Shown: positions 1 to 64,000 of the stretch, in pieces
Layout: each line of letters starts with the position of its first letter
Position numbering within the stretch: position 1 is the first letter of the stretch
Assembly (NCBI RefSeq): GCF_000422565.1
Contig: NZ_KE383875.1
Location: 343,545 to 407,544 of the forward strand
DNA: 64,000 bases
Direction: 5' to 3'
Source of the DNA: Desulfovibrio aminophilus DSM 12254
GTDB taxonomy: Bacteria; Desulfobacterota; Desulfovibrionia; Desulfovibrionales; Desulfovibrionaceae
Notes under the pieces: generated by a model
Databases searched by the model: none
Seen by the model: only the letters and a program-made list of their open reading frames with translations
What the model was told of the DNA's origin: nothing
Made by a program: the position numbers and the translations under genes

Positions 1-1983
1 GTGGAGTTGGTGACCTCCTTGCGCCGGGCCGTGGGCGACGCCGCGGGCGACATGCGGGCCTTCACCCTCTCCCAGGACGCGGCCTGCCTCCAGGACGCCG
101 CCGAAGCCATGGACGAGGTGGATCGGCTGCTCGGCGAGGCCGAAGAGCTGGGCAAGCGCGCGCCCGAACTTCAGATGTTGCGCCAGAGCCTCGATCCCAT
201 GCGTCAGGCCGCCGCCGAATACCGTAGCCGCATCGGGGAGGTGCGCAGCGTCAGCGAGACGGTCAAGAGTCAACGCGAGGAACTCTTCAAGTGGGCCGAG
301 GTCTTCGACGAGGGACTCACGAGTTTCCTGGAACTGGAGCATGCCCGCCTGGAGGAGGGCATCGAGGCCCACGCCGACCCCGCGGAGCTTTCCGGCCGTC
401 GAGCCAAGATCGCCCTGGCCACGGAGGTCATGGGACTGGCGGCCCGCATCCGGGAAACCAACTGGCGGGCCCAGGCCCTGCGCGACGCCTCCCTGGTTCA
501 GAGCGCCGGGGATCTGCACACCGACGCGGCCCAGCGGGTGCGGACGCTGCGCCAGTCGGCCTTCAAGGCCGAGGAGATCAAGCTCCTGGAGCCCATGCGT
601 ACGGCCTTGGAGCAATACCAAGCCAGCCAGGAAGCCGTGCTTGAAGGCGTACGCGCCATCGGCGCGGCCGGAACGGCCCTGGGCGTCACGGCCGAACATC
701 TCGAATCCCTCGCCGGCGAAACCGTACGCTCCGGCCTGTCCAGCTCCAAGACCTCCGCCCAATCCACCATGAACGAACTTTCCCGGTCCAGGACCGGCCT
801 TCTGATCGGCCTTGGCGCGGCTCTGCTCATAGGAGTCGCCGCGGCCGTGCTCATGACCCGCGCCGTTACCCTGCCGCTGGTGGAGGGCGTCGCCTTCGCC
901 AGGGCCGTCGCCGCCGGGAACCTGGACCGGGAACTGGCGATCGTGCGCCGGGACGAGATCGGCCATTTGGCCGAGGCCTTGCGTGAGATGGTCGCCACAC
1001 TCAAACGCAACCTGTCGGACATCCAGGCCAAGAGCGGCCAGGCCGACCGCGAGGCCGAAAACGCCCGCGCGGCATTGGCGCAGGCCAAGGCGGGCGAAGC
1101 CAGGGTGGCCGCGCTCATCGCCACCATGCGCGAAGCCGCGGGCGGGGTCGAAGACATCGCCGGGCGTGTTTCCGTGGCCGTGGCCGACCTCTCGGGCCGG
1201 GTGGACCTGACCGCCCGGGGGGCCGAGGTGCAGAAGGGGCGCATGGAGGAGATCGCCACGGCCATGCAGCAGATGAACGCGGCCGTGCTGGAGGTGGCCA
1301 AGAACGCCTCCCGGGCCTCCAGCAGCGCGGAAAACGCCAAATCCGAGGCCCACGAGGGCGCGGACATCGTCTGTCAGGCCATCGAGATCATCGGCCGAAC
1401 CGAACAGGCCACGGCCAAGCTGCGCGCGGACACCGCCGCCCTCGGGGAACAGGCCCAGGCCGTGGGCGGCGTGATCGGCGTCATCAACGACATCGCGGAC
1501 CAGACCAACCTGCTGGCCCTGAACGCGGCCATCGAGGCCGCCCGCGCGGGCGAGGCCGGGCGAGGCTTCGCGGTGGTGGCCGACGAGGTGCGCAAGCTGG
1601 CCGAGATGACCATGCGGGCCACCGGGGAGGTGGGCGAGAAGATCAGCGCCATCCGCGAGGCCACCAGCAGCAACATCGCCAGCGTGGAGACCACCGCGGC
1701 CACCGTGGCCCAGGCCGCCGCCCTGAGCCGGGACTCGGGCCGGGCCCTGGATCGCATCGCCGCCCTGGCCCTGGACAGCGCCAACCAGGTCCAGGGCATC
1801 GCCGCGGCGGCCGAACAACAGTCGGTGGCCACCGAACGCATCCATCAGGCCGTGGAGGAAGTGGGACAGATCACGCGCGAGACCTCCGACGGCATGACCC
1901 GTTCCGAGCAGGCCACAGCCCAGCTCTCCACGCTCACCGGCAACCTCAAGGATCTCATCCGGGAACTGAACGAGCAGGGGTGA
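1..1983 (+). CDS. Methyl-accepting chemotaxis protein (5' end probably cut by the window)
   Basis: Chemoreceptor that passes a periplasmic signal to CheA/CheW. The visible 660 residues begin with about 265 residues of Ala/Glu/Leu-rich helix, which suggests a helical-bundle (HBM-like) sensor. A transmembrane segment follows at about 267-288, then HAMP at about 289-341. The signalling hairpin contains the tip motif [20 protein letters not shown] near residues 498-517. Family members normally start with a short cytoplasmic tail and a first membrane helix. Neither is present, and the reading frame is open to base 1, so the true start probably lies upstream and the GTG at base 1 may be internal. 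No CheB/CheR docking pentapeptide is seen at the C-terminus (ends ELNEQG). The ligand cannot be told from the sequence. Confidence 0.9.
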
Positions 1984-1986
1984 TCG

Positions 1987-2020
1987 GCGGTCGGCCGGCG
2001 GCCTGGGGTTCGCCGACCGC
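1987..2020 (+). terminator. Possible stem-loop after the chemoreceptor gene
   Basis: A 9-base inverted repeat (GCGGTCGGC at 1987-1995, GCCGACCGC at 2012-2020) with a 16-base loop starts a few bases after the stop codon. There is no T-run, so it may be a weak or Rho-assisted terminator or a 3'-end stabiliser. Confidence 0.4.
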
Positions 2021-2118
2021 ACGGGACAAAGGTCGCTCACTCCTCCGAAAAGGCCTTGGCCCCGGGATTTTCGTGGACTATCCTCGCTCCCGTGTGGTGA
2101 AAGCACGGAGGTGACGAC

Positions 2119-3003
2119 ATGCGAGAGGGTTTCATCCCGGCTCCCGGCGGCAGGGTTTTCTACCGGATCATCGGCCAGGACGCGATCGGCGTTCCGCTGC
2201 TGGCGCTGCACGGCGGCCCCGGCATCCCGCATGACTATCTGGAGCCGCTGGAGGCTCTGGCCGACGAGCGGCCCGTGGTCTTCTACGACCAGCTCGGCTG
2301 CGGCGAATCTGACCGGCCGGGCGACCTTTCCCTTTACACCCTGCCCCGCTTCGTGGAAGAACTCGCGGCCGTGCGCCGTGAGCTCGGCCTGGAGCGGGTG
2401 CACCTCCTCGGCCAGTCCTGGGGCTGCATGCTGGCCGTGGAATACATGTTGGTAAGCCGTCCCGCCGGGGTGGCGAGCCTGGTGCTCTGCGGCCCTTGCC
2501 TCGACTCGCGGCGCTTCGCCGAAGACCAGCGCGTCCATCTCGAACACATGCCCGAGGCCGTGCGCGAAGCGGTTCTGAAGGCGGAGGCGTCCGGCGACTT
2601 CACCGCGCCCGACTACCAGGCGGCCATCATGGAGTACTACCGGAAACACGTCTGCCGCCTGGACCCCTGGCCCGAGTGCTTGAATCGGGCCGTGGAGAAA
2701 ATGAACCCGGCGATCTATGAACACATGTGGGGACCGAGCGAATTCACCGCCCGGGGCACGCTCAGGAACCACGGCCGAACCGAGGAGTTGGGGGCGATCG
2801 ATGCCCCCGTCCTGTTCACCTGCGGCCGCCTGGACGAAGCGCGGCCGGAGACCGCGGAGGAATACCGAGCCAGCATTCCCGGAGCCGAGCTGCGGATCTT
2901 CGAGGACGCCTCCCACGAACACCACCTGGAACAGACCGAAGCCTTTCTCGCCGCCGTGGCCGATTTCCTGCGGCGGGCCGACGAATCCGTGAGGCGGTCC
3001 TGA
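2119..3003 (+). CDS. Alpha/beta hydrolase, proline iminopeptidase-like
   Basis: Cytoplasmic serine hydrolase of the prolyl-aminopeptidase/tricorn-interacting-factor group, which removes N-terminal residues, often proline, from short peptides. It has the oxyanion-hole motif HGGPG at residues 31-35, YDQLGCGES at 56-64 and the nucleophile elbow GQSWG with Ser100. A C-terminal DASHEHH supplies the likely catalytic histidine. The length (294 residues) is usual for the family. The ATG at 2119 is preceded by GGAGG at 2108-2112. There is no signal peptide. The exact substrate is uncertain because this fold also includes esterases and haloperoxidase-like enzymes. It is a single gene, separated by 135 bases from the chemoreceptor. 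Confidence 0.8.
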   Translation: MREGFIPAPGGRVFYRIIGQDAIGVPLLALHGGPGIPHDYLEPLEALADERPVVFYDQLGCGESDRPGDLSLYTLPRFVEELAAVRRELGLERVHLLGQSWGCMLAVEYMLVSRPAGVASLVLCGPCLDSRRFAEDQRVHLEHMPEAVREAVLKAEASGDFTAPDYQAAIMEYYRKHVCRLDPWPECLNRAVEKMNPAIYEHMWGPSEFTARGTLRNHGRTEELGAIDAPVLFTCGRLDEARPETAEEYRASIPGAELRIFEDASHEHHLEQTEAFLAAVADFLRRADESVRRS

Positions 3004-3055
3004 GCAGCACCGCGCGGACGAGAAGAGAACACACTCAGCACATGGAGCCGATCCC

Positions 3056-4459
3056 ATGAAATCCCGCACCGAACACGACTTTCTCGGCGAGAGGGAGATT
3101 CCTTCCGGCGCCTATTACGGCATCCAGACCCTGCGCGCCGTGGAGAACTTCAACATCTCCCGCCGCTCCATCTCCCACTGGCCCGAGATGATCACGGCCC
3201 TGGCCCAGGTGAAGAAGGCCGCGGCCACGGCCAACATGCAACTCGGCGTGGTCCCGGCCGAGATCGGCGGGGCCATCCGCTCCGCCTGCGACGAAATCAT
3301 CGCGGGCAGCCTCCACGACCAGTTCCCCGTGGACTGCATCCAGGGCGGCGCGGGCACCTCCACGAACATGAACGCCAACGAGGTCATCGCCAACCGCGCC
3401 CTGGAACTCCTGGGGCGCGAGAAGGGCCAGTACGAGCACTGCCACCCGAACAACCACGTGAACTGCTGCCAGTCCACCAACGACGTCTATCCCACGGCCT
3501 TCCGTCTGGCCCTGTACAACGACCTGACCGCGCTCACGGGCGACATGGCCCATCTGCAGGAGGGATTCGCCAACAAGGGCGAGGAGTTCGCCGACGTGCT
3601 CAAGATGGGCCGGACCCAGCTTCAGGACGCCGTGCCCATGACCCTGGGCCAGGAGTTCTCGGCCTACGCCACGACCCTGGGCGAGGACATCTGCCGCGTG
3701 CGCGAGGCCCGCGACTTGGTCCTGGAGATCAACCTCGGGGCCACGGCCATCGGCACCGGGATCAACTCCCCCGAGGGCTACGCCCGCCTGGCCACCGAGG
3801 CCCTGCGCGAGCAGACCGGCCTGCCCTTCGTCACCTCGCCGAACCTGGTGGAGGCCACCTGGGACACCGGGGCCTACGTGCAGGTCTCCGGCGTGCTCAA
3901 GCGCGTGGCCGTGAAGCTCTCCAAGATCTGCAACGACCTGCGGCTGCTCTCCTCCGGCCCTCGCGCGGGCCTGAACGAGATCAACCTGCCCAAGATGCAG
4001 CCCGGTTCCTCGATCATGCCCGGCAAGGTCAATCCCGTGATTCCCGAAGTGGTCAACCAGGTGGCCTACGACATCATCGGCAAGGACGTGACCGTGTCTC
4101 TGGCGGCCGAGGGCGGCCAGCTGGAGCTGAACGTCATGGAGCCGGTCATCGTCAACTGCCTGTTCCAGGGCATCGACATGCTCCGCCGCGCCTGCCGCGT
4201 GCTGCGCGACCGCTGCGTGGACGGCATCACCGCCAACCGCGACGACTGCCGCCGGATGGTCGAGAACAGCATCGGCATCATCACCGCCCTCAACCCGCTC
4301 ATCGGCTACGAGAAGTCCGCCGCCGTGGCCAGGGAGGCGCTGGAGACCGGCGCGTCCGTCTACGACCTGGTCCTCAAATACAAGCTGCTGAGCAAGGAAA
4401 AGATGGACGAGGTGCTTTCACCCGAAAACATGATGCGGCCACGCTTCATCGGGAGCTGA
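3056..4459 (+). CDS. aspA: Aspartate ammonia-lyase (aspartase)
   Basis: Cytoplasmic enzyme that reversibly deaminates L-aspartate to fumarate and ammonia, a source of fumarate as electron acceptor or carbon. The 467 residues match the aspartase/fumarase superfamily, with the signature GSSIMPGKVNPV near residue 318. The following residues IPEVVNQVAYDIIG are aspartase-like; class II fumarases usually read NPTQ at that point. The substrate-loop motif TSTNMNANEVIANRA is near residue 100. The start at 3056 is preceded by GGAG. It is convergent with the nucleoside permease gene, with only 12 bases between them. Confidence 0.92.
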   Translation: MKSRTEHDFLGEREIPSGAYYGIQTLRAVENFNISRRSISHWPEMITALAQVKKAAATANMQLGVVPAEIGGAIRSACDEIIAGSLHDQFPVDCIQGGAGTSTNMNANEVIANRALELLGREKGQYEHCHPNNHVNCCQSTNDVYPTAFRLALYNDLTALTGDMAHLQEGFANKGEEFADVLKMGRTQLQDAVPMTLGQEFSAYATTLGEDICRVREARDLVLEINLGATAIGTGINSPEGYARLATEALREQTGLPFVTSPNLVEATWDTGAYVQVSGVLKRVAVKLSKICNDLRLLSSGPRAGLNEINLPKMQPGSSIMPGKVNPVIPEVVNQVAYDIIGKDVTVSLAAEGGQLELNVMEPVIVNCLFQGIDMLRRACRVLRDRCVDGITANRDDCRRMVENSIGIITALNPLIGYEKSAAVAREALETGASVYDLVLKYKLLSKEKMDEVLSPENMMRPRFIGS

Positions 4460-4471
4460 CGAGGCCGGGGC

Positions 4472-5401
4472 TCAGCCTTCCCGGCTGAACGGGCGGCCCA
4501 GGTCGGCCGGGGCGTTGCCGAGACGCCGCAGACGCTCCAGCCGGTTGGACGCCGCCAGCACGAGCAGGGTCAGGACGTAGGGCAGGACGCGCAGGATCCA
4601 GACCGGGACCGCGTCCAGTCCCGCTGCCTGGAAGTAGAACTGGAGGGCCGAGAGCCCGCCGAAGAGGAGCGCGCCCACGGCCACCCGGCCGGGCCGCCAG
4701 CCGGCGAAGACGACCATGGCGATGGCGATGTAGCCCTGGCCCGCGCTCATGCCGTCCTTCCAGCCCGGGGTGAAGCAGAGCGAGAGGTAGGCCCCGGCCA
4801 GACCGGCCAGACACCCGCCGAAGAGCACGCAGAGGCTGCGCGTCAGCCGCACCGGCACGCCCGCCGCGTCCGCGGCCTGGGCGTTCTCGCCCGAGGCCCG
4901 CACGGCCAGACCGGCGCGGGTGCGCGCGAGGAACCAGCAGACCAGGGGCAGCAGGACATAGGCCGCGTAGGCCAGGGGCGGCTGGCGGAACAGGACGTCG
5001 CCCAGCGCCGGGATGTCCGCCAGCAGCGGCATGTCGTACGACGGCAGGCGCAGACCCTGGCCGCCGATCCAGGCCCGGCCCAGGAAGCTCGTGCCGCCTA
5101 TGCCGAGCAGACCCACGGCCAGGCCGGAAAGCACCTGGTCCGCCCCGCAGCCCACGCTGAACAGGGCGTGCAGCGAGGCCAGGGCCATGCCCGCCAGGGC
5201 GGCCGCGCCCACGGCGGCCAGGGGATCGCCCGTGGCCGCGCCCACCGCGAATCCCGCCAGGGCCCCGGCCAGCATCATGCCCTCCAGGCCCAGGTTGAGC
5301 ACCCCGCCGCGCTCGGAAAGCGCCTCGCCCAGGGCCGCCAGGAGCACGGCGATGGAGGACTTCACCGCGATCTGGGCCACCAGGATCAGGTCATTGCCCA
5401 C
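4472..5401 (-). CDS. ABC transporter permease, BMP/nucleoside family (second permease)
   Basis: Inner-membrane permease of 309 residues, built of about 8-10 hydrophobic helices in the BPD_transp_2 (sugar/nucleoside permease) style. It pairs with the permease at 5391-6470, the double ATPase at 6467-7954 and the BMP-family binding protein at 8003-9097. The order binding protein, ATPase, permease, permease is that of known guanosine/purine nucleoside importers such as B. subtilis NupNOPQ, in which this gene takes the NupQ position. The GTG start at 5401 is preceded by GGAGG and overlaps the end of the preceding permease by 11 bases, which suggests translational coupling. The substrate is inferred from family and operon only. 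Confidence 0.85.
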   Translation of the reverse strand: MGNDLILVAQIAVKSSIAVLLAALGEALSERGGVLNLGLEGMMLAGALAGFAVGAATGDPLAAVGAAALAGMALASLHALFSVGCGADQVLSGLAVGLLGIGGTSFLGRAWIGGQGLRLPSYDMPLLADIPALGDVLFRQPPLAYAAYVLLPLVCWFLARTRAGLAVRASGENAQAADAAGVPVRLTRSLCVLFGGCLAGLAGAYLSLCFTPGWKDGMSAGQGYIAIAMVVFAGWRPGRVAVGALLFGGLSALQFYFQAAGLDAVPVWILRVLPYVLTLLVLAASNRLERLRRLGNAPADLGRPFSREG

Positions 5402-6470
5402 GGCCGCCTCCGTCCGCGCCGCCCAGGACCACGCGGCGGCCCGAAATCCACTCGCCCAGAAGCAGGCCGAAGAGGAGCGCGGCCTCGATCACCGCAACCA
5501 CGGCCCCGGGCAGGCCCAGGGCGGTCTGGAGTTGGTCCCCGCCGACCTCCGCCGCGCCCAGGAACACGGCCGCCGGAACCACGGCCAGGGGGTGCAGCCG
5601 GGCCAGGAAGGCCACGATGATGCCGTCGAAGCCGTAGCCCGAGGCCAGGCCGTCCTGGAGGCGGTGCTGCATGCCCAGGACCTCGCAGGCCCCGGCCAGC
5701 CCGGCCAGGGCCCCGGAAAGACAGAGGGCCAGGACCGTGATCCGCTCCACCCGGAACCCGCCGTAGCGCGCGGCGGACGGGCTGTGGCCGATGATCCGGG
5801 CCCGGTAGCCGAAACCCGTGCGCCGGAGGAGGAACAGGAGGAGCGCGGCGCAGGCCAGGGCCAGGGCCAGCCCCAGATGCAGGCGGGTGCCGGGCCAGAC
5901 CGGCAGGAAGGAGGCGGCGGGCAGCTCGGCCGTGCCCGGGAAGCCGAACCCGGCCGGATCGCGCCAGGGGCCGAAATAGAGGTGCTCCATGAAGATCACG
6001 GCCACGTAGTTCAGGAGCAGGGTGGAGAGGATCTCGTTGACCCCGCAGCGGGTCTTGAGCAGCGCGGCCAACCCGGCCCAGAGCCCGCCCAGGAGGGCCC
6101 CGGCCAGGAGGCAGGCCGGGATCAGGGCCCAGGGACCGGCCTCGGGCCAGAGCCGCAGCCCCACCAGGCCCGCGCCGACCGCGCCGAACACGAACTGGCC
6201 CTCGGCTCCGATGTTCCAGACCTGGAGCGAGCAGCACAGGGCCACGGCCAGGCCGGTGAGGGTCAAGGGCGCGGCCTTGAGCAGTACCTCGGTGAAGGCC
6301 CCGGGATACCCGAGCGCGCCCCGGATCATGGCCGCGTAGGCCGCCAGGGGGTCGGCTCCGAGCGCGGCGAAGGCCGCCGCGCCGAGGACCAGGGCCAGGA
6401 CCAGGGCCGCTCCCGTGGCCGGGAGCCCGCCCAGGGGCGGCGGGCCGTGACGCTTTTCCAAACGGATCAC
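5391..6470 (-). CDS. ABC transporter permease, BMP/nucleoside family (first permease)
   Basis: Inner-membrane permease of 359 residues, NupP-like, with about ten hydrophobic segments starting near residue 18. The conserved cytoplasmic stretch GANEIL-like appears here as RCGVNEILSTLLLNYVAV near residue 145, typical of nucleoside/sugar permeases. The GTG start shares a GTGA overlap with the stop of the ATPase gene at 6467-6470, so translation is probably coupled. The protein is one half of the heteromeric membrane channel with the permease at 4472-5401. Confidence 0.86.
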   Translation of the reverse strand: MIRLEKRHGPPPLGGLPATGAALVLALVLGAAAFAALGADPLAAYAAMIRGALGYPGAFTEVLLKAAPLTLTGLAVALCCSLQVWNIGAEGQFVFGAVGAGLVGLRLWPEAGPWALIPACLLAGALLGGLWAGLAALLKTRCGVNEILSTLLLNYVAVIFMEHLYFGPWRDPAGFGFPGTAELPAASFLPVWPGTRLHLGLALALACAALLLFLLRRTGFGYRARIIGHSPSAARYGGFRVERITVLALCLSGALAGLAGACEVLGMQHRLQDGLASGYGFDGIIVAFLARLHPLAVVPAAVFLGAAEVGGDQLQTALGLPGAVVAVIEAALLFGLLLGEWISGRRVVLGGADGGGRGQ

Positions 6471-7954
6471 GCGGCCTCCAGACCGGACATGAGCCGCCCC
6501 AGGACGTCCAGGGCCCCCGGCGCGCCGGAATCGACCCAGCCCGCCGGACGCCCGCGATAGAGGACCATCACCCGCGAGGCCAGGGCCAGGGCCTCCTCGG
6601 GGTCGCCGGTGAGCAGGATCACGGCCGCGTCGTCGGCCGCGCGCGCCAGGGCGGCGCGCACTTCGGCCACGGCGGACACGTCCAGGCCCTGGGTGGGCTG
6701 CTCCACCACCAGCAACGGAGCTTCCTTGTGGAGTTCTCGCGCCAGGATGAACTTCTGCAGATTGCCGCCGGACAGTTCGCGGGCCAGGGCTCCGGGACCG
6801 GAGGCCGCGATGCGGAACTCCTCGATGGCCCGACGCACGAGCCGGTCGGCCCCGGCGAAGTCCGGGAACAGGCTCCGGCCGCCGGGCGTGGTGAGCAGGA
6901 AATTCTCGCGCAGGGTCAGGTCCGGGACCGTGGCCTGACCGTGCCGGTCCTCGGGCACGAAGGCCACCCGCTCGCGTTCCGGCGGCCAGCGACGCGCGTC
7001 CATGTCCCGGCCCAGAAAAACGATCCGGCCGGACACAGGCGGCCGCACCCCGCCCAGAGCCTGGGCCAGGGCCTCCAGGCCGTTGCCGGCCACGGCCGTG
7101 ACCGCCACGATCTCCCCCTGTCGGGCCTCGATGTCGACACCGGAGAAGGCGGGCAGCCCCTGGGCGTCCGAGCCGCCCAGGCCCCGCGCGGAAAAGACCG
7201 TTTCGCCCGCCGCGCGCCGGAGCCGGGCCGGAGGCGTCCCGCTCTCCCCGCCCATCATGAGCCGGGCCAGTTCGGCGGGGTCCAGCTCCGAGGCCGGGCC
7301 CAGGTTGCGGGCCACCACCCGACCGCGCCGGAGTATGGAAACCTCGTCGGCGGCCAGGCCGATCTCCTCCAGCTTGTGGCTCACGAAGACCACGGCCCGG
7401 CCATCGGCGGCCAGACGGCGCAGCAGGGCGTAGAGTTCACGGATTTCCTCCGGGGCCAGCACCGAGGTGGGCTCGTCGAGAATGAGCACGCCCGCATCGC
7501 GGGCCAGGAGTTTGAGAATCTCCACCCGCTGGCGCTCGCCCATGGACAGGTCGTCGATGCGCCGCTCCGGCTCCACGGGGATGCCGAAGCGCTCGCCCAG
7601 ATCCCGGACCTCGCCGGGGCCGAGCAGGCGGCCCAGGGCCAGGGAAAGGTTCTCGACCACGCTCAGGGGGCCCACGAGCATGAAGCGCTGGTGGACCATG
7701 CCGATGCCCAGGCGCAGGGAGCGGGCCGGGGAGTCCAGGCGCACCGGGACCCCGCGCAGGAGGATGGTCCCGGCGTCCGGGCGGCGGCTCCCGGCCAGCA
7801 TGCCCATGAGCGTGCTCTTGCCCGCCCCGTTCTCGCCCAGCAGGGCGTGGACCCGGCCCGCGTACAGGTCCAGGTCCACGGCGTCGTTGGCCGTGAACGG
7901 CCCGAAGCGCTTGGTCAGGCCCCGGCAGGCGAGGAGCGGCGTGTCATGCGGCAT
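6467..7954 (-). CDS. ABC transporter ATP-binding protein with two nucleotide-binding domains (nucleoside importer)
   Basis: Tandem ABC ATPase of 495 residues that powers the nucleoside importer. Module 1 has a complete Walker A (GENGAGKST near residue 39), signature LSMGERQRVE near 135 and Walker B VLILDEPTSVLAP near 156. Module 2, from about residue 260, has a degenerate Walker A (AVAGNGLEALAQ, no Lys-Ser/Thr) but keeps the signature LSGGNLQKF. That asymmetry is normal for RbsA/NupO-type ATPases. The intrinsic terminator at 7959-7984 lies directly upstream and may lower its expression relative to the binding protein. No clear ribosome-binding site precedes the ATG at 7954. Confidence 0.88.
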   Translation of the reverse strand: MPHDTPLLACRGLTKRFGPFTANDAVDLDLYAGRVHALLGENGAGKSTLMGMLAGSRRPDAGTILLRGVPVRLDSPARSLRLGIGMVHQRFMLVGPLSVVENLSLALGRLLGPGEVRDLGERFGIPVEPERRIDDLSMGERQRVEILKLLARDAGVLILDEPTSVLAPEEIRELYALLRRLAADGRAVVFVSHKLEEIGLAADEVSILRRGRVVARNLGPASELDPAELARLMMGGESGTPPARLRRAAGETVFSARGLGGSDAQGLPAFSGVDIEARQGEIVAVTAVAGNGLEALAQALGGVRPPVSGRIVFLGRDMDARRWPPERERVAFVPEDRHGQATVPDLTLRENFLLTTPGGRSLFPDFAGADRLVRRAIEEFRIAASGPGALARELSGGNLQKFILARELHKEAPLLVVEQPTQGLDVSAVAEVRAALARAADDAAVILLTGDPEEALALASRVMVLYRGRPAGWVDSGAPGALDVLGRLMSGLEAA

Positions 7955-7958
7955 GGCG

Positions 7959-7984
7959 AAAAAGGGGACCGGAAGCCGGTCCCC
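7959..7984 (-). terminator. Intrinsic terminator/attenuator inside the nucleoside-importer operon
   Basis: On the minus strand a perfect 9-base-pair stem (GGGGACCGG / CCGGTCCCC) with a 3-base loop is followed directly by five T. It sits between the binding-protein gene and the ATPase gene. It would let most transcripts end after the binding protein, giving more of it than of the membrane components. Confidence 0.75.
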
Positions 7985-8002
7985 CGGTTGCGCGTCGGAA
8001 CG

Positions 8003-9097
8003 CTAGTTCGGCAGCTTGCCGCCGACGCCCTTGACGAACCACTGCATGGTCAGCAGATCCTTGTCCGAGGCCTTCTGGCCCGCGGCGATGCGTTCCTTGC
8101 CGGACTGGTCCAGGATGGGACCGGCGAAGGACTCGTCCTGGCCCTTCTCCATCCGGGCCGCCACGGCCTGGACCTTGTCGCGCACGGCCTGGGGCACGGC
8201 CTTGCCCAAGGGCGAAAGCCCGACGACCCCGTCCTCCATGCCGCCGAAGTACTCCACCGGCTTCCAGGTTCCGTCCAGAACCTTGCGGACCTGGTCCACA
8301 TAGACCCGGCCCCAGTGGAAGACCGTGGAGACCAGCGCGCAGTCCGCGCCGTAACGGGCCACGTCGTCGCAGTAGCCGACGGCGGCCACGCCCTTGGCGC
8401 AGGCGGCCTTGGCGCTGTCGGGCGTGTCGGCCATCTGGCGGATGAGGTCGTGGCCCCGGCCCGCCAGGGTTTCGGCCAGGGTGGTTTCGTTGACCGGATC
8501 GCGCCAGGCCTTGAGCCAGACCACGGTGTTCACCTTGGCCGGGTCGTGGGTGGCCTTGGCCTCGCCCAGGCCGCGCAGCAGGCCCAGGGTGAAGGCGTTG
8601 ATCCCGCGCACCACTTCGGGGATGGGCTGGGTGGCCACGGTGCCCACGTTCTTGTAGCCCATGAGTCCGGCCAGGTAGCCCGCCAGATACTCGGTCTGCT
8701 CGATGCGGATCATGTAGGTGCCCATGTTCGGCCGGGTCTTGTAGCCCGCGCAGTGCATGAACTTCACCTTGGGGAACTCCCCGGCCACCTTGTACATGGC
8801 GTCCATGTGCGTGAAGGTGGTGCCGAAGACGATGTCGCAGCCCTGCTGGGCGTAGGAGCGGATGACCCGCTCGGAGTCGGCCGGGCTCATGACGTTCTCG
8901 GTGTAGGACACCTCCACCTTGTCGCCCAGCTCCTTCTTGAGCTGTTCGATGCCCGCGTAATGGCTGGCGGTCCAGCCCTGGTCGTTGATCGTCTCCAGCA
9001 GCACGAAGGCCACCCGGACCTTGTTTCCCGCGAACGCGGCCGAGGCGGCCAGCAGCACCAGCGCGACGGCCAGCGCCGCCATGAGGATTCTCTTCAT
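8003..9097 (-). CDS. BMP-family (PnrA-like) nucleoside-binding protein of an ABC importer
   Basis: Periplasmic solute-binding protein of 364 residues that delivers nucleosides, probably purines, to the permeases encoded downstream. It starts MKRILMAALAVALVLLAASAAFA, a clear Sec signal with cleavage after AFA. The mature part carries the BMP-family features VRVAFVLLETINDQGWT and the aromatic WxxGWT-type ligand region. The ATG at 9097 is chosen because it gives the signal peptide and has AAGGAG upstream; a longer open frame to 9358 would place the signal internally. It is the first gene of its operon, divergent from the glutamine-importer operon. Confidence 0.88.
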   Translation of the reverse strand: MKRILMAALAVALVLLAASAAFAGNKVRVAFVLLETINDQGWTASHYAGIEQLKKELGDKVEVSYTENVMSPADSERVIRSYAQQGCDIVFGTTFTHMDAMYKVAGEFPKVKFMHCAGYKTRPNMGTYMIRIEQTEYLAGYLAGLMGYKNVGTVATQPIPEVVRGINAFTLGLLRGLGEAKATHDPAKVNTVVWLKAWRDPVNETTLAETLAGRGHDLIRQMADTPDSAKAACAKGVAAVGYCDDVARYGADCALVSTVFHWGRVYVDQVRKVLDGTWKPVEYFGGMEDGVVGLSPLGKAVPQAVRDKVQAVAARMEKGQDESFAGPILDQSGKERIAAGQKASDKDLLTMQWFVKGVGGKLPN

Positions 9098-9263
9098 CTC
9101 CCTCGCTCCTTGTTTGTCCGTGCGGGCGCATCCGGCCGCGCCGCTCCATCTGCGGACATACCCGATATTTCCCCGGCCCGCAAAGCCCTGGCATCCCGGC
9201 GGGATGCGCGGTGGAACCGATCGAGGGAGCGGAATCCAGGGGGAGTGATTCCCGATCGTTTTC

Positions 9264-9292
9264 TTGCTACTTGAACCGTCCTGCGACATACT
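9264..9292 (+). promoter_or_regulatory. Possible sigma-70 promoter of the glutamine-importer operon
   Basis: TTGCTA at 9264-9269 and CATACT at 9287-9292 are separated by 17 bases and lie 87 bases upstream of the binding-protein start. The match is moderate. The GC-rich hairpin at 9324-9342 would fall in the transcribed leader. Confidence 0.35.
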
Positions 9293-9323
9293 GCCCGCGC
9301 AGCGAAATACGGGCAGGCCGTTC

Positions 9324-9342
9324 CGCCCCTCAGCGAGGGGCG
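9324..9342 (+). promoter_or_regulatory. Leader hairpin upstream of the glutamine-binding-protein gene
   Basis: Perfect 8-base arms (CGCCCCTC / GAGGGGCG) around the loop AGC. With flanking TTCC and GGAA the stem can extend further. It lies 37 bases before the start codon and could stabilise the mRNA or bind a regulator. There is no T-run, so it is not a terminator. Confidence 0.4.
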
Positions 9343-9378
9343 TGGAATATCCCAGCAACCCGAACCCTGGAGAGCACC

Positions 9379-10125
9379 ATGAAACGCATTCTTTCCCTGT
9401 TCCTCGCCGCCGCTCTGCTGGTCTCCTTCGCGGGAGCAGCCTCGGCCAAGAAACTCATCGTGGCCACGGACACCAACTTCCCGCCCTTCGAATTCAAGGA
9501 TCCGGCCTCCGGCAAGCACACCGGCTTCGACGTGGAGCTGTGGGACGCCATCGCCAAGAAGATCGGCGCGGAGTACGACCTCCAGCCCATGGACTTCAAC
9601 GGCATCATTCCCGGCCTCCAGTCCGGCCAGATCGACGTGGGCATCGCGGGCATGACCATCAAGCCCGAGCGCGCCAAGGTCGTGGACTTCTCCGACCCCT
9701 ACTACAACGCGGGCCTGCTCATCCTGGTCAAGAGCGACAACAAGGACATCACGGACGTGAAGAGCCTGGCCGGCAAGGTCGTCTCCACGAAGCTCGGCAC
9801 CACCAGCGAGGACTTCGTGAAGAAGGAGGCCGGAGCCAAGGACGTGAAGCTCTTCCCGAACAACGACGCCATGTTCATGGAGCTGCTCTCCGGCGGCGCC
9901 GACGCCGTGGTCTTCGACTCCCCGGTGGTCTCCGACTTCATGCGCACCGCGGGCAAGGGCCAGGTCAAGGTCGTCGGCCCCCTGTACCAGGGCCAGTCCT
10001 ACGGCATCGCCTTCCCCAAGGGCAGCGGCCTGAAGGCCAAGGCCGACGCGGCCCTGAAGGCCCTCAAGGACAGCGGCGCCTACCGCACCCTGTATATGAA
10101 GTGGTTCGGCACGGAGCCGAAGTAA
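9379..10125 (+). CDS. glnH: Polar amino acid (glutamine-type) ABC transporter binding protein
   Basis: Periplasmic binding protein of 248 residues. It starts MKRILSLFLAAALLVSFAGAASA, a Sec signal peptide, then KKLIVATDTNFPPFEF, the usual family-3 solute-binding opening. The motif GFDVELWDAIAKKIG, the ligand loop GIAGMTIKPERAKVVDFSDPYY and the C-terminal GIAFPKGS match GlnH. The chosen ATG has GGAG eight bases upstream; the open frame extends further 5' but without a signal. Genes for permease and ATPase follow in the usual GlnHPQ order. Glutamine is the best guess, but related polar amino acids cannot be excluded. Confidence 0.88.
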   Translation: MKRILSLFLAAALLVSFAGAASAKKLIVATDTNFPPFEFKDPASGKHTGFDVELWDAIAKKIGAEYDLQPMDFNGIIPGLQSGQIDVGIAGMTIKPERAKVVDFSDPYYNAGLLILVKSDNKDITDVKSLAGKVVSTKLGTTSEDFVKKEAGAKDVKLFPNNDAMFMELLSGGADAVVFDSPVVSDFMRTAGKGQVKVVGPLYQGQSYGIAFPKGSGLKAKADAALKALKDSGAYRTLYMKWFGTEPK

Positions 10126-10141
10126 CCCCAACGCCTTTCAC

Positions 10142-10179
10142 GACCGAGGCCCGGACGCCTAGGCGTCCGGGCCTCGGTC
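10142..10179 (+). repeat. Perfect 38-base palindrome between glnH and glnP
   Basis: Bases 10142-10179 are perfectly self-complementary about a central CCTAGG. No T-run follows, so it is more likely an intercistronic stem that slows 3' exonucleases and raises the level of the upstream binding-protein message than a full terminator. Such stems are known between binding-protein and permease genes (e.g. in mal and his operons). Confidence 0.75.
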
Positions 10180-10200
10180 CCGCCTTGAGACGAGGTTCCC

Positions 10201-10866
10201 ATGGCCTTTCAGTTTGAACCAAGCGTGGTCATCGAGACTTTTCCCATGCTCATGCGCGGGCTGAAGTTCACCGTGCTCATCACGGTGGGCGGCCTGAGCT
10301 TCGGCTTCCTCCTGGGAGCCCTCTTCGGGCTCATGAAACTGGCCCGCTCCCCCTGGCCCCGCAAGCTGGCCGGAGCCTACATCGAGACCATCCGGGGCAC
10401 GCCCATGCTCGTGCAGGCCATGTTCCTGTATTACGGCGTGCCCATGGCCCTGGGCATCCGCATCCACCCCCTGCTGGCGGGCGGCCTCGTCATCGCCGTC
10501 AACTCCGGGGCCTACATCGCGGAGATCGTGCGCGGAGCCATCCAGTCCATCCATTCGGGCCAGACCGAGGCCGGACGCTCCATCGGCCTCACCGGCTTCC
10601 AGACCATGCGCTACATCATCTGGCCCCAGGCCTTCCGGCGCATGATCCCGCCCCTGGGCAACCAGTTCATCATCAGCCTCAAGGACACCTCCCTGCTCAT
10701 GGTCATCGGCGTCGGCGAACTGCTGCGCACCGGCCAGGAGATCGTGGCCGTGAACTTCCGGGCCTTCGAGGTCTATCTGGCCGTGGCCCTGGTCTACCTC
10801 GTCATGACCCTGAGCATCGCCGAGGCTCTGAAGCGGCTGGAGCGCCGCCTGCGCATCCGCCAGTAA
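10201..10866 (+). CDS. glnP: Polar amino acid ABC transporter permease
   Basis: Inner-membrane permease of 221 residues in the HisM/GlnP family with about five membrane helices. The EAA loop that docks the ATPase is visible as [20 protein letters not shown] near residues 121-140. The N-terminal [11 protein letters not shown] signature is near residue 62. It follows glnH after the palindromic stem and precedes the ATPase by 10 bases. A homodimer is the usual arrangement for GlnP. Confidence 0.9.
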
Positions 10867-10876
10867 GGATCATCGC

Positions 10877-11605
<729 letters not shown>

Positions 11606-11611
11606 CATCGG

Positions 11612-11638
11612 GGCCCGGCCACGCCGGGCCTTTTCTTT
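11612..11638 (+). terminator. Intrinsic terminator of the glutamine-importer operon
   Basis: Stem GGCCCGGC / GCCGGGCC with loop CAC (11620-11622) is followed by TTTTCTTT. It begins 7 bases after the glnQ stop codon. Confidence 0.88.
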
Positions 11639-11769
11639 ATCCCCCGCGCCTTTTCCGCCCCGGGCCCGACTTCCCGCTTGCGCCCGCATTCCCCTGTAGA
11701 TAGAGTGCCTTACCATCAGAGGCCCGGCGCGACGCGGACGGGCCCACACCTTTGGCAAGCGAGGCCAAC

Positions 11770-13101
11770 ATGGGATTCAGCCTCAAGGACATCCTCCACG
11801 GCAACGCCCGCCAGCTCCTGCGGCTGGAGACCGATCCCGGGCTGGGCTGCACCGAACCGGCGGCCATCGGACTCTGCGCCGCCACCGCCGCCGCCCTGCT
11901 CCCCCCGGGCTCGGCCATCGAGTCCGTGCGGGTGGAGACCGACCCGAACATCTACAAGAACGCCATGGGCGTCATCGTGCCCAACTCGGGCTCCGAGTCC
12001 GGGGTCGCCCTGGCGGCGGCCATGGGCGCGGCGGCCGGCGACCCGGCGAAAAAACTCCAGGTCTTCGCCTCCGTGGCCTCCGAGGGTCTGGAGCGGGCCA
12101 AGGCCCTGCTCCGCGCGGGCAAGGTTCAGGCGGGCATCGCCCCGGATGTCCAGGGCCTGTTCGTCAAGGTCACGCTGACCTCCGACGGCCATGAAGCCAC
12201 AGCCACGGTGGCCGGACGCCACGACCGGGTGGTGGCCCGCACCCTGGACGGCAAGGAGCTGGGCGGCGACGCCTGCGACGGCGGCGGCGCGTCCGACGGG
12301 GGGCTGGAGGGCCTGGAGCAATGGCTCCTGGGCCTGACTCTGGACGACCTCGTGGACCTGGTGGACGGCATGGACGCCACGGACCTGAATTACATCCGCG
12401 AGGGCCTGGCCCTGAACGAGGCCCTGGTGGAATACGGCCTGGCCCACGGGCCGGGCATCGGCGTGGGCCGCGCCCAGCTCGGGCTCCTGCGCCAGGGCCT
12501 GCTCAAGAAGGACGTCTGCGTCTGGGCCGGCATCCGCACCGCCTCGGGCATCGACTCGCGCATGGGCGGCGTGCCCCTGCCGGCCATGACTCTGGCGGGA
12601 TCGGGCAACCAGTGCATCGCCTCGGGCATCCCCGTGGCCTCGGCCGCCGAATTCGCGGCCGTGGAGGACAAGGATCTCATGCCCCGGGCGGTCATGCTCA
12701 GCTATCTCGTGACCTGCTCCATCAAGATCGGCGTCGGGCGGCTCTCCGCGCTCTGCGGCAGCGGCGTGGCCGGAGGCGCGGGCGTGGCCGCGGCCACGGC
12801 CTACCTCTTCGGCGGCACGGTGGAGAAGATCGGCGGAGCGGTGAAGAACCACATCGCCTGCTCCTGCCCGGTGGCCTGCGACGGAGCCAAGACCGGCTGC
12901 GCCCTGAAGGTCGGGGAGATGGTCGCCTCGGCCGTGAAGAGCGGGCTCCTGGCCCTGGGCGGCTGCATCGTCCGGGGCACCGACGGCGTGGTGGACCCGA
13001 GCGCCGAGCAGACCATGCGCAACCTGGGGCTGGTGGCCCGCAAGGGCCTGGCCGGACTGGACCCTGTGATCCTGGACATCATGCTCAACAAGAAACTCTA
13101 G
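11770..13101 (+). CDS. cyuA: L-cysteine desulfidase-type protein (CyuA/YhaM, UPF0597 family)
   Basis: Probable iron-sulfur enzyme that degrades L-cysteine to pyruvate, ammonia and sulfide. The 443 residues begin with the family motif GLGCTEPAAIGL. The C-terminal half carries a cysteine cluster CSCPVACDGAKTGC near residues 361-374, which with the N-terminal Cys can ligate a 4Fe-4S cluster, as in the serine dehydratase/CyuA superfamily. The ATG at 11770 is preferred over a TTG at 11752 because GAGG lies at 11761-11764. Ten bases downstream is an HAAAP-family permease gene, the same pairing as E. coli cyuA and cyuP. Serine dehydratase activity is the main alternative. Confidence 0.8.
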   Translation: MGFSLKDILHGNARQLLRLETDPGLGCTEPAAIGLCAATAAALLPPGSAIESVRVETDPNIYKNAMGVIVPNSGSESGVALAAAMGAAAGDPAKKLQVFASVASEGLERAKALLRAGKVQAGIAPDVQGLFVKVTLTSDGHEATATVAGRHDRVVARTLDGKELGGDACDGGGASDGGLEGLEQWLLGLTLDDLVDLVDGMDATDLNYIREGLALNEALVEYGLAHGPGIGVGRAQLGLLRQGLLKKDVCVWAGIRTASGIDSRMGGVPLPAMTLAGSGNQCIASGIPVASAAEFAAVEDKDLMPRAVMLSYLVTCSIKIGVGRLSALCGSGVAGGAGVAAATAYLFGGTVEKIGGAVKNHIACSCPVACDGAKTGCALKVGEMVASAVKSGLLALGGCIVRGTDGVVDPSAEQTMRNLGLVARKGLAGLDPVILDIMLNKKL

Positions 13102-13110
13102 GAGCGCCAC

Positions 13111-14331
13111 ATGGCCGCGACCACCGGCAAGGCCTCCGTGCCGACCATGTCCCTGCTCGTCACGGGCAATCTCCTGGGTGCGGGAATCCTGGCCCTGCCC
13201 GTGAACCTGGGCCCGGCGGGCATGATCCCGGCGGCCGCTGGCATCGTCCTGGTCTGGGCCATCATGCTGGCCAGCGCCTGGATCCTGGTCGGCCAGGACG
13301 ATCTCGTCCAGGGCGACTCCGGCGGACTGCCTTCCTTCTTCGGCGCCAAGATGGGCCCGGCGGCCAAGTGGCTGGCCGTGGCGGCGGACCTCGTCGTGTT
13401 CTACGGCGTGCTCACGGCCTACCTCACGGGCACCACCACCATCCTCACCAACCTGTTCATTCTGCCCGTGTCCAAGCCCGTGGCCACCCTGGCCTACTTC
13501 GTCATCGTGGCCGGACTCACCGGCTTCGGCATGAGCCTTTTGCGGCGCTGCAACACGGTCATCCTGGTCTGCATGGGCCTGACCTTCTCGGCCATGGTGG
13601 CCATGACCCTGGGCCACGTGGAGCCGGCCCGGGCCTTGCCCATGCGCTGGGGGTTCCTGCCCGCGGCCATGCCCGTGGCCCTGACCGCCTTCCTGTTCCA
13701 CAACCTCATCCCGACGCTCTGCCGGGAGATGGGCGACCGCGCGGCCGTCCGGAGAGCCGTCCTCTACGGCTCGCTCATCGGCCTGGCCATGAACCTGGCC
13801 TGGACCGGAGCCGTGTTCTGCTCCCTGCCCATGCAGGGCCCGGAGAGCATTTCCCTGCTCTGGGCCTACAAGGCCAACCTTCCGGCCACGGTGCCCCTGT
13901 CCCTGCTGCTCGACTCCAAGCTCTTCACGAACATCGGGCTGATCTTCGCCATCCTGTCCATGAGCGCGGCCTTCCTGGCCAACGGCACAGCACTCCAGGA
14001 CTTCCTTCTGGACCTGACCAGCACCTATCTGCGCACACGCAGCAAGATCCTCATCTGGGCCCTGGCCTTCCTGCCTCCGCTCCTGGTTTCGATCTTCTAT
14101 CCGGGAATCTTCCTGACGGCCATGAACCTGGTGGGCGGGGTGGGCATCTGCCTGCTCTTCGGCGTGTTGCCGGGCTTTCTCCTGCTGCGCCAGGCCACGG
14201 GCCCCAAGCGGATTCTGGCCGTGGCCCTGCTGGTTCTGTTCGGCGCGGTGCTCGTGTTCGAATTAGGCCAGGAACTGGGCCTGACCAACATCCACCCGGA
14301 CGTGGAGTACTGGACCCAGTTCGTGAACTGA
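13111..14331 (+). CDS. HAAAP/STP-family amino acid permease, probable cysteine or serine importer
   Basis: Inner-membrane transporter of 406 residues with about eleven hydrophobic helices. The N-terminal VTGNLLGAGILALPVNLG near residue 12 is the first-helix signature of the hydroxy/aromatic amino acid permease family (TnaB, SdaC, YhaO/CyuP). It lies 10 bases after the cysteine desulfidase gene, so it probably imports the substrate of that enzyme. The substrate is inferred from the partner, not from binding residues. Confidence 0.8.
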   Translation: MAATTGKASVPTMSLLVTGNLLGAGILALPVNLGPAGMIPAAAGIVLVWAIMLASAWILVGQDDLVQGDSGGLPSFFGAKMGPAAKWLAVAADLVVFYGVLTAYLTGTTTILTNLFILPVSKPVATLAYFVIVAGLTGFGMSLLRRCNTVILVCMGLTFSAMVAMTLGHVEPARALPMRWGFLPAAMPVALTAFLFHNLIPTLCREMGDRAAVRRAVLYGSLIGLAMNLAWTGAVFCSLPMQGPESISLLWAYKANLPATVPLSLLLDSKLFTNIGLIFAILSMSAAFLANGTALQDFLLDLTSTYLRTRSKILIWALAFLPPLLVSIFYPGIFLTAMNLVGGVGICLLFGVLPGFLLLRQATGPKRILAVALLVLFGAVLVFELGQELGLTNIHPDVEYWTQFVN

Positions 14332-14347
14332 CCCCCATACGACGCGA

Positions 14348-14391
14348 AAAGGCCCCGGAACCCCACGACGGCGGATCCCGGGGCCTTTCTT
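14348..14391 (+). terminator. Bidirectional terminator between the cysteine module and hisC
   Basis: Arms AAAGGCCCCGG (14348-14358) and CCGGGGCCTTT (14378-14388) form an 11-base-pair stem with a 19-base loop, A-rich before and T-rich after. It separates two convergent genes and can serve both strands. Confidence 0.75.
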
Positions 14392-14411
14392 CCCGTCTCC
14401 GGCTCCAGGGC

Positions 14412-15524
14412 TCAGGCCCCGCGCAGAACCTCGGCCAAGGCGGCCGTGAATTCCTCCATGACCGGGGCGAGGCCCAGGGTCACGCGGATCCAGTTGGGAA
14501 AACGGAAGCCGGTCATGGTCCGCACCATGACGCCCCGACGCATGAGTTTGCGGTAGAGGAGCGTGTCCGGGAGCTTCGTGCGCAGCATGAGGAAGTTGCC
14601 CTCCCCGCCGATGTGCTCCAGGCCCAGGTCCACGCAGGCGCGGCGCACGATCTCCCGGGCGGCGGCGACCATCTCGCGGGTGGCCTTCATGTGCCCGCCG
14701 TCGTCTTCCACGGCGGCCCGGGCCGCCTCCTGGCCCAGGGTGTTCACCGAGTAAACCACATGGGTCCGGCGGATGAGGTCCACCACCTCCGGCGCGCCGC
14801 AGAGGTAGCCCACGCGCAGGGCCGCCAGCCCGTACATCTTGGAGAAGGTGCGGAAGACCACCACGTTGGGATGCCGCTCCAGCAGGTCCATGCCGTCCGG
14901 GAATCCGGGCGTGTCCACGAACTCCCGGTAGGCCTCGTCCACCACCACCAGAGCCCGGCCGCCCACGGCGGCCAGGAAGCGCTCCATGCGCCCCTCGTCC
15001 CACCACGTCCCGGTGGGATTGTTGGGGTTGCAGACGAAGAAGATCTTGGTCCGGCCGTCGGCGGCGGCCAGCATCCCCTCGGGGTCGAAGCCCCAGTCCC
15101 TGAGCGGGGCCAGGCGTGCCTGGAAACCCGAGAAGTCGGCCACCCACTCGTAGACCGCGAAGGTCTTGTCCGCGGTCACGATGTTGTCGCCCGGGCCGCA
15201 GAAGGCCTTGATCACGCTGGCGATGACCTCGCAGGAGCCGTTGCCCACCAGGAAGCGGTCCGGGTCCTTGCCGAAGGCCCGGCCCAGGGCCTGTCGCAGG
15301 AGGTAGGAATCGCCGCTGGGGTAGATGGCCGCGCGGGGCGGGGCGAACTCCGCGATGACGGCCCGGGACGCGGGCGTCGGGCCCAGGGCGTTCTCGTTGT
15401 TGTTCAGCCGGTGCAGATGCGTGACGCCGTACTGACGCGCCAGAATGGGATCGGGGCGGCTGGGGGTGTAGGCCTGGAAGCCCCGGACATACTCCGGGGC
15501 CAGATCAACGAGGCTGGGGGTCAT
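14412..15524 (-). CDS. hisC: Histidinol-phosphate aminotransferase-like PLP enzyme
   Basis: Fold-type I aminotransferase of 370 residues, converting imidazole-acetol phosphate and glutamate to histidinol phosphate. HisC features include LNNNENALGP near residue 40, NPNNPTG near 175 and the PLP-lysine motif FSKMYGLAALRVGY near 233. The start at 15524 overlaps the preceding gene by 20 bases and has only a poor ribosome-binding site, so it is probably coupled to that gene. Its place at the end of a signalling operon (binding protein, SpoIIE phosphatase, anti-sigma-like/GNAT protein) rather than in a his cluster is unusual. It may act on another aromatic or imidazole substrate. Confidence 0.82.
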   Translation of the reverse strand: MTPSLVDLAPEYVRGFQAYTPSRPDPILARQYGVTHLHRLNNNENALGPTPASRAVIAEFAPPRAAIYPSGDSYLLRQALGRAFGKDPDRFLVGNGSCEVIASVIKAFCGPGDNIVTADKTFAVYEWVADFSGFQARLAPLRDWGFDPEGMLAAADGRTKIFFVCNPNNPTGTWWDEGRMERFLAAVGGRALVVVDEAYREFVDTPGFPDGMDLLERHPNVVVFRTFSKMYGLAALRVGYLCGAPEVVDLIRRTHVVYSVNTLGQEAARAAVEDDGGHMKATREMVAAAREIVRRACVDLGLEHIGGEGNFLMLRTKLPDTLLYRKLMRRGVMVRTMTGFRFPNWIRVTLGLAPVMEEFTAALAEVLRGA

Positions 15525-16812
15525 GCTCGAAGACCGCCTCGTCGGACACGCCGGAATGGGGCAACACCAGCCGGGGAGTGAACCCGGCCGCCAGCAGCGC
15601 CGGGGTCATGGCCGCCTGCCAGGACCAGGCCATGTCCAGGTAGAAAAGGATGTCCGGGATTCCCTCCCGCCGCAACGCCTCCACGTGCCGCCCGAGATTT
15701 TCGGCCAGATCCCGGCCCCCCAGCAGGGGCCGCAGCACGGCCAGCCCGCGCCGCAGGTCCAGCTCCGTGGAGAGCAGGGAGTGCTCGCGTTCCCGGCCCT
15801 CGTCGGGGTCCGGGGACAGGATGTCGCGCATGAAGGCCAGGCGGTCGTACTCGCGCTCCAGAAAGGAGGCCAGGTCCGGGTGGGCCCAGACCGCCGCGCC
15901 CTCATCCTCACGCAGGGAGCGGTAGAAGGCGGCCTGCTCGGCCACCTCGCCCCCGGCCGTGAAGAACAGCGACCCGAGGGGCTCGAAGTACTCGGCCGGC
16001 AGATCGGCGGTGGGTCGTTCGCTCACGGCGCAGACGGCCTTGGTGCGCGCCACTCGGGCCAGGAATCCCTCCGCCAGCAGGCGGCCGATCTCCGGCCCGC
16101 GCTCGGGGTCCAAAACATAGGGCCCGGAAAAGAGCACTCCCTGTCCGCCCGGGGAACGCCAGAGCAGGAGCCCGGCCGGACGGCCGCCGGAGTCGGTGAC
16201 GGCCAAGGCCGAATAGAGGCCCGCCTCGACCATGTCCACCAACCGGCCCGGGTTGAAGAAACCCTTGGGGCAGAGCCGCGCGGGATAGCGCCCGGCCGCC
16301 AGCATGGCCGCGTGGCGCAGGGTCTCGGAGGTCGGAGCCTCGGAGAGTGTGAACGGCGGCGTCAGCTTCGGCGTCTCGCGCAACGCCTCGGCCGCTGGAT
16401 ATTCGCGGTCCACCTCGGCGGCGAGCAGGACGTCGTCCTTGCCCAAGAGGGTCAGGCGGCAGCGGTCGGTGAAGCGCGCGGCCAAAACGAGGCCCATCTC
16501 TCCACCGTCGCCGGGGGCCACCCCGGCGGCGTAGTTCAACGCCCGCAGATCCAGGTGCTCGGCCCGGAAGCGGAATTCCGCCCGCGCGGCCGGTCCCAGG
16601 CGGCGCAGGGTCAGGCCCAACGGCTCGTCCCGGCGCGCCTCGCGGCGCAGATATTCGAAGAACTCCTCCACGGCCAGGGCCAGCCGGGGCACACGCGCCT
16701 CGCCCAGGCCGAAGGCCCGTCCGGCGGCCTCGGCGGCGGCCACGGCCACGGACAGGAATTCCGCCTCGGGCGGCAGTTCCAGCTTGAGAATCCCTTCCAT
16801 CGCCGCGTTCAC
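15505..16812 (-). CDS. Anti-sigma-factor-like ATPase domain fused to a GNAT-like domain
   Basis: A 435-residue soluble protein with no firm family name. Residues 1-130 resemble an RsbW/SpoIIAB-type kinase-like domain: RLALAVEEFFEYL stands where the N-box usually reads ALxEALxNAxxH, and GGEMGLVLAARFTDRCRL resembles the G-box GGxGLxLIxxLxD. The key N-box Asn is missing, so kinase activity is doubtful. From about residue 150 the sequence looks like an acetyltransferase-type fold (GLYSALAVTDSGGRPAGLLLW, then GRLLAEGFLARVA). The GTG start at 16812 is chosen for AAGGAGG at 16818-16824. It lies between the SpoIIE phosphatase gene and hisC. I infer a partner-switch component; the GNAT assignment is tentative. 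Confidence 0.5.
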   Translation of the reverse strand: MNAAMEGILKLELPPEAEFLSVAVAAAEAAGRAFGLGEARVPRLALAVEEFFEYLRREARRDEPLGLTLRRLGPAARAEFRFRAEHLDLRALNYAAGVAPGDGGEMGLVLAARFTDRCRLTLLGKDDVLLAAEVDREYPAAEALRETPKLTPPFTLSEAPTSETLRHAAMLAAGRYPARLCPKGFFNPGRLVDMVEAGLYSALAVTDSGGRPAGLLLWRSPGGQGVLFSGPYVLDPERGPEIGRLLAEGFLARVARTKAVCAVSERPTADLPAEYFEPLGSLFFTAGGEVAEQAAFYRSLREDEGAAVWAHPDLASFLEREYDRLAFMRDILSPDPDEGREREHSLLSTELDLRRGLAVLRPLLGGRDLAENLGRHVEALRREGIPDILFYLDMAWSWQAAMTPALLAAGFTPRLVLPHSGVSDEAVFEHDPQPR

Positions 16813-16823
16813 CCGATCCTCCT

Positions 16824-19175
16824 TCAGCCGAAGGCCAGGACGAGGACGTTGGCCTCGCCCCGGCGCTCGTAGCGCGCGTGCGAGGTCACGGTCTTGATGA
16901 AGAACACGCCGAGACCTCCCGGCTCACGCTCGTCCAGCCCGGCCGTCAGGTCCGGCACGGCGGCCTCGGACAGGGGGTCGTAGACGCCGCCCCAGTCCGT
17001 GATGCTCAGGGCGAAAGCCCCGGGCTCGCCGGACAGCGGGCAGGCCACCTCCACCTCGCCCTGCCCCCCGGGATAGGCGTAGTGGAAGATGTTGACCAAG
17101 GCCTCCTCCAGGGCCAGCTCCACCTTGGAGAGGGCCTCCGGAGGCAGATGCCCGGCAGCGCGCTCGATCACGAAGACCCGCAGCGGCTCCAGGCTTTCCA
17201 TGACGGCGGGCAGCCGCAAAGCCTGGGTTCCGCCGGTCAGGTCGCGCACCTCGCCGCCCTGGAAGCGCAGGGCCAGCATGGTGATGTCGTCGGACTGCTC
17301 GGCCCCGCCGGTGAAGGCTGCCACCGAGACGCCCACGGCGTCGATGACCTCCCGGGCGGGGCGGCCGGGGAGTCCGGCCAGGGTCTGGAGCAGACGATCC
17401 TCGCCGTAGAGTTCCTCGGCCCCGTTCATGGCCTCGGTGACGCCGTCGGTGTAGACGAAGAGCGTGTCCCCGGGATTCATGACGAAGCGTTCGGTGGTGT
17501 AGCGGACGCCGGGCATGGCTCCGGCCACGGGCTCGCGCAGCACGGGCAGCCAGCCCGTCTCCCCGCCGGCCCGGACGAACACCGGCGGGTTGTGCCCGGC
17601 CGAGGCCCACTCCACCTCGCCGGTGCGGAAGTTCAGAACCGCGCAGAAGATGGTCACGAACATGCAGGAGTCGTTCTCCTCGGCCAGGTCGTCGTTGACC
17701 TTGGAGAGAATCTCGCCGGGGGTGTGGACCTGATCGGCCACGGCCTTCATGAGCGTCTTGGCCACGGCCATGAAGAAGGCGGCCGGGACGCCCTTGCCCG
17801 AGACGTCGCCCACCAGGAAGCAGAAGCGGTCCTCGCCCAGGAGGAAGAAATCGTAGAGGTCGCCGCCAACCTCGCGGGCCGGAACGATGCCCGCGAAGAT
17901 GTCGAACTGGGTATGCTGCGGGAAGGGCGGGAAGATCTTCGGCAGGATGCCCATCTGAATGTCGTGGGCGATGCGCAGCTCGCTCTCGATGCGCTCCTTG
18001 GCGGCCGTGGTGCTGGTCAGGTCTCGGATGTAGTCCTTGAGCGAGGCGGTCATGTGGCCGAAGGCCCGGGTCAGGTCGCGCACCTCGTCGTCGCGCTTCA
18101 CCTCGGGCAGGACCGCGTCCAGATTTCCGGCCGCGATCTCCCCGGTGGCCTGGGAGAGCCGCCGCAGGGGCCGGGTGATGGAGCCGGCGATGATCCCGGC
18201 CAGGGCGGCCAGGGCCAGGAAGCCCGCCACGCCCAGGCCCGTGGTGATGGCGGTCATGCGCCGCACGTCGGTCAGCAGTTCGTCCCGGGGATAGAACACG
18301 CCCAGGGACCAGCCGCTGCTGGGCAGGGGGGCATAGAAAAGAAACCCCGCGCGGCCGGAGGTGGGGCTCACGGCCTCCACGAAACGCGAGCCGCCGCGGA
18401 TCATGTCCCGGCCGACGGCCCGAAGCTCCGAGTCATGCCGCTCCTCGGCAAGGGTGAAGATGGTTTCGTTGAGCACCAGGGACATGTCCGGGTGGGTCAC
18501 ATAGACCCCGCTCTGGGAAACCATGAAGGCGTATCCGGTCTCCAGCACGCGCACCTCGGAGACGATCCGACGCAACCACTCCAGGGACACGTCCACGGTG
18601 ACCACGCCGGTGAAGCGGCGCTCACCGTCCGCCTCGCGCCAGAAGGGCACGGAGTAGGTGGTCATGAGGATGTTGCCGCCCCCCTCGTCGAAATAGGGCT
18701 CGGTCCAGACCGGGCGCAGCAGTTCCCGGGGGAGCTGGTACCAGTCCTGATAGAAATAGCGGTAGGAGTCCCCGCCGAGCATGGTTTCGCGAATGTCGGC
18801 CCCGTCGCGGTAGAGATAGGGGGCGTAATACAGGCTCTTGCCGTCGAAGCCGTAAGGCTCGAAAGCCACGGCCGTGGCGTAGACCTCGGGCGTGTCGGCC
18901 AGGATGCGGCGGCCCAGGCGCAGGATCTCCGGCTTGGACAGGGGCGCGTTCTCCAAGGCGTAGGCCGTGCTCCAGGGCACCTTCTGGAGGGTCGAAAGCA
19001 CGGACTCGATCCGGTTCACCGTGGCCTGGGCCTGGTTGCGCGCGTTCTCCTCGACCTTGTCCAGGATGATGTCCCGGCAGACCTTGTAGGTATATGCCGA
19101 AACCCCGCCGAGGACCGCCGCCGCGCCGAGCAGCACGAGCAGGGCCAGCCGGGGCGCGATGCCGCCGAGCCTCAT
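16824..19175 (-). CDS. Membrane-bound SpoIIE/PP2C phosphatase with Cache sensor, HAMP and C-terminal anti-sigma ATPase domain
   Basis: A 783-residue inner-membrane signalling protein. A first membrane helix lies near residues 10-30, a periplasmic dCache-type sensor at about 35-300 (PWSTAYALE, YRYFYQDWYQLP), a second helix near 310-335 and HAMP at about 335-390. The SpoIIE-type PP2C phosphatase spans about 425-640, with metal-ligand motifs REVGGDLYDFF, VGDVSGKGVPAAFFMA and FVYTDGVTEAMN intact. Residues 655-783 form a HATPase_c domain of the RsbW type with N-box ALEEALVNIFHYAYPGG and G-box PGGLGVFFIKT. Phosphatase and kinase-like modules of a partner-switching pathway are thus on one chain. The start overlaps the upstream binding-protein gene by 4 bases (ATGA). 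Confidence 0.87.
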   Translation of the reverse strand: MRLGGIAPRLALLVLLGAAAVLGGVSAYTYKVCRDIILDKVEENARNQAQATVNRIESVLSTLQKVPWSTAYALENAPLSKPEILRLGRRILADTPEVYATAVAFEPYGFDGKSLYYAPYLYRDGADIRETMLGGDSYRYFYQDWYQLPRELLRPVWTEPYFDEGGGNILMTTYSVPFWREADGERRFTGVVTVDVSLEWLRRIVSEVRVLETGYAFMVSQSGVYVTHPDMSLVLNETIFTLAEERHDSELRAVGRDMIRGGSRFVEAVSPTSGRAGFLFYAPLPSSGWSLGVFYPRDELLTDVRRMTAITTGLGVAGFLALAALAGIIAGSITRPLRRLSQATGEIAAGNLDAVLPEVKRDDEVRDLTRAFGHMTASLKDYIRDLTSTTAAKERIESELRIAHDIQMGILPKIFPPFPQHTQFDIFAGIVPAREVGGDLYDFFLLGEDRFCFLVGDVSGKGVPAAFFMAVAKTLMKAVADQVHTPGEILSKVNDDLAEENDSCMFVTIFCAVLNFRTGEVEWASAGHNPPVFVRAGGETGWLPVLREPVAGAMPGVRYTTERFVMNPGDTLFVYTDGVTEAMNGAEELYGEDRLLQTLAGLPGRPAREVIDAVGVSVAAFTGGAEQSDDITMLALRFQGGEVRDLTGGTQALRLPAVMESLEPLRVFVIERAAGHLPPEALSKVELALEEALVNIFHYAYPGGQGEVEVACPLSGEPGAFALSITDWGGVYDPLSEAAVPDLTAGLDEREPGGLGVFFIKTVTSHARYERRGEANVLVLAFG

Positions 19176-20182
19176 GGCGTGGCCTCCCGCGCGAAGCGCT
19201 CATAGGTGGGTGCGAAGGGGATCAGGCCCCGCTCCAGAAGCGCCGCGGCCATGCGCTGGTAGCCCAGCCGGTCCAGTTTGCCCATGCGGGCCTCGCCGCC
19301 GCCCCGGCGGTTCCCCGCGGGCATGACGATGTCGCGCATGCGCGCCAGCATCCAGCGCTGATGCGCGCGATTGGCCGGAACCCTGGCCTCCCGCATGCGG
19401 GAGAGCATGATTTCCAAGGCCTCCTCGGGATTGTCGAAGGCGTAGCGCCAGCCGCGCAGGGTGGCCGCGACCACGGCCCGGCACATCTCCGGATCCTCGT
19501 CCCAGGTGGTCTGGAGGCAGTAGATGCCGTCCTCCGGATAGTTCAGCTCCAGGTCGGAGAAGGAGAAGACCGTCAACTCCGAAGGGTCCAGCCCGGAGGC
19601 CAGAAGCGTGTGGTATTCGTTGTACCACATGGCCGAGACGGCGGCCACGCCGCCGCGCAGAAAGAGGTTCACGGTGCTTCCCTGGGGCACGAGTTCCGGG
19701 ATGACGCCCAGGCGCTGGAACAAAGCCATGGGCTGGAGTTGGAACTCGTTGTCCCAGATGCTCACGCGCCTTCCGCCCAGGTCGCGGGGTGAGACGATGC
19801 CCGAGTCCTTGCGGGCCACGAGCATGAGCGCCGAACGCTGGACGATCTGGGCCAGATGCACGATGGGCATGCCCTCGGCGCGGCGCTGGACGCCCGTGGC
19901 CAGGAACATGGTGGCGAACTCCACCTCTCCTTCGGCCAGTTCGCGCGACGCCAGGATGTCCGGGCCGCCGGCCCGAATCTTCAGATCCACCCCGGCCTCG
20001 CGGTAGAAGCCCTTGTCCTGGGCCACATAGTAGCCCGCGAACTGGGCCTGGGGCAGCCATTGCAGAAGCAGGACGGCCTGTTTCATGGCCAGGGCGCAGT
20101 TCGGAAGGCACAGCGTCAGGGCCAGCGCCAGAACGGCGACCGGGCCGAGAAACCTGCGTCCGTGCCTGAAATCGTTCGTCAT
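19172..20182 (-). CDS. Periplasmic NMT1/THI5-like substrate-binding protein without a transporter
   Basis: Solute-binding protein of 336 residues with a Sec signal (GPVAVLALALTLCLPNCALA). The mature opening VLLLQWLPQAQFAGYYVAQDKGFYREAGVDLKI is typical of the NMT1/THI5 family that binds pyrimidine precursors, sulfonates or related ligands. No permease or ATPase gene is near. Instead its stop overlaps the start of the Cache/SpoIIE phosphatase gene (ATGA at 19172-19175). I infer that it presents a ligand to that receptor rather than feeding an importer. The last residues are positively charged and lack a membrane anchor. Confidence 0.82.
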   Translation of the reverse strand: MTNDFRHGRRFLGPVAVLALALTLCLPNCALAMKQAVLLLQWLPQAQFAGYYVAQDKGFYREAGVDLKIRAGGPDILASRELAEGEVEFATMFLATGVQRRAEGMPIVHLAQIVQRSALMLVARKDSGIVSPRDLGGRRVSIWDNEFQLQPMALFQRLGVIPELVPQGSTVNLFLRGGVAAVSAMWYNEYHTLLASGLDPSELTVFSFSDLELNYPEDGIYCLQTTWDEDPEMCRAVVAATLRGWRYAFDNPEEALEIMLSRMREARVPANRAHQRWMLARMRDIVMPAGNRRGGGEARMGKLDRLGYQRMAAALLERGLIPFAPTYERFAREATP

Positions 20183-20253
20183 CGTATCCGTCTTCGTACA
20201 CGCAAGGGGCGTACGCTGTCCACCGCCTCCGCGCGACGAAATGACGCCGGATG

Positions 20254-23200
20254 TCAGCGCCCCTGGGGCTCGGCGCAGGGACTCGCGACAAGCCCGGCCC
20301 CGTTCACGGTGCCGGCGGTCCCCTGCGGAGCGCTGCCCAGGGCCAGCTCCTGGAGTTCCTCCAGGTACTTGCGGGAATAGTCGAGATAAAAGGCCAGGGC
20401 CTTGGAGAAATCCTTGCCCACCAGCCCGTCAAGGAAAAGCTGGCTGATCTCCTTGGCCTCCAGCAGCACGTATTGGGAGAGGATGAAGACCTTGCGTTCC
20501 TCCTGGGTCATCTCCCGCAGGCAGCGCTTGAGCACGCTCTTGGCCCGGGGCTGGTACCACCAGAAATACAGAAGATCGAGGGCGTTGACCGCCACGATCT
20601 TGTCGAAGTCCCGGCCCTCGGAGGCGATGGTCGAGAGGAACTCCCGGGGCGACTCCAGCATCCGCAGCACGTCCTGGCGCGGGAAAAGCATCTCCAGCCG
20701 CGCGTATACCTTGAAGATCTGCTCGATCTTGCCGGTGTAATCCCAACGCCGCATGCGCATGTTCTGGCCCCGGTCCGCCAGCCCCTCGATGACGGCCGCC
20801 ACGGTGTCCGAGGCCAGCTTGGAGATGATCGCCGCCCACTGCTGGAGGATGGCGTTGACGCCGACGACTCCGACCCAGCCCAGGACCACGCCGAGCACGT
20901 CGTTGAGGGCCAGGGCCACGGGAATGGAAAGCACCGAACGGAAGAGGTTGGCCACAGCCGCCGCCCGGGGCAGCCCGCGGAACAGGTTGTGGCTCATGAG
21001 GTACAGGCCGTTGGCCAGGGCCATGAACGCATACAGCCCCAGGGGACTCGTCGTGGTGTTGATGGACAGGCCCCGGTCCAGGATCACGGTCTTCACCAGC
21101 CAGTCCAGCAGGGGCACGGAGAAGCCGGTGTAGAGCAGCGAGTCGGCCACCCGCTCCCAGCTCACGTAGTCCCGCCAGCGCAGCAGCGGGGAACGGCGGA
21201 ATCCGCCCGAACCGAGCACGGACTGGATGACGTTGCGCACACCGGTGATGGCGAACCAGATGAAGGCCCCGCCGTAGGCCAGCAGCCACCAGTCCTTGCT
21301 GAGAAGGAAGGTCAGGCAGGCGGGCACGAAGCCGAGCAGGATCTTGAGCGAGTTCTTGAGCCAGCTGTTCAGGTAGCGCAACGGGATGGCTCGATGGGAT
21401 TCCCGCGGCTCACACGGGCTGTAGGCCTTGGGCGGATCCTTCTGCACCCCGCCCAGGGTGTAGATGTTGCTCTCCTCCGGCCGGGAGGCCGCGTAGTCCT
21501 GGACCACCCAGTCGCGCGCCACGCGGGTGAAGAGCCGTCGGCCGCCGGGCAGGCGGCCGAGCAGCCCGAGACCGCGCCGGGTGAAGCCGCCGCCCTCCCT
21601 GGGGCGGAAGGTCTCGCGCAGGAAGGCCTTGGCCCGCACGGGAATGCGCCGCCGCGTGGACTGAATGGAGTCCAGGGCCTTCTGGCCCCGTACCGGCAGG
21701 GTCTCGCGGATCACGTAGCCCATGCCGTGCAGCCGGTGGGACTGGCCCGTGGAGTCCGTGCCCACCCGCGACTTGAGCGGGGTATACTTGTAGTAGGACT
21801 GGAAGCCGGGGATGTCGCAGAGGATGCGCTCCAGGACGCGCACGCGCTCGGCGGCGTCCGCGGCGGCGGAGGTCTCGGTCTTGGCGATGACGCCCTGGAT
21901 GAAACGCTTCAGGCGCACCACGTTCTGGGAGTTGATGGCCGCCTGGAGCTCCAGGATGCGCTCGTTGTCCACGGCCTTGCCCAGGGCGCAGTCCTTGAGG
22001 TTGAAGACCTCCAGGTGGGTCACGCGGCCCTGGCAGCCGTAGAGGATTTCCAGCACATCCTCGGCCCGCAGCCGGGACAGGCTGAGCACGATGCGGAAAC
22101 CGGCGTGCAGCTGGGTCAGGCCCTCGGCCAGTTCGGCCGGCCCCAGGGTCAGGAGCCAGGGCACGTCCGGGCCGTCGTCCGGCACGTTGGGGTCGGGCAG
22201 GTCCGGGTTGCGGCCGGGCTCCAGGTAGGTCTCGATGAGCGACTCCGGGGTCAGCTCGTTCATGTCCCGCACGAGATCGTCGAGCCCTCGGCGCTCCTCG
22301 CTGTCCGGGAGGGCGCAGTAGGCCGAGAGACGCTGGGCCCGCTCGGCCAGAAGCGGCGTCAGGGCGTCGTGAATGAACTTGCCCAGGTGCAGGAGCGAGG
22401 CTTGGCCCGTGCCGATGGAGGCCAGGAAGTCGTCCTTCTCCAGGGGGTCGAGCTGAATGCCGAAGCGCTCGTTGAGGGCCAGCCGGTGGCTCGAGTTGAA
22501 GGACTCGAAGACACGCATGACGTAGCGCTGGTGGTACTGGGAGACCTTCTGGCCCTCGGCCATGAAGGCGGCCACCTGGGGGTCGGCCAGGAAGCGCAGA
22601 TACTCCTGGGTGTCGGTGTTCTCGCGCGAGGCCAGGATGAGCTTCAGGTAGCGGCCCCGGAAACGCGGCGAGAACTCGATGCCGATGCGCACGTTCATGC
22701 CCATGATGGCGGCCGCCTCGAGCAGTTCCTCGGCCACCTCCTTGGTCACGTAGTTGTAGTAGATGACCGTGAGCCGGCGGATGCCCTTGATCCAGGCGTC
22801 CATGATGAGGTGCGTGGCGGACTTGCGCCCCTTGGTGTTGGCGTCGTGCACGTGGTCGTCGAAGGCGACCTGGTTCCACTCCTCGGGCATCTCGATGAGG
22901 TGGTACTTGCGCAGCTGGGCGTGGATCACGCGGGGCTTGCCCGTGGCCGCGGAACGGAAGTCGCGGGCCAGCTTGAGCTGGGCCACGTGGTCGCCCCGGC
23001 CGCGCACCAGTTCCTTCATGATCTGCAGGAGCACCCGGGCGGTGTTGCGCCGCAGACTGCTGGTGGCCGTGGTCAGAACCTCGTCGCGCAGGGTCCGCAG
23101 GGCGTCCAGGCGATCCTCGGTGCGCCCCGTCTCCAGGGAGCCGAGCAGGTGCACGACCGCGTAGGCCACGCGCAGGCCCTTGGTGGCGGCCATCTCCTTG

Positions 23201-23403
23201 ATGCCGTGGGGATGGAGGTAGGAGGACAGGAGCTTCTTGAGGCTCGGGTAATCCTTGCGGCTCAACACGTCGTTGACGATGTTGAGCAGGTCGAAGTCCC
23301 GCGTGTCGAAGTACCCGCGAGGAAGCTTGCGGAACTGCCCCGAGTCCATGCGCGAAAGCCTTCCCTTCTTCCGGCCGGAAAACCGCGACGGACCCGCCTC
23401 CAT
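20254..23403 (-). CDS. Large conserved-looking protein of unknown function with a PHP-like region and membrane segments
   Basis: I do not recognise a named family for this 1049-residue protein. The N-terminus (1-170) is helical and charged. Residues 180-260 resemble a PHP domain: DDHVHD at 182-187 stands where PHP enzymes have DxHxH, and GIEFSPRFRGRYLKLILAS at 241-259 matches the third-motif G-I-E-x-S region. The second motif (TDHD-type) is replaced by VIYYNY, so a full metal site is unlikely. Hydrophobic segments lie near 685-701, 705-721, 785-805 and 822-850. The remainder is soluble and helical. The ATG at 23403 has only a G-run upstream; Met19 (23349) has GGGAAGG and is an alternative. 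It stands alone between the RND operon and the NMT1 gene. Confidence 0.7.
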   Translation of the reverse strand: MEAGPSRFSGRKKGRLSRMDSGQFRKLPRGYFDTRDFDLLNIVNDVLSRKDYPSLKKLLSSYLHPHGIKEMAATKGLRVAYAVVHLLGSLETGRTEDRLDALRTLRDEVLTTATSSLRRNTARVLLQIMKELVRGRGDHVAQLKLARDFRSAATGKPRVIHAQLRKYHLIEMPEEWNQVAFDDHVHDANTKGRKSATHLIMDAWIKGIRRLTVIYYNYVTKEVAEELLEAAAIMGMNVRIGIEFSPRFRGRYLKLILASRENTDTQEYLRFLADPQVAAFMAEGQKVSQYHQRYVMRVFESFNSSHRLALNERFGIQLDPLEKDDFLASIGTGQASLLHLGKFIHDALTPLLAERAQRLSAYCALPDSEERRGLDDLVRDMNELTPESLIETYLEPGRNPDLPDPNVPDDGPDVPWLLTLGPAELAEGLTQLHAGFRIVLSLSRLRAEDVLEILYGCQGRVTHLEVFNLKDCALGKAVDNERILELQAAINSQNVVRLKRFIQGVIAKTETSAAADAAERVRVLERILCDIPGFQSYYKYTPLKSRVGTDSTGQSHRLHGMGYVIRETLPVRGQKALDSIQSTRRRIPVRAKAFLRETFRPREGGGFTRRGLGLLGRLPGGRRLFTRVARDWVVQDYAASRPEESNIYTLGGVQKDPPKAYSPCEPRESHRAIPLRYLNSWLKNSLKILLGFVPACLTFLLSKDWWLLAYGGAFIWFAITGVRNVIQSVLGSGGFRRSPLLRWRDYVSWERVADSLLYTGFSVPLLDWLVKTVILDRGLSINTTTSPLGLYAFMALANGLYLMSHNLFRGLPRAAAVANLFRSVLSIPVALALNDVLGVVLGWVGVVGVNAILQQWAAIISKLASDTVAAVIEGLADRGQNMRMRRWDYTGKIEQIFKVYARLEMLFPRQDVLRMLESPREFLSTIASEGRDFDKIVAVNALDLLYFWWYQPRAKSVLKRCLREMTQEERKVFILSQYVLLEAKEISQLFLDGLVGKDFSKALAFYLDYSRKYLEELQELALGSAPQGTAGTVNGAGLVASPCAEPQGR

Positions 23404-23543
23404 CGCGACGCCCCCCGAAGACGAAATCTAACGCCACGACAACGCAGCGTTCTTTTTTTCACAACCTCGACATCTTTTGCCCCGCTGTCAAGCTGAAAAG
23501 CGCATCCTCCCGGCATCTCGCCGGAAAAAAGGCCCTTTCAGCC

Positions 23544-23570
23544 CGAGGCCGAGTTTTCTACTCGGCCTCG
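23544..23570 (-). terminator. Hairpin at the end of the RND pump gene
   Basis: Ten-base arms CGAGGCCGAG (23544-23553) and CTCGGCCTCG (23561-23570) flank a 7-base loop that contains the pump's stop codon. On the minus strand a T6 run (23525-23530) follows 13 bases after the stem. This is a probable but imperfect terminator. Confidence 0.5.
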
Positions 23571-26500
23571 CCGGCCCCGCGGGCCCGGCCGAAGGCCCGG
23601 TCCAGCAGCCGTTGCAGCTTGTCCAGGTAGATGTAGTACACCGGGGTCAGGTAGAGGGTCAAAAGCTGGGAGACCAGCAGGCCGCCGACCACGGCCAGGC
23701 CCAGGGGACGCCGGGACTCGGCTCCGGCGCCGAAGCCGATGGCGATGGGCAGGGTGCCCATGAGCGCGGCCATGGTGGTCATCATGATCGGCCGGAAGCG
23801 CACCAGCGCGCCGTCGAAGATGGACTGTTCGGCGGTCTTGCCCTCCTTGCGCTCGGCCTCCACCGCGAAGTCGATCATCATGATCGCGTTCTTCTTCACG
23901 ATGCCGATGAGCATGATGATGCCCACGAAACCGTAGATGTCCAAGTCCAGACGGAAGAGCAGCAGGGTCAGCAGCGCGCCCACGCCCGCCGCCGGCAGGC
24001 CGGAGAGGATGGTCAGGGGGTGGATGAAGCTCTCGTAGAGCACGCCGAGCACGATGTAGATGACCACGATGGAAAGGATGACCAGGGCCAGAAGGCCCTT
24101 GAACGAGGACTGGAAGGCCTGGGCCGTGCCCTGGAAGCTGGTGGAGAAGGTGCCCGGCAGCATCTCCGAGGCCAGGCCCTGGACCCGGGGCATGGCGTCG
24201 CCCAGCGACAGGCCCGGAGCCAGGTTGAAGGACACGGTCACGGAAGGCATCTGGCCGGTGTGGTTGATGGACTGCGGCCCGACCCCCACGCCCACCTTGG
24301 TCAGGGTGTCCAGGGGGGCCAACGTGCCGCTCTTGGTGCGGATGTAGAGCATGGACAGGGCCCCCGGGTCGGCCTGGTAGCGCGGCAGGAGCTCCATCTG
24401 CACCGGGTAGTCGTTGGTGCTGGCGTAGATGGTCGAGATCTCCCGCGTGCTGAAGGCCGAGGCCAGGGCGTCCTCGATCTGGAAGGCCGTGACGCCCAGC
24501 GCCGCCGCCCGGTCGCGGTCGATGTCCAGGACGACCTCGGGGTTGGAGATCTCCAGGTCGCTGCTCACGTCCTGCAGGCCGGGAAGTTCATGCATGCGGG
24601 CCTCGAAGGCCGTCGCGTACTGGTAGAGCTCCTCGGTGTCCGGATTTTGGAGCGTGAACTGGTAGAGAGCGCGGGCGCTCCGCCCGCCCACGTTGATGGT
24701 CGGGGGCACCACGAGCATGACCCGCAGGCCGGAAATCGAGGACAGCTTGGCGCGCATGGACTGCACGAACTGCTGGGCCGAAAGGGGCCGCTCCTTGCGC
24801 GGCTTGAGCTGGATGAACACGCGGCCGCTGTTGCTCGAGGGGTTGGGACCGCCCGCGCCCACCAGGGTGGTGAATTTGCCGACGTTGGGGTCGGCCAGGA
24901 GTATCTCGTTGACGCGCTTGTGCCGGGCCACCATCTCCTCGAAGGGGACGCCCTGTTCGGCCATGGTCGTGCCGGAGACTTGGCCGGTGTCCTCGGAAGG
25001 AAGGAATCCCTTGGGCGTGATGGAGAAGAGCCAGCCGGTGAGGACCAGCAGGCCGAAGGAGGCGTAGAGGGTCAGGCGGCGGTGGCGCAGGACGAGGCGC
25101 AGGGTCCGCTCGTAGGCCGCCAGCGACCGATCGAAGAAGGATTCGGCGAAGTCGTGGAACCGCCCCTTGGGCTTCTCGGCCTGGCCCGGCTGGTGGGCCT
25201 TGAGGCCCAGGGAGCAGAGCATGGGCGTGAGACTCAGGGAAACGAAGCCGGAAATGAGGATCGCGGCCATGATGGTCACGGAGAACTCGTGGAACAGACG
25301 GCCGACCACCCCGCCCATGAAGAACACGGGAATGAACACGGCGGCCAGGGAGACGGTCATGGACAGAATGGTGAAGCTGATCTCCTTGGAGCCGTCGATG
25401 GACGCGCGCAGGGGACTCTTGCCCATCTCCATGTGGCGGACGATGTTCTCGAGCATGACGATGGCGTCGTCCACCACGAAGCCCACGGAGAGCGTCAGGG
25501 ACATGAGCGAAATGTTGTTCAGCGAGAAGCCCATGACGTGCATGACCGCGAAGGTGCCCACGATGGACATGGGCAGGGCCAGGGAGGGGATGATCGTGGC
25601 CCGCAAGTTGCGGAGGAAGAGGAAGATGACCAGGATCACCAGGCAGACCGTGAGCGTCAGGGTGAACTTCACGTCCGACACGGACTCGCGGATGGACTCG
25701 GAGCGGTCGTAGAGCACGTCGATCTTCACCGACTCGGGCACCTGGGCCCGGATCTTGGGCATGAGTTCCTTGACGGCGTCCACCAGGGCCACCGTGTTCG
25801 TGCCGGGCTGGCGCTGCACGGCCAGGACGAAGGCCGGCACCCCGTTGAACCAGTTGCCGCGCTTGGAGCTTTCCACGCTGTCCGAGACCAGGGCCACATC
25901 CTGGAGCCGCACGGGGGAGCCGTTGCGGTAGGCCACGATGAGCGGACGGTAGCCGTCGGCCTTGAGGATCTGGCCCTCGGAGCGCACGGTGTAGGCCCGG
26001 TCGGCGCCTTCCATGACGCCCGTGGGCAGATTCACGTTGGCCTTGGACACGGCGTCGGCCAGTTCGTCGATGCCGATCTGGCGGCTGGCCAGGGCCTCGG
26101 GGTCGACCTGGATGCGCACGGCGTACTTGGCCGAACCGTAGATGTTCACCAAGGCCACGCCGTTGATGGACGAGATGCGCTGGGCCATGAGCGTGTCGGC
26201 GTACTCGTTGAGCTGCCACAGCGGCATGGTGTCCGAGGACACGGCCAGGTAGTAGATCGGCTGGTCCGAGGGGTTGACCTTGCGCATGAAGGGCGGCGTG
26301 GTCATGTTTTCGGGCAGCTTGCGGGTGGCCACGGAAATGGCCGACTGCACGTCCAGGGCCGCGCCGTCCAGCTCGCGCTCCAGGTTGAACTGGAGGGTGA
26401 TCTTGGTGGTGCCGAGCGTGTTGGTGGAGCTCATGGAGTCCAGGCCCGCGATGGTCGAGAACTCGCGCTCCAGGGGCGCGGCCACCGAGGAGGCCATGGT

Positions 26501-26671
26501 CTCGGGCGAAGCCCCGGAGAGCTGGGCCGTGACCTGGATGGTGGGGAAGTCCACGTTGGGCAGGTCCGACACCGGCAGGGAACGGTAGGCCATGGTCCCG
26601 AAAATGAGAATGCCGAACATGACCAGGATGGTCATGACCGGCCGTTCGATGAACAGCCGGGAGAGGTTCAC
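23558..26671 (-). CDS. RND efflux pump, inner-membrane transporter subunit (AcrB/MdtB-like)
   Basis: Proton-driven RND transporter of 1037 residues, the usual length. The N-terminus MNLSRLFIERPVMTILVM is typical of the MdtB/MuxB/HAE1 group. The TM4 motif GFVVDDAIVMLENIVRH near residues 400-416 carries the two adjacent Asp of the proton relay. The signature GGVVGRLFHEF and a second VGIIMLIGIVKKNAIMMIDFA near residue 935 follow. It accepts amphiphilic compounds from the membrane or periplasm and works with the adaptor encoded just upstream (ATGA overlap at 26668-26671). No outer-membrane TolC-type gene is in the operon, so that partner must be encoded elsewhere. Confidence 0.93.
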   Translation of the reverse strand: MNLSRLFIERPVMTILVMFGILIFGTMAYRSLPVSDLPNVDFPTIQVTAQLSGASPETMASSVAAPLEREFSTIAGLDSMSSTNTLGTTKITLQFNLERELDGAALDVQSAISVATRKLPENMTTPPFMRKVNPSDQPIYYLAVSSDTMPLWQLNEYADTLMAQRISSINGVALVNIYGSAKYAVRIQVDPEALASRQIGIDELADAVSKANVNLPTGVMEGADRAYTVRSEGQILKADGYRPLIVAYRNGSPVRLQDVALVSDSVESSKRGNWFNGVPAFVLAVQRQPGTNTVALVDAVKELMPKIRAQVPESVKIDVLYDRSESIRESVSDVKFTLTLTVCLVILVIFLFLRNLRATIIPSLALPMSIVGTFAVMHVMGFSLNNISLMSLTLSVGFVVDDAIVMLENIVRHMEMGKSPLRASIDGSKEISFTILSMTVSLAAVFIPVFFMGGVVGRLFHEFSVTIMAAILISGFVSLSLTPMLCSLGLKAHQPGQAEKPKGRFHDFAESFFDRSLAAYERTLRLVLRHRRLTLYASFGLLVLTGWLFSITPKGFLPSEDTGQVSGTTMAEQGVPFEEMVARHKRVNEILLADPNVGKFTTLVGAGGPNPSSNSGRVFIQLKPRKERPLSAQQFVQSMRAKLSSISGLRVMLVVPPTINVGGRSARALYQFTLQNPDTEELYQYATAFEARMHELPGLQDVSSDLEISNPEVVLDIDRDRAAALGVTAFQIEDALASAFSTREISTIYASTNDYPVQMELLPRYQADPGALSMLYIRTKSGTLAPLDTLTKVGVGVGPQSINHTGQMPSVTVSFNLAPGLSLGDAMPRVQGLASEMLPGTFSTSFQGTAQAFQSSFKGLLALVILSIVVIYIVLGVLYESFIHPLTILSGLPAAGVGALLTLLLFRLDLDIYGFVGIIMLIGIVKKNAIMMIDFAVEAERKEGKTAEQSIFDGALVRFRPIMMTTMAALMGTLPIAIGFGAGAESRRPLGLAVVGGLLVSQLLTLYLTPVYYIYLDKLQRLLDRAFGRARGAGEAE

Positions 26672-27840
26672 GGCTTCGCCCCTTCGGCCCCGGCCGGGGC
26701 CGCGGCGCCCTTGGCGGCCTGCACCGGGGCTCCGGGCACCAGACGGATCTGGCCCTCGGTGACCACGGTTTCCCCGCCCTCCAGCCCGGAGTCGATGATC
26801 GTCAGCCCGTCCATGATGGTCCCGACCTTCACCGGGCGCAACTCCGCCGCGTTCTGGGCCGTCACCACGTAGACGTACTGTCCCTTGTTCCCGGCCTGCA
26901 CGGCCCGCGAGGGCACGACCACCACCCCTTCGCGGGAGGAGAGGCTGAGCGTCACGCGCACGAACTGGCCGGGCCAGAGCAGGATCTTCTCGTTGGAGAA
27001 GACGGCCTTGAGCTTGATGGTGCCGGTGGTCTTGTCCACGGCGTTGTCCAGCGAGGCGAGGGCGCCGCTCTCCAGGAAGGAGCCGTCCGAGGAGGAATAC
27101 GCCTCCACCGGCAGGGTTCCCTCGTGCATGCGCTGGAGGATGGCCGTGACGTGCTGCTCAGGCACGGCGAAGGTCACGTAGATGGGCCGGATCTGGTTGA
27201 TCACGGCCAGGTCGCGGTCGTCGTTGGCCTTGATGACGTTGCCCTGGGTGACCAGGATGTGGCCCACGCGGCCGTCGATGGGCGAGGAGATCAGGGTGTA
27301 GGAGAGGTCCAGCTCCCGGCTCTCCAGCTCGGCCTGGTTCAGGCGGATGGTGGCGGCCAGGGACTTGGCGTTGGCCTCGGTCTGCTCGTACTGCTCCCGG
27401 CTGATGACGTTCTTCTCGATGAGCCCGGAATACCGCCGAAGGTCATCGGCGGCTTTCTTGAGCAGCGCCTGGTCGCGCTCCAGCTTGGCCCGGGCCTCGC
27501 GCACGGCGGCCTCGTAGGGCCTGGGATCGATGCGGAAAAGCGGGTCGCCCTGGCGCACGTCCTGGCCGTCGCGCACGAACTGCTCCAGGATCTGGCCGCC
27601 CAGGCGGGTCTTGATGGCCACGGAGGCGTAGGCCTCCACCGACCCCACGGCCTTGAGCTCCACGGGCATCGTGCGCTTCTCGGCCGTGGCCGTGGACACC
27701 GGCACGGGTTTCTTGCCCTTCTCCTCCTTGCCGCCGCATCCCGGCAACAGGAGCAGGCTCGAGAGGGTCAGCGGGAGCAGAAGGCGGAAGAGGAGGCGGG
27801 CCGGATGAAGCGGCCTCGTGAGGAGCAAGAGGGTGATCAC
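26668..27840 (-). CDS. RND efflux adaptor (membrane fusion protein), lipoprotein
   Basis: Periplasmic adaptor of 390 residues that bridges the RND pump to an outer-membrane channel. The GTG start at 27840 forms a GTGA overlap with the TetR stop codon, and it gives a lipoprotein signal ending LLPGC with Cys35 as the lipidated residue. Domains follow in order: lipoyl half (GSVEAYASVAIKTRLGGQI), helical hairpin (about 105-175), second lipoyl half (SYTLISSPIDGRVG), beta-barrel and membrane-proximal domain (GVVVVPSRAVQ). The open frame extends upstream through the TetR gene, but that part is out-of-frame shadow and is not included. The C-terminus is Ala/Pro-rich. Confidence 0.9.
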   Translation of the reverse strand: MITLLLLTRPLHPARLLFRLLLPLTLSSLLLLPGCGGKEEKGKKPVPVSTATAEKRTMPVELKAVGSVEAYASVAIKTRLGGQILEQFVRDGQDVRQGDPLFRIDPRPYEAAVREARAKLERDQALLKKAADDLRRYSGLIEKNVISREQYEQTEANAKSLAATIRLNQAELESRELDLSYTLISSPIDGRVGHILVTQGNVIKANDDRDLAVINQIRPIYVTFAVPEQHVTAILQRMHEGTLPVEAYSSSDGSFLESGALASLDNAVDKTTGTIKLKAVFSNEKILLWPGQFVRVTLSLSSREGVVVVPSRAVQAGNKGQYVYVVTAQNAAELRPVKVGTIMDGLTIIDSGLEGGETVVTEGQIRLVPGAPVQAAKGAAAPAGAEGAKP

Positions 27841-28475
27841 GATCGTCCTCCCGCGCTGTCGGCGCGGCGGTAATTTTCGATGGCCGCCAGGGAGAAGGCC
27901 AGAATGTGGTCCGCCAATTCCTCCAGCCCCTGGCGGTCGAAGCGGAGCGAGGGATCGATGCGACGAACCACCTCGCTGGAACGAAAGAAATGCTGACACT
28001 GGGCCGCGACGCTCAGGCCGCAAAAGAGCACCGCGCGATCGTCCAGGCCGGGACCACCCAATTCGCGGACCCTCTCCTGGAGCAGCTTGGACATGGGACG
28101 GATGGCCCGCTGGACGAGCTGGTCCAGGGCCTCGGTGGGCTCGTACATCTCGCGGGTCAGCAGCATGCCGAACCAGGAGCCCCGACCCGAGCCGTGCAGA
28201 CGGAAGACGAAGGAGCGGATGAAGGCCCGCAGGCGCTCCGCGGGCGGAAAGTCGGGGCCGGGATCGGGCGGGTGGTCGCGGATGCTCTCCTCGAAGGCCG
28301 CCTGCAGGACTTCCTCGTAGAGACGCCGCTTGTTCCCGAAGTGATACTTCACCGAGGCCACGTTGGCTTCGGCCCGAGCGCAGATCTCGCGCACGGTGGC
28401 CGCGCGGAATCCCTTGCGCGAGATGATTTCCCCGGCGGCGCGCAGAAGCCGCTGGCGGGTTCCGTCCTGAGTCAT
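27837..28475 (-). CDS. TetR-family regulator (CecR-like) of the RND efflux operon
   Basis: Repressor of 212 residues. The N-terminal TetR helix-turn-helix is clear (TRQRLLRAAGEIISRKGF, then TVREICARAEANVASVKYHF). The C-terminal half (FGMLLTREMYEPTEALDQL, IRPMSKLL) resembles the CecR/DUF1956 ligand domain. The start at 28475 is chosen over an ATG at 28544 because GGAGGGGGAGG lies just upstream and the fold begins there. It is the first gene of a coupled operon with adaptor and pump, so it probably represses its own operon until an inducer binds. Confidence 0.87.
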   Translation of the reverse strand: MTQDGTRQRLLRAAGEIISRKGFRAATVREICARAEANVASVKYHFGNKRRLYEEVLQAAFEESIRDHPPDPGPDFPPAERLRAFIRSFVFRLHGSGRGSWFGMLLTREMYEPTEALDQLVQRAIRPMSKLLQERVRELGGPGLDDRAVLFCGLSVAAQCQHFFRSSEVVRRIDPSLRFDRQGLEELADHILAFSLAAIENYRRADSAGGRS

Positions 28476-28508
28476 GCCGCACCCCCTCCCCCTCCGACGG
28501 GCAGGTTG

Positions 28509-28541
28509 AAACAGTTGTTTATGGCGCTGAACAGCGGCTGT
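28509..28541 (-). promoter_or_regulatory. Candidate operator region for the TetR-family regulator
   Basis: Two perfect palindromes lie 34-66 bases upstream of the regulator start: AAACAGTTGTTT (28509-28520) and ACAGCGGCTGT (28531-28541). Autoregulated TetR proteins usually bind such dyads next to their own start. The binding is inferred. Confidence 0.4.
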
Positions 28542-28657
28542 CAAAGGATTTCTCGGTGGGACGGCGCAGAAAGCCGACCGCCGGGGAAGCGTTTCACAGG
28601 CGGAGTTTCCGCCAGGAAACGGCGGCGCGGAGGATCCGCGCCGCCGGGACAGGCGGA

Positions 28658-29434
28658 TCAGGACTTCTTGAAGATGATCAGGGGGCAGTTCTTGCAGACG
28701 TCGGCGCCCGGGAAGTGGTCGCCGGGACGGGTGATGGCGCCGCTGCCCAGCTCACGCTTGCGGGTCAGCAGACGTTCCACCGTGGGCGCGAGGGCCTCGC
28801 CCTGAAGCACGAAGTTGATCTCCCCGCGCTCGGTCTTGCCCGCGTTGTACGAACCCGAGCAGGCGGGCAGGAGGTTGGCGCTCTTCTCCAAATAGGAATA
28901 GACGTTGCCGCCGCAGGCCGAGGAGTTCATGGTGATGTTCGAGCGCAACGGGTGCTGGTCCATGGCCGCCATGTAGTCCACGCAGAGATGGTAGGCCTGC
29001 ATGTTGTCGCAGTAGAAATGCACCGTGGACGGCGGCAGGGTGGCCTCGCCCAGGGGGCCCACGGAGACGGCCTTGAGCGCGCCCAGGGGCAGGCGGGTCT
29101 TGGAGCGCACGAAACGCTCGGCCTGCTCGGCGTCACGGCAGTACTTGAGGTGGCTCTTGATCTCGTTCTCGTCGATGTCCTTCCAGCCGAAGCCGACCAG
29201 GGCGTTGGAGCAGCCCAACGTCTCCTTGGCGCCGAGCACGGTCTGGCCCTTCATTCGCGCGGCGATCTCCCACTGGCAGAAGGTCATGGGTTTCACCGGC
29301 ACGTAGAACTCGGTCTCGGCCTTGAAGCGCTCCAGTTCGGCGTCGTCGAAGAAGAAGTGCACGGCCACGGGGTAGTGATAGAGCCGCAGCTCCTCCATGA
29401 GCACGCGCTGCATGTCCTGGTACGAAAGCGTCAT
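28658..29434 (-). CDS. DUF169 family protein
   Basis: Cytoplasmic protein of 258 residues in the DUF169 family, common in anaerobes and of unknown biochemical role. Visible features are FCQWEIAARMKGQTV, SACGGNVYSYLEKSANLLPACSGSYN and the C-terminal pair CKNC. There are seven or more Cys in all, so metal or haem binding is possible but not shown. The start at 29434 is chosen because AAGGAGG sits six bases upstream; a second ATG lies two codons earlier, directly against that site. There is no signal peptide. It is a single gene, divergent from the Mn-riboswitch operon. Confidence 0.78.
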   Translation of the reverse strand: MTLSYQDMQRVLMEELRLYHYPVAVHFFFDDAELERFKAETEFYVPVKPMTFCQWEIAARMKGQTVLGAKETLGCSNALVGFGWKDIDENEIKSHLKYCRDAEQAERFVRSKTRLPLGALKAVSVGPLGEATLPPSTVHFYCDNMQAYHLCVDYMAAMDQHPLRSNITMNSSACGGNVYSYLEKSANLLPACSGSYNAGKTERGEINFVLQGEALAPTVERLLTRKRELGSGAITRPGDHFPGADVCKNCPLIIFKKS

Positions 29435-29715
29435 CGTCATCCTCCTTGTGCGTGTTTCCATGCGGCTGAAAGTTTCACTTTCCTTCAAGGCCATTGGTAT
29501 GAAACAAGACAGGAGGTCAAGAAAAATCGTCCATTGTGAAAAGAAAGACGCGACATCATGCTTTTCTGCTCATTTCTCCCTTTGAACAGGATACGACATT
29601 GTGCGAAACAGAACGATTCGGCACGAAAATGATCGTTTCACGAAGTGTCACGCCGCATCAGCAACTCGTGACATCAGCATGTCGAACCACACCCCCGACT
29701 TTCGCCGGGATGGTC
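29435..29715. other. Intergenic region with several inverted repeats
   Basis: This stretch is clearly richer in A and T than its surroundings and has no convincing gene. It holds a perfect dyad GAAAGT-TTC-ACTTTC at 29468-29482, 34 bases upstream of the DUF169 start, a 6-base pair AACGAT/ATCGTT at 29612-29637 and a 7-base pair TGTCACG/CGTGACA at 29646-29673. These could be operators for either divergent transcript. Confidence 0.5.
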
Positions 29716-29743
29716 TTGACAGCTGGTGAAATCCGGTTTATCT
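29716..29743 (+). promoter_or_regulatory. Sigma-70 promoter of the riboswitch-controlled operon
   Basis: A perfect -35 TTGACA (29716-29721) is followed after 16 bases by TTATCT (29738-29743). Transcription would start near 29750, just before the riboswitch aptamer at 29758. Confidence 0.72.
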
Positions 29744-29757
29744 GCCATCTCAACAGT

Positions 29758-29856
29758 CGAAGGGGAGTAGCTCTTTCGGACAAGGTCAACAATACTGGCG
29801 CCGCTTTCGGCGCTTGGCCTTGTCGTCGGTGACCTACCGATGAGCCAGACCTTCCG
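29758..29856 (+). ncRNA. yybP-ykoY (manganese) riboswitch aptamer
   Basis: The conserved landmarks of the yybP-ykoY family appear in order. GGGGAGTAGC begins at 29762. P2 is GACAAGG (29779-29785) with CCTTGTC (29818-29824). GTCAACAATACTGG starts at 29785. A GCGCCG/CGGCGC hairpin spans 29798-29813. CGGTGACCTACCG lies at 29827-29839, and AGCCAGACCTTCC closes the element. P1 pairs GAAGG (29759-29763) with CCTTC (29850-29854). This RNA class binds Mn2+ and turns on manganese-export genes; here a terC/alx-type gene lies downstream. Identification is by eye, without a covariance-model score. Confidence 0.88.
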
Positions 29857-29889
29857 CGTGAGCGATCATGCTGGAGGTCTCTTTTTTTT
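29847..29889 (+). terminator. Riboswitch expression-platform terminator
   Basis: AGACCTTCC (29847-29855) pairs with GGAGGTCT (29873-29880), eight pairs with one bulged T, and C plus eight T (29882-29889) follow. The 5' arm overlaps the 3' strand of aptamer helix P1. Mn2+-stabilised P1 should therefore block the terminator and allow read-through, the usual ON-switch logic of this class. Confidence 0.78.
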
Positions 29890-29918
29890 GGAACCTCCAG
29901 CCAAAACAGACCTGGAGG
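29871..29918 (+). promoter_or_regulatory. Alternative pairings that can hide or free the Shine-Dalgarno sequence
   Basis: CCTCCAG at 29894-29900 can pair with CTGGAGG at 29871-29877 or with CTGGAGG at 29912-29918, which is the ribosome-binding site of the next gene. The upstream partner is also the 3' arm of the terminator. A second, translational layer of control is therefore possible. It is inferred from sequence complementarity only. Confidence 0.5.
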
Positions 29919-29923
29919 CTTCC

Positions 29924-30964
29924 ATGCGACACGACACGCTTTCCCCCATCCCCCCCACAAACGACGGATCATTCCGTACGGCTCCCGCACGCAGCGGGGC
30001 CGCGCTTTTCGCGCGCCGCTTCTTCGCCGCGCTGCTGGCGGCGGCCGTGCTCTTCGCGTCCTTCGACCATGCCGAGGCCAAGCGCCTCGGAGGCGGGCGC
30101 TCCTTCGGCGGCGGGGGCTCCTACTCCAAGCCCTACAACAAGCCCACTCCCCCGCCCAACCAACAGGGTGCGCCCACCCAACGACAGGACAACGCGGGTC
30201 AGAACCAGCAGGCCGCCCCGGGCCAGCAGGCCGGCAAGGCCGGCGGCGGGCTCTCTCGCTTCGGCGGCATCGGCGGCATGATCGGCGGCCTGCTCATGGG
30301 CGGCATGATCGGCTCGCTCCTGTTCGGCGGCGGTTTCGGCGGCGGCTTCGGCCTCCTGGAAATGCTCCTGGTGGGCGTGGGTATTTACATGCTCATGAAG
30401 TTCTTCCGCTCGCGCCGCGCGGCCCAGGAGCAGCGGACCGCGCCCATCGGCGGCGAGCGCTTCGCCTATGCCTCCGGCCCGGCCGCTTCCGACCCCGCCG
30501 ACGTCCGCGACAACGCCGACGGCTGGGGTTCGTTGCGCGCGGGTTCCTCCCGGCAGGACGCGACCGTCCCCACCGGCCCGGTCATGCCCGAGGGCGTGGA
30601 CGAGGCCGAGTTCATCGCCGGGGCCAAGGCCCTCTACTCCCGCCTGCAAGCGTCCTGGGACAAGCGCGACCTGGAGGACATCCGCTCCTTCACCACCCCC
30701 GAGGTCTTCGAGGAGATCGCCCGCCAGGCCCAGGAGGATCCGAATCCCGGCAAGACCGACGTGCTCATGGTCGAGGCCCGGGTGGTCGAGGTGGAACGCG
30801 AGGGGAGTCACACGGTGATGACCGTGCTCTTCGACGCCCTGCTGCGCGAGGACCAGGCCGCCTCCATGCCCGGCCAGGCCCGCGAGGTCTGGCGCATCCG
30901 CCGCGACGAGTCCTCGGCCAAGCCCGAATGGCTTCTCGACGGCATCCAGCAGCTTGAGAACTGA
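29924..30964 (+). CDS. Tim44-like domain protein, membrane-anchored, first gene of the Mn-riboswitch operon
   Basis: Protein of 346 residues with a signal-like N-terminal helix (FFAALLAAAVLFASFDHAEA, residues about 31-50). A Gly/Ser/Pro/Gln-rich linker follows, then a glycine-zipper hydrophobic segment (GGMIGGLLMGGMIGSLLFGG near 115-135) and a second hydrophobic stretch near 145-160. The C-terminal 150 residues match the bacterial Tim44-like fold (EFIAGAKALYSRLQASWDKRDLEDIRSFTTPEVFEE), a membrane-associated lipid- or protein-binding domain. The ATG at 29924 has GGAGG at 29914-29918. Its position between the riboswitch and terC implies a role in manganese or envelope stress; the mechanism is unknown. 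Confidence 0.82.
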   Translation: MRHDTLSPIPPTNDGSFRTAPARSGAALFARRFFAALLAAAVLFASFDHAEAKRLGGGRSFGGGGSYSKPYNKPTPPPNQQGAPTQRQDNAGQNQQAAPGQQAGKAGGGLSRFGGIGGMIGGLLMGGMIGSLLFGGGFGGGFGLLEMLLVGVGIYMLMKFFRSRRAAQEQRTAPIGGERFAYASGPAASDPADVRDNADGWGSLRAGSSRQDATVPTGPVMPEGVDEAEFIAGAKALYSRLQASWDKRDLEDIRSFTTPEVFEEIARQAQEDPNPGKTDVLMVEARVVEVEREGSHTVMTVLFDALLREDQAASMPGQAREVWRIRRDESSAKPEWLLDGIQQLEN

Positions 30965-30977
30965 GTGCCCGTTCGTG

Positions 30978-31006
30978 ACCCGGGCCGGGAAAATCCCGGT
31001 CCGGGT
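30978..31006 (+). terminator. Intercistronic hairpin between the Tim44-like gene and terC
   Basis: ACCCGGGCCGGGA and TCCCGGTCCGGGT form a 13-base-pair stem (one G-U pair) with loop AAA, followed by TTCATT. It resembles a leaky terminator that would lower terC expression relative to the first gene. Confidence 0.55.
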
Positions 31007-31041
31007 TTCATTCCGACGGACAACCATGATATGACGGAGCG

Positions 31042-32067
31042 ATGATGAGCACCGCCTGGATGTGGATCGGCTTCAACCTGCTGGTTCTGGCCCTGCTGGC
31101 CCTGGACCTCGGCGTCCTGCACCGGGGCGGCCGCGAGATCGGGGTGCGCGAATCCCTGCTGCTCAGCCTGGGCTACGTGATCCTGGCCCTGGCCTTCGGC
31201 GCGGGCCTCCACCACTTCCTCGGGCCCCAGGCCGCCGCCGAGTACCTGACGGGCTATCTCATCGAGAAAAGCCTGAGCGTCGACAACATCTTCGTCTTCG
31301 TCCTCGTCTTCACGCACTTCGCCGTGCCCAAGGACTGCCGCCACCGGGTCCTGTTCTGGGGCATCCTGGGCGCCCTGGCCATGCGCGCCGCGCTCATCGT
31401 GGCTGGAGCGGCGGTCATCGCGGCCTTCCACTGGCTCATCTACGTCTTCGGGGCCTTCCTCGTGTTCACGGGCGTGAAGATGCTCATCACCGTGGGCAAG
31501 GAACCGGACCTGGCGCGCAACCCCGTGAACCGCTTCATGCGCCGCCACTTCCGCGTGACCGAGGGCTACGAAGACCGCCACTTTTTCGTCCGGCGGAACG
31601 GTGCGTTGCACATCACGCCGCTGTTCATCGTCCTGGCGCTCATCGAATTCACGGACGTGGTCTTCGCCCTGGACTCCATTCCGGCCATCTTCGCCATCAC
31701 CACGGATCCGTTCCTGGTCTACACCTCCAACGTCTTCGCCATCCTCGGCCTGCGGGCGCTCTACTTCGCCCTCGAGGGGGTCATCCACCGCTTCCACTAC
31801 CTCAAGTACGGGCTCTCGCTGGTGCTCGTTCTCGTGGGCGCGAAGATGCTCCTGAACGCCTGGTTCGAGGCCAAGGTCATCCCCACGGAATGGGCCCTGG
31901 GGGCCACGGCCGCGATCATCGCGGGCTCCATGCTCATCTCGCTGCTCAAGACCCGCGCCGCGCCGGAAGAGGAGGACCGCAGACAGGCGGCCCGCTGGTG
32001 GGTGCCGGGAAGCCCGGCCAAAAAGGACGGCCCGACGGCCGACGACGGCGAAACCCGCAACAACTGA
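31042..32067 (+). CDS. TerC/Alx-family membrane protein, probable Mn2+ exporter
   Basis: Inner-membrane protein of 341 residues with about eight to nine helices. Family motifs with acidic intramembrane residues are present: SLSVDNIFVFVLVFTHFAVP near residue 77 and FTDVVFALDSIPAIFAITTD near 204. These match TerC/Alx proteins, of which E. coli Alx and several others export manganese and are controlled by a yybP-ykoY riboswitch. The same RNA element stands upstream of this operon, which strongly supports the role. The start at 31042 has GGAG eight bases upstream. The C-terminus is short, charged and cytoplasmic. Confidence 0.88.
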   Translation: MMSTAWMWIGFNLLVLALLALDLGVLHRGGREIGVRESLLLSLGYVILALAFGAGLHHFLGPQAAAEYLTGYLIEKSLSVDNIFVFVLVFTHFAVPKDCRHRVLFWGILGALAMRAALIVAGAAVIAAFHWLIYVFGAFLVFTGVKMLITVGKEPDLARNPVNRFMRRHFRVTEGYEDRHFFVRRNGALHITPLFIVLALIEFTDVVFALDSIPAIFAITTDPFLVYTSNVFAILGLRALYFALEGVIHRFHYLKYGLSLVLVLVGAKMLLNAWFEAKVIPTEWALGATAAIIAGSMLISLLKTRAAPEEEDRRQAARWWVPGSPAKKDGPTADDGETRNN

Positions 32068-32114
32068 ATACCGGCGGCTCGACGTCGGCGACTTTATGAC
32101 GACGAGGCGACACC

Positions 32115-33290
32115 ATGGACATCGACCCCCGCGAAGAAACGAATCCGCCGCTCCAGTCTTCTCCGGACTCCGATCCCGGCCCGGCGCCGCAAGAGTGTCA
32201 CACCACGCGGACGGAAGACGTGGGCCCCCTGCACGCGCGCTTCTACCGGCCCTTCCTGCTGCTCGTCTTCATCGCGGCGGTGCTCCTGTTCGGGGCGCTT
32301 CTCTGGCCGTTCCGTCACGCGGTCTTCCTGGCCGCCATCCTGGCCCTGTTGCTCAACCCCCTGCGCCAGCGCCTGGCCGCGCTGATGCGGGGATCGCGGT
32401 TCCTCACCGCGGCCCTGCTCACCATCGCAACCCTGCTCTTCATCCTCATGCCCGCCGCGCTGCTGACCACCGTCCTGGCGAACGAGGCAGGCGCGGTCAT
32501 CGAGGCCGGAGTCGTCTGGTTCCAAAAGGGAGGGGTGGCCTCCCTCGTCGACTGGATCACGTCGATGCATCTCCCGGACTGGCTGCGCGACATCGTGGAC
32601 AAGACGCTCGCCGACCCCCAGAAGATCAGGGACGGCCTCGCCGCCACAGCGACGCAGGCGGGCAAGGGACTGCTGGCCGCCGGCCGGGGGGTCGCCGGGC
32701 AGACCGCGAACCTTCTGTTCCAGGTGCTCATGCTGTTGCTGTTCCTGTTCTACTTCCTGGCCGAAAGGGACCGGGTGGTGGCCGGGCTGCGTCGGCTTTC
32801 CCCGTTGCGGCCCCACCAGGAACAGGAACTGGCCGGGCGGCTCAAGACCGTGATGCAGTCCATCCTCGCGGGCGGGCTGGCGGCGGGCCTGACCCAGGGC
32901 GTGGCCACCGCCGTCGGCCTGTGGATCGTCGGCGTCGACCCCTTGTTCTGGGGCATGGTCGCCGTGGCGGCCTCCCTCGTGCCCTTCGTCGGCCTGGCCC
33001 TGATCCACGTGCCCATCGTCGTCTTTCTCCTCGCCGGAGGCGCGACGGGCAAGGCGCTCTTCCTTCTCGCCTGGTGGCTGCTGGTGGTGAGCACGGTGGA
33101 CAACATCGTCCGGCCGTTCTTCATCAGCGGCGGGGCACGCCTGCCCACGCTGATGATCTTCGTCTCCATCGTGGGAGGCGTCCTGCTCTTCGGCCCGCTG
33201 GGCCTGATCTACGGCCCCATTTCCATGAGCCTGTGCCTCGTGGTCTTCCAACTCTTCATCGAGGCCCAGTCGACCGAAAAACACCCCTGA
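32115..33290 (+). CDS. AI-2E/YdiK-family (UPF0118) membrane permease
   Basis: Membrane protein of 391 residues in the autoinducer-2 exporter-like (AI-2E) family, which also contains Na+/H+ antiporters and proteins of unknown cargo. Hydrophobic segments lie near 48-66, 68-85, 95-115, 200-220, then a cluster at 255-375 with PFVGLALIHVPIVVFLL and the family motif VVSTVDNIVRPFFISGG near 332. The first 40 residues are polar and unrelated to the family core. It begins 47 bases after terC, so it may be co-transcribed and controlled by the Mn riboswitch. Cargo unknown. Confidence 0.83.
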   Translation: MDIDPREETNPPLQSSPDSDPGPAPQECHTTRTEDVGPLHARFYRPFLLLVFIAAVLLFGALLWPFRHAVFLAAILALLLNPLRQRLAALMRGSRFLTAALLTIATLLFILMPAALLTTVLANEAGAVIEAGVVWFQKGGVASLVDWITSMHLPDWLRDIVDKTLADPQKIRDGLAATATQAGKGLLAAGRGVAGQTANLLFQVLMLLLFLFYFLAERDRVVAGLRRLSPLRPHQEQELAGRLKTVMQSILAGGLAAGLTQGVATAVGLWIVGVDPLFWGMVAVAASLVPFVGLALIHVPIVVFLLAGGATGKALFLLAWWLLVVSTVDNIVRPFFISGGARLPTLMIFVSIVGGVLLFGPLGLIYGPISMSLCLVVFQLFIEAQSTEKHP

Positions 33291-33377
33291 CGGCGGGCGT
33301 GGCTGACCTCGGGTCCGAGAACGGCCGCGCGGTTCAGGAAACGAAATGCTTCCGGGTTTCACTCCCTGGCCCGGGGC

Positions 33378-33875
33378 TCAAGGCCGTCCCGGGGCCTCGG
33401 CCCGGCGACGCCCGACATGCAGCCACAGACAGCCGCCCAGCATGAACGCGTCCCGAAGCATGGCGGCCTTCAGCTCTTCGGTCCCGACCGGCGCGGTTCC
33501 GTCGAGCCCAAAGCAGCCGCAGTCGGCCTCCAGACCGCCCAGAACGCCGTACCCGAGCACAGCCATGAAGAGCAAAAGCTGCCCCGCCACCAGGAACAGC
33601 GCCCCCCGCAGGTTGCAGGCCAATCCCAGCCCGCCGGCGACCTCCAAGACGGGCAGGGCGACGGACAACACCCTGGCGGTGCGCCAGGGCACCAGGCCGA
33701 AGCTGTCGATGGCCAGGGCGAACGTACCGGGATCGATCAGCTTCATGGCCCCGGCGTAAATGAAGACCAGGGCCAGGACGAACCGGATGGCGGCCAGGAT
33801 GCCCCGGCCCCGAAGCATCCTGGCCGGCCGATCCGTCCAGCGGCGGAGCCGGGACGGGGGGAATCCGGTCCTCAC
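33378..33875 (-). CDS. MauE/DoxX-like membrane protein
   Basis: Small inner-membrane protein of 165 residues with four helices and the motif EADCGCFG before the last one. The CxC/GCFG arrangement and FALAIDSFGLVP match MauE-type proteins, which help make or keep disulfides in the periplasm (quinone-linked thiol oxidation is proposed). The GTG at 33875 forms a GTGA overlap with the chemoreceptor stop; ATG at 33818 is an alternative giving 146 residues. It is the third gene of an operon with a double rhodanese and a chemoreceptor, which suggests a sulfur or thiol redox theme. Confidence 0.72.
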   Translation of the reverse strand: MRTGFPPSRLRRWTDRPARMLRGRGILAAIRFVLALVFIYAGAMKLIDPGTFALAIDSFGLVPWRTARVLSVALPVLEVAGGLGLACNLRGALFLVAGQLLLFMAVLGYGVLGGLEADCGCFGLDGTAPVGTEELKAAMLRDAFMLGGCLWLHVGRRRAEAPGRP

Positions 33876-35743
33876 CGGTCCGCCCGCCTGGGGGGGGATG
33901 TCCGCGCCCCGCCGTCCTGGAGGAACATGCTCCGGGCCGTTTCCCCGGAACCCTCCGTGGTCGTTGGACCATTGGCCGCCTTGTTGATTTCCGCGATGAG
34001 CCCATGAAGGCCCTGGGCCAGATCGGAGAGGTCGCGCACGGCCTGGTCGGTCTGCCGGATGCCGCCCGCGGTTTCGCTGACGATGCCGTTGATCTCCCCG
34101 ACGGTGTGGCTGATCTGTTTCGTGCTCATGGACTGCTGTTCCGCGGCCGCGGCCATGGAGCCCACCTGGGCGGCGTTGGAGGTGATGACCTGGACGATTT
34201 CCTGCAGCGCGCGGCCGGCTTCGCCTGAAAGCGTGGTGCACCGGGCCACGGCAGCGACCGCGCCGTCCATCTCGCTGATGTTGCGCCGCGTGCCGTCCTG
34301 GATGGAGGAGATGGCCTGTTCGACCTCCTTGGTGGCGGTCATGGTCTTTTCCGCGAGCTTGCGCACCTCGTCGGCCACCACCGCGAATCCCCGGCCGTGA
34401 TCCCCGGCCCGGGCGGCCTCGATGGCGGCGTTCAGCGCCAGCAGATTGGTCTGGTCGGCGATGTCGGCGATGACGTTCATGACCGCGCCGATGCGCTCGG
34501 CCTTGTCTCCCAGGTCGTCCAGGCTGACCTTCATCTCCGCGACCTTCCGCTGCACCTGGGTGGTGGCGTCCACCACGCTGGCCACGGTGCCCGCTCCCTG
34601 CTCGGCCTTCTTCTTGACCTCGTCCGCGGTCTGGGCCGCGTCGCCCGCATTGCGGGCCATGTCGGTCACGGTGGAATCCATCTGCCCGATGGCGCTCGTG
34701 GTTTCCGCCAGACGCTGACGCTGACTGTCCGCGCTCCGGGCGATCTGCTCGGACTGCGCGGCCAGTTCCTCGGAGGCCGTGGCCAGGCGGTCGGCGTAGT
34801 CCGTGGCCTGGGTGGCCATCTCGGTCATGGCGGTCAGCAGGCCGGACACCCGGGTCCGCTCCGATTCCGCCGCATCCTTGGCCTGGTCGGCCAGGCGGGC
34901 CTGCTGTTCGATCTCCCGGCTCTTGGCCTCGGCATCCTCGATGCTCCGCTTGAGGCTGCGCATCATGGCGCGGAAGGCGTCGGCCAGCATTCCGACCTCG
35001 TCATCGCGGCGGATGTCCACCTCGATGTCGAGCTGCCCTGCGGCGATCTTCTCCGCGCAATCCGCCAGTCGGCGCATGGGCCGCACCAACAGCCGGTTCA
35101 GGGACATCTTCTGGAACATCACGATGAGCACCGTGGCCGCCAGCAGCAAGCCCGCGCCGGAGACCATCATGGTTTTCTGGACGCGGTTCTTGAAGTCCAA
35201 GGCATCGGCCTTGGTCCGGGCGTTGGCCGCCGCCAGCTCCTGGATTTTTATCCGAATGGGCGCGGGATCGAGCCCCAGTTCCACATGACCCACCACGGTG
35301 TCGCCGAAGAGGACGGGCTTGGACAAAACCTTGCCCCCGGCGACCGGAGAGCCGGACTGAAGAGGGGCGTTCTCCAGATCCTTGAGCGGTGAACCATCGC
35401 CGTTGACGAAGCGCGCCGAAGCGATGAAGGGATTCTGCTCACGGATGGTGAGCATCCTCTTGAGCGGTTCGAAGTCGTAGTTGTTGATCAGGCCCCCCGA
35501 ACCGAGCACCAGGGAATCCAGCACCGAGCCAGCGGATATCTCCTGCTGGTTCTGCATCAGCCTGCCCAGGGCCTCGTTGCGCTCCTCGAGCGTGGCCTGC
35601 GACGCCTCGATGAGCGTTTCGATGTGATTGTTGGCCATCCAGACGAGAACCAGCACGATGCCGGCCACGGAGGCCACGATGCTGACGGAATTCTTGATGG
35701 TCTGGAACAGGTTTCTCCAGGTGGCTGACGCGGGTGTCTGCAT
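33872..35743 (-). CDS. Methyl-accepting chemotaxis protein
   Basis: Chemoreceptor of 623 residues. Membrane helix 1 lies near 18-37 (SIVASVAGIVLVLVWMANN), a periplasmic sensor of about 150 residues follows, and helix 2 lies near 192-210. HAMP spans about 211-265 and a long cytoplasmic coil carries the tip [20 protein letters not shown] near 433-452. The sensor contains SLVLGSGGLINNYDFEPLKRML and PVLFGDTVVGHVELGLDP, resembling single-Cache type periplasmic domains. Context (rhodanese upstream, MauE-like downstream) hints that sulfur species or redox state is the stimulus, but that is inference. The C-terminus lacks an obvious CheR-binding pentapeptide. Confidence 0.9.
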   Translation of the reverse strand: MQTPASATWRNLFQTIKNSVSIVASVAGIVLVLVWMANNHIETLIEASQATLEERNEALGRLMQNQQEISAGSVLDSLVLGSGGLINNYDFEPLKRMLTIREQNPFIASARFVNGDGSPLKDLENAPLQSGSPVAGGKVLSKPVLFGDTVVGHVELGLDPAPIRIKIQELAAANARTKADALDFKNRVQKTMMVSGAGLLLAATVLIVMFQKMSLNRLLVRPMRRLADCAEKIAAGQLDIEVDIRRDDEVGMLADAFRAMMRSLKRSIEDAEAKSREIEQQARLADQAKDAAESERTRVSGLLTAMTEMATQATDYADRLATASEELAAQSEQIARSADSQRQRLAETTSAIGQMDSTVTDMARNAGDAAQTADEVKKKAEQGAGTVASVVDATTQVQRKVAEMKVSLDDLGDKAERIGAVMNVIADIADQTNLLALNAAIEAARAGDHGRGFAVVADEVRKLAEKTMTATKEVEQAISSIQDGTRRNISEMDGAVAAVARCTTLSGEAGRALQEIVQVITSNAAQVGSMAAAAEQQSMSTKQISHTVGEINGIVSETAGGIRQTDQAVRDLSDLAQGLHGLIAEINKAANGPTTTEGSGETARSMFLQDGGARTSPPRRADR

Positions 35744-35763
35744 ATCTGCAACCTCTTGTCGCG

Positions 35764-35795
35764 GAAAAGGCCCGGGGCCGGACTCGGCCCCGGGC
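35764..35795 (-). terminator. Intrinsic terminator/attenuator between rhodanese and chemoreceptor genes
   Basis: On the minus strand a perfect 10-base-pair stem (GCCCGGGGCC / GGCCCCGGGC, 6-base loop) is followed by CTTTTCC. It would let part of the transcripts end after the rhodanese gene. Confidence 0.65.
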
Positions 35796-35824
35796 GTCCG
35801 CAGTCTGCTGTCCAGGGACCGGCG

Positions 35825-36604
35825 TCAGCCCTGGAGGGCCTTGCGCACGCCGCCTTCCAGGAACAGGTAGTCCTTCTGGCCGCTGTCCTCCAGGTAGTAC
35901 TGAAGCCACTGGATCTGCTTGCCCACCGCATCGAAGATGAGCAGGGTCTTGCCCTTGAATGCTCCCTTCTGCAGCAGCGGAACCATGCGCTCGAAGGGAA
36001 TGCTCTTCACCCCCGCCACTCCGGGGAGCTGGTCCTTGCGCTGCATCGGGTCGCGAATGTCGATGACCTCGGCTCCCGAGGCGGCCTTGGCCTTGAAGGC
36101 GGCGAAATCCACCGTGTGGTCCTTGAGCTGCGCCTTGGTGATCAGCTTGGACGGGTCCGCGGGAGTCTTCCCGAGCAGGGTGGTGTCTTCGGCGTGCTCG
36201 GCGGCCCACTCCGGAATGCCCGCGTCGTAGACGAAGACATTGATGAAGCCGGCGTCCTTGGCCGCCCGGCAGGCTTCATACGACTTGGCGCAGGTCACTC
36301 CGTTGCAGTAGAAGGCCAGCTTCTTTCCGTCGGACTTGCCTCTGGCCTTCTCCAACTGGGCCAAAAAGTCCTTCTGGGAAATCGGGATGTGCTTGGACCC
36401 GTTGACGTGAATGACCTCGTATTCCTCGATCGAGCGGACGTCGACGACCACGGACTGGCCCGCCTTGCCCCAGGCGTACAGGTCGGCCGTTGTGACCGGA
36501 GTCAGCTCCTTGAACTCGGGCTTCTCGCGCAACGGGAATTCAGCGGCCCAGGCCGCGGCTGCGAAAAAAAACACCAAGAGGCACAGGACAATGCATTTTC
36601 TCAT
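35825..36604 (-). CDS. Periplasmic double-rhodanese-domain protein
   Basis: Exported protein of 259 residues with a Sec signal (CIVLCLLVFFFAAAAWAAEF). The first rhodanese domain (about 35-140) has a canonical loop starting at Cys100 (YCNGVTCAKS), fit to carry a persulfide. The second domain (about 150-255) keeps the fold (AEVIDIRDPMQRKDQLPG) but the loop reads FDAVGKQIQW with no Cys, so it is inactive, as in many tandem rhodaneses. Start 36604 is chosen because GGAGGT precedes it and the signal peptide begins there. The role is probably sulfane-sulfur transfer or sensing next to the chemoreceptor. Confidence 0.85.
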   Translation of the reverse strand: MRKCIVLCLLVFFFAAAAWAAEFPLREKPEFKELTPVTTADLYAWGKAGQSVVVDVRSIEEYEVIHVNGSKHIPISQKDFLAQLEKARGKSDGKKLAFYCNGVTCAKSYEACRAAKDAGFINVFVYDAGIPEWAAEHAEDTTLLGKTPADPSKLITKAQLKDHTVDFAAFKAKAASGAEVIDIRDPMQRKDQLPGVAGVKSIPFERMVPLLQKGAFKGKTLLIFDAVGKQIQWLQYYLEDSGQKDYLFLEGGVRKALQG

Positions 36605-36967
36605 CGTGACCTCCACATGGTTGTTGGCGCCTCCCCGCAACGGGGGGGCTCTGTCCCGTTCCTTCGCCTGAACGGCCCTGCCGCCCGACCCGCGAAATGA
36701 GACTCACGGCGGGAAGTCGCGGGTCGGCGGGCCCATTGCCGGGCCTTCCAAGAGACATGCCAACCGACCGGGAACGGCAACCAGCTTGAATCGTTTGATT
36801 CTATCCGCGAAAAATCCTGGCGGCCGCCAACCCGAGTTGGCAGGCTGCCAACCATTTCGTTTGCGGGCCGCGGCGCGGATCCGGTTCCCGAATGACGATG
36901 CGCGTGTCGGCGTCGGTGGGGTTCAGGCCCTCGCCTGAATTGGAAGTGGCGGAACGGAGGCGGAGAG
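36605..36967. other. Intergenic region upstream of the rhodanese operon
   Basis: No gene is seen in these 363 bases. The notable content is a set of TGCCAAC/GTTGGCA repeats at 36759-36852 (listed separately). No confident -35/-10 pair was found by eye, and no clear terminator follows the PEP-synthase-like gene that ends at 36968. Confidence 0.5.
36826..36852. repeat. Overlapping TGCCAAC/GTTGGCA inverted repeats, candidate operator
   Basis: GCCAAC (36826-36831), GTTGGCA (36836-36842) and TGCCAAC (36846-36852) form two overlapping dyads: GCCAAC-N4-GTTGGC and GTTGGCA-N3-TGCCAAC. A further TGCCAAC lies at 36759-36765. They sit 155-250 bases upstream of the rhodanese start, a place for an activator or repressor. 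Confidence 0.45.
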
Positions 36968-39556
36968 TCAGCCGGACAGCCCGGCGATGTCCTTTTCCAT
37001 CTTTTCGCGCAGCGGGCCGATCACGGCCTCGTTGCCCATGGCCATGTCCAGCTGGCGGGTGTGGATGACCACGTAGCCGAGCACGGCCACGCGATCCAGG
37101 GTGGCGGCCTTGTCCAGGCCTTCCAGACGGGCGAAGAGCGCATCCTCCCGCACCTCAACCCGGAAGTCCCGCTCCTCCAGGAGCCCGGCCACGAGCAGAG
37201 CGCGGCTCCGGCGACGCGGCAGGTCCGCGGCCCCGCCCTTGAACTGGAAGCTGACGTAATTTTCCTGGGGATCGTCCCCGGCCTGGGCCTCCACGGTGCA
37301 GAAGTGGAACCCGAAGCGGGACTGAAGATTGCAAAAATCCCTGGAGATCATGAAGTAATTTTTGACCGCGAAGGCGCTGGCCACGGTCGGCTCCAGCTCC
37401 GGGTTGCTGGCCGCGCCCGCCACCACGGCGAGGAAGCCCCGGGCGTCGGCCGCCGGGGGCCCGGCCCAGGGCACGGCGGTCATGCCTCGCCAGAGAGCGC
37501 GCATGGGCCCGGAGGCGATGCGCGTGATGTCCACGAAGCGGCCTTCCACCGGACCGTCGAAGCCGTCTTCAAGATCAATGACCCAATACTTGAGCTTGCT
37601 CTTGCCGCAGGTGAGCTGCTTGCTGAAGCCCTCCAGCCCCGCCTGTTCGCCCTCCAGGAACATCTCGCGCACGCTCTTTTCGTGGCAGAAACGGGTGATG
37701 TCGTGCAGGGTCCGGCAGTTCTCGGGCGTGAATTCCGGCGCGTCGGGGTCGATGAGGTTCAGGGGCACGACGTGGGCGCAGGCCCCGGCCAGGGCGGCAT
37801 GCACCGGGCTGCCCTCCATGAGGTTGCGCGGGGCCGGACGCAGGGCCAGCAACTCCTCGGCCCGGCCCGGATGCACGCGGCGGTTGTCCGCGTCCACCGT
37901 GACCTCGCCCGCGCCGTCCAGGGCCTCCAGCGCTCCCGCCACGCCGAGCAGAGCCGGAACGCCATACTCGCGGGCCACGTTGGCCAGGTGTCCGGCCGCG
38001 CTGCCCGCCTCGCAGACCACGGCCGCGGTCCGCGAGAGCAACGGGGCCCAGCGTGGATGGGCCTGGGCCGCCACGAGCACCGCGCCGTCCGGGAAGCGCA
38101 GGGCGTCGGCGTCCTTGCGCACCGCGAAGGCCGCGCCGCAGCCCACGCCCGGGGCCGCCGTGGTCCCGCCGGAGAGGAGCACGGGCAAGCCCGAGTCCGA
38201 AGGCGCGGCCTCCTCCCTCCGTCCGCTCTCGTGCAGGGGGCGGCTCTGCAGCAACACGATCCCGCCGTCCGGGGCCAAGGCGAACTCGATGTCCTGGGGC
38301 AGGCCGTAGAACTCCTCCATGTCCGCCGCCAGGGCCGCCACCCCCAGAACCTGGGCCTCGGTGAGCGAGGGCGCTCCGGCCTCTTCGGGCGGCACGTCCA
38401 CCAGGGCGATGCCCTGGGCCGGATCGCAGACGTACTTGGTGGGCTTGCGGGCCACCTCGGCGCGCGCCAGACGCATGGGCTCCCCGCGCTCGACCATGAA
38501 CACGTCCGGGTCGAAGCTGCCGTCCACCACGGCCTTGGGCAGACCATGCACGGCGTTGACCACCACGGCCCCGCCCCGGATGTCCAGGGGGTCGCGGCTG
38601 TAGGCCACGCCCCCGGCCTCGGCCCCGACCATGGCCATGCAGCCCACGCACATGGCCACGTCCTCGTCCGGGATGCCGCGCGTGAGCCGGTAGGTCATGG
38701 CCGTGAGGCCGTACTTGCTGGCCACGATCTCCTTGTACGTCTCCAAAATCTCGTCGCCGGGCACGTTCAGCTCGGACTGGTACTGTCCGGCGAAGGAGGC
38801 CCCCAGGGCGTCCTCGCCCACGGCGCTGCTGCGCAGGGCCACGCGCACCCCCTCCCCGGCCTGGACCTCCAAGCTCCGGTAAGCCTCCAAGATGGCCCGT
38901 TTCAGGTCGCCGGGCAGGGGCGCGGCCAGGATCAATCCCTGGAGCGCGGAGGACAGGGCGAACAGCTCGTCCAGACGGGAGGCGTCGGCGGTCTGGATGC
39001 GGCGGTCGATCTCGGCCTGGAGGTCGGAGGCCTCCATGAAGCGGCGGTAGCCGGAGGCCGTGACCGCGAAACCCGGAGGGATGCGCCGACCCAGGCGGCG
39101 GACGATCTCGCCCAGACTGGCCATCTTGCCGCCCACCTCGTCGGCCAGGTCCACCCCGGCCTCGGCCAGGGGCAGGACCAGGGGACCGGCGACGCCGCCG
39201 GAGTGGGGCTCCACGTGCGGGGCGATGGCGGCCTGGATCTCCTTGAGGCGCTCGAACAGGGCGTCGTAGCGCCCGTTGGCGAGAATCGAAAGCTGGCGGA
39301 CGATCTGAAAGACATTGGCGGCCGCACGGGCGCACTGGCCGCGCACGAAGGTCATGCCGAAGGGCTTCTGGCCGCGCAGGGCCTCTTCCATGGAGGCCAT
39401 GACGTCCAGGGCCGCGTTGTTGGCGGCCAGAAGACGACGGAAGCTCTCGCAACGGCCCCGGTACTCGGCGCGCAGGGCCTCCAGACGGGCGGGAGACGGC
39501 GGTTCGGGCCGCGAGCCGCGCAGGAGGTTGCCCAATGCCCGGAAAATGCCCGCCAT
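36968..39556 (-). CDS. PEP-synthase-like protein 1: ATP-grasp and phosphohistidine domains, no PEP/pyruvate barrel
   Basis: An 862-residue protein related to PEP synthase/pyruvate phosphate dikinase. Residues 1-125 are a helical domain not found in PpsA. Residues 128-440 are the PPDK N-terminal ATP-grasp (GGKMASLGEI, LRSSAVGEDALGASFAGQYQ, VGAEAGGVAYSRDP, DIEFALAPDGGIVLLQSRPL). Residues 455-560 are the swivelling phosphohistidine domain with His523 in AAGHLANVAREYGVPALLG. The last 290 residues do not look like the PEP/pyruvate TIM barrel and lack its catalytic Cys motif; they contain NYVSFQFKGGAAD at 766-778. It may phosphorylate an unknown partner. It is the last gene of the sigma-54 operon, 16 bases after the response regulator; a paralogue lies at 45751-48351. 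Confidence 0.82.
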   Translation of the reverse strand: MAGIFRALGNLLRGSRPEPPSPARLEALRAEYRGRCESFRRLLAANNAALDVMASMEEALRGQKPFGMTFVRGQCARAAANVFQIVRQLSILANGRYDALFERLKEIQAAIAPHVEPHSGGVAGPLVLPLAEAGVDLADEVGGKMASLGEIVRRLGRRIPPGFAVTASGYRRFMEASDLQAEIDRRIQTADASRLDELFALSSALQGLILAAPLPGDLKRAILEAYRSLEVQAGEGVRVALRSSAVGEDALGASFAGQYQSELNVPGDEILETYKEIVASKYGLTAMTYRLTRGIPDEDVAMCVGCMAMVGAEAGGVAYSRDPLDIRGGAVVVNAVHGLPKAVVDGSFDPDVFMVERGEPMRLARAEVARKPTKYVCDPAQGIALVDVPPEEAGAPSLTEAQVLGVAALAADMEEFYGLPQDIEFALAPDGGIVLLQSRPLHESGRREEAAPSDSGLPVLLSGGTTAAPGVGCGAAFAVRKDADALRFPDGAVLVAAQAHPRWAPLLSRTAAVVCEAGSAAGHLANVAREYGVPALLGVAGALEALDGAGEVTVDADNRRVHPGRAEELLALRPAPRNLMEGSPVHAALAGACAHVVPLNLIDPDAPEFTPENCRTLHDITRFCHEKSVREMFLEGEQAGLEGFSKQLTCGKSKLKYWVIDLEDGFDGPVEGRFVDITRIASGPMRALWRGMTAVPWAGPPAADARGFLAVVAGAASNPELEPTVASAFAVKNYFMISRDFCNLQSRFGFHFCTVEAQAGDDPQENYVSFQFKGGAADLPRRRSRALLVAGLLEERDFRVEVREDALFARLEGLDKAATLDRVAVLGYVVIHTRQLDMAMGNEAVIGPLREKMEKDIAGLSG

Positions 39557-39572
39557 GCCGGATCTCCGTCGG

Positions 39573-39944
39573 TCAGGTCAGCTTGCCGGATTTCTTCGCC
39601 GCGTCCTGGATCTTGAAGATGAGGTCGTTGATGGCCACGGGCTTGAGCAGATAATCGAAGGCCCCCAGCTCCATGCCCTCCACGGCCACCTCCATGTTGG
39701 CGTGGCCGGTGAGCAGGATCACCTCGATGTCCGGGGCCATTGCCTTGAGGCGGCGAAGGGTCTCGATGCCGCCCATACCCGGCATGCGCACATCCAGCAC
39801 CACCACGTCCACGGGGATCCTGGCCAGGGCCTCCAGGGCCGCCTCGCCGGTGGAGGCCGTGGTCACCTGGAAATTGCGCCGATCCAGGCGCTTGGTCATC
39901 AGCTCCAAAAACTCCGTCTCGTCGTCCACCAGAAGAATATGCAT
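39573..39944 (-). CDS. Single-domain response regulator (CheY-like receiver)
   Basis: Receiver domain of 123 residues, without an output domain. The acidic pocket (VDDE near 6-9), the phosphoacceptor Asp in VVVLDVRMPGMGG (near residue 51), the Thr in ILLTGHANME and Lys in LLKPVAI are all present, so it is probably phosphorylated. Start 39944 has GGAGGCGGAG upstream; a longer frame to 39998 adds no domain. No cognate histidine kinase is in the window. It lies 16 bases upstream of the PEP-synthase-like gene, its likely partner or regulator. Confidence 0.87.
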   Translation of the reverse strand: MHILLVDDETEFLELMTKRLDRRNFQVTTASTGEAALEALARIPVDVVVLDVRMPGMGGIETLRRLKAMAPDIEVILLTGHANMEVAVEGMELGAFDYLLKPVAINDLIFKIQDAAKKSGKLT

Positions 39945-40051
39945 GCGCTCCGCCTCCCGGGACGGGAAGGATTCCGTCTTTTCGGGCATCATAGACAAAA
40001 GGAGGGCGCGGCGTCCAGCCGCCGGAGGAAGGATCGGGGGATGGCGGGGCG

Positions 40052-40867
40052 TCAGCCCTGGCCGTTTCGCCGTCGCGCGAGCCCGGGGGCGTCCGAGCGG
40101 GCCACGAGAAATCCAGGCGCCAGGTCGATATTGAGGTCCACCTCGGCATGGGCCGCCTCGGGCCCCACCTTTTCCGCCACCAGATCGCCGACCACCTTGC
40201 CGGTTTTGTCCAGAAGCAGGAGCCGGTCGCCGTCATGCACGCCGTGGACGGAGCCCAGGCCGAAAATGATCTTCCAGGACTCCTTGTCGCGGGCCATCCG
40301 ATAGATGGGGCCCAGCCCGGCGGCCTGTTTGCGGCCGTCCTCGCGGTTGGAGAGCAGGAAGGAAACCCCGAGGCAACCGAGGCCCAGGGGCAGAAGAGAG
40401 AGAAAGACCCAGAAGGGTCGGATGCCCAGCCGCCGTTCGCAGAAGCTCGGCAGGTCCAGCCGCAGGGCCTCGGCGTCCGAGAACAGCCGCACCTGATAGA
40501 TGGTGGCGTCCTCGTCCGGGCTGCCGCCCTTGGGCATGACCCGCAGGAGGAACTCCCCCCCGGCCGCGCCCCGGCCCACGGTCAGTTCGCCGCGCCAGAT
40601 ACGGCCCTGCAGTTCCAGCAGCCGAACCTCGGCGTCATGGGTGCCGAGGCTGGTGTCCAGGTAGGTGGAGGCTTTTTCGGGATCGAAGTCGCGGATTTCC
40701 GCCAAGTCCTCGGGGGAGACGCTCAATTTGCCGCCGATGGCGATGGTCTGCCCGGCGGCGGCCCGGAAGAGCGTGTCCGAGCCGAAACCGCCGCGAAGGG
40801 TGTCGGCCGCGGCGAAGATGACCAGGAGAAAGATGCCGATGGCCAGCTTGTGGAAGACACTCCTCAC
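40052..40867 (-). CDS. Uncharacterised membrane protein of the sigma-54/TauE locus
   Basis: Protein of 271 residues with an N-terminal membrane helix (LAIGIFLLVIFAAADTL, about 7-24) and a second near 150-170 (FWVFLSLLPLGLGCLGVSFLL). The domain between them (about 25-148) is presumably periplasmic. The C-terminal 95 residues are cytoplasmic and contain the repeat-like GSVHGVHDGDRLLLLDKTGKVVGD, reminiscent of a small beta-barrel. I recognise no named family. It overlaps the small membrane-protein gene upstream by 4 bases and precedes the response regulator by 107 bases. Confidence 0.68.
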   Translation of the reverse strand: MRSVFHKLAIGIFLLVIFAAADTLRGGFGSDTLFRAAAGQTIAIGGKLSVSPEDLAEIRDFDPEKASTYLDTSLGTHDAEVRLLELQGRIWRGELTVGRGAAGGEFLLRVMPKGGSPDEDATIYQVRLFSDAEALRLDLPSFCERRLGIRPFWVFLSLLPLGLGCLGVSFLLSNREDGRKQAAGLGPIYRMARDKESWKIIFGLGSVHGVHDGDRLLLLDKTGKVVGDLVAEKVGPEAAHAEVDLNIDLAPGFLVARSDAPGLARRRNGQG

Positions 40868-41109
40868 GAAGCGGATCCGCCTTCCTCGTCGCCCGCCGGT
40901 TCACCGCGGCCGAAGCGCTTGATGAAGTGGCGGCAGACCAGGACAGTGACGATCGCCATGGGCACGTAGGTGCGCATGAAGATGGAGGTCAGGTGCAGCC
41001 GGTCGCCATGGGCTATGTAGAAGGTCAGGCAGAGCTCCAGAAGCAGGAGCACGTCCATGACCACGATGACGACCCGCTGGCGGGGGTTGATGCTTCCGAT
41101 GCTGCTCAT
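40864..41109 (-). CDS. Small two-helix membrane protein
   Basis: An 81-residue protein with helices near 13-33 (VVIVVMDVLLLLELCLTFYIA) and 45-62 (FMRTYVPMAIVTVLVC). The C-terminal tail is charged and acidic. There is no recognised family. The start at 41109 is preceded by AAGAGGAGAGC, and its stop overlaps the next gene by ATGA, so translation is coupled. Its conserved place between the periplasmic protein and the larger membrane protein suggests a structural part of the TauE-locus machinery. Confidence 0.66.
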   Translation of the reverse strand: MSSIGSINPRQRVVIVVMDVLLLLELCLTFYIAHGDRLHLTSIFMRTYVPMAIVTVLVCRHFIKRFGRGEPAGDEEGGSAS

Positions 41110-41197
41110 GCCTGCTCTCCTCTTGGGAGGGCCGGGCCGCCCGCCGGCGGTTGGAGGGGCGGGCGGCCCGGCAAGGGCTGGGGTTGGGGCGTGTTGA

Positions 41198-41536
41198 CTA
41201 CTTCTTCTTGCTCAGGTCCTGCTTGGTCACGTTCATGACCTTCACGGCGTGGTACTTGTCGTTGTCGGACGTGTAGGCGATGCGCAGGATGTCGCCCGGC
41301 TCGGGCGGGATGCCGATCTTGGCCTCGGACACGTCGAAGACCGTGACGGTGCCCGTGGGGGTGCCGTACTTGTTCTCCGGCGTGAAGTTGATGTCGTATT
41401 CCTCGATCTTGATGGTCTTGGCGGCCTTGTCGTTCTCGATGCACTTGCCTTGGGCCACCATGCCGGCCCAGGCGGCGGCGCACAGCAGAACCGTCAAGGC
41501 GAAGGCCGCTATGGAGGTCACAAACAGTCTCTTCAT
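41198..41536 (-). CDS. Small periplasmic protein of the TauE locus
   Basis: Exported protein of 112 residues with a Sec signal (MKRLFVTSIAAFALTVLLCAAAWA). The mature part is beta-rich: MVAQGKCIENDKAAKTIKIEEYDINFTPENKYGTPTG, with one Cys only. I recognise no named family. The last six residues are Lys/Ser-rich. It lies 25 bases after the TauE gene in the same operon, and 88 bases before the next one, so it could bind the anion that TauE moves. That link is inference. Confidence 0.7.
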   Translation of the reverse strand: MKRLFVTSIAAFALTVLLCAAAWAGMVAQGKCIENDKAAKTIKIEEYDINFTPENKYGTPTGTVTVFDVSEAKIGIPPEPGDILRIAYTSDNDKYHAVKVMNVTKQDLSKKK

Positions 41537-41561
41537 GGTGTCACTCCCGGTGCCTCGGCGC

Positions 41562-42599
41562 TCAGGCCGCGCTGTTATTGGCGTTTCTCTTTTCCCGCAG
41601 CTCGTTGGCCGCTCCGCTGATCATGACCCTCATGATCACGATGCAGATCACGGAGATGGCGCCGAGAATGATCACGGCCGAGGCGGCGTTGAACTTGAAC
41701 TGCTTGAGGATGATCGAAATCATGCAACAGAGCACGGCGCAGCCGAAGACGACGCGAATGCCGTAGCCCTTGGCGTACTTGGTGGCGATGGTGCCGATCT
41801 GGGCGCCCACGGCCGCGCCGGTGAGCATGACGAACACCGCGACCATCTCGATGCGGCCCTTCAGGGCATAGGTGAACGCGCCGTACAGGCCGGAGATCAT
41901 GACCTCGAAGAGGTCCGTGCCCACGGAGATGTGGGTCGGGCAGCCGATGAGGTAGATCAGGGCGGGCATGCGGAACAGGCCGCCGCCGATGCCCAGAAAG
42001 CCGGCCAGGATGCCGGTGACCAGGCTGACCAGGATGGGCAGCCAGAACGAGCAGGTGATGCCCGCGGCCTTGAAGTGCATCATGGGCGGGATGTTGATCT
42101 TATGCATGGTCTTGTACCAGGTGATGCCCTCGGTGCCGTGCTCGCCGGTGATGCCCTTCTTCTTCTTGTTCACGGCCTTGGCGTAGTCGTAGAAGACTAT
42201 CCAGGCGATGAGCAGGAGCAGAAACACGTAGGCCCAGCGGACCACGGAGCCGAGGTTGCCGAGACGCTCCAGGTGCATGACGATCTGGGCGCCGATTTCG
42301 ATGCCGATCATGGTGCCGGCCAGCATGACGAAGCCGAGCTTATAGTCCACGTTGCCGAACTTCGAGTGGCGCACCGTGGAGATCATGGACTTGCCCGCGA
42401 TGTGGGCCATGTCCGTTCCGATGGCGAAGGCCATGGGGAAACCCAGGATGTTCAGGCCCGGGGTCACCATCCAGGCGCCCGCCATGCCGAAGAAGCCGCC
42501 GATGACGCCCACGGCGAACCCGATGAGAACAAGTCCGGGCCAGAAGATGTTCACGCCCGCGATGGGCATGTGCATATACAACCATTCCATGCTGTGCAC
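41562..42599 (-). CDS. TauE/SafE-family membrane permease (sulfite/organosulfonate exporter type)
   Basis: Integral membrane protein of 345 residues with eight to nine helices in two repeats, each with the TauE pattern GVIGGFFGMAGAWMVTPGL (near residues 34-52) and AGFLGIGGGLFRMPALIYL (near 202-220). Family members move sulfite, sulfoacetate, thiosulfate or similar anions. It is second in the sigma-54 operon, between two small envelope proteins. In a sulfate reducer an anion of the sulfur cycle is the natural guess, but the direction and substrate are not shown by the sequence. Confidence 0.87.
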   Translation of the reverse strand: MHSMEWLYMHMPIAGVNIFWPGLVLIGFAVGVIGGFFGMAGAWMVTPGLNILGFPMAFAIGTDMAHIAGKSMISTVRHSKFGNVDYKLGFVMLAGTMIGIEIGAQIVMHLERLGNLGSVVRWAYVFLLLLIAWIVFYDYAKAVNKKKKGITGEHGTEGITWYKTMHKINIPPMMHFKAAGITCSFWLPILVSLVTGILAGFLGIGGGLFRMPALIYLIGCPTHISVGTDLFEVMISGLYGAFTYALKGRIEMVAVFVMLTGAAVGAQIGTIATKYAKGYGIRVVFGCAVLCCMISIILKQFKFNAASAVIILGAISVICIVIMRVMISGAANELREKRNANNSAA

Positions 42600-42621
42600 T
42601 CCTTGCGTTGGGCGTGTCGAA

Positions 42622-42921
42622 CTAGTGTTCCACGATGCTGCGCTTGGTCAGGTCCAAACCACAACGCGAGATTATGAAGTCCATCAGGAATCCCAGGAAA
42701 CCACCATAACCTGCGGTGAGGACCACCGCCCAGATGGCGTTAAGCAGCATATTCATGTTGTAGAGGTCCGCGAAGTAGTGCAGAACCACGTTCTTCACGA
42801 CCCGCGTGTCCGCCACGACCACGAGTTCGGAAGCGCCTCCACCGGCGGCCCAGACGAGCTGGGGCAGCACGGCCAGCAATGCCAGAATCAGGGGAAGAAC
42901 CTTCGCCGTTCTCGTCAGCAT
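42622..42921 (-). CDS. Small exported or membrane protein, first gene of the sigma-54 operon
   Basis: A 99-residue protein with a signal-like first helix (LPLILALLAVLPQLVWAAGGG), a short periplasmic part (ASELVVVADTRVVKNVVLHYFADLYNMN) and a second hydrophobic stretch (AIWAVVLTAGYGGFLGFLMDF, about 65-85). No family is recognised. Start 42921 is chosen for GGAGGG seven bases upstream; an upstream GTG-type extension to 42948 lacks a site. It lies 22 bases before TauE and about 125 bases after the predicted -24/-12 promoter start. Confidence 0.7.
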   Translation of the reverse strand: MLTRTAKVLPLILALLAVLPQLVWAAGGGASELVVVADTRVVKNVVLHYFADLYNMNMLLNAIWAVVLTAGYGGFLGFLMDFIISRCGLDLTKRSIVEH

Positions 42922-43221
42922 CACAAACCCTCCAGTGTTTCCATCCATTCCCTTTCAAACCAGTGCCGGGAGTCGTCCCGACGCTCCCTCCAGGCTCCGG
43001 GGAGGGAGAACCGGGAAAAAATCCCCGGGCGGTGGCCCTGCCTGAACTCGCAACAAAGCAACCTCCATGCCAAAGACAGGACCGCGCAACAGAACCCTAA
43101 CCGACTGAAATACAAAAAAATTTATTTATATTGACTTTGGCGAGGATTTGCGAGAATCGTGACCAGGCTTGTGAAAAATAACACGCTAGATCAAGGCCGG
43201 AACCTTCGCTCGGAGATCGCA
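42922..43221. other. Divergent control region of the sigma-54 locus
   Basis: About 300 bases between the TauE operon and the activator gene. It contains the -24/-12 element (43057-43072). Two hairpins fall in the minus-strand leader: CGGGA-GTCG-TCCCG at 42967-42980, and CTCCCTCC / GGAGGGAG at 42984-43008. A notably AT-rich stretch spans 43100-43135. AT-rich DNA upstream of a -24/-12 promoter suits IHF-type bending; activator sites are not identified. Confidence 0.6.
43057..43072 (-). promoter_or_regulatory. Sigma-54 (-24/-12) promoter of the TauE/PEP-synthase-like operon
   Basis: The minus strand reads TGGCATG-N4-TTGCT, one mismatch from the RpoN consensus TGGCACG-N4-TTGCW, with GG and GC dinucleotides at the required spacing. 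Transcription would start near 43046, giving a 125-base leader. The divergent neighbour encodes a sigma-54 activator. Confidence 0.8.
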
Positions 43222-45741
43222 ATGACCGGACCGCTCTTTGCCGGAACGTTACGTCAACTGTTCGCCAATCTGAGCATCCGGGCCAAACTTCTGGTCACGG
43301 TAATCCCTTCCGTGGTCCTCATTCTGGCCGTCACTGGCTACGCAACATATAGAATTTCAAGCAGTTTCATCGAAACAGCCCTGGAGCGGACCGTCCGGGT
43401 GCAAAACATGGCCACAGCCCACGCCTTGACCCGGCGCCTGGATCAATGTCGCACGGCTCTCCTGCTGTTCTCGCAAGAAAACCTCTCCCCGGGCACCATG
43501 CGGGAGTTTCTCGCAAAGGAAATGACCCTCGGCGCGCCGATGTTCCGTGAATTCGCCTTCCTGCCCGCGCACAACGGCCCGTCCATCTTCCTCCTGGTCC
43601 AGGACGGCCAGATTCTTCGGGTTCCCCCGGAGCGGCTGCGGGAAATCCGCCCCAATCCGATCCTCTCGGTGGAAAAAGCCGCCTCGCTGGAACACGGGGA
43701 GGTCTGGATCTCCCCCGTCGTGACGACGGAGTACCCGGCCATAGGCGAAGGAGACACGGCCAAGCGGACGGCCTCCCCGGTGATCCGCCTGGTGACGCCC
43801 TGCGACGCCGGGCCCGCGGGAAAGGGGCTGCTGGTCCTCTCCCTGGACGCCCGCGACTTGCGCAACCTGCTTTCACTCTACAACTCCTCAAAGTCGCCGC
43901 TCTGGGCCTTCACCCGCAGCGGGGAACTGCGCTACCACTTCCTGCTGGACACGGACGGCTGGATACTCCTCCAGTCCAGCGACCCGGACCGGGCCGACGA
44001 CGATCTGGCAACATATCTGGCAAGATCCGGATACGAGGGAACCCTGGGCCGGGCCCATCTGCCCATGGCTTTCCGCCCCAACGAAGTCTACCACCAGTTC
44101 TGGACCATGGTGGCTGATCTGCGCGACGGCAAGAGCGGCGGTTACATCGGGGAAAACGGTGGCGGAGATTTCTCGGGATCGCGCACCTTCTTCATGGCCT
44201 ATGCGCCGATCTACTTCACACCGGTCCAGGGCGAGCCCCCCCAGATATACGCCGGACTGGCCTTCCTCGACCACAGCAAGCTCACCCTGGCGGCGGGCTA
44301 CAAGCATCTGGACGTGATGTTCCTCATCACCCTGCTGACCATCGCGGCGGTGGCGGGCATGGTCTTCTTCCTGGCCAAGGCAGTGACCTCCCCGATCCTG
44401 CGCCTGGCCAAGGCCGTGGGCGAGGCCGACCTCACCGGCGGGATTCAGGAGATCGACCTGCCTTCCTCGGGCTACGAGACCAACCTCCTCAAGCGGGCGG
44501 TGAACAAGATGCTCGCGGCCCTGCGGCTGCAACTGGAGGAGATCCGCATCCGCGATCAGGCCATCCACAACCAGAGTCTGAACCAGCGAGTCATCGAGGA
44601 TGAGGACGCGCCGGAGCCTGGCGACGGCCAGAATCCCATCCCCGGCATCCTGGGCGCCGGGCCCAAGATCGAGGAACTGCGCTCGGACATCCTCAAGGCC
44701 GCGCGCGTGGATGTGGACGTGCTCATCATCGGCGAGACCGGCACGGGCAAGCAGCTGGCGGCCGAGGCCATCCACAACCTGAGCTCCCGAACCGACAAGC
44801 CGTTCATCTCCATCAACTGCGGAGCCCTGGACGAAAATCTGCTCCTGGACACCCTCTTCGGCCACGTCAAAGGGGCCTTCACCGAGGCCAAGACCGACCG
44901 CAAGGGCGCATTCCTGGAAGCCGACGGCGGCACCCTCTTCCTGGACGAGATCCAGTCCGCATCGCCCAAGGTCCAGCAGGCGCTGCTGCGCTCCGTGGCC
45001 ATGCGAAAGATCAAGCCGTTGGGCAGCGACCAGGAGCTGGACGTGGACGTGCGACTCGTGGCCGCCACCAACGCCGACCTCACCGAACTCATCGAAAGAA
45101 GGCTGTTCCGCGAGGATCTCTACTTCCGGCTCAAGGTCATCACCCTGCACACCCCGGCCCTGCGCGAACACAAGGAGAGCATCCCGATCCTGGCCCGGGC
45201 CTATCTGCGCCAGGCCGAGACCCTGGTGAACAAGCAGGGCCTGGCCCTCTCCCGGGGCGCCCTGGAGAAGATGAAGAATTACAACTGGCCGGGCAACATC
45301 CGCGAACTCATCAACTGCATCACCCGGGCGGCGGTCATGGCCGAGGGCGACCTGATCCTGGCCGAGGACGTGCGCCTGGAGGGCGACGGGCGCGGTCAGC
45401 CTTCCGGCGACGGCTCCTCGCGGCTCCTGGCCGCGCGGCCTCCGGCGCAGCCCGGCATGGCGGGCGAATCCCGGCCGGCGCCCGGCCCGGTCCCGCCTTC
45501 CAGGCCTCTGGAAAGCTACGTGCCCGAAGGGGTGCGCCTCAGTTCACGCCAGCTCAGGGTTCTGCCGCTCATCGTGACCCGGGGCGAGGTGACCCGCAAC
45601 GACTACCAGGAGCTGGCCGGAGGCGGCCTGCCGTCGCGCACGGCCATCTACGACCTTCAGGATCTGGTCAAAAAGGGCGTACTCCTGCGCGAGGGACGCG
45701 GCCCGGCCACGCGATACGTCCTGGCGCGGAGCCGGGAGTAG
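43222..45741 (+). CDS. Sigma-54-dependent activator with periplasmic Cache sensor, HAMP, AAA+ and winged-helix-like C-terminus
   Basis: Membrane-bound activator of 839 residues. A helix near 23-45 is followed by a large periplasmic dCache-like sensor (about 46-350), a helix near 370-390 and HAMP. The AAA+ domain starts near 475: Walker A GETGTGKQ at 504-511, GAFTEA at 551-556 in place of the usual GAFTGA, Walker B GGTLFLDEIQ near 575, and the arginine-finger region REDLYFRLKVI. The C-terminus lacks the usual Fis-type helix-turn-helix. It has instead RGEVTRNDYQELAGGGLPSR near 791-810, then TAIYDLQDLVKKGVLL, resembling a winged helix. The start at 43222 is chosen for GGAG upstream; a GTG at 43159 lacks a site. 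Confidence 0.87.
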   Translation: MTGPLFAGTLRQLFANLSIRAKLLVTVIPSVVLILAVTGYATYRISSSFIETALERTVRVQNMATAHALTRRLDQCRTALLLFSQENLSPGTMREFLAKEMTLGAPMFREFAFLPAHNGPSIFLLVQDGQILRVPPERLREIRPNPILSVEKAASLEHGEVWISPVVTTEYPAIGEGDTAKRTASPVIRLVTPCDAGPAGKGLLVLSLDARDLRNLLSLYNSSKSPLWAFTRSGELRYHFLLDTDGWILLQSSDPDRADDDLATYLARSGYEGTLGRAHLPMAFRPNEVYHQFWTMVADLRDGKSGGYIGENGGGDFSGSRTFFMAYAPIYFTPVQGEPPQIYAGLAFLDHSKLTLAAGYKHLDVMFLITLLTIAAVAGMVFFLAKAVTSPILRLAKAVGEADLTGGIQEIDLPSSGYETNLLKRAVNKMLAALRLQLEEIRIRDQAIHNQSLNQRVIEDEDAPEPGDGQNPIPGILGAGPKIEELRSDILKAARVDVDVLIIGETGTGKQLAAEAIHNLSSRTDKPFISINCGALDENLLLDTLFGHVKGAFTEAKTDRKGAFLEADGGTLFLDEIQSASPKVQQALLRSVAMRKIKPLGSDQELDVDVRLVAATNADLTELIERRLFREDLYFRLKVITLHTPALREHKESIPILARAYLRQAETLVNKQGLALSRGALEKMKNYNWPGNIRELINCITRAAVMAEGDLILAEDVRLEGDGRGQPSGDGSSRLLAARPPAQPGMAGESRPAPGPVPPSRPLESYVPEGVRLSSRQLRVLPLIVTRGEVTRNDYQELAGGGLPSRTAIYDLQDLVKKGVLLREGRGPATRYVLARSRE

Positions 45742-45750
45742 GGGGCGATC

Positions 45751-48351
45751 ATGCTGCGTCGACTCTTCAAGCGCAAGAAGCGGGATCCGCAACTGGCGGC
45801 GGGTCTGTTCAAGGCCAAGTACTCCCAGTTCAAGGCCCTGCTGGAATCCAACTCCGAGCTGCTCCAGCTGCTCACGGACCTGGAGCAGAAGCTGCGCGGG
45901 GACACCGTCTTCGGCATGGCCTACGTCCGGTCGCAGGCGTCGCGCATCGTCTTTCACGCCGTGCGCATGGCGAACAATTTCGACAAGCTCTCCTCCGGCC
46001 GTCTGCCCGCCCTGCGCGAGGTGGTCCGGCGCCTGAGCGGCGAGATCGCCTCCCTGGCCGAAATCAAACACCACGAAACGGCGGCGGCCTACATCCTGCC
46101 CTACCCGGCCATCTCCCGCGACCTGGTGGACAGCGTCGGCGGCAAGAACGCCAACCTGGGCGAGATCGCCGGCCGGGCCGGGCTACCCATCCCGGACGGC
46201 TTCGCCATCACCACGGCGGGCTACGAGGCTTTCGTACGTCACGGCGGCTTTCTGGACGAGGTCAAACGCCTGGAGCTGGAGGTGGACCCGGCCGACCCCG
46301 AAACCATGGTCACGGCCAGCGAGGGCATCCAGCGCCTGTTCCTCACGGCCGACGCTCCCGAAGACCTCTCCGAGGCCATACTCTCGGCCTACGCCGACCT
46401 CTGCGTCCGCCGCGGCGCGGGCCCCGAGGGTCTGCCCATCTCCATGCGCAGCAGCGCCATCGGCGAGGACTCCGAGCTGTCCTTCGCCGGGCAGTACCTG
46501 AGCGTGCTCAACGTGCGGCCCGACCGCATCCTGGACAACTACCGTCGCATCCTGGCCAGCCTGTTCACCCCCCGAGCCATCGCCTACCGGCTGCACAAGG
46601 GCATCCCGGACGAGGACATCGCCATGAGCGTCGCCTGCCTGGAGATGGTCGAGGCCAAGGCCAGCGGCGTCATGTACTCCCGCCACCCTTTCGATCTGCT
46701 GGACGAGAACGTGCTCATCAACGCGGTCTGGGGTCTTGGGCCCTACGCCGTGGACGGGGTCGTGACCCCGGACGTCTACCGATTCACCAGGGAGGACGAG
46801 CCCAGGCCGCTGGAGACGCGCGTGGCGGTCAAGGACCGCCGTCTGGTGGCCCGGCCCGGCGGCGTCCTGGAGGACGAGCGCGTCCCCGAGGAGGAGGCTT
46901 CCCGCCCCTGTCTGGACGAGGAGCAGGCCCGGCTCCTGGCCTCCTACGCCGTGCGCCTGGAGCGCCACTATCACTGCCCGCAGGACATCGAATGGGCCCT
47001 GAACACCGAGGGCAGGCTCGTGCTGCTCCAGGCCCGCCCCCTGCGCGCCGAGGCCGGAAGCGGCCCGCGTCCCACAACCGGACCGGTCCCCGGCCGCGAG
47101 ATCCTGCTCGAGGGCGGCGACGCGGCCTGCCCGGGCGTCGGCGCGGGCCCGGTGCGCCACGTCTGGCCGGACAGCGACCTGACGACCTTTCCCGAAGGCG
47201 CGGTGCTCGTGGCCGAGCATTCCTCGCCCAAGTACGCCCTGATCCTCCCGCGCATCCAGGCCGTGGTCACCAACGCGGGCAGCGTCACCGGCCACATGGC
47301 CTCCCTGGCCCGAGAATACGGCGTGCCCTCCCTGCTGAACACCCGTACGGCCACGGACGTGCTCAAGGAGGGCGAAATCGTCACCGTGGACGCCTTCTCC
47401 GGCCGGATCTACCGGGGCGAGGTGCCGGAGCTGCTCCGGCTGCGCCAGGACAAGGGCCGGTTCATGAAGGACACCCCGGTCTACGAAATCCTCCGCCGTC
47501 TGGGCGAACTGGTGACGCCGCTGTATCTCACCGACCCTCGTTCGCCGGATTTCAGGCCCGAGAAGTGCCGCACCGTGCATGACCTCATGCGCCTGATCCA
47601 CGAGCTGTCCTACGGCGAGATGTTCGCCATCAGCGACCTGGCCGCCGACCACGGCACCTTCGCGGTCAAGCTGACGGCTCCCCTGCCCCTGGACCTCTAC
47701 CTCATCGACCTGGGCGGGGGCCTGGCCGAAGCTCCGGGCTGGACCCGGCGCGTGCGGCCGGAGCAGGTCACCTCCGCGCCGTTCAAGGCGCTGCTGGCCG
47801 GCATGCTCCTGCCCGAGCTGCGCCACGCCGAGCCCAGGCCCGTGGACATGAAGGGCTTCTTCTCGGTCATGAGCCAGCAGATGCTGACCAACCCCGAGGG
47901 AGCCGAACGCTTCGGAGACAAGAGCTACGCGCTCATCTCGGACAAGTACCTGAATTTCAGCTCCCGGGTGGGCTACCACTACAGCGTGCTTGACGCCTAT
48001 TGCGGCCTGACCATGAACAAGAACTACATCAGCTTCCAGTTCAAGGGCGGGGCCGCCGACGACGTGCGCAAGAACCGCAGGGTGCGGTCCATCGCGCGCA
48101 TCCTGGAGGAGCACGACTTCAACGTGGAGGTGGCCGGGGACCGGGTGGTGGCGCGCTTCCAGAAGTACGACGCCGAGGCCACGGCCGCGCGCCTGGACAT
48201 GCTCGGCCGCCTGCTCATCTTCACCCGCCAGATGGACATGCTCATGATCGACGAGGGGAGCGTGCGGCGCGTCTCGCAATGTTTCCTGGACGGGGACTAC
48301 CACTACGAGGGCAATGGCGCGTCCGGCGCCCGCGACGGGGAGAACGGCTAG
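45751..48351 (+). CDS. PEP-synthase-like protein 2 (paralogue), downstream of the sigma-54 activator
   Basis: An 866-residue paralogue of the protein at 36968-39556 with the same plan. There is an N-terminal helical domain (1-125), an ATP-grasp (GGKNANLGEIAGRAGLPIPDGFAIT near 130; MRSSAIGEDSELSFAGQYLS near 232), and a phosphohistidine domain with His in SVTGHMASLAREYGVPSLLN near residue 516. The C-terminal 290-residue domain contains NYISFQFKGGAAD, shared with its paralogue, and lacks the PEP/pyruvate barrel. The gene lies 9 bases after the activator gene, so the two are co-transcribed. Since activator, response regulator and both paralogues form one locus, phosphotransfer signalling is likelier than gluconeogenic PEP synthesis. 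Confidence 0.82.
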   Translation: MLRRLFKRKKRDPQLAAGLFKAKYSQFKALLESNSELLQLLTDLEQKLRGDTVFGMAYVRSQASRIVFHAVRMANNFDKLSSGRLPALREVVRRLSGEIASLAEIKHHETAAAYILPYPAISRDLVDSVGGKNANLGEIAGRAGLPIPDGFAITTAGYEAFVRHGGFLDEVKRLELEVDPADPETMVTASEGIQRLFLTADAPEDLSEAILSAYADLCVRRGAGPEGLPISMRSSAIGEDSELSFAGQYLSVLNVRPDRILDNYRRILASLFTPRAIAYRLHKGIPDEDIAMSVACLEMVEAKASGVMYSRHPFDLLDENVLINAVWGLGPYAVDGVVTPDVYRFTREDEPRPLETRVAVKDRRLVARPGGVLEDERVPEEEASRPCLDEEQARLLASYAVRLERHYHCPQDIEWALNTEGRLVLLQARPLRAEAGSGPRPTTGPVPGREILLEGGDAACPGVGAGPVRHVWPDSDLTTFPEGAVLVAEHSSPKYALILPRIQAVVTNAGSVTGHMASLAREYGVPSLLNTRTATDVLKEGEIVTVDAFSGRIYRGEVPELLRLRQDKGRFMKDTPVYEILRRLGELVTPLYLTDPRSPDFRPEKCRTVHDLMRLIHELSYGEMFAISDLAADHGTFAVKLTAPLPLDLYLIDLGGGLAEAPGWTRRVRPEQVTSAPFKALLAGMLLPELRHAEPRPVDMKGFFSVMSQQMLTNPEGAERFGDKSYALISDKYLNFSSRVGYHYSVLDAYCGLTMNKNYISFQFKGGAADDVRKNRRVRSIARILEEHDFNVEVAGDRVVARFQKYDAEATAARLDMLGRLLIFTRQMDMLMIDEGSVRRVSQCFLDGDYHYEGNGASGARDGENG

Positions 48352-48767
48352 CGGCAGCCGAGAAAGGTCGCGTAGCCGCCGCTTCTGCCCAGGCCCGCCC
48401 GGCGGATGTCCGGGTCGAGCAGATTCTCGTCGTGGCCCGGCGAGTCCCGCCAACCCTCGAACTGCCGTTCCGGCGAGGGGTCCGGCAGGCGCAGGCCCAC
48501 GTTCTCCACGCAGTGGTTGGAGTCCGCGCGGGCGAAACGCTCGTCGAAGCCGTCGTGGGAGAGCTTTCCCCCCCGTTCCATGCCCCGGCTGTGGGACAGG
48601 GCCAGACGGTCCAGGACCGCGTCGCGGTGGAGCGCGGCCAGGCCGTGTTCCTGGCGGTAGGCGTTGATCCGCGCCAGCAGCTCGTCCTCGAAGCCTCCCG
48701 CCATGGACGGCGCGGTCGTCGCCAGGACCGCCAGAACGGCCGCCAGGACGGCCGCCCGACGGATCAT
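48348..48767 (-). CDS. CAP-domain (SCP/PR-1-like) secreted protein
   Basis: Exported protein of 139 residues: signal peptide (AAVLAAVLAVLATTAPSMAGG), then a CAP domain with LLARINAYRQEHGL, the metal-site histidine in ALSHSRGME, SHDGFDERF, ENVGL and WRDSPGHDENLLDP. Bacterial CAP proteins (YkwD type) are extracellular or periplasmic, function mostly unknown. It overlaps the heptosyltransferase-like gene start-to-stop by 4 bases and ends 4 bases inside the convergent PEP-synthase-like gene. Confidence 0.85.
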   Translation of the reverse strand: MIRRAAVLAAVLAVLATTAPSMAGGFEDELLARINAYRQEHGLAALHRDAVLDRLALSHSRGMERGGKLSHDGFDERFARADSNHCVENVGLRLPDPSPERQFEGWRDSPGHDENLLDPDIRRAGLGRSGGYATFLGCR

Positions 48768-49819
48768 CCCGGCAGCCCCAGCTTGGGCGCCAGTGCGGCC
48801 CAGACCTCTTCCGGCCGGATTTCGGTCATGCAGCGATGGTGCCCCTCGGGGCAGCGCTTGTGGCCATGCAACCCGCAGGGACGGCAGGAAAGGTCGCGCT
48901 CCAGCACCGTGGAGCCCTCCCCGCGCGGAAAGAAGCCCAGAGACCGCGTGGTGGGTCCGAAGAGGGCCGCCAGGGGCACGTCCTGGACCCAGGCCAGGTG
49001 CATGGGGCCGGAATCGTTGGTCAGATAGGCCGAGAGCCGTCCGATGACCGCCGCCAGCTCGGGCAGGGAGAGCGCTCCGGCAAGACTCGCGGTGCGCCGC
49101 CGGGCCGGATCACCGGCCCCGTCCAGCACGGCCCGGGCCACCCCCTCCTCGCCGGGTCCGGCCAGGAGCAGGATGCGCGCCCCGGCCGAGGCGGCCAGGT
49201 CGAGCACGCGGCTGAAATGTCCCACGGGCCAGCACTTGGTGGGCCAGGTGGAGCCGGGATGCACGCCGAGCACCGGGCCCTCGCCCTCGGGCAGGCCCGT
49301 CTCCCATATGGCGCGGGCCCGCTCCAGGGCGAGGGCGGGCAGGACCAGCCGGGCCGCTGGGGCCTCCAGGCCGACGCCCAAGGGGCCCAGCAGGGCCATG
49401 AGCCGCTCCACCTCCGCCAGTTCGTCGAAGCGGCGGCTCACCGTCTCGGTGTAGGCCAGCCGGTTGAACCAGGGGGCGTCGTAGCCGATGCGTCGGGGGA
49501 TTCCCGAGGAGGCGGCCACCAGGGCGCTGCGGGCGCTGGAGTGCGCCGAGAGCCAGAGGTCGAAGCCCTGGGACTTCAGGTCGCGACCGAACCTCCAGGC
49601 GGCGGCCAGGCCCTTCTCGGAGCCGCGCTTGTCGAAGCCGTGGATTCCGGTCAGCTCGGGCTGGGCCGCGAACAGGCCCTCCAGGCCGGCCCGGACGAAG
49701 AGATGAATGGCGGCCTCGGGAAAACGGGCGCGCAAGGCGGCGATGAGCGGCAGGGTGAGCACCGCGTCGCCCAGAAAAGCGGTCTGCCAGACCCCGATCT
49801 TGCGCGGATCGGCGATCAC
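48764..49819 (-). CDS. Glycosyltransferase family 9 (ADP-heptose:LPS heptosyltransferase II-like)
   Basis: Cytoplasmic, membrane-associated GT-B enzyme of 351 residues that adds heptose to the LPS inner core. Motifs: IGVWQTAFLGDAVLTLPL at the N-terminus, GVHPGSTWPTKCWP near 185, LTNDSGPMHLAWV near 258 and LFGPT. The C-terminus is rich in Cys (CRPCGLHGHKRCPEGHHRC), which WaaF proteins often show. The GTG at 49819 is chosen because GGGAG precedes it and homology begins there; a longer open frame to 50026 has no domain content. It may act as WaaF, but other GT9 specificities are possible. Confidence 0.82.
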   Translation of the reverse strand: MIADPRKIGVWQTAFLGDAVLTLPLIAALRARFPEAAIHLFVRAGLEGLFAAQPELTGIHGFDKRGSEKGLAAAWRFGRDLKSQGFDLWLSAHSSARSALVAASSGIPRRIGYDAPWFNRLAYTETVSRRFDELAEVERLMALLGPLGVGLEAPAARLVLPALALERARAIWETGLPEGEGPVLGVHPGSTWPTKCWPVGHFSRVLDLAASAGARILLLAGPGEEGVARAVLDGAGDPARRRTASLAGALSLPELAAVIGRLSAYLTNDSGPMHLAWVQDVPLAALFGPTTRSLGFFPRGEGSTVLERDLSCRPCGLHGHKRCPEGHHRCMTEIRPEEVWAALAPKLGLPG

Positions 49820-49870
49820 GGCTTGATCTCCCGGGCCGTCGCCGGTATTCCAGGAACAGCGGAGGAACCC

Positions 49871-50110
49871 ATGAAGTATATCCTGTTCGAGGATTTCGCC
49901 GGTGAGCCGGTACCCGTCATCTTCCCCAACCGCATCGATTTCATGGAATTCAGGGAGCAGATGCCTTACGCCAAGGTGCTCGCGGCGGGATACGTGCAGC
50001 TTCGCGGCCAGGCCTTCGCCTGTCACGGCGAATCCAAGAGCCTCGGCATCCGCTCCCGGCCCGGGGACGCCGCGATCATTCAGGAAAGATTCACCAACCC
50101 GGAAACCTGA
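49871..50110 (+). CDS. Small hypothetical protein
   Basis: A 79-residue soluble protein: MKYILFEDFAGEPVPVIFP, then NRIDFMEFREQMPYAKVLAAGY. The ATG at 49871 has GGAGG six bases upstream, and codon use matches the surrounding genes, so it is very probably real. I recognise no family. It stands alone, divergent from the glycosyltransferase and convergent with glpX. Confidence 0.7.
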   Translation: MKYILFEDFAGEPVPVIFPNRIDFMEFREQMPYAKVLAAGYVQLRGQAFACHGESKSLGIRSRPGDAAIIQERFTNPET

Positions 50111-50136
50111 CCGGGACCGTCCGAGGACGGTCCCGG
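50111..50136. terminator. Stem-loop between the small gene and glpX
   Basis: CCGGGACCGTCC (50111-50122) pairs perfectly with GGACGGTCCCGG (50125-50136), directly after the stop codon of the small gene. There is no T-run on either strand; it probably protects the 3' ends of both convergent messages. Confidence 0.55.
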
Positions 50137-50147
50137 CCCGGCCGGAA

Positions 50148-51128
50148 TCAGTTGTACTTGACGGCGCTCACCCGCATGAGGGTGTCCCAGTTGTGGATGG
50201 CCTCGATGTAGCGGATGGTGCCGGTCTTGCCGCGCATGACCAGGGAGTGGGTCTCGGCGCCGTGGCCGGTGTAGCGCACGCCCTTGAGGAATGTGCCGCC
50301 GGAGATGCCCGTGGCGGCGAAGAAGAGATCCTCGCTCTTGACCAGGTCGGCCACGGTGTAGATGCGCCGGATGTCCATGCCGGACTCGGCCAGGCCGTTC
50401 TTCTCGCCCTGCTTCTGGGGATCCAGCTTGGCGAACATCTCGCCGCCCATGATGCGGATGGCGATGGCCGAGAGCACACCCTCGGGGGTGCCGCCGGTGC
50501 CCATCATCACGTCCACCTCGCTGCGCGGGTCGATGGCCATGAGCGAACCGGCCACGTCGCCGTCGGTATGCAGTTGGATGCGCGCCCCCGCCTCGCGGAT
50601 CTCGCCGATGAGCTTCTTGTGCCGGGGCTTGTCCAGAGCGAAGACAACCAGGTCGTCCACGTCCTTGCCCAGGGCCTTGGCGATCTTGCGCAGGTTCTCG
50701 CCCACCGGGGCCTCGATGTCCACCACGGACTTGGCCTCCGAAGGCACGACGAGCTTCTGCATGTAGAAACTCGGACCGGGATCGAACATGCTCCCGGCCG
50801 GGGCCACGCCGACCACGGAGATGGCGTTGGGCCGACCGTAGGCCAGGAGGTTCGTTCCCTCCACCGGGTCCACGGCCACGTCCACGGCCAAGCCGCCGCT
50901 GCCCACCCGTTCGCCGTTGTAGAGTCTGGGAGCCTCGTCCTTCTCGCCCTCGCCGATGACCACGCGGCCGTCGATGTCCAGGGTTTCGAAGGACAGGCGC
51001 ATGGCGTCCACGGCGGCCTGGTCGCCGGCTTCCTTGTCGCCCTTGCCGAGCCAGCGGGCCGAAGCCAGGGCCGCGGCCTCGGTCACGCGCACCAGATCAA
51101 GCGCCAAATTTCTCTGCGGGGCTTCCAT
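50148..51128 (-). CDS. glpX: Class II fructose-1,6-bisphosphatase
   Basis: Cytoplasmic enzyme of 326 residues that hydrolyses fructose-1,6-bisphosphate to fructose-6-phosphate in gluconeogenesis and the pentose-phosphate cycle. Signature residues are present: VIGEGEKDEAPRLYNGE near 59-75, VDPVEGTNLLAYG near 87, and the substrate loop MMGTGGTPEGVLSA near 190-204. Start 51128 (ATG) has AGGAG eight bases upstream; a GTG three codons earlier is against that site. It ends the operon that begins with rpoH, 68 bases after transketolase. Confidence 0.92.
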   Translation of the reverse strand: MEAPQRNLALDLVRVTEAAALASARWLGKGDKEAGDQAAVDAMRLSFETLDIDGRVVIGEGEKDEAPRLYNGERVGSGGLAVDVAVDPVEGTNLLAYGRPNAISVVGVAPAGSMFDPGPSFYMQKLVVPSEAKSVVDIEAPVGENLRKIAKALGKDVDDLVVFALDKPRHKKLIGEIREAGARIQLHTDGDVAGSLMAIDPRSEVDVMMGTGGTPEGVLSAIAIRIMGGEMFAKLDPQKQGEKNGLAESGMDIRRIYTVADLVKSEDLFFAATGISGGTFLKGVRYTGHGAETHSLVMRGKTGTIRYIEAIHNWDTLMRVSAVKYN

Positions 51129-51196
51129 GTATCGCACTCCTCGTTGTCAGCCGTTAGGGGCGGCGTCCTCGCGACCGGGGCGCCTCCGTGCCTGGT

Positions 51197-53179
51197 CTAG
51201 AAGAAACGTTCGCGGATCAGCTTCGCCACGTTCTCCGGGGTGAATCCGTACTTTTTCGCCAATTCCCCGGCCGGGGCCGACTCACCGAAGTGGTTCAGCC
51301 CGATGGCCAGGCCGTCGCAGCCCAAGTATTTGAACCAGCAGTCCGTGCGCCCGGCCTCCACTGAGGCGCGTTTGCCCACGGACGGCGGCAGCACGGACTT
51401 CCTGTACTCCGCGCTTTGTTCATCGAACAGGGCCTGGCAGACCATGTTCACCACCCGGATATTGCGGCCGGGCAGGAGCTTCACGGCCTCCAGGGCCAGG
51501 GAGACCTCCGAGCCCGAGGCCAGGAGCAGCAGTTCGGGTTCGCCCTCGCAGTCGGCCAGCACGTAGCCGCCCCGGCGCGCGCCGTCCTTCACCGCCGGGT
51601 AGACGGCCGGGTCGAGCACGGGCAGGCCCTGGCGGGTCAGGAACAGGCAGGAGGGCCGCTTCTCCTCGCGCAAGGCCAGCTCCAGGCAGAGCGCGGTCTC
51701 GCCCGCGTCGGCCGGGCGGAAGTCCAGCACGTCCGGGATGAGCCGCAGCGAGGCCACATGCTCCACGGGCTGGTGCGTGGGGCCGTCCTCGCCCAGGTGG
51801 AAGGAGTCGTGGGTGAAGACGTAGAGCACCGGCAGCTTCTGCAGGGCCGACATGCGGATCGCGTTGCGGCAGTAGTCCGAGAAGGTCAGGAACGTGGCCC
51901 CGAAGGGGATCGGCCCGCCGTGCAGGGCCATGCCGTTGAGAATGGCGGCCATGGGGAACTCGCGCACGCCGAAGGACATCGAACGCTTGTCCAGGCCGTC
52001 CTCGCCGAACACGCCGAAGGCCGCCCGGAACTTGGCGGTCTGGTTCGAGGGGTCGAGGTCGGCCGAACCGCCCATGAGGAAGGGCAGCCTGGGCGCGATG
52101 TGGTCCAGACACTTGCCCCAGGCCTGGCGGGTGGCCAGCTTGGCCCCGGGCTCGAAGCCGGGCCAGTCCAGGGCCAAGTCCGCGCGCGGGCCCGTGGCCG
52201 CCTTCCAAAGCGCGGCGAAGTCCGCGTCGTCGGCCAGGCGACCCTTGAGGTTCTCGCGCCAGAGCCGGGCGTTCTCGCGCAGGCCGTCGAAGCGGGCCCG
52301 GAAGTGGGCCGCCACGTCGGCGGGCACGTGGAAAGTCTCGTTCTCGGGCAGGCCCATCTTCTTCTTGGTGGCCGCGATCTCCTCCGGCGGCAGGGGCTCG
52401 CCGTGGGTGCCGTGGTCGCCCTCGCGGGTGGCCGCGCCCTTGGCCATGACCGTGTGCCCGATGATGAGCGTGGGCCGGGAGGTTTCCAGGCGGGCGTCCC
52501 GCACGGCCTCGCGGATGGCCGCGCGGTCGTGGCCGTCCACCTCGATGACCTGCCAGCGGAAGGCCTCGAAGATCTTGCGGTAGTCCGCGCAATCGGCGCG
52601 CTTGGTGGGACCGGCCAACTGGACCTTGTTGGAGTCGTAGAAGACGATCAGCCGGGACAGGCCCCAGAGGCCGGCCAGGGAGGCCGCGCCCAGGGCCACG
52701 GGCTCCTGCAGGTCGCCGTCCGAGGCCAGAACGTAGGTGAAGTGGTCCACGGCGTCCGCGCCCAGGCGAGCGCCCAGATGGGCCTCCGCCGCGGCCATGC
52801 CCACGGACATGGCCAGACCCTGGCCCAGGGGACCGGTGGTGGCCTCCACGCCGGGAGTCATGTCATGCTCCGGGTGACCCGGGGTGCGGCTGCCCATCTG
52901 GCGGAAGGCCTTCAGGTCGTCCAGGGTGATGAACCCGGCGAGGTGCAGCAGGGAATAGAGCAGCGCGGACTCGTGACCGGCCGAGAGCACGAAGCGGTCG
53001 CGGTTGAACCAACGCGCGTCGTCCGGGTCGAAGTTCAGGAACTCGCTGAAGAGCACGGTGGCGAAGTCGGCCGAGGACATGGCTCCGCCGGGGTGGCCGG
53101 AATTGGCCGCCCGCACGGTGTCCATGACCAGGGCGCGGATGACGTCGACTGTTTTCTGATCCAGGCTTTCGTCGCGCAT
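51197..53179 (-). CDS. tkt: Transketolase
   Basis: Thiamine-diphosphate enzyme of 660 residues that transfers two-carbon units between sugar phosphates. It has the N-terminal [19 protein letters not shown], the ThDP/metal site [27 protein letters not shown] near residue 152, the substrate motif DSNKVQL, and the pyrimidine-domain [33 protein letters not shown] near 443-475 with the conserved His pair. It is slightly shorter than E. coli TktA (663) and complete. It starts 6 bases after rpiB. Confidence 0.95.
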
Positions 53180-53185
53180 GGGGTT

Positions 53186-53623
53186 CTATCTCCGGTCGAA
53201 GAGCTCGATGAGGTCCAGACGGCGCTGGTGCCGCTCACCGGCGAAAGATGTTTCCAGGAAGGTCTGGACCATGGACCAGGCCAAGCCCTGGCCGACGACC
53301 CGCTCACCCAGGCAGAGGATGTTGGCGTCGTTGTGCTCGCGGGCCATGCGGGCCATGAACTCGTTGGTGCACAGGGCCGCGCGCACCCCCGCGAAACGGT
53401 TGGCCGCGATGGACATGCCCAGGCCCGTGCCGCAGATGAGGACGCCCAGGCAGTCGGCCGCCAGCACCCGTTCGGCGGCCTTGGCCGCGTAGGGCGGATA
53501 GTCGCAGCTCCGGGCGCAGTCCGGGCCCAGGTCTTCCACCTCGTGCCCCGCCGCGGCCAGCTGATTCTTGAGAAATTCCTTGAGCTGGAACCCGCCGTGG
53601 TCCGAGGCCATGACGATGTGCAT
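53186..53623 (-). CDS. rpiB: Ribose-5-phosphate isomerase B
   Basis: Cytoplasmic enzyme of 145 residues interconverting ribose-5-phosphate and ribulose-5-phosphate. Motifs SDHGGF near 8-13, the anion-hole CGTGLGMSIAANR near 64-76 and HNDANIL with the active-site histidine near 96 are intact. It is adjacent to transketolase (6 bases) and preceded by a small coiled-coil gene (15 bases), forming a pentose-phosphate segment of the rpoH operon. Confidence 0.93.
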   Translation of the reverse strand: MHIVMASDHGGFQLKEFLKNQLAAAGHEVEDLGPDCARSCDYPPYAAKAAERVLAADCLGVLICGTGLGMSIAANRFAGVRAALCTNEFMARMAREHNDANILCLGERVVGQGLAWSMVQTFLETSFAGERHQRRLDLIELFDRR

Positions 53624-53638
53624 GCAGCGCTCCCTGAA

Positions 53639-53923
53639 TCAGTAGTTGTCTTCGCGCCGGGCGGCCTTCTCCCGGCGGCGCTCCTCGTGCCGCGCGGCGA
53701 TGCCCGCGCGAACCCGCCTGAGTTCCTCCGCCAGGAAGGCGGCCTGAACCCGGGCCAGGTCCGCGTCCGGACTCCCCTCGCCGCGCGCGCACTCCTCATC
53801 CAGGCGCTTCTCCAGGCTCCGCGCCTCCAGGCGGCGCAGGGCCGTGCCCAGGGCGAAGGAGGATTCCTCCCGAAGGAGCCCGAGCCCCTCCAGGAACACG
53901 GACAGCGGGCCGTCGCCGCTCAT
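53639..53923 (-). CDS. Small helical protein of unknown function
   Basis: A 94-residue, highly charged, mostly helical protein (MSGDGPLSVFLEGLGLLREE, then SLEKRLDEECARGEG) ending in an Arg/Glu-rich tail. No named family recognised. The ATG at 53923 forms an ATGA overlap with the lipoprotein gene and has GGAGG upstream, so it is translated from the operon. It may be a coiled-coil adaptor. Confidence 0.7.
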   Translation of the reverse strand: MSGDGPLSVFLEGLGLLREESSFALGTALRRLEARSLEKRLDEECARGEGSPDADLARVQAAFLAEELRRVRAGIAARHEERRREKAARREDNY

Positions 53924-54846
53924 CTCGGAGCCTCCCCGGCGGGAGCCGCCGGATTGCCGCCGCCGTTGGTCCCGTCCATCTCCAGAACGCGGGGGGCTTC
54001 CTCGCGGTCCAGGCGGCGGATCTCGGTGCCGTCCGGCAGGGGCAGCCCCAGGGCGTCCTGCGGCCACGGCTGGAGCTTAAGCTCTCGGGACTTGATGCGC
54101 AAGACGCCCTTCTCCTCATCCGGCAGATCCAGGGTCAGGATGGAGCACAGGGGTGTCCCGTTTCCGTCTGGCGCGTAGCTTTCGAAGGTGATGAGCCAGG
54201 TCTCGTTCTCGCGCTTCGTCCCGTCCTCGCGGGGGGGACGGGTGAGCGGGCCGGACATGGACTGGGGCTGGCCCATGAAGTCCAGGACCAGCCGGTGCAC
54301 GCGTCCCCGGGAGAAGCGATACTCGAAGCCCGAGCCCGGGATTTCGCGCACGGAGTCATAGATCGGGGAGACCAGGGGACTGAAGTCGCCGCTGACCAGA
54401 TGAGCCAAGTCGCGCAGGGCGAAGGGAAAAGGCAGGCCCAGACGCTGGGCGCCGACGACCGGATCCCAATGTTTGTAGGCCGTGCGGCGATCCGGGTAGA
54501 AGGCCAGCAGACCTTCGGAGGACTCGCGGATGAAGGCCAGACTCGTGCCCACCCCGGACTGAACATCCAGTCGCAGGGGCGAGTTCAGGTCGCCGAAGAA
54601 GAGCATGACCGTGCGGTTGGTCTTGGTGCGCGGCTTGGGCGCGGTGTAGGTGAAGCTGCCGCGCAAAAGCAACGCGGGCGGCGGTTTGGGCGCCAGAAAA
54701 TGGCCCCGGAACTCGACGAAGGCCTGCCGAGCCGGGTCCGCGCCCGGGTCGAGCACGGGCTTGGGCATGCAACCCGCCAGGAAAAAGGCCGCGGACGCGG
54801 CCAGGATCAGAAACCAGGGAAGGAATGAGGCGCGGGGCCGGATCAT
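53920..54846 (-). CDS. Outer-membrane-type lipoprotein, LolA/LolB-like fold suspected
   Basis: Lipoprotein of 308 residues: signal FLPWFLILAASAAFFLAGC with the lipidated Cys at residue 25. The mature part has the beta pattern LLLRGSFTYTAPKPRTKTNRT..LFFGDLNSPLRLDV and SSEGLLAFYPDRRTAYKH, which recalls the half-barrel of LolB/outer-membrane lipoprotein receptors. The C-terminal 30 residues are Gly/Pro-rich. It is coupled by ATGA overlaps both to the upstream TPR lipoprotein and the downstream small protein. I suggest a role in lipoprotein or outer-membrane assembly; the fold call is by eye. Confidence 0.66.
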   Translation of the reverse strand: MIRPRASFLPWFLILAASAAFFLAGCMPKPVLDPGADPARQAFVEFRGHFLAPKPPPALLLRGSFTYTAPKPRTKTNRTVMLFFGDLNSPLRLDVQSGVGTSLAFIRESSEGLLAFYPDRRTAYKHWDPVVGAQRLGLPFPFALRDLAHLVSGDFSPLVSPIYDSVREIPGSGFEYRFSRGRVHRLVLDFMGQPQSMSGPLTRPPREDGTKRENETWLITFESYAPDGNGTPLCSILTLDLPDEEKGVLRIKSRELKLQPWPQDALGLPLPDGTEIRRLDREEAPRVLEMDGTNGGGNPAAPAGEAPR

Positions 54847-56582
54847 AGGTCGTGCAACTTTTTTTGGATGGACGCCGGGTCCTTGTGATTGTGCTTCAGG
54901 GCCTTGGAATATCCGTTCCGGGCGTCGCCCACGCGACCCAGGGCCCGGGCGATGTCTCCATAGTGGTTCCACAGTTCGGGATCGCCGGGAACGGCGGTCA
55001 CGGCGCGGCGGATCTCGGTCCAGGCCTCGTTCAGACGGCCCATGCGGAAGTAGACCCAGGCCAGGGAGTCGATCATGAAGCCGTTGGCCGGATCCTGCCG
55101 CAACGCGCTGTTGACCAGGACCAGGGCCCGGTCCAGCTCCCGCCCCTCGTCGGCCAGGGTGTAGCCCACGTAGTTCAGGGCCTCGGCGTGTTCCGGATTC
55201 TTGACGATGACCAGCTCCATGGACTCCAGGGCCCCGGCCTCGTCGCCCATCTCCCGGCGCAGCAGACCGTAACGGTAGAGCAGATCCGTATCCCCGGGCA
55301 GCCGGGACACCCCCCGCTCCATGACCACGCGGGCCCCGTCCAGGTTCTTGCCTTCGGCCAGCAGCCCGGCCTGGAGGATGTAGAAGCGGGACTGGTCCGG
55401 ATAGCGCTTCTCGCCGTCCTCGGCCGCGGCCAGGGCCTCGGCGTCGCGCTTCAGGGCCGCCAGGATCTGGATGCGGAACTGGAGGGCCTGGGCCGCGGCC
55501 GGGTCGCTCTCGGGCACGCGTTCCAGGAACTTCAGGGCCGCGCCCGGGTCGTTGCGGCCCTCGTAGGCGATCATGGCCTTGTACAGGTAGTATTCGGCGG
55601 TCAGGGGCGCGCCCTCGGCCAGGAGGTCCAACACGGCCGAGGCCTGGGCCGAGAAACCTTCGCGCAGGAAGGTCTCGGCGGCCTCCAGCAGGAAGAGCTT
55701 CTCGCGCGAGCCTTCCCGGACCAGGGCCACGGCCCGCTCCGGGTTGTTCAGCTTGAGCAGCAGACTGACCAGGCGCAGGCGGACCTCGTCGCGGGTCTCG
55801 TCGGCCTTGAGCAGACTGGTGTAGGCCTTCACGGCCGCCGGGTAGTCCTTGAGCATCTCGTGCTGGTAGGCCAGCAGCGAGAGGGCGTCGAAGTCCTCGG
55901 GATTCTTCTCCAGGAGGCGGCGCAGGTCGGCCAGGGCCTGACGGTGACGCCCCAGGCCGGATTCGGCCTGGGCGGCCAGGAAGAGCAGTTCGGGCTCGGC
56001 GCGCTTGCCGAGCAGGGGCTTGAGCACGTCCAGGGCCCGGGCGTACTCCCGCAAGTCCACCAGAACCTGGGCGAATTGTTCCCGGGCCTGGTCGTCCTTG
56101 GGGAAGCGGGCCACGTAGGCGTCGAAGACGGCGGCCGCCTGATCCGGCTTGCCCTCCATGAGCCAGGCGTTGGCCAGGTAGAGATTGAGCGCACGATCGT
56201 CGGGGTAGCGGGACAGGCCTTCCTGGAGCGCCTGGCGGGCCAGACCCACCTGCTCGTTGTTCCAATAGAGGTTGGCCTTGTCCAAATAGAGTTCGGCCGA
56301 AGGCCGCTCCGCCAGAACCCGGTCCAGGGCCTCGGCCGCGATCTTCTGGTACCCCAGGGCCTGGGCCAGGGTCTCCTGGTTCATGGGCTGGGTCCGGGTC
56401 AGACGCTGGAGGCGCAGAATCTGGTCCTGGTAGACGAGATAATAATATTGCACCCGGGCCTCGGGGGAGAGGCCGGGCCCGACGGCCTGCCGGGCCGGAC
56501 CGGCCTGCCGGGCGGCGCATCCGCCGAGCAGCGCCAGGGCCAGCGCGACCCACAAGACCGCATAACGGGACGAACGCAGCAT
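54843..56582 (-). CDS. TPR-repeat lipoprotein
   Basis: Lipoprotein of 579 residues: signal YAVLWVALALALLGGC with lipidated Cys22, then a run of about 14 tetratricopeptide repeats (for example ELYLDKANLYWNNEQVGLAR, LNYVGYTLADEGRELDRALV, DSLAWVYFRMGRLNEAW). Such proteins scaffold envelope complexes or exopolysaccharide export. The start at 56582 is chosen because the lipobox follows it and AGGGAGTGAGG precedes it. It lies 2 bases after the HD-domain gene and overlaps the LolB-like lipoprotein gene by ATGA. Confidence 0.85.
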   Translation of the reverse strand: MLRSSRYAVLWVALALALLGGCAARQAGPARQAVGPGLSPEARVQYYYLVYQDQILRLQRLTRTQPMNQETLAQALGYQKIAAEALDRVLAERPSAELYLDKANLYWNNEQVGLARQALQEGLSRYPDDRALNLYLANAWLMEGKPDQAAAVFDAYVARFPKDDQAREQFAQVLVDLREYARALDVLKPLLGKRAEPELLFLAAQAESGLGRHRQALADLRRLLEKNPEDFDALSLLAYQHEMLKDYPAAVKAYTSLLKADETRDEVRLRLVSLLLKLNNPERAVALVREGSREKLFLLEAAETFLREGFSAQASAVLDLLAEGAPLTAEYYLYKAMIAYEGRNDPGAALKFLERVPESDPAAAQALQFRIQILAALKRDAEALAAAEDGEKRYPDQSRFYILQAGLLAEGKNLDGARVVMERGVSRLPGDTDLLYRYGLLRREMGDEAGALESMELVIVKNPEHAEALNYVGYTLADEGRELDRALVLVNSALRQDPANGFMIDSLAWVYFRMGRLNEAWTEIRRAVTAVPGDPELWNHYGDIARALGRVGDARNGYSKALKHNHKDPASIQKKLHDL

Positions 56583-56584
56583 CC

Positions 56585-57373
56585 TCACTCCCTGACCTCG
56601 CGGCCCGAAAGCCGTCGGCCCGTTCCGGAGAGGTCCTTGAGCCGCTGTTGCAGTTCGCGGCCGAGGGCCAGCCCCTGTTCGATCATCTGGGGTCCGTACT
56701 TGCGGCCCGTGCGGGTGCGGAAGGTTCCGCCCACGGCCTCCACCCGGGCCAGGCCCTCGGGGAAGCGGTCGGCGATCTCCTTCAGGGACCACTCCGCGTA
56801 GTCGCATATCTCCCAGAGCGTGGTCACGAAATTGTCCGGCCCCCAGCGGAACTTGTCCGCGTCGTAGAGCGCCCCGGCCAGCAGCCGAGCCTTGGGATCC
56901 TCGGGCAGTTCCTGGCCGGGCCGGAAGGCCTCGTGAACTTCGATGGCCTGGGCCACGAGATCACGATCGTGATCCGAAATGGGGTAGTCCTTGAGGACCA
57001 TGCGGGACACCTCGGCGCCCTTTTCCGCATGGTGCGGCTCCAGGCGGCAGGTGTCATGCAGCAACCCGGCGAACTGGGCCAGGAGCCCGATGTGGCGGCA
57101 GTCGTCCGGGGACAGGGCCGTGCACTCCACCAGGACGATGGCGCAGGCCTCCTGGGCGACCTTCTTGGAGTGCTCCACCCCGTGTCCGAAGTCGTCGTAG
57201 AGGAAGGGCAGACAATCCTCCTGGAGGCGCAGGATCAGGGGATGGTCGAAGAACATGTCCCAGGAGAACTTCAGCTCCACGGCACAATCCAGGTAGAAGG
57301 CCGGAATGGTCTGCAGCGAAGCCATCCGGCGGGCCTGTCTCCGAAGTTCCTTGAGGGACTCAACCACGGTCAC
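56585..57373 (-). CDS. HD-domain metal-dependent phosphohydrolase
   Basis: Cytoplasmic protein of 262 residues with an HD fold: first His in GHGVEHSKKV near 64-73, the paired HD in GLLHDTCRLEPHH near 104-116, and DHDRDLVAQAIEVHE near 133-147. HD enzymes hydrolyse nucleotides or cyclic dinucleotides; this length does not point to a named subfamily. The GTG at 57373 has AAGGA upstream and overlaps the 3' end of rpoH by 14 bases. Confidence 0.78.
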   Translation of the reverse strand: MTVVESLKELRRQARRMASLQTIPAFYLDCAVELKFSWDMFFDHPLILRLQEDCLPFLYDDFGHGVEHSKKVAQEACAIVLVECTALSPDDCRHIGLLAQFAGLLHDTCRLEPHHAEKGAEVSRMVLKDYPISDHDRDLVAQAIEVHEAFRPGQELPEDPKARLLAGALYDADKFRWGPDNFVTTLWEICDYAEWSLKEIADRFPEGLARVEAVGGTFRTRTGRKYGPQMIEQGLALGRELQQRLKDLSGTGRRLSGREVRE

Positions 57374-58397
57374 GTATCCAGTCCTTGGAAAAGCCTTCGA
57401 CCTTGTTTTCCAGATGTTCCCGGAGCTTTTCCAGGAGCCGGGCCTCGATCTGGCGGACGCGCTCGCGAGTGACGCCGAACCGCTGCCCGATCTCGCGCAG
57501 GGTCACGGGCTCGTCCGAGAGCAGCCGTTCGTTGAGAATGATCCGCTCCTTGTCCGAGAGCTTGGGTTCGATGGTCCGCAGGTTCTTCAGCAGGAGACGG
57601 GAAATCTGTTCGTTGACCAGCGTTTCCTCCACTCCCGGAGTGAGCGAGGGCAGCAGGTCCATGCGCGTGGTGTCCGAGTCCTCGCCCAGGGGCAGGTCCA
57701 GGGACATGTCGTTGCGCGAGAGGCGCTGATCCATCTCGTCGATCTCGGTCTCGCTCACCCCCAGGCTTTCGGAGAGGGCCTGGGTGGTGGGGTCGAAACC
57801 CATGGACTGGAGGCGCTGGCGCTCCTTGTTCAGATTGTAGAATAGCTTGCGCTGGGCCTGGGTGGTCCCGATCTTGACCATGCGCCAGTTGTCCATGATG
57901 TACTTCAGGATGTAGGCCTTGATCCAGAACGCGGCGTAATAGCTGAACTTGATGCCCTTGTCCGGGTCGAACTTGCGCACCGCCTTCATCAGCCCCACGT
58001 TGCCCTCCTGGATCAGGTCGAGCACGTTCTGCATCCAGCGGCGCTGGAAGTCCATGGCGATCTTGACCACCAGACGCAGGTGCGAGGAGACCAGCCGGAA
58101 GGCCGCGTCCTGGTCGTTCTTCTCGCGCACCCGGCGGGCCAGTTCGAACTCCTCTTCCGGGGCCAGCAGGGGGAAACGGGAAATTTCCCGCAGGTAGAGA
58201 TGCAGAGGGTCGCGCGCCACCACCTCGCCCCGGCCGGTGGGCGCGGGCAGGGTGAAGGGCTCGGGCGCAACCTCGGCGTCAGCCTCCTCGCCCGCCAGTT
58301 CCTCGTCCAGGAGTTCCTCCTCCTGGGGCTCGGACTCCGGCGCTTCGGGCTCGAGGTACTCGGGTTCCGCCGTCGCGGCGCGGTTCACGGGCTTCAT
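57360..58397 (-). CDS. rpoH: RNA polymerase sigma factor, sigma-32 (RpoH) type
   Basis: Heat-shock sigma factor of 345 residues. Region 2 is clear (LDLIQEGNVGLMKAVRKFDP, SYYAAFWIKAYILKYI), as is region 4 (LREIGQRFGVTRERVRQIE). Between regions 2 and 3 is QRKLFYNLNKERQRL, the RpoH box that distinguishes sigma-32 from RpoD and RpoS. The N-terminal 60 residues are Glu/Pro-rich and longer than in E. coli RpoH (284 residues). ATG 58397 is used; an in-frame TTG at 58409 is possible, and neither has a clear ribosome-binding site. It leads an operon of eight genes. Confidence 0.88.
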   Translation of the reverse strand: MKPVNRAATAEPEYLEPEAPESEPQEEELLDEELAGEEADAEVAPEPFTLPAPTGRGEVVARDPLHLYLREISRFPLLAPEEEFELARRVREKNDQDAAFRLVSSHLRLVVKIAMDFQRRWMQNVLDLIQEGNVGLMKAVRKFDPDKGIKFSYYAAFWIKAYILKYIMDNWRMVKIGTTQAQRKLFYNLNKERQRLQSMGFDPTTQALSESLGVSETEIDEMDQRLSRNDMSLDLPLGEDSDTTRMDLLPSLTPGVEETLVNEQISRLLLKNLRTIEPKLSDKERIILNERLLSDEPVTLREIGQRFGVTRERVRQIEARLLEKLREHLENKVEGFSKDWIRDRG

Positions 58398-58469
58398 GAC
58401 TTCAGGCAAATCATCCGGCGGGGGGGCCGCACGCGGCCGCCTTGGGTCAGAGGTTCAAGAAAGAAAGTC

Positions 58470-58498
58470 ATAGTACAGCTTATCGTTGTCCTTTTCAA
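58470..58498 (-). promoter_or_regulatory. Sigma-70 promoter of the rpoH operon
   Basis: On the minus strand TTGAAA (58493-58498) and TACTAT (58470-58475) are 17 bases apart, 73 bases upstream of the rpoH start. Vegetative control of rpoH transcription is usual. Confidence 0.72.
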
Positions 58499-58515
58499 TG
58501 GTTTTCGGTACACGG

Positions 58516-58556
58516 GCATTGCCCGGTGAGGCCAGCATAGCATCTCCGGGCAATGC
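58516..58556. repeat. 11-base inverted repeat in the rpoH/metH-like intergenic region
   Basis: GCATTGCCCGG (58516-58526) and CCGGGCAATGC (58546-58556) are perfectly complementary with a 19-base spacer. It lies upstream of both divergent genes, so it may be an operator or a leader hairpin of the MetH-like message. Confidence 0.5.
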
Positions 58557-58605
58557 TTCAACCCTTGGGAGGCTTTTCCCAAGCAGGCCACGAAAGGAGC
58601 CCGGC

Positions 58606-61044
58606 GTGCCCGATTTTCGCGGCGCCCTGAGGGGCGCGGATTTCCTTCTTTTCGACGGAGGCTACGGCACTCTCCTGCAATCCCGGGGGCTGCCGCCCGG
58701 ACTGTCGCCCGAACTCTGGGGCCTGAAGGCCCCGGAAGTGGTCGCCGGGGTCCACCGCGAGTACGTCGCGGCCGGGGCCCGGGTGCTGACCACGAACACC
58801 TTCGGCGGCAGCCGCTTCAAGCTGGCCGGGGCCGCCGACGTCCGCTCCCTGAACCGCGAGATGGCCGCCCTGGCGCGCTCCGTGGCCGGGGACTCGGTCT
58901 TCGTGGCCGGTTCCGTTGGCCCCACCGGGCACTTCATCGAGCCCCTGGGCGAAGTCACCTTCCGCGAGATGGTGGCCGCCTTCCGGGAGCAGATCCAGGG
59001 TCTGGCCGAGGGCGGCGCGGACCTCATCCTGGGCGAGACCCACTTCGACCTGGCCGAGGCCCGGGCGCTCATCATCGCGGCCCGCGAGGCCTGCTCCCTG
59101 CCCGTGGCCCTGACCATGACCTTCGAGGGTCTGGCCACGCTCACCGGCTCCGATCCGCTGCTCTGCGTGGACGCGCTCCAGAACATGGGCGTGGACCTGC
59201 TCGGCACCAACTGTTCCGCCGGGCCGGAGCAGATGGTCGACACCGTGCGGACCATGCTCCCCAGACTCTCCGTGCCTCTGCTCGTCCAGCCCAACGCGGG
59301 CCTGCCCGAGCTGGACGACGACGGCAAGACCGTCTTCCGCCTGGCCCCGGAGGCCTTCGCCGAACAGGCCGCGCGCTTCGCGGATCTGGGGGCCAAGGCC
59401 GTGGGCGGCTGCTGCGGCACCACCCCGGAGCACATCCGGGCCCTGGGCGGCCGCCTCTCCGGGCGCTCCTGGTCCCGGCCCAAGCCCACGGACGACGCCT
59501 GGACCGTGGTCACCTCCCGGGCCCGTTCCGTGGCCCTGGGCGGAAGCCATCCCTGCGCGGTCATCGGCGAACGCATCAACCCCACGGGCAAGAAGGTTCT
59601 CACCGCCGAACTCCAGGCCGGACGCCTGGACGAGGCCCTGCGTCTGGCCACGGAGCAGGTCGAGGCCGGGGCCCCGATCCTGGACGTGAACGTGGGCGCG
59701 CCCCTGGTGCGCGAGGCCGAGCTGCTGCCCACTCTGGTGCGGACCCTGGCCGCGCGCCTGCCCCTGCCCCTCTCCCTGGACTCCTCCGATCCGGCGGCCG
59801 TGGAGGAGGCCCTCTGGGCCTACCCGGGATCGCCCCTGGTCAACTCCGTGAGCGGCGAACCGGGCCGCATGGAAACCCTGGGCCCGCTCTGCGCCAAGTT
59901 CGGCGCGCCGTTCATCCTCCTGCCCCTGGAGGGCAAGAAGCTGCCGGTCACGGCCGCCGAGCGCATCGCGGTCATCGAGAAGCTCCTGGCCCAGGCCCTG
60001 TCCCTGGGCATCCCCAAGCGCCTCGTGGTGGTGGACGCCCTGGCTCTGACCGTGTCCTCCAAGCCCGAGGCCGCGAAGCACTGCCTGGCGGTGATCCGGC
60101 ACTGCTCCGAGGTTCTCGGCCTGCCAACGACCCTGGGGCTCTCGAACATCTCCTTCGGCCTGCCCGCGCGCGAACTGCTCAACTCCACCTTCCTGGCCAT
60201 GGCGGCGGCCGCCGGGCTCTCCTCCTGCATCGCCAATCCCTCCTCGGCGCGGCTGCGCGAGAGCCTGGGCGCGGCCGAGGTGCTGCTCGACCGCGACCCC
60301 CAGGCCGGACGCTACATCCGCGACTTCTCCGGCTGGACCCCGGCGGCCCCCCAGACCGTTCCGACGGGCGGCGCGGCGACTCCCCAGGCCGCACCGGACA
60401 CCGCTCCCGGCGACCCGCTCACGACCCTGCGCCGGGCCGTGATCTCGGGCGGCAAGGACGCCATCGTCTCCCTCTGCCAAAAGGCCCTGGACGCCGGGCA
60501 TCCGGCCTTCGCCGTGGTCAACGAGGCCCTCATCCCGGGGATCATGGAGGTGGGCGAGAAGTACGAGCGCAAGGAGTACTTCCTGCCCCAGCTCCTGCTC
60601 TCGGCCGAGACCATGCAGACGGCCTTCGCCCATCTCCGGCCCCTGCTGGAGGAGGACGGCGGCCCCAAGGGTCCGGTGGTGATCATGGCCACGGTGGAGG
60701 GCGACATCCACGACATCGGCAAGAACATCGTCTGCCTCATGCTCAAGAATCACGGCTTCGTGGTCCACGACCTGGGCAAGGACGTGCCCGCCGAGCGCAT
60801 CGTGGACGAGGCCCAGGCCAGCGGGGCCAAGGTCATCGGCCTCTCGGCCCTGATGACCACGACCATGGTGCGCATGGAGGACACGATCCGGCTCCTGGCC
60901 GAGCGCGGCCTGGAAATCCCGGTGATGATCGGCGGAGCCGTGGTCACCGAGCACTTCGCCCAGGCCATCGGCGCGGCCGGCCACTCCACGGACGCGGTCT
61001 CCGCCGTGCGCCTGGCCAAGCGGCTGGCCGGGACGCTGCAATAG
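58606..61044 (+). CDS. metH: Cobalamin-dependent methionine synthase core (MetH without the reactivation domain)
   Basis: Enzyme of 812 residues that methylates homocysteine from methyltetrahydrofolate through a corrinoid. The homocysteine domain (1-290) has its zinc cysteines in GTNCSAGPEQM and VGGCCGTTPEHI. The pterin domain (about 320-580) has VIGERINPTGKK, ILDVNVGAPLV and DSSDPAAVEEAL. The cobalamin cap and Rossmann domain (about 610-812) carry DIHDIGKNIV, with the histidine that ligates cobalt. The 330-residue SAM-binding reactivation domain of E. coli MetH (1227 residues) is absent. The GTG at 58606 is chosen for AAAGGAG upstream; an earlier in-frame ATG would add an unrelated leader. 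Confidence 0.9.
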   Translation: MPDFRGALRGADFLLFDGGYGTLLQSRGLPPGLSPELWGLKAPEVVAGVHREYVAAGARVLTTNTFGGSRFKLAGAADVRSLNREMAALARSVAGDSVFVAGSVGPTGHFIEPLGEVTFREMVAAFREQIQGLAEGGADLILGETHFDLAEARALIIAAREACSLPVALTMTFEGLATLTGSDPLLCVDALQNMGVDLLGTNCSAGPEQMVDTVRTMLPRLSVPLLVQPNAGLPELDDDGKTVFRLAPEAFAEQAARFADLGAKAVGGCCGTTPEHIRALGGRLSGRSWSRPKPTDDAWTVVTSRARSVALGGSHPCAVIGERINPTGKKVLTAELQAGRLDEALRLATEQVEAGAPILDVNVGAPLVREAELLPTLVRTLAARLPLPLSLDSSDPAAVEEALWAYPGSPLVNSVSGEPGRMETLGPLCAKFGAPFILLPLEGKKLPVTAAERIAVIEKLLAQALSLGIPKRLVVVDALALTVSSKPEAAKHCLAVIRHCSEVLGLPTTLGLSNISFGLPARELLNSTFLAMAAAAGLSSCIANPSSARLRESLGAAEVLLDRDPQAGRYIRDFSGWTPAAPQTVPTGGAATPQAAPDTAPGDPLTTLRRAVISGGKDAIVSLCQKALDAGHPAFAVVNEALIPGIMEVGEKYERKEYFLPQLLLSAETMQTAFAHLRPLLEEDGGPKGPVVIMATVEGDIHDIGKNIVCLMLKNHGFVVHDLGKDVPAERIVDEAQASGAKVIGLSALMTTTMVRMEDTIRLLAERGLEIPVMIGGAVVTEHFAQAIGAAGHSTDAVSAVRLAKRLAGTLQ

Positions 61045-61090
61045 CCCGCGCTTCCCCTTGGCCGGGGAATCTGCTACAGGGGGACCAGTC

Positions 61091-61615
61091 ATGAACCAAG
61101 GACATGCCATGAATTCCCGACTCTTCCTCGCGCGCCTGCTGGCGGCGGCCCTGCTGGCGGTGGCCCTGTTCAGCACCACGGCCTGCGGCGGCTCCGAACC
61201 GCCCAGGAAGACGTCCGGTGGAGACTGGCCCGCCGTGGACGCGGCCGGGGTCAAAGCCCTGGTGGCGGAGAGCAAGGGCGCGCCGCTCCTGCTCTGCTTC
61301 TGGACCACCTGGTGCCCGTCCTGCCGCCAGGAGATGGGTGAGCTGGCCAAGATCCGCTCGGCCTACAAGCCCGAACAACTGCGGGTGGTGGCCGTGTCCC
61401 TGGACGAAAGCGTGGACGCCCTGAAGGAATTCTTCAAGGACAAGCCGCCGGTGGAGGTGCTGCACGCCGGGCCGGCCGTGGGCCAGGCCTACGGCATCGA
61501 GTCCATCCCGCACCTCATGATCTACGACCGCGACGGCAAACAGGTCTTCAACCGCCCCGGCGCCTATCCCTTCGCCATGCTCGACGGCCTGATCAAGGGG
61601 CACGTCAAGGAATGA
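61091..61615 (+). CDS. TlpA/ResA-like thioredoxin-fold lipoprotein
   Basis: Envelope thiol-disulfide protein of 174 residues with a lipoprotein signal ending STTAC (Cys32), then a thioredoxin fold with the active site WTTWCPSC near 77-84 and the cis-Pro in GIESIPHLMIYD near 136-147. WCxxC is typical of TlpA/ResA reductases that serve cytochrome c maturation or other oxidised substrates. ATG 61091 has GGGGGA upstream; ATG 61109 (168 residues, AAGGA) is equally possible. The stop overlaps the next gene by ATGA. Confidence 0.83.
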   Translation: MNQGHAMNSRLFLARLLAAALLAVALFSTTACGGSEPPRKTSGGDWPAVDAAGVKALVAESKGAPLLLCFWTTWCPSCRQEMGELAKIRSAYKPEQLRVVAVSLDESVDALKEFFKDKPPVEVLHAGPAVGQAYGIESIPHLMIYDRDGKQVFNRPGAYPFAMLDGLIKGHVKE

Positions 61616-62082
61616 CCCAGCCGCTGCTGCGCAAGGCCCGCATCGGGGACGCCAAGGCCATCCACGGGCTGCTCCTGAACCCCGGCGAGGGAGACGGCAT
61701 GGTTCTTCCGCGCTCCTTCAACCAGATATATTCGCATCTGCGCGACTTCTTCGTGGTCGCGGACCGCGACACCGGGGCCGTGCTCGGCTGCTGCGCCCTG
61801 TCCATCTGCTGGGACAACCTGGCCGAAATCCGTTCGCTCATGGTCCGCAACGAGGCGCGCGGCCGGGGCCTCGGGCGGCTGCTCGTCGACGCCTGCCTGT
61901 CCGAGGCCGTGACCCTGGGCATCTTCCGGGTCTTCGTCCTGACCAACCAGGAGGCCTTCTTCAAGAAGATGGGCTTCGAGGACACCGGCAAGGACACCCT
62001 GCCCCAGAAGGTCTGGGCCGACTGCGTGAACTGCACCAAATTTCCGGACTGCGACGAAGTCGCCATGATCATGGAGCTGTAA
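61612..62082 (+). CDS. Short GNAT acetyltransferase, N-acetylglutamate-synthase-like
   Basis: Cytoplasmic GNAT protein of 156 residues. The acetyl-CoA loop is RSLMVRNEARGRGLGRLLVD near residues 74-93. The C-terminal KVWADCVNCTKFPDCDE near 132-148 is the distinctive tail of the short, kinase-less N-acetylglutamate synthases of arginine synthesis (ArgA-like). The start overlaps the TlpA-like gene by ATGA and hpt follows after 2 bases. Substrate assignment rests on that tail and is moderately sure. Confidence 0.72.
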   Translation: MTQPLLRKARIGDAKAIHGLLLNPGEGDGMVLPRSFNQIYSHLRDFFVVADRDTGAVLGCCALSICWDNLAEIRSLMVRNEARGRGLGRLLVDACLSEAVTLGIFRVFVLTNQEAFFKKMGFEDTGKDTLPQKVWADCVNCTKFPDCDEVAMIMEL

Positions 62083-62084
62083 CA

Positions 62085-62615
62085 GTGGCCCACCGTCTGA
62101 ACGTCCTTGTCCCGGCGGAAGAGATCGCCGCCCGGGTGGCCGAGCTGGGCCGGGAGATTTCCGAGGCCTACCGCAACCGGCAACTGGTCTGCGTCTGCGT
62201 GCTCAAGGGGGCCTTCCTCTTTTTCGCCGACCTGCTGCGCCACGTGGACGTGGGGCCGGAGATCGACTTCGTGCGCCTGGCCAGTTACGGCGCGGGCACG
62301 GCCTCCAGCGGCACGCTCACCTTCAGCAAGGATCTGGAGGTGAACATCGAGGGCAAACACGTGCTCATCGTGGAGGACATCGTGGACTCGGGGCGCTCGG
62401 TGGAGTTCCTGGAGCATGTTTTCTCCAAGCGCAATCCGAGAAGTTTGAAAATTTGCGCGCTCGTTGATAAAAAGGAGCGCAGGGAAACGGACGTGCCGAT
62501 CGCCTTCACCGGCTTCAACCTGACCGGCAAGGGTTTCCTGGTCGGCTTCGGCATGGACTACGCGGAACGCTACCGCGAGCTGGACGCCATTTATGAACTC
62601 ATCCGCGAGGGATGA
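62085..62615 (+). CDS. hpt: Hypoxanthine phosphoribosyltransferase
   Basis: Cytoplasmic purine-salvage enzyme of 176 residues converting hypoxanthine (and guanine) with PRPP to IMP (GMP). The PRPP-binding loop reads VLIVEDIVDSGRSVEFL near 97-113; the N-terminal VCVLKGAFLFFADL near 36-49 and the C-terminal DVPIAFTGFNLTGKGFLVGFG fit the family. The GTG start is 2 bases after the previous stop. It would complement the nucleoside importer at 4.5-9.1 kb, though the two loci are far apart. Confidence 0.93.
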   Translation: MAHRLNVLVPAEEIAARVAELGREISEAYRNRQLVCVCVLKGAFLFFADLLRHVDVGPEIDFVRLASYGAGTASSGTLTFSKDLEVNIEGKHVLIVEDIVDSGRSVEFLEHVFSKRNPRSLKICALVDKKERRETDVPIAFTGFNLTGKGFLVGFGMDYAERYRELDAIYELIREG

Positions 62616-62630
62616 GCAGGAGCAAGGCTC

Positions 62631-63704
62631 ATGATCATCACCTGCCCCAATTGCAAGACCAAGTACAACCTCCCGGACGCCAAGATCCCGGCCGGCGGGG
62701 CCAAGGTGAAGTGCTCCAAGTGCGCCCACGTCTTCCAGGCCAAGCCGCCCGAGCTTGAGCCCGAAGACCAGGCCCTGGATCTGCTCGAACGCCCCGAGGC
62801 CCAGGCCCCGGCCGGCTCATCACAGGCCTTCGAGGACGCCTTCGACGAAGCCGTGAGTGACGCCCGCAAGCCCGCCCCCAAGGCGGCAAAGCCCGCGCCC
62901 AAGCCCCGGCCCGAGCCCGAGCCCGAACCGGAGCCCGAGGAGGACGAGGCCGACACTCCCTACGGGGAGGAGGCCCCGGCCGAAGAAGAGACTCCCGCCG
63001 AGGACGAGGCCGCCGAGGAGGAACCCGTCGAGGCCGAAGCCCCGGCCGAGGAAGAGGAGGCCGCCGAACCCGAGGACGAGGGCCCCCACCTGGACGGCGA
63101 CCTGACCCTGGACGGCGGCCCGGCGAAGAAGCCCGCCAAACGCAAGAAGCCCCTGCTCCTGGCGCTGCTTCTCTGCGTCCTGGCGCTGGTGCTGGTCTAT
63201 GTGACCTATGTGCTCCAGCCCGTGCTGCCCTTCAAACTGCCCGCCCTGCCCTTCAACCTGCCCGGAGTGAAGGCCCCGGCCTCGGAGCAGGACGCCGAAT
63301 CCCCGGCCTCCCGGGTCAAGAAGATCGCCCTGCGCAACATGCGCCAGTACGTGGTGGTCAACGAGAAGACCGGGCCCGTGTTCGTCATCGAGGGCAAGGC
63401 CGTGAACACCTTCGACTCCCCCAAGGAGCACATCCGCGTGGAGGCGGCCCTCTACGACGCGAACGGCAACGTCCTGGGCAGCAAGCAGATGCTCTGCGGC
63501 AACACGCTCTCGCAGCTCCAGCTCCAGGTTCAGACCGAGGAGGAGATCAACACCGGCCTGACCTCCGAGGTGGGCGTGCTCTCCAACAACACCTTCCTCA
63601 AGCCGGGCATGGACACGCCGTTCATGATCGTGTTCTTCAACCCGCCCAAGAACATCAAGGAGTTCGGGGTCAAGGTCATCGACGCCCGCGACCCGGCCCA
63701 ATAG
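62631..63704 (+). CDS. Zinc-ribbon (MJ0042) and DUF3426 membrane protein
   Basis: Protein of 357 residues. It opens with a zinc ribbon CPNCKTKYNLPDAKIPAGG then CSKC at residues 5-8 and 28-31, followed by a very acidic Pro/Glu/Ala-rich linker (about 40-165), one membrane helix (LLLALLLCVLALVLVYVTYV near 175-194) and a C-terminal DUF3426 beta-sandwich (VVVNEKTGPVFVIEGKAVNT). The C-terminal domain is extracytoplasmic. Such proteins are common in deltaproteobacteria and their function is unknown. It follows hpt by 15 bases. Confidence 0.85.
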   Translation: MIITCPNCKTKYNLPDAKIPAGGAKVKCSKCAHVFQAKPPELEPEDQALDLLERPEAQAPAGSSQAFEDAFDEAVSDARKPAPKAAKPAPKPRPEPEPEPEPEEDEADTPYGEEAPAEEETPAEDEAAEEEPVEAEAPAEEEEAAEPEDEGPHLDGDLTLDGGPAKKPAKRKKPLLLALLLCVLALVLVYVTYVLQPVLPFKLPALPFNLPGVKAPASEQDAESPASRVKKIALRNMRQYVVVNEKTGPVFVIEGKAVNTFDSPKEHIRVEAALYDANGNVLGSKQMLCGNTLSQLQLQVQTEEEINTGLTSEVGVLSNNTFLKPGMDTPFMIVFFNPPKNIKEFGVKVIDARDPAQ

Positions 63705-63735
63705 GCATTCCGTCCGATGAAAAGAAGAGCCGGCC

Positions 63736-63770
63736 CGCCGGAAGTTCCGGCGGCCCGCCTGTTTTTTTTC
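63736..63770 (+). terminator. Bidirectional intrinsic terminator
   Basis: A perfect 9-base stem CCGCCGGAA / TTCCGGCGG (63736-63754) has A-rich sequence before it and a T-run starting at 63763. It closes the metH-to-DUF3426 operon and also the convergent thioredoxin-fold gene. Confidence 0.75.
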
Positions 63771-63786
63771 ATCGGAGCCTTCAGGT

Positions 63787-64000
63787 TCAGCGCACGCCGA
63801 GCTTGGCGAACGTGTCCCGGATGCTCTCCTTGTCCAGAAAGCCGACGTGGCGGCCCACCTCCCGCCCCCCGGCGTCGTAGAATATCTGGGTGGGAATGCC
63901 CTGGACGCCAAAGCGAGCGCCCTGTTCAGGGTGTTTCCAGACGTCAATGAACAGCACGGCGGCCCGGCCCTCATACTCCACCCTCAGCTCCTCGATGATC
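63787..64000 (-). CDS. Thioredoxin-fold protein, C-terminal part (cut by the window)
   Basis: The last 71 codons of a minus-strand gene whose 5' end lies beyond base 64000. Visible is RAAVLFIDVWKHPEQGARFG, then the cis-Pro motif VQGIPTQIFYDAGGREVGR and a helical end LDKESIRDTFAKLGVR. This is the C-terminal half of a thioredoxin fold; the CxxC would be upstream and cannot be seen. The GTG at 63981 lies within the fold and is not the true start. Confidence 0.72.
   Translation of the reverse strand, partial: IIEELRVEYEGRAAVLFIDVWKHPEQGARFGVQGIPTQIFYDAGGREVGRHVGFLDKESIRDTFAKLGVR

What the first reader, a model, noticed from the sequence alone, without database searches (positions are those of the whole stretch)
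36968..48351. Divergent sigma-54 island: TauE permease, small envelope proteins, response regulator and two PEP-synthase-like paralogues
A seven-gene operon behind a near-consensus -24/-12 promoter faces a two-gene operon with the sigma-54 activator and a second PEP-synthase-like protein. The mix of an anion permease, several unknown envelope proteins, a lone receiver domain and two ATP-dependent phosphohistidine proteins is not a pathway I can name. I infer a sensed anion transport or detoxification system in which the paralogues transfer phosphate to a partner, perhaps the receiver or a membrane component.
Basis: partly seen in the sequence, partly recalled or inferred. Interest (0 to 1): 0.8.

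Follow-up and report, generated by a model that had tools for sequence, protein, structure and literature searches.

The report
Sulfate-reducer anion-transport module with PEP-synthase-like regulators
A gene cluster found in many sulfate-reducing bacteria joins a membrane permease, likely for sulfur anions, to two PEP-synthase look-alikes that lack the pyruvate-binding part and are predicted to work as phosphate-passing regulators, which would be a new kind of control over anion transport in sulfur respiration.

Summary
In detail: seven tightly spaced minus-strand genes behind a TGGCATG-N4-TTGCT promoter face an activator/PEP-synthase-like pair. The core (DVU0150-family protein, TSUP/TauE permease) occurs in 19 families of the phylum sample, usually with a PEP-synthase-like gene and often with receivers, kinases and the activator, whose sensor is a predicted double-Cache domain. 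D. vulgaris DVU0151 and its target DVU0150-0146 are the published counterpart. Both PEP-synthase-like proteins keep ATP-grasp and phosphohistidine domains but lack the pyruvate barrel; a ~300-residue C-terminal domain, without Pfam family or close PDB match, follows instead. Its H/D/H/H residues are kept in 144 of 144 relatives, even in three that lost the phosphohistidine. Of 98 phylum genomes with this protein 94 have dsrA; the other four are 62-80% complete. Outside the module it again sits by receivers/kinases (29 of 40 hand-picked loci; 1 of 20 arbitrary regions) and TSUP/DASS transporters (18 of 40; 0 of 20). I infer a sensed sulfur-anion transport module with ATP-charged phosphohistidine regulators. 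Substrate and phosphotransfer are untested; two Planctomycetota MAGs carry it without dsrA or aprA.

The parts
42622..42948 (-). DVU0150-family small membrane protein, 108 aa, first gene of the operon
   Evidence: NF040783 111.2 bits, cut-off 70; 2 hydrophobic segments
41562..42599 (-). TSUP/TauE permease, 345 aa
   Evidence: PF01925 146.4 bits; a TSUP gene follows the DVU0150-family gene in all 60 regions fetched by that family
41198..41536 (-). small exported protein, 112 aa, DUF4881-like C-terminus
   Evidence: PF16222 25.4 bits, below cut-off 27; a longer protein in the same place in L065 reaches 255.6 bits
40864..41109 (-). two-TM small membrane protein, 81 aa
   Evidence: no family over cut-off; hydropathy
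40052..40867 (-). protein with two hydrophobic segments, 271 aa
   Evidence: no family; relatives in 42 of 60 regions
39573..39998 (-). single-domain receiver, 141 aa, no output domain; acidic pocket, phospho-acceptor D, T and K present
   Evidence: PF00072 108 bits; residues
36968..39556 (-). PEP-synthase-like protein 1, 862 aa
   Evidence: PF01326 293.1 and PF00391 59.2 bits, no PF02896
38201..39142 (-). ATP-grasp (PPDK_N) domain of protein 1
37883..38095 (-). phosphohistidine swivel domain of protein 1 (His at about 37988-37990)
36971..37855 (-). C-terminal domain of protein 1, no Pfam match
43057..43072 (-). -24/-12 (sigma-54) promoter TGGCATGGAGGTTGCT of the seven-gene operon
43159..45741 (+). 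membrane-bound sigma-54 activator, 860 aa
   Evidence: PF00158 202.8 bits; TM at residues 44-62 and 386-404
43345..44313 (+). periplasmic double-Cache sensor of the activator (predicted)
   Evidence: AlphaFold2 mean pLDDT 81.0; Foldseek to TlpC/TlpA dCache domains, E about 1e-9
44872..44889 (+). GAFTEA sigma-54 contact loop
   Evidence: E or D at the fifth position in 63 of 63 relatives whose loop could be aligned (some genomes counted twice)
45751..48351 (+). PEP-synthase-like protein 2, 866 aa
   Evidence: PF01326 310.9 and PF00391 67.9 bits, no PF02896; aligns to solved PEP synthases up to residue 567
46129..47049 (+). ATP-grasp (PPDK_N) domain of protein 2
47188..47403 (+). phosphohistidine swivel domain of protein 2 (His515 at 47293-47295)
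47428..48348 (+). C-terminal domain of protein 2 with H610, D611, H617, H743 kept in all relatives examined; no Pfam family, no close fold found in the PDB

Best explanation
This is a conserved, likely anion-transport gene module, found mostly in dsrA-bearing bacteria, in which a membrane activator with a predicted double-Cache sensor likely switches on a TSUP permease, probably for a sulfur oxyanion, and two PEP-synthase-like proteins without the pyruvate barrel are predicted to act as ATP-charged phosphohistidine regulators of that transport. Proposed course: (1) a small molecule outside the membrane would bind the Cache domain (inferred). (2) The activator would open the -24/-12 promoter of the seven-gene operon (site and its conservation shown; activation inferred, and predicted in print for D. 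vulgaris). (3) The TSUP permease with its small partners would move the anion (family shown; substrate and direction inferred). (4) Each PEP-synthase-like protein would take phosphate from ATP onto its swivel histidine (machinery shown; reaction inferred) and pass it to a target held by the C-terminal domain (inferred). For protein 1 that target is most likely the lone receiver encoded 16 bp upstream; for protein 2, encoded 9 bp behind the activator, it would be the activator or another receiver. Free receivers would then tune permease activity or sensor kinases (inferred).
For: Module conserved: a TSUP gene follows the DVU0150-family gene in 60 of 60 regions fetched by that family; among loci with at least 6 kb on both sides of the permease, a PEP-synthase-like gene in 35 of 45 and 29 of 40, receiver or kinase in 30 of 45 and 25 of 40. 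Activator followed directly by a PEP-synthase-like gene in 12 of 23 and 19 of 31, nine more lacking room. All 56 genomes over the NF040783 cut-off also hold the PEP-synthase-like family at E 1e-100 or better, 55 at 1e-200. Sulfur link: 94 of 98 genomes with that protein (E 1e-200 or better) have dsrA over cut-off, the other four being 62-80% complete; by family code 36 of 50 dsrA families and 0 of about 43 others (hand tally, tested). Outside the module: receiver or kinase in 29 of 40 hand-picked loci, TSUP or DASS in 18 of 40, against 1 of 20 and 0 of 20 arbitrary regions. ATP-site residues and His kept in 141-143 of 144, C-terminal H/D/H/H in 144 of 144. Partners follow the family tree: 23 label changes, 72.9 when shuffled. 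All 24 receivers directly upstream have the four key residues.
Against: No phosphotransfer, transport or expression data. 65 of the 146 proteins in the tree have none of the tested partners directly upstream. Protein 2 has no receiver next to it in the window, and no sensor kinase is among the nine genes. Two Planctomycetota MAGs carry the module without dsrA or aprA; a third Planctomycetota genome of 199 has the protein and was not tested for dsrA. One genome of the Sumerlaeota set has the protein without dsrA and one dsrA without the protein. A Sterolibacterium MAG has permease and dsrA but no match to the C-terminal profile. 49 of 143 dsrA genomes lack the protein at E 1e-200. The associations are not corrected on a species tree. 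11 of 23 and 12 of 31 activators lack the PEP-synthase-like gene directly downstream, and the genome's second DVU0150 module has none nearby.
Confidence: 0.4

Rival explanations
1. The PEP-synthase-like proteins are metabolic enzymes, not regulators: they phosphorylate a small molecule moved by the permease, as rifampin phosphotransferase or phenylphosphate synthase do (comparison recalled), with the C-terminal domain as the acceptor site.
For: Swivel His in 141 of 144 and a strictly conserved H/D/R/H/H set in the C-terminal domain look like an active site; relatives Rph and PigC are among the family hits for the ATP part.
Against: Three copies lost ATP-site residues and His yet keep the C-terminal residues and sit with a kinase, a receiver and an intact copy; repeated association with receivers, kinases and an activator; no operon gene of known metabolism, though four are of unknown function.
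Confidence: 0.3
2. The TSUP permease moves a non-sulfur anion such as lactate, pyruvate or another carboxylate, and the dsrA association only reflects shared lifestyle and descent.
For: Kazakov et al. note that two permeases of another family (PSE) are co-regulated with lactate genes and that TSUP and PSE specificities are unknown (PMC4641369, passage); DASS neighbours can carry dicarboxylates (PMC5840216, passage); two Planctomycetota MAGs hold the module without dsrA or aprA.
Against: The PEP-synthase-like protein tracks dsrA across 36 families, and module-bearing Sumerlaeota, Nitrospinota and Sterolibacterium MAGs have dsrA; no gene of carboxylate use is in the operon.
Confidence: 0.25
3. 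The paralogues are ordinary PEP synthases that make PEP from pyruvate.
For: Relatives are annotated so in public sources; about 450 residues align to solved PEP synthases.
Against: No PF02896 barrel; far below the PEP-synthase cut-off (293.8 and 322.1 bits against 739.75); the genome has the barrel in two other proteins.
Confidence: 0.03

Closest known systems
DVU0151 regulon of Desulfovibrio vulgaris (DVU0150-DVU0146; PMC4641369)
   Same: Activator with a long N-terminal region and no annotated Fis-type HTH, GAFSEA loop, divergent sigma-54 promoter, target operon beginning with DVU0150 and filed under transmembrane transport (passages seen)
   Different: The paper calls the sensor unknown and its main text has no hit for phosphoenolpyruvate or PEP synthase; here the sensor is assigned to dCache, and the PEP-synthase-like pair, receiver and cross-phylum spread are added. 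D. vulgaris sequences were not compared here
PEP synthase / pyruvate phosphate dikinase
   Same: PPDK_N ATP-grasp domain and swivel phosphohistidine domain in the same order
   Different: Extra ~110-residue N-terminal part; pyruvate/PEP barrel absent, another C-terminal domain in its place
Rifampin phosphotransferase (Rph)
   Same: Shares the ATP-grasp and swivel domains with a different acceptor part
   Different: Scores 212.8 and 220.1 bits against cut-off 999; acceptor part lies after, not between, the two domains (Rph order recalled)
TSUP/TauE-SafE permeases
   Same: PF01925 over cut-off
   Different: Distinct, highly conserved subgroup tied to a DVU0150-family partner. In D. vulgaris the TSUP of clade B of Marietou et al. 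is DVU2958 (PMC5840216, passage), so this subgroup is probably not clade B (inference)
Bacterial two-component phosphorelays
   Same: Lone receivers and dCache histidine kinases recur beside the genes
   Different: No kinase among the nine genes; proposed donor is a PEP-synthase-like protein

Membership tests
PEP synthase (TIGR01418) | PPDK_N ATP-grasp domain | tested here: met
   PF01326 293.1 and 310.9 bits, cut-off 27
PEP synthase (TIGR01418) | Swivel domain with phosphohistidine | tested here: met
   PF00391 59.2 and 67.9 bits; His aligned with solved PEP synthases and kept in 141 of 144 relatives
PEP synthase (TIGR01418) | PEP/pyruvate-binding barrel PF02896 | tested here: not met
   No match in either protein; whole-genome search finds it at two other places only
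PEP synthase (TIGR01418) | Curated whole-protein cut-off 739.75 bits | tested here: not met
   293.8 and 322.1 bits
Rifampin phosphotransferase (NF041857) | Curated cut-off 999 bits | tested here: not met
   212.8 and 220.1 bits
TSUP/TauE permease | PF01925 over cut-off, about eight hydrophobic segments | tested here: met
   146.4 bits; eight segments, two of them overlapping
TSUP/TauE permease | Transport of sulfite, sulfate or sulfonate | not testable with these tools
   Needs transport assay; Marietou et al. say functions of TSUP proteins in these organisms cannot yet be predicted (PMC5840216, section 19 read)
DVU0150 family (NF040783) | Curated cut-off 70 bits | tested here: met
   111.2 bits
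Sigma-54 enhancer-binding protein | Sigma-54 AAA+ domain | tested here: met
   PF00158 202.8 bits
Sigma-54 enhancer-binding protein | Exact GAFTGA loop | tested here: not met
   GAFTEA; acidic fifth residue in 63 of 63 relatives. Variants such as GAFSEA are judged functional in PMC4641369 (passage), and NorR G266D still opens promoters (PMC2941729, passages)
Sigma-54 enhancer-binding protein | Fis-type HTH | tested here: not met
   No PF02954 match; DVU0151 is described as the same exception, with a winged-helix candidate (passage)
dCache sensor | Double-Cache fold between two TM helices | tested here: met
   On a predicted model only; Foldseek prob 1.00 to TlpC and TlpA dCache domains; Pfam dCache_1 not matched by sequence
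DVU0151/DVU0150 regulon | Orthology of the individual genes with D. vulgaris | tested here: inconclusive
   Same family and arrangement; D. vulgaris sequences were not compared. The genome has a second DVU0150 module (C9, locus L072), so which copy is the orthologue is open
His-Asp phosphorelay | Competent receiver | tested here: met
   D, D, T, K present in the window's receiver and in 24 of 24 receivers directly upstream of such genes
His-Asp phosphorelay | Phosphate transfer from the PEP-synthase-like protein to the receiver | not testable with these tools
   Needs phosphotransfer assay

The most novel reading that the evidence does not exclude
The proteins are a new class of signalling phosphotransferase of sulfate reducers. 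The ATP-grasp/swivel pair would read the ATP : AMP + pyrophosphate balance, which sulfate activation itself shifts, store it as phosphohistidine, and hand it through the new C-terminal domain to lone receivers and the membrane activator, so that sulfur-anion transport follows the energy cost of sulfate activation.
Probability: 0.15. Interest if true: 0.87.

Novelty: new variant of a known kind. Interest (0 to 1): 0.62.

Why it matters
A protein commonly annotated as pyruvate,water dikinase is, in 297 genomes of the window's phylum, almost confined to dsrA-bearing bacteria and carries, in place of the pyruvate site, a C-terminal domain that no Pfam family covers. If it is a regulator, sulfate reducers have a phosphotransfer route outside histidine kinases that is tied to anion transport, whose substrates and control in these organisms are a standing question. 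At the least, PEP-synthase counts in their metabolic models need correcting, and the unknown sensor of DVU0151 gains a testable fold.

Tried and rejected

Limits of the counts: loci L042-L101 and L102-L181 share 14 loci by identical permease C-termini, so paired counts, the 138 and the 63 hold some genomes twice. The 40 loci outside the module were picked by hand from the listed matches, 20 from genomes without NF040783 and 20 copies elsewhere in module-bearing genomes; some are cut by contig ends. The 20 control regions are at round-number positions that I chose on four chromosomes; one holds receivers and kinases, one more an NtrC-type regulator (not counted as lone receiver), one a 38-bit TSUP match below my 80-bit threshold, one a universal stress protein. 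The family-level table was tallied by hand; family codes up to f93 were seen, more may exist. The genome lists were typed from the tables. Only proteins of 780-1000 aa scoring 450 bits or more entered. Four of the ten genomes were chosen as expected positives. (0 of 200) had no positive genome within it; the same profile does match.
Full report
What is there. Nine genes lie between 36968 and 48351. On the minus strand, seven genes with gaps of 22, 25, 88, -4, 53 and 16 bp encode a DVU0150-family small protein (NF040783), a TSUP/TauE permease, a 112-residue protein with a hydrophobic N-terminus, an 81-residue two-TM protein, a 271-residue protein with two hydrophobic segments, a single receiver and an 862-residue PEP-synthase-like protein. 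On the plus strand a sigma-54 activator and an 866-residue PEP-synthase-like protein are 9 bp apart. The promoter TGGCATGGAGGTTGCT (43072-43057) scores 23 of 24 on my scale; for 52 of 138 related DVU0150-family genes the best nearby site scores 22 or more, against about 2.2% of 414 stretches from the same loci. Inside the window alone such hits are not above chance.

Conservation. In 297 genomes drawn from the phylum, 60 match NF040783 and 56, from 19 family codes (counted by hand in the table), pass its cut-off. In all 60 regions fetched around such hits (a few from genomes with two hits, a few sub-cut-off) a TSUP gene follows. A permease-profile scan of named genomes found 385 relatives and kept 80 loci, from Desulfovibrio, Pseudodesulfovibrio, Desulfacinum, Desulforhabdus, Desulfosarcina, Desulfomonile and others, and from MAGs labelled Planctomycetota or Phycisphaera, Sumerlaeota, Nitrospinota and Sterolibacterium. 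Among loci with at least 6 kb on both sides (45 and 40), a PEP-synthase-like gene is near in 35 and 29, the 271-residue protein in 32 and 27, the membrane activator in 21 and 25, and a receiver or kinase in 30 and 25. The two locus sets share 14 loci. The closest relative, L103 (Desulfovibrio sp. UBA4079), has the same nine genes in the same order; Pseudodesulfovibrio pelocollis (L116) has them too, with a universal stress protein gene between the divergent operons and kinase and receiver genes beyond.

The PEP-synthase-like family. Both proteins keep PPDK_N and the swivel domain, and protein 2 aligns with solved PEP synthases up to about residue 567. Neither has the PF02896 barrel; the genome has it at two other places. 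The remaining ~300 residues of protein 2 match no Pfam family and were modelled with mean pLDDT 85.6 without a close PDB match. In 144 full-length relatives the phosphohistidine is kept in 141, and H610, D611, H617 and H743 in 144. The three without the histidine, all from one genus, have also lost K132, D412, E414 and Q427 (one of them R233 too) and lie beside a kinase, a receiver and an intact copy. The C-terminal domain therefore has a role of its own (inference).

Partners. The window's genome has five full-length members. In 40 hand-picked loci outside the module, 26 have a lone receiver, 29 a receiver or kinase, 15 a TSUP gene and 18 a TSUP or DASS gene; in 20 arbitrary regions the figures are 1, 1, 0 and 0 (thresholds and near misses in Tried and rejected). 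On a tree of 146 proteins the direct upstream partner (activator 30, receiver 24, a 239-residue protein 14, small membrane proteins 13, none of these 65) needs 23 changes against 72.9 when shuffled. Window protein 1 falls in a starred group of 7 that are all receiver-linked; window protein 2 in a starred group of 3 activator-linked proteins, the next starred group of 60 mixing activator-linked (26) with none (31) and others. All 24 receivers directly upstream of such genes keep the four key residues.

Link to sulfur respiration. dsrA passes its cut-off in 143 of 297 genomes. Of 98 genomes with the PEP-synthase-like protein at E 1e-200 or better, 94 have dsrA; the other four are 62-80% complete; 49 dsrA genomes lack it. 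At the looser E 1e-100, 115 of 124 have dsrA, but canonical PEP synthases may enter there. By family code, 36 of 50 dsrA families and none of about 43 others hold it (hand tally, tested). Of ten module-bearing genomes checked, eight have dsrA: four Thermodesulfobacteriota chosen as expected positives, two Sumerlaeota, one Nitrospinota and one Sterolibacterium MAG. The two Planctomycetota MAGs lack dsrA and aprA. Of 40 genomes of the Sumerlaeota set three hold the protein and three dsrA, two of them shared. Of 199 Planctomycetota genomes three hold it, the third untested for dsrA. None of 200 genomes of the Sterolibacterium MAG's phylum matched, the MAG itself included, although it has permease and dsrA.

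The activator. Residues 31-471 were modelled (mean pLDDT 81.0) and match double-Cache chemoreceptor domains with Foldseek E about 1e-9, which gives a predicted fold to the sensor that PMC4641369 left unknown (passage). The GAFTGA loop carries E or D at its fifth position in 63 of 63 relatives. In NorR, G266D at that position escapes repression by the sensor domain and still opens promoters (PMC2941729, abstract and passages), so an acidic residue there need not block activation; it suggests that this family is not held off by masking of that loop (inference).

Reading. Shown: gene order, conservation, promoter, domain make-up, residue conservation, partner statistics, dsrA association. Inferred: that the permease carries a sulfur oxyanion, that the activator senses a periplasmic ligand, and that the PEP-synthase-like proteins charge a histidine from ATP and pass phosphate to a receiver, the activator or the transport machinery. 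The bolder reading, that they report the ATP : AMP + pyrophosphate balance set by sulfate activation, rests on the reversible chemistry of PEP synthase and PPDK (recalled) and on the dsrA association; nothing here tests it.

Known background. The D. vulgaris activator DVU0151 and its predicted target DVU0150-DVU0146 are in print as a transmembrane-transport regulon (PMC4641369, passages). Marietou et al. find functions of TSUP proteins in sulfate reducers not predictable at present (PMC5840216, section 19 read). In the listings of my searches no paper describes the PEP-synthase-like family, its C-terminal domain or its partners.

Noticed in passing
window 35825-36640 (-) and 33872-35743 (-): A rhodanese-domain protein with a signal-like N-terminus and a HAMP/MCP chemoreceptor follow the operon on the same strand after a 327-bp gap with one weak terminator-like site; a sulfur-transfer protein beside a likely sulfur-anion module.
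   Followed up: partly
L072 (G000 C9:18500-38400): The same genome holds a second DVU0150-TSUP module with its own membrane activator but no PEP-synthase-like gene within the fetched region.
   Followed up: partly
L184-L187, L190-L193, L195, L211, L212, L223: A second recurring set: a longer TSUP (about 440 aa), a 239-residue protein without Pfam family and a PEP-synthase-like gene, mostly with lone receivers.
   Followed up: partly
L220:977-3595, L221:1063-3750, L222:10721-13351: PEP-synthase-like copies with Arg in place of the phosphohistidine and lost ATP-site residues, next to a kinase, a receiver and an intact copy.
   Followed up: partly
L148, L155, L161, L198, L202, L214: DASS (sodium:sulfate symporter type) genes next to CBS-domain genes near PEP-synthase-like or DVU0150-TSUP genes.
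   Followed up: no
related loci, e.g. L116, L130, L154: A universal stress protein gene is near the permease in 19 of 45 and 9 of 40 loci, in these examples just before the DVU0150-family gene.
   Followed up: no
window 48348-48767, 48764-50026, 50148-51137: Convergent neighbours: CAP-family protein, family-9 glycosyltransferase and GlpX-type fructose-1,6-bisphosphatase.
   Followed up: no
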